Assembly: GCF_000003605.2 (NCBI RefSeq)
Contig: NW_003120386.1
Coordinates: 1-23,816, forward strand
Length of the DNA stretch: 23,816 bases
Origin: Saccoglossus kowalevskii
Lineage: Eukaryota; Hemichordata; Enteropneusta; Harrimaniidae
Direction: 5' to 3'
In this document: in pieces, positions 1 to 23,816 of the stretch
Position numbering within the stretch: the stretch's first letter is position 1
How the letters are laid out: each line of letters opens with the position of its first letter
Made by a program: the position numbers and the translations under genes
Notes under the pieces: generated by a model
Seen by the model: the letters and a program-made list of their open reading frames with translations, nothing else
The model's database searches: none
What the model was told of the DNA's origin: nothing

Positions 1-24
1 TGTATTATCCCATCTGAGGATGTA

Positions 25-54
25 AACTGGTGTTATTCAAATTCTAGACCAGTT
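25..54. other. Dyad symmetry typical of class A monomers (representative copy)
   Basis: AACTGGT (25-31) is the exact reverse complement of ACCAGTT (48-54), with a 16-base centre. Most class A monomers have at least the 6-bp version, ACTGGT/ACCAGT. Class B monomers with CTGATG keep only AACTG/CAGTT, and those with CAGATG lose it. m29 loses the left arm altogether. Whether it forms a hairpin or binds a protein is not known; short dyads are a reported feature of centromeric DNA that lacks CENP-B boxes. Confidence 0.55.
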
Positions 55-232
55 AAGCTGTATCATCCCATCTGAGGATATACACTGGTGTTATTCAAAT
101 TCTAGATCAGTTAATCTGTATTATCCCATCTGAGGATATTCACTGGTGTTATTCAAATTCTAGACCAGTTAAACTGTATTATCCCATCTGAGGATGTACA
201 CTGGTGTTATTCAAATTCTAGACCAGTTAATT

Positions 233-290
233 TGTATTATCCTATCTGAGGATATACACTGGTGTTATTCAAATTCTAGGCCAGGTAAGC
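233..290 (+). repeat. Hybrid monomer m5/m7
   Basis: The head CCTATCTGAGGATATACACTGG is m5, whereas the tail TAGGCCAGGTAAGC is that of m7, and m8 follows. A repeat-on-repeat exchange between m5 and m7 that removed two monomers explains it. The same hybrid is at 2138, so both units inherited it. Confidence 0.78.
282..289 (+). other. 5' splice-donor-like motif CAG/GTAAG (representative of about 59)
   Basis: CAGGTAAG matches the consensus 5' splice site (MAG/GTRAG) and is complementary over eight bases to the 5' end of U1 snRNA. It arises from one G-for-T change in the monomer tail (CAGTTAAGC to CAGGTAAGC) and is restricted to m5, m7, m9, m10, m15, m34 and m38 of the 43-mer. My hand count over the window is about 59, all on the plus strand. 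It is seen in sequence only; no splicing or transcription is shown. Confidence 0.5.
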
Positions 291-870
291 TGTATCATCC
301 CATCTGAGAATGTAAACAGATGTGATTCAAATTCTAAGCCAGTTAAGCTGTATCATCCCATCTGAGGATGTAAACTGATGTGATTCAAATTCTAGACCAG
401 GTAAGCTGCATTATCTCATCTGAGGATGTGAACAGATATGATTCAAATTCTAGGCCAGGTAAGCTGTATCATCCCATCTGAGGATGTAAACAGATGTGAT
501 TCAAATTCTAAGCCAGTTAAGCTGTATCATCCCATCTGAGGATGTAAACTGATGTGATTCAAATTCTAGGCCAGTTAAGCTGTATTATCCCATCTGAGGT
601 TGTTTACTGGTGTTATTCAAATTCTAGACCAGTTAAGCTGTATTATCCCATCTGAGGATGTAAACAGATGTGATTCAAATTCTAGGCCAGTTAAGCTGTA
701 TTATCCCAACTGAGGTTGTATACTGGCGTTATTCAAATTCTAGACCAGTTGAGCTGCATTATCCCATCTGAGGATGTAAACAGATGTGATTCAAATTCTA
801 GACCAGTTAAGCTGTATTATCTCATCTGAGGATATACACTGGTGTTATTCAAATTCTAGACCAGTTGAGC

Positions 871-927
871 TGCATTATCCCATCTGAGGATGTAACAGAT
901 GTGATTCAAATTCTAGACCAGTTAAGC
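871..927 (+). repeat. 57-bp monomer m26 (one A missing), first of nine
   Basis: Class B monomer with GATGTAACAG where others have GATGTAAACAG. The same one-base loss is found at 4110, 5841, 6708, 14169, 15784, 17051, 20232 and 22717. In eight of these the 50-bp m29 follows exactly 173 bp downstream; at 5841 it does not, because that copy is cut and joined to m13. Four copies (4110, 14169, 15784, 17051) additionally have AAATTTTAGACC. Confidence 0.88.
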
Positions 928-1043
928 TGTATTATCTCATCTGAGGATGTACACTGGTGTTATTCAAATTCTAGACCAGTTTAGCTGTATTATCCCATCT
1001 GAGGATGTACACTGGTGTTATTCAAATTCTAGACCAGTTTAGT

Positions 1044-1093
1044 TGTATCATCGCATTTGAGGATGTATTATTCAAATTCTAGACCAGTTAATC
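1044..1093 (+). repeat. 50-bp short monomer m29 (8-bp internal deletion)
   Basis: Relative to a class A monomer this copy lacks the eight bases CACTGGTG between GATGTA and TTATTC. It also has CATCGCATTTGAGG in place of CATCCCATCTGAGG and a TAATCG junction into m30. The deletion removes the left arm of the ACTGGT/ACCAGT dyad. No microhomology is visible at the deletion edges. The same deletion occurs nine times, always in this variant, so it arose once and spread with the higher-order unit, making it a good phase marker. Confidence 0.9.
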
Positions 1094-1905
1094 GGTATTA
1101 TCCCATCTGAGGACAAACACTGGTGTTATTCAAATTCCAGACCAGTTAAGCTATATTATCCCGTCTGAGGATATACACTGGTGTTATTCAAATTCTAGAT
1201 CAGTTAATCTGTATTATCCCATCTGAGGATATACACTGGTGTTATTCAAATTCGAGACCAGTTAAGCTGTATTATCCTATCTGAGGATGTACACTGGTGT
1301 TATTCAAATTCTATACCAGTTAATTTGTATTATCCTATCTGAGGATATACACTGGTGTTATTCAAATTCTAGACCAGGTAAGCTGCATTATCCCATCTGA
1401 GGATGTGAACAGATGTGATTCAAATTCTAGGCCAGTTAAGCTGTCTCATTCCATCTGAGGATGTAAACTGATGTGATTCAAATTCTAGTCCAGTTAAGCT
1501 GTATTATCCCATCTGAGGATGTACACTGGTGTTATTCAAATTCTAGACCAGTTAATTTGTATTATCCTATCTGAGGATATACACTGGTGTTATTCAAATT
1601 CTAGACCAGGTAAGCTGCATTATCCCATCTGAGGATGTGAACAGATGTGATTCAAATTCAAGACCAGTTAAGCTGTATTATCTCATCTGAGGTTGTTTAC
1701 TGGTGTTATTCAAATTCTAGGCCAGTTAAGCTGTATTATCTCATCTGAGGATGTAAACTGTTGTGATTCAAATTCTAGGCCAGTTAAGCTGTATTATCTC
1801 ATCTGAGGATGTACACTGGTGTTATTCAAATTCTCGACAAGTTAAGTTGTATTATCCCATCTGAGGTTGTATACTGGCGTTATTCAAATACTAGACCAGT
1901 TAAGC

Positions 1906-3065
1906 TGTATTATCCCATCTGAGGATGTAAACTGGTGTTATTCAAATTCTAGACCAGTTAAGCTGTATCATCCCATCTGAGGATATACACTGGTGTTATT
2001 CAAATTCTAGATCAGTTAATCTGTATTATCCCATCTGAGGATATTCACTGGTGTTATTCAAATTCTAGACCAGTTAAACTGTATTATCCCATCTGAGGAT
2101 GTACACTGGTGTTATTCAAATTCTAGACCAGTTAATTTGTATTATCCTATCTGAGGATATACACTGGTGTTATTCAAATTCTAGGCCAGGTAAGCTGTAT
2201 CATCCCATCTGGGAATGTAAACAGATGTGATTCAAATTCTAAGCCAGTTAAGCTGTATCATCCCATCTGAGGATGTAAACTGATGTGATTCAAATTCTAG
2301 ACCAGGTAAGCTGCATTATCTCATCTGAGGATGTGAACAGATATGATTCAAATTCTAGGCCAGGTAAGCTGTATCATCCCATCTGAGGATGTAAACAGAT
2401 GTGATTCAAATTCTAAGCCAGTTAAGCTGTATCATCCCATCTGAGGATGTAAACTGATGTGATTCAAATTCTAGGCCAGTTAAGCTGTATTATCCCATCT
2501 GAGGTTGTTTACTGGTGTTATTCAAATTCTAGACCAGTTAAGCTGTATTATCCCATCTGAGGATGTAAACAGATGTGATTCAAATTCTAGGCCAGTTAAG
2601 CTGTATTATCCCATCTGAGGATATACACTGGTGTTATTTAAATTCTAGGCCAGGTAAGCTATGATATCCCATCTGAGGATGTAAACTGTTGTGATTCAAA
2701 TTCTGGCTCAGTTAAGCTGTATCATCCCATCTGAGGATGTAAACTGTTGTGGTTCAAATTCTAGGCCAGTTAAGCTGTATCATCCCATCTGAGCATGTAA
2801 ACTGATGTGATTCAAATTCTAGGCAAGTTAAGCTGTATTATCTCATCTGAGGATGTACACTGGTGTTATTCAAATTCTCGACCAGTTAAGTTGTATTATC
2901 TCATCTGAGGTTGTATACTGGTGTTATTCACATTCTAGGCCAGTTAAGCTGTGTTATCCCATCTAAGGATGTAAACTGATGTGATTCAAATTCTAGGCCA
3001 GTTAAGCTGTATTATCCCAACTGAGGTTGTATACTGGCGTTATTCAAATTCTAGACCAGTTAAGC
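1906..3065 (+). repeat. Higher-order segment m1-m5, m8-m22
   Basis: Twenty monomers (1,160 bp). It starts like the preceding unit, sharing the same m5/m7 hybrid (2138) and the loss of m6-m7, but continues through m15-m21 instead of skipping them. It carries the m17 variant GTGGTTCAAATTC (2718) together with the m21 variant TGTGTTATCC (2950), a pair also linked at 10238/10470 and 22195/22427. The final monomer (3008) has an m22 body with an m23-like tail, after which m23-m24 are missing. Confidence 0.82.
2660..2717 (+). repeat. Monomer m16, TATGATATCC head and TCTGGCTCAG tail (representative)
   Basis: m16 is the most diverged class B monomer: its first bases read TATGATATCC instead of TGTATTATCC, and its tail has GGCTCAG instead of GGCCAG. 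The GATATC creates an EcoRV site once per m16, useful as a map landmark. It nearly always follows an m15-type CCAGGTAAGC tail and precedes m17. Confidence 0.8.
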
Positions 3066-3645
3066 TGTATTATCTCATCTGAGGATGTACACTGGTGTTA
3101 TTCAAATTCTAGACCAGGTAAGCTATGATATCCCATCTGAGGATGTAAACTGTTGTGATTCAAATTCTGGCTCAGTTAAGCTGTATCATCCCATCTGAGG
3201 ATGTAAACTGTTGTGATTCAAGTTCTAGGCCAGTTAAGCTGTATCATCCCATCTGAGCATGTAAACTGATGTGATTCAAATTCTAGGCAAGTTAAGCTGT
3301 ACTATCTCATCTGAGGATGTACAATGGTGTTATTTAAATTCTTGACCAGTTAAGTTGTATTATCTCATCTGAGGTTGTATACTGGTGTTATTCACATTCT
3401 AGGCCAGTTAAGCTGTATTATCCCATCTAAGGATGTAAACTGATGTGATTCAAATTCTAGGCCAGTTAAGCTGTATTATCCCAACTGAGGTTGTATACTG
3501 GCGTTATTCAAATTCTAGACCAGTTGAGCTGCATTATCCCATCTGAGGATGTAAACAGATGTGATTCAAATTCTAGACCAGTTAAGCTGTATTATCTCAT
3601 CTGAGGATATACACTGGTGTTATTCAAATTCTAGGCCAGTTAAGC
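3066..3645 (+). repeat. Higher-order segment m25/m15 hybrid, m16-m24
   Basis: Ten monomers (580 bp). The first (3066) has an m25 head (CTCATCTGAGGATGTACAC) and an m15 tail (GACCAGGTAAGC), and the run then continues as m16. The same hybrid joint occurs at 10702, so this is one inherited rearrangement seen twice. m19 at 3298 carries three private changes (TGTACTATC, TACAATGG, TCTTGACC). The last seven monomers (3240-3645) are the first half of a tandem duplication. Confidence 0.8.
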
Positions 3646-4051
3646 TGTATCATCCCATCTGAGCATGTAAACTGATGTGATTCAAATTCTAGGCAAGTTA
3701 AGCTGTACTATCTCATCTGAGGATGTACAATGGTGTTATTTAAATTCTTGACCAGTTAAGTTGTATTATCTCATCTGAGGTTGTATACTGGTGTTATTCA
3801 CATTCTAGGCCAGTTAAGCTGTATTATCCCATCTAAGGATGTAAACTGATGTGATTCAAATTCTAGGCCAGTTAAGCTGTATTGTCCCAACTGAGGTTGT
3901 ATACTGGCGTTATTCAAATTCTAGACCAGTTGAGCTGCATTATCCCATCTGAGGATGTAAACAGATGTGATTCAAATTCTAGACCAGTTAAGCTGTATTA
4001 TCTCATCTGAGGATATACACTGGTGTTATTCAAATTCTAGGCCAGTTAAGC
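3646..4051 (+). repeat. Second half of a 7-monomer (406-bp) tandem duplication, m18-m24
   Basis: The seven monomers m18-m24 at 3240-3645 are repeated immediately here at a shift of exactly 406 bp (7 x 58). The three unusual m19 changes in the first copy (3298) are all present in the second (3704). The only difference I find is A3478 versus G3884, in m22. Shared private variants and near identity mark this as one of the youngest events in the window. Confidence 0.88.
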
Positions 4052-4282
4052 TGTATTATCTCATCTGAGGATGTACACTGGTGTTATTCAAATTCTAGAC
4101 CAGTTGAGCTGCATTATCCCATCTGAGGATGTAACAGATGTGATTCAAATTTTAGACCAGTTAAGCTGTATTATCTCATCTGAGGATGTACACTGGTGTT
4201 ATTCAAATTCTAGACCAGTTTAGCTGTATTATCCCATCTGAGGATGTACACTGGTGTTATTCAAATTCTAGACCAGTTTAGC

Positions 4283-4332
4283 TGTATCATCGCATTTGAG
4301 GATGTATTATTCAAATTCTAGACCAGTTAATC
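4283..4332 (+). repeat. 50-bp short monomer m29, copy 2
   Basis: Same 8-bp deletion. Preceded by an m28 ending GTTTAGC (GTTTAGT in copy 1) and followed by an m30 with CATCGGAGG and GGATAAACAC. Belongs to the fused m31/m32 haplotype. Confidence 0.9.
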
Positions 4333-4390
4333 GGTATTATCCCATCGGAGGATAAACACTGGTGTTATTCAAATTCCAGACCAGTTAAGC

Positions 4391-4448
4391 TATATTATCC
4401 CATCTGAGGATATACACTGGTGTTATTCAAATTCGAGACCAGTTAAGC
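4391..4448 (+). repeat. Fused monomer m31/m32
   Basis: Begins TATATTATCCC (m31) and ends TTCGAGACCAG (m32), replacing two monomers by one. Also at 14450, 16065 and 17332, always with GGATAAACAC in the preceding m30 and AAATTTTAGACC in m26. In the unfused haplotype m31 has CCCGTCTGAGG. Confidence 0.82.
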
Positions 4449-4738
4449 TGTATTATCCCATCTGAGGATGTACACTGGTGTTATTCAAATTCTAGACCAG
4501 TTAATTTGTATTATCCTATCTGAGGATATACACTGGTGTTATTCAAATTCTAGACCAGGTAAGCTGCATTATCCCATCTGAAGATGTGAACAGATGTGAT
4601 TCAAATTCTAGGCCAGTTAAGCTGTCTCATTCCATCTGAGGATGTAAACTGATGTGATTCAAATTCTAGGCCAGTTAAGCTGTATCATCCCATCTGAGGA
4701 TGTAAACTGATGTGATTCAAATTCTAGGCCAGTTAAGC

Positions 4739-5260
4739 TGTATTATCCCATCTGAGGATATACACTGGTGTTATTTAAATTCTTGGCCAGGTAAGCTATG
4801 ATATCCCATCTGAAGATGTAAACTGTTGTGATTCAAATTCTGGCTCAGTTAAGCTGTATCATCCCATCTGAGGATGTAAACTGTTGTGATTCAAATTCTA
4901 GGCCAGTTAAGCTGTATCATCCCATCTGAGGATGTAAACTGATGTGATTCAAATTCTTGGCAAGTTAAGCTGTATTATCTCATCTGAGGATGTACACTGG
5001 TGTTATTCAATTTCTCGACCAGTTAAGTTGTATTATCTCATCTGAGGTTGTATACTGGTGTTATTCACATTCTAGGCCAGTTAAGCTGTATTATCCCATC
5101 TAAGGATGTAAACTGATGTGATTCAAATTCTAGGCCAGTTAAGCTGTATTATCCCATCTGAGGTTGTATACTGGCGTTATTCAAATTCTAGACCAGTTGA
5201 GCTGCATTATCCCATCTGAGGATGTAAACAGATGTGATTCAAATTCTAGACCAGTTAAGC
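4739..5260 (+). repeat. Higher-order segment m15-m23
   Basis: Nine 58-bp monomers. m15 here has TCTTGGCCAGG, m19 (4971) has TTCAATTTCTCG, and m22 (5145) has CCATCTGAGG rather than the usual CCAACTGAGG. The run ends at m23 and jumps to m2. The whole arrangement, joint included, recurs at 8555-9076 (shift 3,816), so the two are copies of one ancestral segment. Confidence 0.8.
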
Positions 5261-5897
5261 TGTATCATCCCATCTGAGGATATATACTGGTGTTATTCAA
5301 ATTCTAGATCAGTTAATCTGTATTATCCCATCTGAGGATATTCACTTGTGTTATTCAAATTCTAGACCAGTTAAACTGTATTATCCCATCTGAGGATGTA
5401 CACTGGTGTTATTCAAATTCTAGACCAGTTAATTTGTATTATCCTATCTGAGGATATACACTGGTGTTATTCAAATTCTAGACCAGGTAAGCTGCATTAT
5501 CCCATCTGAGGATGTGAACAGATGTGATTCAAATTCGAGACCAGTTAAGCTGTATTATCTCATCTGAGGTTGTTTACTGGTGTTATTCAAATTCTAGGCC
5601 AGGTAAGCTGTATCATCCCATCTGAGAATGTAAACAGATGTGATTCAAATTCTAAGCCAGTTAAGCTGTATCATCCCATCTGAGGATGTAAACTGATGTG
5701 ATTCAAATTCTAGACCAGTTAATCGGTATTATCCCATCTGAGGATGTAAACAGATGTGATTCAAATTCTAGACCAGTTAAGCTGTATTATCTCATCTGAG
5801 GATATACACTGGTGTTATTCAAATTCTAGACCAGTTGAGCTGCATTATCCCATCTGAGGATGTAACAGATGTGATTCAAATTCTAGACCAGTTTAGC
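5261..5897 (+). repeat. Higher-order segment m2-m8 with stacked hybrid monomers
   Basis: Eleven monomers (637 bp). m2 has TATATACTGG and m3 has CACTTGTG, as at 9077/9135. After m8 come four recombinant monomers in a row: 5667 (m9 head, m29-type tail GTTAATC), 5725 (m30 head GGTATT, m23 body), 5783 (m24 head, m25 tail) and 5841 (57-bp m26 with the m27 tail GTTTAGC). The m29-type tail is retained although m29 itself and m10-m22 are missing, which records an exchange between m9 and m29. Confidence 0.78.
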
Positions 5898-6129
5898 TGT
5901 ATTATCCCATCTGAGGTTGTTTACTGGTGTTATTCAAATTCTAGACCAGTTAAGCTGTATTATCCCATCTGAGGATGTAAACAGATGTGATTCAAATTCT
6001 AGGCCAGTTAAGCTGTATTATCCCATCTGAGGATATACACTGGTGTTATTTAAATTCTAGGCCAGGTAAGCTATGATATCCCATCTGAGGATGTAAACTG
6101 TTGTGATTCAAATTCTGGCTCAGTTAAGC

Positions 6130-6186
6130 TGTATCATCTCATCTGAGGATGTAAACTGATGTGATTCAATTTCTAGCCAGTTAAGC
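6130..6186 (+). repeat. 57-bp m12-like joint monomer
   Basis: Begins TGTATCATCTCATC, has m12-like CTGATGTG and TTCAATTTCTAGCCAG (one G lost, one A-to-T). It links m16 back to m13. Equivalent joint monomers are at 9948 (58 bp, same CATCTCATC) and 19536. Confidence 0.75.
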
Positions 6187-6244
6187 TGTATTATCCCATC
6201 TGAGGTTGTTTACTGGTGTTATTCAAATTCTAGACCAGTTAAGC

Positions 6245-6300
6245 TGTATATCCCATCTGAGGATGTAAACAGATATGATTCAAATTCTAGTCCAGTAAGC
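6245..6300 (+). repeat. 56-bp monomer m14 with two one-base losses
   Basis: Reads TGTATATCCC for TGTATTATCCC and CCAGTAAGC for CCAGTTAAGC, each losing one T from a TT pair; also has AGATATG and TAGTCC. Such homopolymer-length losses may be real slippage or sequencing error. Confidence 0.8.
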
Positions 6301-6474
6301 TGTATTATCCCATCTGAGGATATACACTGGTGTTATTTAAATTCTAGGCCAGGTAAGCTATGATATCCCATCTGAGGATGTACACTGGTGTTATTCAAAT
6401 TCTCGACCAGTTAAGTTGTATTATCTCATCTGAGGTTGTATACTGGTGTTATTCACATTCTAGGCCAGTTAAGC

Positions 6475-6533
6475 TGTATTATCCCATCTAAGGGATGTAA
6501 ACTGATGTGATTCAAATTCTAGGCCAGTTAAGC
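6475..6533 (+). repeat. 59-bp monomer m21 (extra G)
   Basis: CATCTAAGGGATG in place of CATCTAAGGATG. The rest is standard m21. Confidence 0.82.
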
Positions 6534-6880
6534 TGTATTATCCCAACTGAGGTTGTATACTGGCGTTATTCAAATTCTAGACCAGTTGAGCTGCATTATC
6601 CCATCTGAGGATGTAAACAGATGTGATTCAAATTCTAGACCAGTTAAGCTGTATTATCTCATCTGAGGATATACACTGGTGTTATTCAAATTCTAGACCA
6701 GTTGAGCTGCATTATCCCATCTGAGGATGTAACAGATGTGATTCAAATTCTAGACCAGTTAAGCTGTATTATCTCATCTGAGGATGTACACTAGTGTTAT
6801 TCAAATTCTAGACCAGTTTAGCTGTATTATCCCATCTGAGGATGTACACTGGTGTTATTCAAATTCTAGACCAGTTTAGT

Positions 6881-6930
6881 TGTATCATCGCATTTGAGGA
6901 TGTATTATTCAAATTCTAGACCAGTTAATC
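6881..6930 (+). repeat. 50-bp short monomer m29, copy 3
   Basis: Same deletion. Preceded by an m28 ending GTTTAGT as in copy 1; the following m30 has a private GGACATACAC. Confidence 0.9.
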
Positions 6931-7742
6931 GGTATTATCCCATCTGAGGACATACACTGGTGTTATTCAAATTCCAGACCAGTTAAGCTATATTATCCCG
7001 TCTGAGGATATACACTGGTGTTATTCTAATTCTAGATCAGTTAATCTGTATTATCCCATCTGAGGATATACACTGGTGTTATTCAAATTCGAGACCAGTT
7101 AAGCTGTATTATCCTATCTGAGGATGTACACTGGTGTTATTCAAATTCTAGACCAGTTAATTTGTATTATCCTACCTGAGGATATACACTGGTGTTATTC
7201 AAATTCTAGACCAGGTAAGCTGCATTATCCCATCTGAGGATGTGAACAGATGTGATTCAAATTCTAGGCCAGTTAAGCTGTCTCATTCCATCTGAGGATG
7301 TAAACTGATGTGATTCAAATTCTAGGCCAGTTAAGCTGTATTATCCCATCTGAGGATGTACACTGGTGTTATTCAAATTCTAGACCAGTTAATTTGTATT
7401 ATCCTATCTGAGGATATACACTGGTGTTATTCAAATTCTAGACCAGGTAAGCTGCATTATCCCATCTGAGGATGTGAACAGATGTGATTCAAATTCAAGA
7501 CCAGTTAAGCTGTATTATCTCATCTGAGGTTGTTTACTGGTGTTATTCAAATTCTAGGCCAGTTAAGCTGTATTATCTCATCTGAGGATGTAAACTGTTG
7601 TGATTCAAATTCTAGGCCAGTTAAGCTGTATTATCTCATCTGAGGATGTACACTGGTGTTATTCAAATTCTCGACAAGTTAAGTTGTATTATCCCATCTG
7701 AGGTTGTATACTGGCGTTATTCAAATACTAGACCAGTTAAGC

Positions 7743-9076
7743 TGTATTATCCCATCTGAGGATGTAAACTGGTGTTATTCAAATTCTAGACCAGTTAAGC
7801 TGTATCATCCCATTTGAGGATATACACTGGTGTTATTCAAATTCTAGATCAGTTAATCTGTATTATCCCATCTGAGGATATTCACTGGTGTTATTCAAAT
7901 TCTAGACCAGTTAAACTGTATTATCCCATCTGAGGATGTACACTGGTGTTATTCAAATTCTAGACCAGTTAATTTGTATTATCCTATCTGAGGATATACA
8001 CTGGTGTTATTCAAATTCTAGACCAGGTAAGCTGCATTATCCCATCTGAGGATGTGAACAGATGTGACTCAAATTCGAGACCAGTTAAGCTGTATTATCT
8101 CATCTGAGGTTGTTTACTGGTGTTATTCAAATTCTAGGCCAGGTAAGCTGTATCATCCAATCTGAGAATGTAAACAGATGTGATTCAAATTCTAAGCCAG
8201 TTAAGCTGTATCATCCCATCTGAGGATGTAAACTGATGTGATTCAAATTCTAGACCAGGTAAGCTGCATTATCTCATCTGTGGATGTGAACAGATATGAT
8301 TCAAATTCTAGGCCAGGTAAGCTGTATCATCCCATCTGAGGATGTAAACAGATGTGATTCAAATTCTAAGCCAGTTAAGCTGTATCATCCCATCTGAGGA
8401 TGTAAACTGATGTGATTCAAATTCTAGGCCAGTTAAGCTGTATTATCCCATCTGAGGTTGTTTACTGGTGTTATTCAAATTCTAGACCAGTTAAGCTGTA
8501 TTATCCCATCTGAGGATGTAAACAGATGTGATTCAAATTCTAGGCCAGTTAAGCTGTATTATCCCATCTGAGGATATACACTGGTGTTATTTAAATTCTA
8601 GACCAGGTAAGCTATGATATCCCATCTGAGGATGTAAACTGTTGTGATTCAAATTCTGGCTCAGTTAAGCTGTATCATCCCATCTGAGGATGTAAACTGT
8701 TGTGATTCAAGTTCTAGGCCAGTTAAGCTGTATCATCCCATCTGAGGATGTAAACTGATGTGATTCAAATTCTAGGCAAGTTAAGCTGTATTATCTCATC
8801 TGAGGATGTACACTGGTGTTATTCAATTTCTCGACCAGTTAAGTTGTATTATCTCATCTGAGGTTGTATACTGGTGTTATTCACATTCTAGGCCAGTTAA
8901 GCTGTATTATCCCATCTAAGGATGTAAACTGATGTGATTCAAATTCTAGGCCAGTTAAGCTGTATTATCCCATCTGAGGTTGTATACTGGCGTTATTCAA
9001 ATTCTAGACCAGTTGAGCTGCATTATCCCATCTGAGGATGTAAACAGATGTGATTCAAATTCTAGACCAGTTAAGC
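7743..9076 (+). repeat. Higher-order segment m1-m23
   Basis: Twenty-three consecutive 58-bp monomers (1,334 bp), the longest perfect-order stretch outside the reference unit. Unlike 1-1905 it keeps m6-m7 and ends m5 with GACCAGG. Private changes include CATTTGAGG in m2 (7801), GTGACTC in m6 (8033), TCCAATCTG in m8 (8149) and CTGTGG in m10 (8265). m23 is followed by m2 of the next segment, skipping m24-m1. Confidence 0.84.
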
Positions 9077-9947
9077 TGTATCATCCCATCTGAGGATATA
9101 TACTGGTGTTATTCAAATTCTAGATCAGTTAATCTGTATTATCCCATCTGAGGATATTCACTTGTGTTATTCAAATTCTAGACCAGTTAAACTGTATTAT
9201 CCCATCTGAGGATGTACACTGGTGTTATTCAAATTCTAGACCAGTTAATTTGTATTATCCTATCTGAGGATATACACTGGTGTTATTCAAATTCTAGACC
9301 AGGTAAGCTGCATTATCCCATCTGAGGATGTGAACAGATGTGATTCAAATTCGAGACCAGTTAAGCTGTATTATCTCATCTGAGGTTGTTTACTGGTGTT
9401 ATTCAAATTCTAGGCCAGGTAAGCTGTATCATCCCATCTGAGAATGTAAACAGATGTGATTCAAATTCTAAGCCAGTTAAGCTGTATCATCCCATCTGAG
9501 GATGTAAACTGATGTGATTCAAATTGTAGACCAGGTAAGCTGCATTATCTCATCTGAGGATGTGAACAGATATGATTCAAATTCTAGGCCAGGTAAGCTG
9601 TATCATCCCATCTGAGGATGTAAACAGATGTGATTCAAATTCTAAGCCAGTTAAGCTGTATCATCCCATCTGAGGATGTAAACTGATGTGATTCAAATTC
9701 TAGGCCAGTTAAGCTGTATTATCCCATCTGAGGTTGTTTACTGGTGTTATTCAAATTCTAGACCAGTTAAGCTGTATTATCCCATCTGAGGATGTAAACA
9801 GATGTGATTCAAATTCTAGGCCAGTTAAGCTGTATTATCCCATCTGAGGGATATACACTGGTGTTATTTAAATTCTAGGCCAGGTAAGCTATGATATCCC
9901 ATCTGAGGATGTAAACTGTTGTGATTCAAATTCTGGCTCAGTTAAGC
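9077..9947 (+). repeat. Higher-order segment m2-m16
   Basis: Fifteen monomers, 871 bp, all in order. m3 has the CACTTGTG variant shared only with 5319. m15 (9831) has one extra G (GAGGGATAT), making it 59 bp. The segment ends at m16 and jumps back to an m12-like monomer. Confidence 0.83.
9831..9889 (+). repeat. 59-bp monomer m15 (extra G)
   Basis: CTGAGGGATATAC in place of CTGAGGATATAC. The rest is standard m15, including TTATTTAAATTC and the CCAGGTAAGC tail. Confidence 0.82.
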
Positions 9948-10701
9948 TGTATCATCTCATCTGAGGATGTAAACTGATGTGATTCAAATTCTAGGCCAGT
10001 TAAGCTGTATTATCCCATCTGAGGTTGTTTACTGGTGTTATTCAAATTCTAGACCAGTTAAGCTGTATTATCCCATCTGAGGATGTAAACAGATGTGATT
10101 CAAATTCTAGGCCAGTTAAGCTGTATTATCCCATCTGAGGATATACACTGGTGTTATTTAAATTCTAGGCCAGGTAAGCTATGATATCCCATCTGAGGAT
10201 GTAAACTGTTGTGATTCAAATTCTGGCTCAGTTAAGCTGTATCATCCCATCTGAGGATGTAAACTGTTGTGGTTCAAATTCTAGGCCAGTTAAGCTGTAT
10301 CATCCCATCCGAGGATGTAAACTGATGTGATTCAAATTCTAGGCAAGTTAAGCTGTATTATCTCATCTGAGGATGTACACTGGTGTTATTCAAATTCTCG
10401 ACCAGTTAAGTTGTATTATCTCATCTGAGGTTGTATACTGGTGTTATTCACATTCTAGGCCAGTTAAGCTGTGTTATCCCATCTAAGGATGTAAACTGAT
10501 GTGATTCAAATTCTAGGCCAGTTAAGCTGTATTATCCCAACTGAGGTTGTATACTGGCGTTATTCAAATTCTAGACCAGTTGAGCTGCATTATCCCATCT
10601 GAGGATGTAAACAGATGTGATTCAAATTCTAGACCAGTTAAGCTGTATTATCTCATCTGAGGATATACACTGGTGTTATTCAAATTCTAGGCCAGTTAAG
10701 C
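9948..10701 (+). repeat. Higher-order segment m12/m17 hybrid, m13-m24
   Basis: Thirteen monomers, 754 bp. The first (9948) begins TGTATCATCTCATC with an m12 body, exactly like the joint monomer at 6130; m13-m16 then follow a second time. Its m17 GTGGTTC (10238) and m21 TGTGTTATCC (10470) link it to 2718/2950 and 22195/22427. m18 has a private CATCCGAGG. Confidence 0.81.
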
Positions 10702-11339
10702 TGTATTATCTCATCTGAGGATGTACACTGGTGTTATTCAAATTCTAGACCAGGTAAGCTATGATATCCCATCTGAGGATGTAAACTGTTGTGATTCAAA
10801 TTCTGGCTCAGTTAAGCTGTATCATCCCATCTGAGGATGTAAACTGTTGTGATTCAAGTTCTAGGCCAGTTAAGCTGTATCATCCCATCTGAGCATGTAA
10901 ACTGATGTGATTCAAATTCTAGGCAAGTTAAGCTGTATTATCTCATCTGAGGATGTACACTGGTGTTATTTAAATTCTCGACCAGTTAAGTTGTATTATC
11001 TCATCTGAGGTTGTATACTGGTGTTATTCACATTCTAGGCCAGTTAAGCTGTATTATCCCATCTAAGGATGTAAACTGATGTGATTCAAATTCTAGGCCA
11101 GTTAAGCTGTATTATCCCAACTGAGGTTGTATACTGGCGTTATTCAAATTCTAGACCAGTTGAGCTGCATTATCCCATCTGAGGATGTAAACAGATGTGA
11201 TTCAAATTCTAGACCAGTTAAGCTGTATTATCTCATCTGAGGATATACACTGGTGTTATTCAAATTCTAGGCCAGTTAAGCTGTATTATCTCATCTGAGG
11301 ATGTACACTGGTGTTATTCAAATTCTAGACCAGTTGAGC
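10702..11339 (+). repeat. Higher-order segment m25/m15 hybrid, m16-m25
   Basis: Eleven 58-bp monomers. It opens with the same m25-head/m15-tail hybrid as 3066. Here m24 precedes it, so this copy shows the original exchange point, and the 3066 copy has since lost m23-m24. It carries the m17 CAAGTTC and m18 GAGCATG variants and ends with a normal m25 (GTTGAGC tail). Confidence 0.81.
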
Positions 11340-11395
11340 TATATATCTGTCTGAGGATATACACTGGTGTTATTTAAATTCTAGATCAGTTAATC
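11340..11395 (+). repeat. 56-bp degraded m31-head/m2-tail monomer
   Basis: Starts TATATATCTGTCTGAGG, most like m31 (TATATTATCCCGTCTGAGG) with two bases lost and a change, then has TTATTTAAATTCTAGATC and a TTAATC tail leading into m3. It follows an m25 tail. Confidence 0.72.
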
Positions 11396-12091
11396 TGTAT
11401 TATCCCATCTGAGGATATTCACTGGTGTTATTCAAATTCTAGACCAGTTAAACTGTATTATCCCATCTGAGGATGTACACTGGTGTTATTCAAATTCTAG
11501 ACCAGTTAATTTGTATTATCCTATCTGAGGATATACACTGGTGTTATTCACATTCTAGACCAGGTAAGCTGCATTATCCCATCTGAGGATGTGAACAGAT
11601 GTGATTCAAATTCGAGACCAGTTAAGCTGTATTATCTCATCTGAGGTTGTTTACTGGTGTTATTCAAATTCTAGGCCAGTTAATCTGTATTATCTCATCT
11701 GAGGATGTAAACAGATATGATTCAAATTCTAGGCCAGGTAAGCTGTATCATCCCATCTGAGAATGTAAACAGATGTGATTCAAATTCTAAGCCAGTTAAG
11801 CTGTATCATCCCATCTGAGGATGTAAACTGATGTGATTCAAATTCTAGACCAGGTAAGCTGCATTATCTCATCTGAGGATGTGAACAGATATGATTCAAA
11901 TTCTAGGCCAGTTAAGCTGTATTATCTCATCTAAGGATGTAAACTGTTGTGATTCAAATTCTCGACAAGTTAAGTTGTATTATCCCATCTGAGGTTGTAT
12001 ACTGGCGTTATTCAAATTCTAGGCCAGTTAAGCTGTATTATCCCATCTGAGGTTGTATACTGGCGTTATTCAAATTCTAGGCCAGTTCAGC
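11340..12091 (+). repeat. Scrambled segment: m31/m2 hybrid, m3-m7, m10-like, m8-m10, m41/m42 hybrid, m43-like pair
   Basis: Thirteen monomers (752 bp), the least orderly part of the window. The first (11340) is 56 bp, with a degraded m31-like head (TATATATCTGTCTG) and an m2 tail. m7 (11628) has a GTTAATC tail and is followed by an m10-like monomer (11686) before m8, so m8-m10 are framed by m10 types. At 11918 an m41 body carrying a CATCTAAGG variant joins an m42 tail (TCTCGACAAG). Two m43-like monomers (11976, 12034) then stand side by side, the second with a GTTCAGC tail that recurs only at 14798. Confidence 0.75.
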
Positions 12092-12900
12092 TGTATTATC
12101 CCATCTGAGGATGTGAACAGATATGATTCAAATTCTAGGCCAGGTAAGCTGTATCATCCCATCTGAGGATGTAAACAGATGTGATTCAAATTCTAAGCCA
12201 GTTAAGCTGTATCATCCCATCTGAGGATGTAAACTGATGTGATTCAAATTCTAGGCCAGTTAAGCTGTATTATCCCATCTGAGGTTGTTTACTGGTGTTA
12301 TTCAAATTATAGACCAGTTAAGCTGTATTATCCCATCTGAGGATGTAAACAGATGTGATTCAAATTCTAGGCCAGTTAAGCTGTATTATCCCATCTGAGG
12401 ATATACACTGGTGTTATTTAAATTCTAGGCCAGGTAAGCTATGATATCCCATCTGAGGATGTAAACTGTTGTGATTCAAATTCTGGCTCAGTTAAGCTGT
12501 ATCATCCCATCTGAGGATGTAAACTGTTGTGATTCAAGTTCTAGGCCAGTTAAGCTGTATCATCCCATCTGAGCATGTAAACTGATGTGATTCAAATTCT
12601 AGGCAAGTTAAGCTGTATTATCTCATCTGAGGATGTACACTGGTGTTATTTAAATTCTCGACCCGTTAAGTTGTATTATCTCATCTGAGGTTGTATACTG
12701 GTGTTATTCACATTCTAGGCCAGTTAAGCTGTATTATCCCATCTAAAGATGTAAACTGATGTGATTCAAATTCTAGCCAGTTAAGCTGTATTATCCCAAC
12801 TGAGTTGTATACTGGCGTTATTCAATCCTAGACCAGTTGAGCTGCATTATCCCATCTGAGGATGTAAACAGATGTGATTCAAATTCTAGACCAGTTAAGC
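12092..12900 (+). repeat. Higher-order segment m10-m23 with a cluster of indels
   Basis: Fourteen monomers, 809 bp. Its first monomer begins TGTATTATCCC instead of the usual m10 TGCATTATCTC, as at 14856. Two neighbours near the end have lost bases: m21 (12730, 57 bp, CTAGCCAG) and m22 (12787, 56 bp, CTGAGTTG and TTCAATCCTAG). m24-m26 are missing after m23. Confidence 0.79.
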
Positions 12901-12958
12901 TGTATATCTCATCTGAGGATGTACACTGGTGTTATTCAAATTTCTAGACCAGTTTAGC
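12730..12958 (+). repeat. Indel cluster over four monomers (12730, 12787, 12843, 12901)
   Basis: Three of four successive monomers carry small indels: 12730 is 57 bp (TAGCCAG), 12787 is 56 bp (CTGAGTTG, TTCAATCCTAG), 12843 is intact and 12901 has one loss and one gain (TGTATATCTC, AAATTTCTAG). Most are changes in the length of 2-3 base runs. This density is far above the array average. Confidence 0.78.
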
Positions 12959-13530
12959 TGTATTATCCCATCTGAGGATGTACACTGGTGTTATTCAAAT
13001 TCTAGACCAGTTTAGCTGTATCATCGCATTTGAGGATGTATTATTCAAATTCTAGACCAGTTAATCGGTATTATCCCATCTGAGGACAAACACTGGTGTT
13101 ATTCAAATTCCAGACCAGTTAAGCTATATTATCCCGTCTGAGGATATACACTGGTGTTATTCAAATTCTAGATCAGTTAATCTGTATTATCCCATCTGAG
13201 GATATACACTGGTGTTATTCAAATTCGAGACCAGTTAAGCTGTATTATCCTATCTGAGGATGTACACTGGTGTTATTCAAATTCTAGACCAGTTAATTTG
13301 TATTATCCTATCTGAGGATATACACTGGTGTTATTCAAATTCTAGACCAGGTAAGCTGCATTATCCCATCTGAGGATGTGAACAGATGTGATTCAAATTC
13401 TAAGCCAGTTAAGCTGTCTCATTCCATCTGAGGATGTAAACTGATGTGATTCAAATTCTAGTCCACTTAAGCTGTATTATCCCATCTGAGGATGTACACT
13501 GGTGTTGTTCAAATTCTAGACCAGTTAATT
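12901..13530 (+). repeat. Higher-order segment m27-m37
   Basis: Eleven monomers, 630 bp, haplotype with separate m31 (13125) and m32 (13183) and m30 with GGACAAACAC. The first monomer has one base lost and one gained (TGTATATCTC, AAATTTCTAG), so it is still 58 bp. m36 (13415) has GTCCACTTAAGC, shared only with 16297. m37 has a private TTGTTCAAATTC. Confidence 0.8.
13017..13066 (+). repeat. 50-bp short monomer m29, copy 4
   Basis: Same deletion, 6,136 bp after copy 3, the largest gap between these markers. The 57-bp m26 that normally lies 173 bp upstream is missing because m23 joins m27 directly. Confidence 0.9.
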
Positions 13531-14797
13531 TGTATTATCCTATCTGAGGATATACACTGGTGTTATTTAAATTCTAGGCCAGGTAAGCTATGATATCCCA
13601 TCTGAGGATGTAAACTGTTGTGATTCAAATTCTGGCTCAGTTAAGCTGTATCATCCCATCTGAGGATGTAAACTGTTGTGATTCAAGTTCTAGGCCAGTT
13701 AAGCTGTATCATCCCATCTGAGCATGTAAACTGATGTGATTCAAATTCTAGGCAAGTTAAGCTGTATTATCTCATCTGAGGATGTACACTGGTGTTATTT
13801 AAATTCTCGACCAGTTAAGTTGTATTATCTCATCTGAGGTTGTATACTGGTGTTATTCACATTCTAGGCCAGTTAAGCTGTATTATCCCATCTAAGGATG
13901 TAAACTGATGTGATTCAAATTCTAGGCCAGTTAAGCTGTATTATCCCAACTGAGGTTGTATACTGGCGTTATTCAAATTCTAGACCAGTTGAGCTGCATT
14001 ATCCCATCTGAGGATGTAAACAGATGTGATTCAAATTCTAGACCAGTTAAGCTGTATTATCTCATCTGAGGATATACACTGGTGTTATTCAAATTCTAGG
14101 CCAGTTAAGCTGTATTATCTCATCTGAGGATGTACACTGGTGTTATTCAAATTCTAGACCAGTTGAGCTGCATTATCCCATCTGAGGATGTAACAGATGT
14201 GATTCAAATTTTAGACCAGTTAAGCTGTATTATCTCATCTGAGGATGTACACTGGTGTTATTCAAATTCTAGACCAGTTTAGCTGTATTATCCCATCTGA
14301 GGATGTACACTGGTGTTATTCAAATTCTAGACCAGTTTAGCTGTATCATCGCATTTGAGGATGTATTATTCAAATTCTAGACCAGTTAATCGGTATTATC
14401 CCATCTGAGGATAAACACTGGTGTTATTCAAATTCCAGACCAGTTAAGCTATATTATCCCATCTGAGGATATACACTGGTGTTATTCAAATTCGAGACCA
14501 GTTAAGCTGTATTATCCCATCTGAGGATGTACACTGGTGTTATTCAAATTCTAGACCAGTTAATTTGTATTATCCTATCTGAGGATATACACTGGTGTTA
14601 TTCAAATTCTAGACCAGGTAAGCTGCATTATCCCATCTGAGGATGTGAACAGATGTGATTCAAATTCTAGGCCAGTTAAGCTGTCTCATTCCATCTGAGG
14701 ATGTAAACTGATGTGATTCAAATTCTAGGCCAGTTAAGCTGTATCATCCCATCTGAGGATGTAAACTGATGTGATTCAAATTCTAGGCCAGTTAAGC
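13531..14797 (+). repeat. 1,267-bp unit (22 monomers), first of a near-identical pair
   Basis: Order: m38/m15 hybrid, m16-m30, fused m31/m32, m33-m36, m12-like. The same 22 monomers recur at 16413-17679 (shift 2,882). Reading both through, I find one difference (T14191 versus A17073, in the 57-bp m26). Identity continues 23 bases into the next monomer, to 14820, so about 1,290 bp match. The hybrid first monomer (CCTATCTGAGG head, TTATTTAAATTC body, CCAGGTAAGC tail) is common to both copies. Confidence 0.87.
14342..14391 (+). repeat. 50-bp short monomer m29, copy 5
   Basis: Same deletion, followed by m30 with GGATAAACAC and the fused m31/m32. Confidence 0.9.
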
Positions 14798-15956
14798 TGT
14801 ATTATCCCATCTGAGGTTGTATACTGGCGTTATTCAAATTCTAGGCCAGTTCAGCTGTATTATCCCATCTGAGGATGTGAACAGATATGATTCAAATTCT
14901 AGGCCAGGTAAGCTGTATCATCCCATCTGAGGATGTAAACAGATGTGATTCAAATTCTAAGCCAGTTAAGCTGTATCATCCCATCTGAGGATGTAAACTG
15001 ATGTGATTCAAATTCTAGGCCAGTTAAGCTGTATTATCCCATCTGAGGTTGTTTACTGGTGTTATTCAAATTCTAGACCAGTTAAGCTGTATTATCCCAT
15101 CTGAGGATGTAAACAGATGTGATTCAAATTCTAGGCCAGTTAAGCTGTATTATCCCATCTGAGGATATACACTGGTGTTATTTAAATTCTAGACCAGGTA
15201 AGCTATGATATCCCATCTGAGGATGTAAACTGTTGTGATTCAAATTCTGGCTCAGTTAAGCTGTATCATCCCATCTGAGGATGTAAACTGTTGTGATTCA
15301 AGTTCTAGGCCAGTTAAGCTGTATCATCCCATCTGAGGATGTAAACTGATGTGATTCAAATTCTAGGCAAGTTAAGCTGTATTATCTCATCTGAGGATGT
15401 ACACTGGTGTTATTCAATTTCTCGACCAGTTAAGTTGTATTATCTCATCTGAGGTTGTATACTGGTGTTATTCACATTCTAGGCCAGTTAAGCTGTATTA
15501 TCCCATCTAAGGATGTAAACTGATGTGATTCAAATTCTAGGCCAGTTAAGCTGTATTATCCCAACTGAGGTTGTATACTGGCGTTATTCAAATCCTAGAC
15601 CAGTTGAGCTGCATTATCCCATCTGAGGATGTAAACAGATGTGATTCAAATTCTAGACCAGTTAAGCTGTATTATCTCATCTGAGGATATACACTGGTGT
15701 TATTCAAATTCTAGGCCAGTTAAGCTGTATTATCTCATCTGAGGATGTACACTGGTGTTATTCAAATTCTAGACCAGTTGAGCTGCATTATCCCATCTGA
15801 GGATGTAACAGATGTGATTCAAATTTTAGACCAGTTAAGCTGTATTATCTCATCTGAGGATGTACACTGGTGTTATTCAAATTCTAGACCAGTTTAGCTG
15901 TATTATCCCATCTGAGGATGTACACTGGTGTTATTCAAATTCTAGACCAGTTTAGC

Positions 15957-16006
15957 TGTATCATCGCATTTGAGGATGTATTATTCAAATTCTAGACCAG
16001 TTAATC
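15957..16006 (+). repeat. 50-bp short monomer m29, copy 6
   Basis: Same deletion and same following haplotype as copy 5, 1,615 bp downstream of it. Confidence 0.9.
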
Positions 16007-16214
16007 GGTATTATCCCATCTGAGGATAAACACTGGTGTTATTCAAATTCCAGACCAGTTAAGCTATATTATCCCATCTGAGGATATACACTGGTGTTAT
16101 TCAAATTCGAGACCAGTTAAGCTGTATTATTCCATCTGAGGATGTACACTGGTGTTATTCAAATTCTAGACCAGTTAATTTATATTATCCTATCTGAGGA
16201 TATACACTGGTGTT

Positions 16215-16222
16215 ATGCAAAT
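16215..16222 (+). other. Perfect POU octamer ATGCAAAT created by a private change
   Basis: In the m34 at 16181 the usual TTATTCAAATTC reads TTATGCAAATTC. Every normal monomer core (ATTCAAAT) is one base from the octamer; here a single T-to-G completes it. Probably chance, as it occurs once. Confidence 0.4.
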
Positions 16223-16412
16223 TCTAGACCAGGTAAGCTGCATTATCCCATCTGAGGATGTGAACAGATGTGATTCAAATTCTAGGCCAGTTAAGCTGTC
16301 TCATTCCATCTGAGGATGTAAACTGATGTGATTCAAATTCTAGTCCACTTAAGCTGTATTATCCCATCTGAGGATGTACACTGGTGTTATTTAAATTCTC
16401 GACCAGTTAAGT

Positions 16413-17679
16413 TGTATTATCCTATCTGAGGATATACACTGGTGTTATTTAAATTCTAGGCCAGGTAAGCTATGATATCCCATCTGAGGATGTAAACTGT
16501 TGTGATTCAAATTCTGGCTCAGTTAAGCTGTATCATCCCATCTGAGGATGTAAACTGTTGTGATTCAAGTTCTAGGCCAGTTAAGCTGTATCATCCCATC
16601 TGAGCATGTAAACTGATGTGATTCAAATTCTAGGCAAGTTAAGCTGTATTATCTCATCTGAGGATGTACACTGGTGTTATTTAAATTCTCGACCAGTTAA
16701 GTTGTATTATCTCATCTGAGGTTGTATACTGGTGTTATTCACATTCTAGGCCAGTTAAGCTGTATTATCCCATCTAAGGATGTAAACTGATGTGATTCAA
16801 ATTCTAGGCCAGTTAAGCTGTATTATCCCAACTGAGGTTGTATACTGGCGTTATTCAAATTCTAGACCAGTTGAGCTGCATTATCCCATCTGAGGATGTA
16901 AACAGATGTGATTCAAATTCTAGACCAGTTAAGCTGTATTATCTCATCTGAGGATATACACTGGTGTTATTCAAATTCTAGGCCAGTTAAGCTGTATTAT
17001 CTCATCTGAGGATGTACACTGGTGTTATTCAAATTCTAGACCAGTTGAGCTGCATTATCCCATCTGAGGATGAAACAGATGTGATTCAAATTTTAGACCA
17101 GTTAAGCTGTATTATCTCATCTGAGGATGTACACTGGTGTTATTCAAATTCTAGACCAGTTTAGCTGTATTATCCCATCTGAGGATGTACACTGGTGTTA
17201 TTCAAATTCTAGACCAGTTTAGCTGTATCATCGCATTTGAGGATGTATTATTCAAATTCTAGACCAGTTAATCGGTATTATCCCATCTGAGGATAAACAC
17301 TGGTGTTATTCAAATTCCAGACCAGTTAAGCTATATTATCCCATCTGAGGATATACACTGGTGTTATTCAAATTCGAGACCAGTTAAGCTGTATTATCCC
17401 ATCTGAGGATGTACACTGGTGTTATTCAAATTCTAGACCAGTTAATTTGTATTATCCTATCTGAGGATATACACTGGTGTTATTCAAATTCTAGACCAGG
17501 TAAGCTGCATTATCCCATCTGAGGATGTGAACAGATGTGATTCAAATTCTAGGCCAGTTAAGCTGTCTCATTCCATCTGAGGATGTAAACTGATGTGATT
17601 CAAATTCTAGGCCAGTTAAGCTGTATCATCCCATCTGAGGATGTAAACTGATGTGATTCAAATTCTAGGCCAGTTAAGC
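16413..17679 (+). repeat. 1,267-bp unit (22 monomers), second of the near-identical pair
   Basis: Same monomer order as 13531-14797. The single substitution seen (A17073 for T14191) turns GATGTAACAG into GATGAAACAG. The copies diverge again at 17703, where this one continues as m13 (TTGTTTACTGG) and the other as an m43-like monomer (TTGTATACTGG). Confidence 0.87.
17224..17273 (+). repeat. 50-bp short monomer m29, copy 7
   Basis: Same deletion, 1,267 bp after copy 6. Lies inside the duplicate of 13531-14820. Confidence 0.9.
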
Positions 17680-18375
17680 TGTATTATCCCATCTGAGGTT
17701 GTTTACTGGTGTTATTCAAATTCTAGACCAGTTAAGCTGTATTATCCCATCTGAGGATGTAAACAGATGTGATTCAAATTCTAGGCCAGTTAAGCTGTAT
17801 TATCCCATCTGAGGATATACACTGGTGTTATTTAAATTCTAGGCCAGGTAAGCTATGATATCCCATCTGAGGATGTAAACTGTTGTGATTCAAATTCTGG
17901 CTCAGTTAAGCTGTATCATCCCATCTGAGGATGTAAACTGTTGTGATTCAAATTCTAGGCCAGTTAAGCTGTATCATCCCATCTGAGGATGTAAACTGAT
18001 GTGATTCAAATTCTAGGCAAGTTAAGCTGTATTATCTCATCTGAGGATGTACACTGGTGTTATTCAATTTCTCGACCAGTTAAGTTGTATTATCTCATCT
18101 GAGGTTGTATACTGGTGTTATTCACATTCTAGGCCAGTTAAGCTGTATTATCCCATCTAAGGATGTAAACTGATGTGATTCAAATTCTAGGCCAGTTAAG
18201 CTGTATTATCCCATCTGAGGTTGTATACTGGCGTTATTCAAATTCTAGACCAGTTGAGCTGCATTATCCCATCTGAGGATGTAAACAGATGTGATTCAAA
18301 TTCTAGACCAGTTAAGCTGTATTATCTCATCTGAGGATATACACTGGTGTTATTCAAATTCTAGACCAGCTGAGC
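17680..18375 (+). repeat. Higher-order segment m13-m23 with terminal m24/m25 hybrid
   Basis: Twelve 58-bp monomers. It follows an m12-like monomer, so the order m12-m13 is restored by the joint. m17 is CAAATTC, m19 has TTCAATTTCTCG and m22 has CCATCTGAGG, the same set as at 4855-5145. The last monomer (18318) has a private GCTGAGC tail and is followed by m1. Confidence 0.81.
18318..18375 (+). repeat. Hybrid m24/m25 monomer with GCTGAGC tail leading into m1
   Basis: Head as m24 (CTCATCTGAGGATATACAC), tail close to m25 (GACCAGTTGAGC) but with C for T (CAGCTGAGC). It is the only monomer other than m43 seen to precede m1. Confidence 0.75.
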
Positions 18376-18955
18376 TGTATTATCCCATCTGAGGATGTAA
18401 ACTGGTGTTATTCAAATTCTAGACCAGTTAAGCTGTATCATCCCATCTGAGGATATATACTGGTGTTATTCAAATTCTAGATCAGTTAATCTGTATTATC
18501 CCATCTGAGGATATTCACTGGTGTTATTCAAATTCTAGACCAGTTAAACTGTATTATCCCATCTGAGGATGTACACTGGTGTTATTCAAATTCTAGACCA
18601 GTTAATTTGTATTATCCTATCTGAGGATATACACTGGTGTTATTCAAATTCTAGACCAGGTAAGCTGCATTATCCCATCTGAGGATGTGAACAGATGTGA
18701 TTCAAATTCGAGACCAGTTAAGCTGTATTATCTCATCTGAGGTTGTTTACTGGTGTTATTCAAATTCTAGGCCAGGTAAGCTGTATCATCCCATCTGAGA
18801 ATGTAAACAGATGTGATTCAAATTCTAAGCCAGTTAAGCTGTATCATCCCATCTGAGGATGTAAACTGATGTGATTCAAATTCTAGACCAGGTAAGCTGC
18901 ATTATCTCATCTGAGGATGTGAACAGATATGATTCAAATTCTAGGCCAGGTAAGC
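18376..18955 (+). repeat. Higher-order segment m1-m10
   Basis: Ten monomers in order. m2 has TATATACTGG (shared with 5261 and 9077) but m3 has the ordinary CACTGGTG. Here m1 is preceded by an m24/m25 hybrid rather than m43. The m23-m24-m1-m2 order seen here could be the parent of the shorter m23-m2 joints at 5261 and 9077. Confidence 0.82.
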
Positions 18956-19303
18956 TGTATCATCCCATCTGAGGATGTAAACTGTTGTGATTCAAATTCT
19001 GGCTCAGTTAAGCTGTATCATCCCATCTGAGGATGTAAACTGTTGTGATTCAAATTCTAGGCCAGTTAAGCTGTATCATCCCATCTGAGGATGTAAACTG
19101 ATGTGATTCAAATTCTAGGCAAGTTAAGCTGTATTATCTCATCTGAGGATGTACACTGGTGTTATTCAATTTCTCGACCAGTTAAGTTGTATTATCTCAT
19201 CTGAGGTTGTATACTGGTGTTATTCACATTCTAGGCCAGTTAAGCTGTATTATCCCATCTAAGGATGTAAACTGATGTGATTCAAATTCTAGGCCAGTTA
19301 AGC
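18956..19303 (+). repeat. Higher-order segment m11/m16 hybrid, m17-m21
   Basis: Six monomers. The first (18956) has an m11-like head (TGTATCATCCC) and an m16 body and tail (CTGTTGTGATTC, TCTGGCTCAG), so m11-m15 were lost in one in-register exchange. m17 has CAAATTC and m19 has TTCAATTTCTCG. Confidence 0.79.
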
Positions 19304-19361
19304 TGTATTATCCTATCTGAGGATTTTCACTGGTGTTATTCAAATTCTAGACCAGTTAAGC
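19304..19361 (+). repeat. Orphan monomer with GGATTTTCACTGG
   Basis: It does not match any of the 43 variants. The middle is one base from m3 (GGATATTCACTGG), the head CCTATCTGAGG is that of m5, m33, m34 or m38, and the tail GACCAGTTAAGC is common to several. It separates m21 from m14, so it may be a multi-way recombinant or come from a unit not represented in this window. Confidence 0.65.
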
Positions 19362-19825
19362 TGTATTATCCCATCTGAGGATGTAAACAGATGTGATTCA
19401 AATTCTAGGCCAGTTAAGCTGTATTATCCCATCTGAGGATATACACTGGTGTTATTTAAATTCTAGGCCAGGTAAGCTATGATATCCCATCTGAGGATGT
19501 AAACTGTTGTGATTCAAATTCTGGCTCAGTTAAGCTGTATCATCCCATCTGAGGATGTAAACTGATGTGATTCAAATTCTAGGCCAGTTAAGCTGTATTA
19601 TCCCATCTGAGGTTGTTTACTGGTGTTATTCAAATTCTAGACCAGTTAAGCTGTATTATCCCATCTGAGGATGTAAACAGATATGATTCAAATTCTAGGC
19701 CAGTTAAGCTGTATTATCCCATCTGAGGATATACACTGGTGTTATTTAAATTCTAGGCCAGGTAAGCTATGATATCCCATCTGAGGATGTAAACTGTTGT
19801 GATTCAAATTGTGGCTCAGTTAAGC
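19304..19825 (+). repeat. Segment with unusual monomer, then m14-m16, m12/m17, m13-m16
   Basis: Nine monomers (522 bp). The first (19304) is unlike any other: a CCTATCTGAGG head, GGATTTTCACTGG in the middle (nearest m3, GGATATTCACTGG) and an m1/m13-like tail. It is followed by the m12-m16 pentamer arrangement found at 5898 and 9657, period 290 bp here. m14 (19652) has AGATATG and the second m16 (19768) has ATTGTGGCTC. Confidence 0.78.
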
Positions 19826-21266
19826 TGTATCATCCCATCTGAAGATGTAAACTGATGTGATTCAAATTCTAGGTAAGTTAAGCTGTATTATCTCATCTGA
19901 GGATGTACACTGGTGTTATTCAAATTCTCGACCAGTTAAGTTGTATTATCTCATCTGAGGTTGTATACTGGTGTTATTCACATTCTAGGCCAGTTAAGCT
20001 GTATTATCCCATCTAAGGATGTAAACTGATGTGATTCAAATTCTAGGCCAGTTAAGCTGTATTATCCCAACTGAGGTTGTATACTGGCGTTATTCAAATT
20101 CTAGACCAGTTGAGCTGCATTATCCCATCTGAGGATGTAAACAGATGTGATTCAAATTCTAGACCAGTTAAGCTGTATTATCTCATCTGAGGATATACAC
20201 TGGTGTTATTCAAATTCTAGACCAGTTGAGCTGCATTATCCCATCTGAGGATGTAACAGATGTGATTCAAATTCTAGACCAGTTAAGCTGTATTATCTCA
20301 TCTGAGGATGTACACTGGTGTTATTCAAATTCTAGACCAGTTTAGCTGTATTATCCCATCTGAGGATGTACACTGGTGTTATTCAAATTCTAGACCAGTT
20401 TAGCTGTATCATCGCATTTGAGGATGTATTATTCAAATTCTAGACCAGTTAATCGGTATTATCCCATCTGAGGACAAACACTGGTGTTATTCAAATTCCA
20501 GACCAGTTAAGCTATATTATCCCGTCTGAGGATATACACTGGTGTTATTCTAATTCTAGATCAGTTAATCTGTATTATCCCATCTGAGGATATACACTGG
20601 TGTTATTCAAATTCGAGACCAGTTAAGCTGTATTATCCTATCTGAGGATGTACACTGGTGTTATTCAAATTCTAGATCAGTTAATTTGTATTATCCTACC
20701 TGAGGATATACACTGGTGTTATTCAAATTCTAGACCAGGTAAGCTGCATTATCCCATCTGAGGATGTGAACAGATGTGATTCAAATTCTAGGCCAGTTAA
20801 GCTGTCTCATTCCATCTGAGGATGTAAACTGATGTGATTCAAATTCTAGGCCAGTTAAGCTGTATTATCCCATCTGAGGATGTACACTGGTGTTATTCAA
20901 ATTCTAGACCAGTTAATTTGTATTATCCTATCTGAGGATATACACTGGTGTTATTCAAATTCTAGACCAGGTAAGCTGCATTATCCCATCTGAGGATGTG
21001 AACAGATGTGATTCAAATTCAAGACCAGTTAAGCTGTATTATCTCATCTGAGGTTGTTTACTGGTGTTATTCAAATTCTAGTCCAGTTAAGCTGTATTAT
21101 CTCATCTGAGGATGTAAACTGTTGTGATTCAAATTCTAGGCCAGTTAAGCTGTATTATCTCATCTGAGGATGTACACTGGTGTTATTCAAATTCTCGACA
21201 AGTTAAGTTGTATTATCCCATCTGAGGTTGTATACTGGCGTTATTCAAATACTAGACCAGTTAAGC
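19826..21266 (+). repeat. Higher-order segment m18-m24, m26-m43
   Basis: Twenty-five monomers, 1,441 bp. m18 (19826) has GAAGATG and CTAGGTAAG. From m22 (20058) it is collinear with 6534-7742 at a shift of 13,524, including the shared rare variants in m31 (20513) and m34 (20687). m24 and m25 are fused as in 1-1905. It ends in a true m43-to-m1 joint at 21267. Confidence 0.83.
20405..20454 (+). repeat. 50-bp short monomer m29, copy 8
   Basis: Same deletion, followed by m30 with GGACAAACAC and separate m31 and m32. Confidence 0.9.
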
Positions 21267-23750
21267 TGTATTATCCCATCTGAGGATGTAAACTGGTGTT
21301 ATTCAAATTCTATACCAGTTAAGCTGTATCATCCCATCTGAGGATATACACTGGTGTTATTCAAATTCTAGATCAGTTAATCTGTATTATCCCATCTGAG
21401 GATATTCACTGGTGTTATTCAAATTCTAGACCAGTTAAACTGTATTATCCCATCTGAGGATGTACACTGGTGTTATTCAAATTCTAAACCAGTTAATTTG
21501 TATTATCCTATCTGAGGATATACACTGGTGTTATTCAAATTCTAGACCAGGTAAGCTGCATTATCCCATCTGAGGATGTGAACAGATGTGATTCAAATTC
21601 GAGACCAGTTAAGCTGTATTATCTCATCTGAGGTTGTTTACTGGTGTTATTCAAATTCTAGGCCAGGTAAGCTGTATCATCCCATCTGAGAATGTAAACA
21701 GATGTGATTCAAATTCTAAGCCAGTTAAGCTGTATCATCCCATCTGAGGATGTAAACTGATGTGATTCAAATTCTAGACCAGGTAAGCTGCATTATCTCA
21801 TCTGAGGATGTGAACAGATATGATTCAAATTCTAGGCCAGGTAAGCTGTATCATCCCATCTGAGGATGTAAACAGATGTGATTCAAATTCTAAGCCAGTT
21901 AAGCTGTATCATCCCATCTGAGGATGTAAACTGATGTGATTCAAATTCTAGGCCAGTTAAGCTGTATTATCCCATCTGAGGTTGTTTACTGGTGTTATTC
22001 AAATTCTAGACCAGTTAAGCTGTATTATCCCATCTGAGGATGTAAACAGATGTGATTCAAATTCTAGGCCAGTTAAGCTGTATTATCCCATCTGAGGATA
22101 TACACTGGTGTTATTTAAATTCTAGGCCAGGTAAGCTATGACATCCCATCTGAGGATGTAAACTGTTGTGATTCAAATTCTGGCTCAGTTAAGCTGTATC
22201 ATCCCATCTGAGGATGTAAACTGTTGTGGTTCAAATTCTAGGCCAGTTAAGCTGTATCATCCCATCTGAGCATGTCAACTGATGTGATTCAAATTCTAGG
22301 CAAGTTAAGCTGTATTATCTCATCTGAGGATGTACACTGGTGTTATTCAAATTCTCGACCAGTTAAGTTGTATTATCTCATCTGAGGTTGTATACTGGTG
22401 TTATTCACATTCTAGGCCAGTTAAGCTGTGTTATCCCATCTAAGGATGTAAACTGATGTGATTCAAATTCTAGGCCAGTTAAGCTGTATTATCCCAACTG
22501 AGGTTGTATACTGGCGTTATTCAAATTCTAGACCAGTTGAGCTGCATTATCCCATCTGAGGATGTAAACAGATGTGATTCAAATTCTAGACCAGTTAAGC
22601 TGTATTATCTCATCTGAGGATATACACTGGTGTTATTCAAATTCTAGGCCAGTTAAGCTGTATTATCTCATCTGAGGATGTACACTGGTGTTATTCAAAT
22701 TCTAGACCAGTTGAGCTGCATTATCCCATCTGAGGATGTAACAGATGTGATTCAAATTCTAGACAAGTTAAGCTGTATTATCTCATCTGAGGATGTACAC
22801 TGGTGTTATTCAAATTCTAGACCAGTTTAGCTGTATTATCCCATCTGAGGATGTACACTGGTGTTATTCAAATTCTAGACCAGTTTAGCTGTATCATCGC
22901 ATTTGAGGATGTATTATTCAAATTCTAGACCAGTTAATCGGTATTATCCCATCTGAGGATAAACACTGGTGTTATTCAAATTCCAGACCAGTTAAGCTAT
23001 ATTATCCCGTCTGAGGATATACACTGGTGTTATTCAAATTCTAGATCAGTTAATCTGTATTATCCCATCTGAGGATATACACTGGTGTTATTCAAATTCG
23101 AGACCAGTTAAGCTGTATTATCCTATCTGAGGATGTACACTGGTGTTATTCAAATTCTAGACCAGTTAATTTGTATTATCCTATCTGAGGATATACACTG
23201 GTGTTATTCAAATTCTAGACCAGGTAAGCTGCATTATCCAATCTGAGGATGTGAACAGATGTGATTCAAATTCTAGGCCAGTTAAGCTGTCTCATTCCAT
23301 CTGAGGATGTAAACTGATGTGAATCAAATATAGGCCAGTTAAGCTGTATTATCCCATCTGAGGATGTACACTGGTGTTATTCAAATTCTAGACCAGTTAA
23401 TTTGTATTATCCTATCTGAGGATATACACTGGTGTTATTCAAATTCTAGACCAGGTAAGCTGCATTATCCCATCTGAGGATGTGAACAGATGTGATTCAA
23501 ATTCAAGACCAGTTAAGCTGTATTATCTCATCTGAGGTTGTTTACTGGTGTTATTCAAATTCTAGGCCAGTTAAGCTGTATTATCTCATCTGAGGATGTA
23601 AACTGTTGTGATTCAAATTCTAGGCCAGTTAAGCTGTATTATCTTATCTGAGGATGTACACCGGTGTTATTCAAATTCTCGACATGTTAAGTTGTATTAT
23701 CCCATCTGAGGTTGTATACTGGCGTTATTCAAATTCTAGGCCAGTTAAGC
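21267..23750 (+). repeat. Complete 43-monomer higher-order repeat (reference unit m1-m43)
   Basis: This is the only stretch in which all 43 monomer variants occur once and in order, so I use it to number the array. Starts include m1 21267, m5 21499, m8 21673, m15 22079 (TTATTTAAATTC), m16 22137 (normally TATGATATCC, here TATGACATCC), m18 22253 (GAGCATG), m20 22369 (TTCACATTC), m22 22485 (CCAACTGAGG, GGCGTT), m26 22717 (57 bp), m29 22890 (50 bp), m30 22940 (begins GGTATT), m36 23288 (TGTCTCATTCC, here 57 bp), m43 23693. The length, 2,484 bp, equals 43 x 58 minus 10. About 26 monomers are class A and 17 class B. The preceding joint (m43 to m1 at 21267) also occurs at 1906 and 7743, which supports m1 as a true neighbour of m43. 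The last monomer, m43, has a TAGGCC tail unlike other m43 copies and leads into an m21-type monomer, so the next unit is out of phase. Confidence 0.85.
22890..22939 (+). repeat. 50-bp short monomer m29, copy 9
   Basis: Same deletion, 2,485 bp after copy 8, which is one full 43-monomer cycle. Followed by an m30 of the GGATAAACAC type but with separate m31 and m32, so it looks recombinant between the two haplotypes. Confidence 0.9.
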
Positions 23751-23816
23751 TGTATTATCCCATCTAAGGATGTAAACTGATGTGATTCAAATTCTAGGCC
23801 AGTAAGCTGTATTATC
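23751..23816 (+). repeat. Start of a further segment: m21-type monomer plus 9 bases
   Basis: The monomer at 23751 has CATCTAAGG, diagnostic of m21, and ends CCAGTAAGC (57 bp, one T lost). The next copy is cut by the window edge after TGTATTATC. The array therefore continues, out of phase with the preceding 43-mer. Confidence 0.8.

What the first reader, a model, noticed from the sequence alone, without database searches (positions are those of the whole stretch)
21267..23750. A 43-monomer, 2,484-bp higher-order repeat built from a 58-bp satellite
Forty-three recognisable variants occur in fixed order, and every other part of the window is a collinear subset. Higher-order units with this many monomers are unusually complex compared with well-known cases such as human alpha satellite, where units of roughly 2-20 monomers are typical and the low thirties are exceptional. 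I do not recognise the family, so it may be undescribed.
Basis: partly seen in the sequence, partly recalled or inferred. Interest (0 to 1): 0.75.

Follow-up and report, generated by a model that had tools for sequence, protein, structure and literature searches.

The report
Mosaic 43-unit repeat in private minisatellite
This contig, probably from an acorn worm, is one long tandem array of a 58-base repeat whose variants follow a scrambled 43-step order; such composite repeats are a known product of repeated duplication and unequal recombination, so the find is ordinary in kind.

Summary
The observation largely holds. The window is a whole contig (23,816 bp) of a 58-bp repeat. Window 21267-23750 is exactly 43 monomers. 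The 368 monomers before it thread onto that cycle with 36 jumps in 367 steps and 1.5% mismatch; 30 shuffles averaged 129 jumps. Forty-three is a local optimum of unit length, and 19 monomers repeat directly at lag 43 with 1.45% divergence.

Three corrections. The unit is complete only once; 43 is 19 of 368 recurrence distances, while 22 is commonest. Some jumps are most simply backward, as duplications, so the rest is not just a collinear subset. The unit repeats monomer types inside itself (40 distinct phase consensi): a 'cascading' repeat. Orangutan units of 45-84 monomers are published.

Two monomer patterns hit the assembly 375 and 338 times, exactly the counts in this contig. Seven of 22 sampled contigs are likewise arrays of other short units. 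The mitochondrial contig points to a Saccoglossus-like acorn worm. Best reading: a single-locus minisatellite shaped by unequal exchange.

The parts
1..23816 (+). whole contig: tandem array of a 58-bp monomer, 412 monomers and a 9-base stub, one orientation
   Evidence: TRF 412.2 copies, 86% matches; segmentation; core 13-mer 264 times on + and 0 on -; window is all of contig C1294
   Evidence: monomers 368-410; inside the longest run, monomers 349-410
20174..21266 (+). phases 25-43 directly before the complete unit; matches 22659-23750 at lag 43
   Evidence: 19 monomers, 1.45% divergence
6650..9076 (+). second longest collinear run, 42 monomers (phases 25-43 then 1-23)
   Evidence: monomers 115-156
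6359..9076 (+). 47-monomer block whose copy starts at 19884, 0.88% diverged, shared jump pattern
697..2195 (+). 26-monomer block with copies starting at 6534 and 20058 (0.53% and 0.66% diverged); holds one of the four 43->1 closures
22890..22939 (+). example of the 50-bp monomer variant (8-bp deletion, phase 29); nine copies in the window, no other exact match of its pattern in the assembly
12787..12842 (+). one of three 56-bp monomers with small indels

Best explanation
It is a single-locus, non-coding minisatellite array in a hemichordate genome (probably an acorn worm close to Saccoglossus). A 58-bp monomer first diverged into roughly 40 types. Blocks of tens of monomers were then copied and deleted in 58-bp register by unequal exchange or replication slippage. 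This left one run in which the cycle closes at 43 monomers and many shorter or rearranged derivatives. The 43-mer is the longest surviving form, not the working period of the array. The array most likely has no sequence-specific function. Shown: register, low divergence between same-phase copies, shared junctions, hybrid monomers at a minority of junctions, confinement to one contig of this assembly. Inferred: unequal exchange or slippage as the cause, absence of function, host name.
For: The 58-bp register is kept across the jumps, apart from small indels. Same-phase divergence is 1.6% against 13.7% between phases and does not depend on distance (rank correlation -0.03). Long blocks are duplicated with their jumps: 47 monomers at 0.88%, 29 at 0.95%, 26 at 0.53-0.66%. 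36 jumps fall into 25 junction types, seven of them seen 2-4 times. A two-parent monomer lowers mismatches by 2 or more at 5 of 36 junctions against 12 of 2000 control places. Two generic monomer patterns give 375 and 338 hits in the assembly, equal to the counts in the window; the nine hits of the 50-bp variant are also all here. No ORF of 80 aa or more; no Rfam match. Simulated random segment duplication and deletion gave unit-length dips at least as sharp as the observed 5.1% in 3 of 10 finished runs, at other lengths.
Against: At 31 of 36 junctions no clear hybrid monomer is seen, and at several (e.g. monomers 53, 101, 196, 334) the monomer fits poorly either way. Junctions are where the threading found misfits, so the hybrid control is not fully fair. 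In all 10 finished simulations the cost at 43 was higher (555-2020 against 493) and so was the lowest cost over the lengths scanned (452-1644 against 449), so the real array is more orderly than these simulated ones; they were also more diverged (0.153-0.251 against 0.134), scanned at every second start, and 2 of 12 runs did not finish (real values). The contig has no unique flank, so 'single locus' rests on this assembly, which may lack much satellite DNA. Patterns of 34-35 letters with up to 3 mismatches would miss distant relatives; the one whole-genome similarity search was not scored.
Confidence: 0.72

Rival explanations
1. It is the edge of a true centromeric higher-order array of one chromosome. 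Complete 43-mers lie in the unassembled core, and this contig is the degenerate flank.
For: The most complete order is at the right end: the 62-monomer run is 20174-23750, just before the contig ends. Chromosome-specific higher-order arrays occur in primates (recalled). CpG-poor, AT-rich array. The real array is more orderly than 10 of 10 finished simulations of random block duplication.
Against: The last full monomer (411) does not continue the unit as phase 1; it is nearest to phase 21 with 2 mismatches. No CENP-B box (not a universal feature). Same-phase divergence does not rise with distance. No hit on another contig, and arrays of other units fill other contigs.
Confidence: 0.17
2. The mosaic order is an assembly artefact: reads from several loci or two haplotypes were joined wrongly in a repeat.
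For: The contig consists of repeat only and has no unique flank. It is 23.8 kb long, and other arrays in the assembly also fill the stretches read of their contigs.
Against: Jumps recur in several places with the same neighbours (seven junction types seen 2-4 times), the 58-bp register is kept apart from small indels, and nine copies of the 50-bp variant keep phase. No N in the window.
Confidence: 0.09
3. The contig belongs to a contaminating organism, which would explain why the family was found nowhere else in the assembly.
For: Confinement to one contig. CpG o/e of 0.10 against 0.80-1.36 in seven sampled contigs that are not whole arrays of short units.
Against: Similar low CpG is seen in other whole-stretch arrays of the assembly (0.02-0.14 in six, 0.48 in one). 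Several unrelated arrays would all have to be contaminants.
Confidence: 0.02

Closest known systems
Cascading alpha-satellite higher-order repeats (orangutan Y 58mer and 45mer; PMC12428378, abstract and passages)
   Same: Long unit of tens of monomers; some monomer types occur more than once inside the unit; variants arise by duplication or deletion of rows; copies of one position differ little (0.25% and 0.81% there, 1.6% here).
   Different: Those are about 171-bp alpha-satellite monomers in centromeres; the 58mer has 46 canonical copies by the abstract. Here there is one complete copy, a 58-bp monomer, and no evidence of a centromere.
Classical (Willard-type) higher-order repeats, e.g. the human Y 34mer (named in PMC12428378)
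   Same: Fixed order of diverged monomers with low divergence between copies of the same position.
   Different: In the classical type each monomer type occurs once per unit and units repeat regularly; here types repeat inside the unit and the period is not regular.
Large minisatellite arrays with variant-repeat maps (recalled class, no call)
   Same: Short unit, one place in the genome, interspersed variants, segmental duplications within the array.
   Different: Unit at the upper end of the range that I recall for minisatellites, and long collinear blocks of 20-47 monomers.

Membership tests
Higher-order repeat (general) | Same-position copies far more alike than different monomers | tested here: met
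   1.6% against 13.7% divergence
Higher-order repeat (general) | Monomers follow a fixed successor order | tested here: met
   successor kept in 72-74% of steps against 20-23% shuffled; 331 of 367 steps on the cycle
Higher-order repeat (general) | The unit itself is repeated in tandem with a regular period | tested here: not met
   one complete unit; the longest run is 62 monomers, 1.44 units; 43 is 19 of 368 recurrence distances
Cascading higher-order repeat | Monomer types repeated inside the unit | tested here: met
   phases 4-7 recur as about 33-35 and 37-40; phases 5, 34 and 38 have identical consensi
Centromeric satellite | CENP-A chromatin or location at the primary constriction | not testable with these tools
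   no unique flank, no ChIP or FISH data
Centromeric satellite | CENP-B box (in primates; not universal; motif recalled) | tested here: not met
   0 exact matches to the core pattern on either strand
Single-locus minisatellite array | Confined to one place in the genome | tested here: met
   375 and 338 pattern hits in the assembly, the same counts as in the window; holds for this assembly and up to 3 mismatches only

The most novel reading that the evidence does not exclude
This acorn-worm genome holds many unrelated, CpG-poor minisatellite arrays, each perhaps private to one contig as this one is, several with long collinear monomer order. If each marks one chromosome's centromere, the species would have chromosome-specific, sequence-unrelated centromeric satellites with very long cascading units, in a phylum for which my paper searches listed no description of centromere DNA.
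Probability: 0.08. Interest if true: 0.6.

Novelty: new member of a known kind. Interest (0 to 1): 0.22.

Why it matters
It is a clean small example of how block duplication and deletion can build a long apparent higher-order unit from a short repeat, in a deuterostome phylum with little satellite work in the papers that I could search. It also warns that 'number of monomers per unit' can be read off one surviving run without the array being periodic at that length.

Tried and rejected
Coding array: rejected, no ORF of 80 aa or more in six frames, and 58 is not a multiple of 3. Structured RNA family: no Rfam match at gathering score. Mobile, phage or plasmid origin: no blastn match of 21267-23750 in 50,697 phage and 72,556 plasmid records, no exact match of one 32-letter monomer pattern in viral contigs. 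Telomere-derived: no run of two or more TTAGGG, CCCTAA or TTAGG on the + strand. Dyad symmetry of the monomer: not above shuffles (122 of 200 reach it). Origin from a doubled ~29-bp half: weak support only (4 of 300 shuffles reach the best half-half score; TRF rows of 27-29 bp at 58-61% matches). Lancelet host: first guess, dropped after passages of PMC2034537 (the three Asymmetron mitogenomes there are 15.05-15.10 kb with other gene orders). Relation of neighbouring satellites to the 58-bp unit: none beyond 8-base matches among five consensi. Whether neighbouring arrays are also private to their contigs: asked for one of them, not answered.

Papers: PMC12428378 (outline with abstract, passages); PMC2034537 and PMC3121625 (passages); PMC12385485, PMC11050224, PMC13081366, PMC3218096, PMC9734144 and the rest only in search listings. 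Searches for a 58-bp satellite and for satellites in hemichordates or Saccoglossus listed no paper describing this repeat by title or start of abstract; the listed papers were not opened for it, and one search listed 10 of 505.

Full report
WHAT IS THERE. The window is the whole of contig C1294 (23,816 bp) of a 572-Mb, 4,830-contig assembly. Tandem Repeats Finder reads it as 412.2 copies of a 58-bp unit. Segmentation against the consensus gives 412 full monomers and a 9-base stub: 385 of 58 bp, thirteen of 57, nine of 50, three of 56 and two of 59. The core 13-mer occurs 264 times on one strand and never on the other. There is no ORF of 80 aa or more and no Rfam match.

THE 43-MONOMER CLAIM. 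Coordinates 21267-23750 contain exactly 43 monomers, 2,484 bp. I threaded the 368 monomers before it on the cyclic 43-mer with a jump cost of 6 mismatches: 36 jumps in 367 transitions and 314 mismatches (1.47% per base). Thirty random orders of the same monomers gave a mean of 129 jumps (minimum 118) and 1,102 mismatches. Nine other 43-monomer stretches used as the unit gave 51-69 jumps. Successor order is strongly fixed. At lag 43, 20174-21266 and 22659-23750 match over 19 monomers with 1.45% divergence. So the cycle length is real in this stretch.

LIMITS OF THE CLAIM. The array is not periodic at 43. Only 1 of 37 collinear runs reaches 43 (62 monomers, including the reference unit), the next is 42, then 24 and 21. 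Of 368 recurrence distances, 50 are 22, 24 are 28 and 19 are 43. Over the window lag 43 averages 7.51 mismatches per monomer against about 7.8 for all pairs, while lag 234 averages 6.1-6.3. Positions 12-23 occur 13-17 times each, positions 38-43 four to five times. Some jumps are most simply backward, hence duplications rather than omissions. Inside the unit 41 sequences are distinct, 36 clusters remain at one mismatch and 32 at two, and 40 of 43 phase consensi are distinct. Three of the four 43-to-1 closures (monomers 33, 134, 368) lie in copies of one 26-monomer block, so the closure has few independent witnesses.

HOW IT AROSE. Same-phase copies differ by 1.6% (2,088 pairs), different phases by 13.7%, with no dependence on distance. 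Seven pairs of blocks of 21-47 monomers are repeated with 0.5-1.1% divergence, some carrying their jumps along, and 36 jumps reduce to 25 types. At 5 of 36 junctions a monomer made of two parents fits better by at least 2 mismatches; the same test at non-junctions succeeds in 12 of 2,000. That control is lenient, since junctions are where misfits were found, and several junction monomers fit poorly either way. This is what in-register unequal exchange or slippage could leave (Smith's model, recalled). A rough simulation of random block duplication and deletion gave unit-length dips at least as sharp as the real one (5.1%) in 3 of 10 finished runs, at lengths 21, 24 and 41; a sharp unit length therefore needs no special process. 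Against this, all 10 simulated arrays cost more than the real one at length 43 (555-2020 against 493) and at their best length (452-1644 against 449), so the real array is more orderly; they were also more diverged.

WHERE IT IS. Two generic monomer patterns with up to 3 mismatches hit the assembly 375 and 338 times, none on the reverse strand; the window alone holds 375 and 338 (the listings show only the first places, the counts are whole). Nine exact hits of the 50-bp variant all lie here. The family is thus private to one contig of this assembly at that stringency. I sampled 22 other contigs, many next to the window in numbering, so not a random sample (first 10 kb of 14; first 3 kb of 8); five read only N and three partly N. 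Seven (C1200, C1250, C1289-C1293) are tandem repeats over essentially all of the stretch read, with units of 35, 44, 38, 61, 27, 91 and 40 bp. Five consensi (window and C1290-C1293) show no relation beyond 8-base matches. Of the four examined for order, three (C1290, C1291, C1293) show collinear runs well above one shuffled order (21 against 5, 22 against 9, 32 against 9) and one (C1292) does not (37 against 34).

CpG. CpG o/e is 0.10 in the window, 0.02-0.14 in six of the seven other arrays and 0.48 in C1250; it is 0.80-1.36 in seven further N-free contigs. Two of those seven are themselves repeat-rich (C2500, 95% covered by TRF, 1.19; C1288, 79%, 1.23), so scarcity of CpG is not a property of every tandem array here. 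TpG and CpA are not consistently raised, so methylation decay is only one possible cause; chance absence of CpG in the founding unit is another.

HOST. The mitochondrial contig C4830 (17,037 bp) has COX1 on the opposite strand to most long ORFs. In five genes AGA stands at Ser sites (2 cases), AGG is unused, AAA stands at Lys sites, and ATA often stands where Ile is usual (sites judged from memory of animal sequences). ARAGORN finds tRNA-Lys with anticodon TTT. Table 3 of PMC3121625 (passage seen) gives this combination (AUA Ile, AAA Lys, AGG absent, AGA Ser, UUU) for Saccoglossus kowalevskii and for none of the other rows that I saw (Rhabdopleura, Balanoglossus, Echinodermata); the tail of the table was not shown. 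The host is therefore probably an enteropneust near Saccoglossus. I did not compare the sequence with a named record.

WHAT IS KNOWN. Higher-order units of this size are in print: a cascading 58mer with 44 monomer types and a 45mer on orangutan Y, with preliminary units up to 84 (PMC12428378, abstract and passages), and a human chromosome 21 52mer by title (PMC12385485, listing). Like those orangutan units, this one repeats types inside itself; unlike the 58mer, it is complete only once. No listed paper described this repeat by title or start of abstract, but eukaryotic satellite libraries could not be searched.

VERDICT.

Noticed in passing
L013-L016, L027, L033, L034 (contigs C1290-C1293, C1289, C1250, C1200): Seven of 22 sampled contigs are tandem arrays of other short units (61, 27, 91, 40, 38, 44, 35 bp) over the stretch read, six of them almost free of CpG; three of four tested show collinear monomer order above one shuffle.
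   Followed up: partly
L033 1-3000 (contig C1250): The 44-bp array changes orientation near base 2194: the consensus of the second part is the reverse complement of the first.
   Followed up: no
L011-L012 (contig C4830, 17,037 bp): Rearranged deuterostome-type mitochondrial genome with COX1 on the opposite strand to most long ORFs.
   Followed up: partly
window 1044-1093, 4283-4332, 6881-6930, 13017-13066, 14342-14391, 15957-16006, 17224-17273, 20405-20454, 22890-22939: Nine 50-bp monomers with the same 8-bp loss, at the same phase of the cycle: a useful marker of block copying.
   Followed up: yes
window 1-23816: CpG o/e is 0.10 while seven sampled contigs that are not short-unit arrays have 0.80-1.36; cause not settled.
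   Followed up: partly
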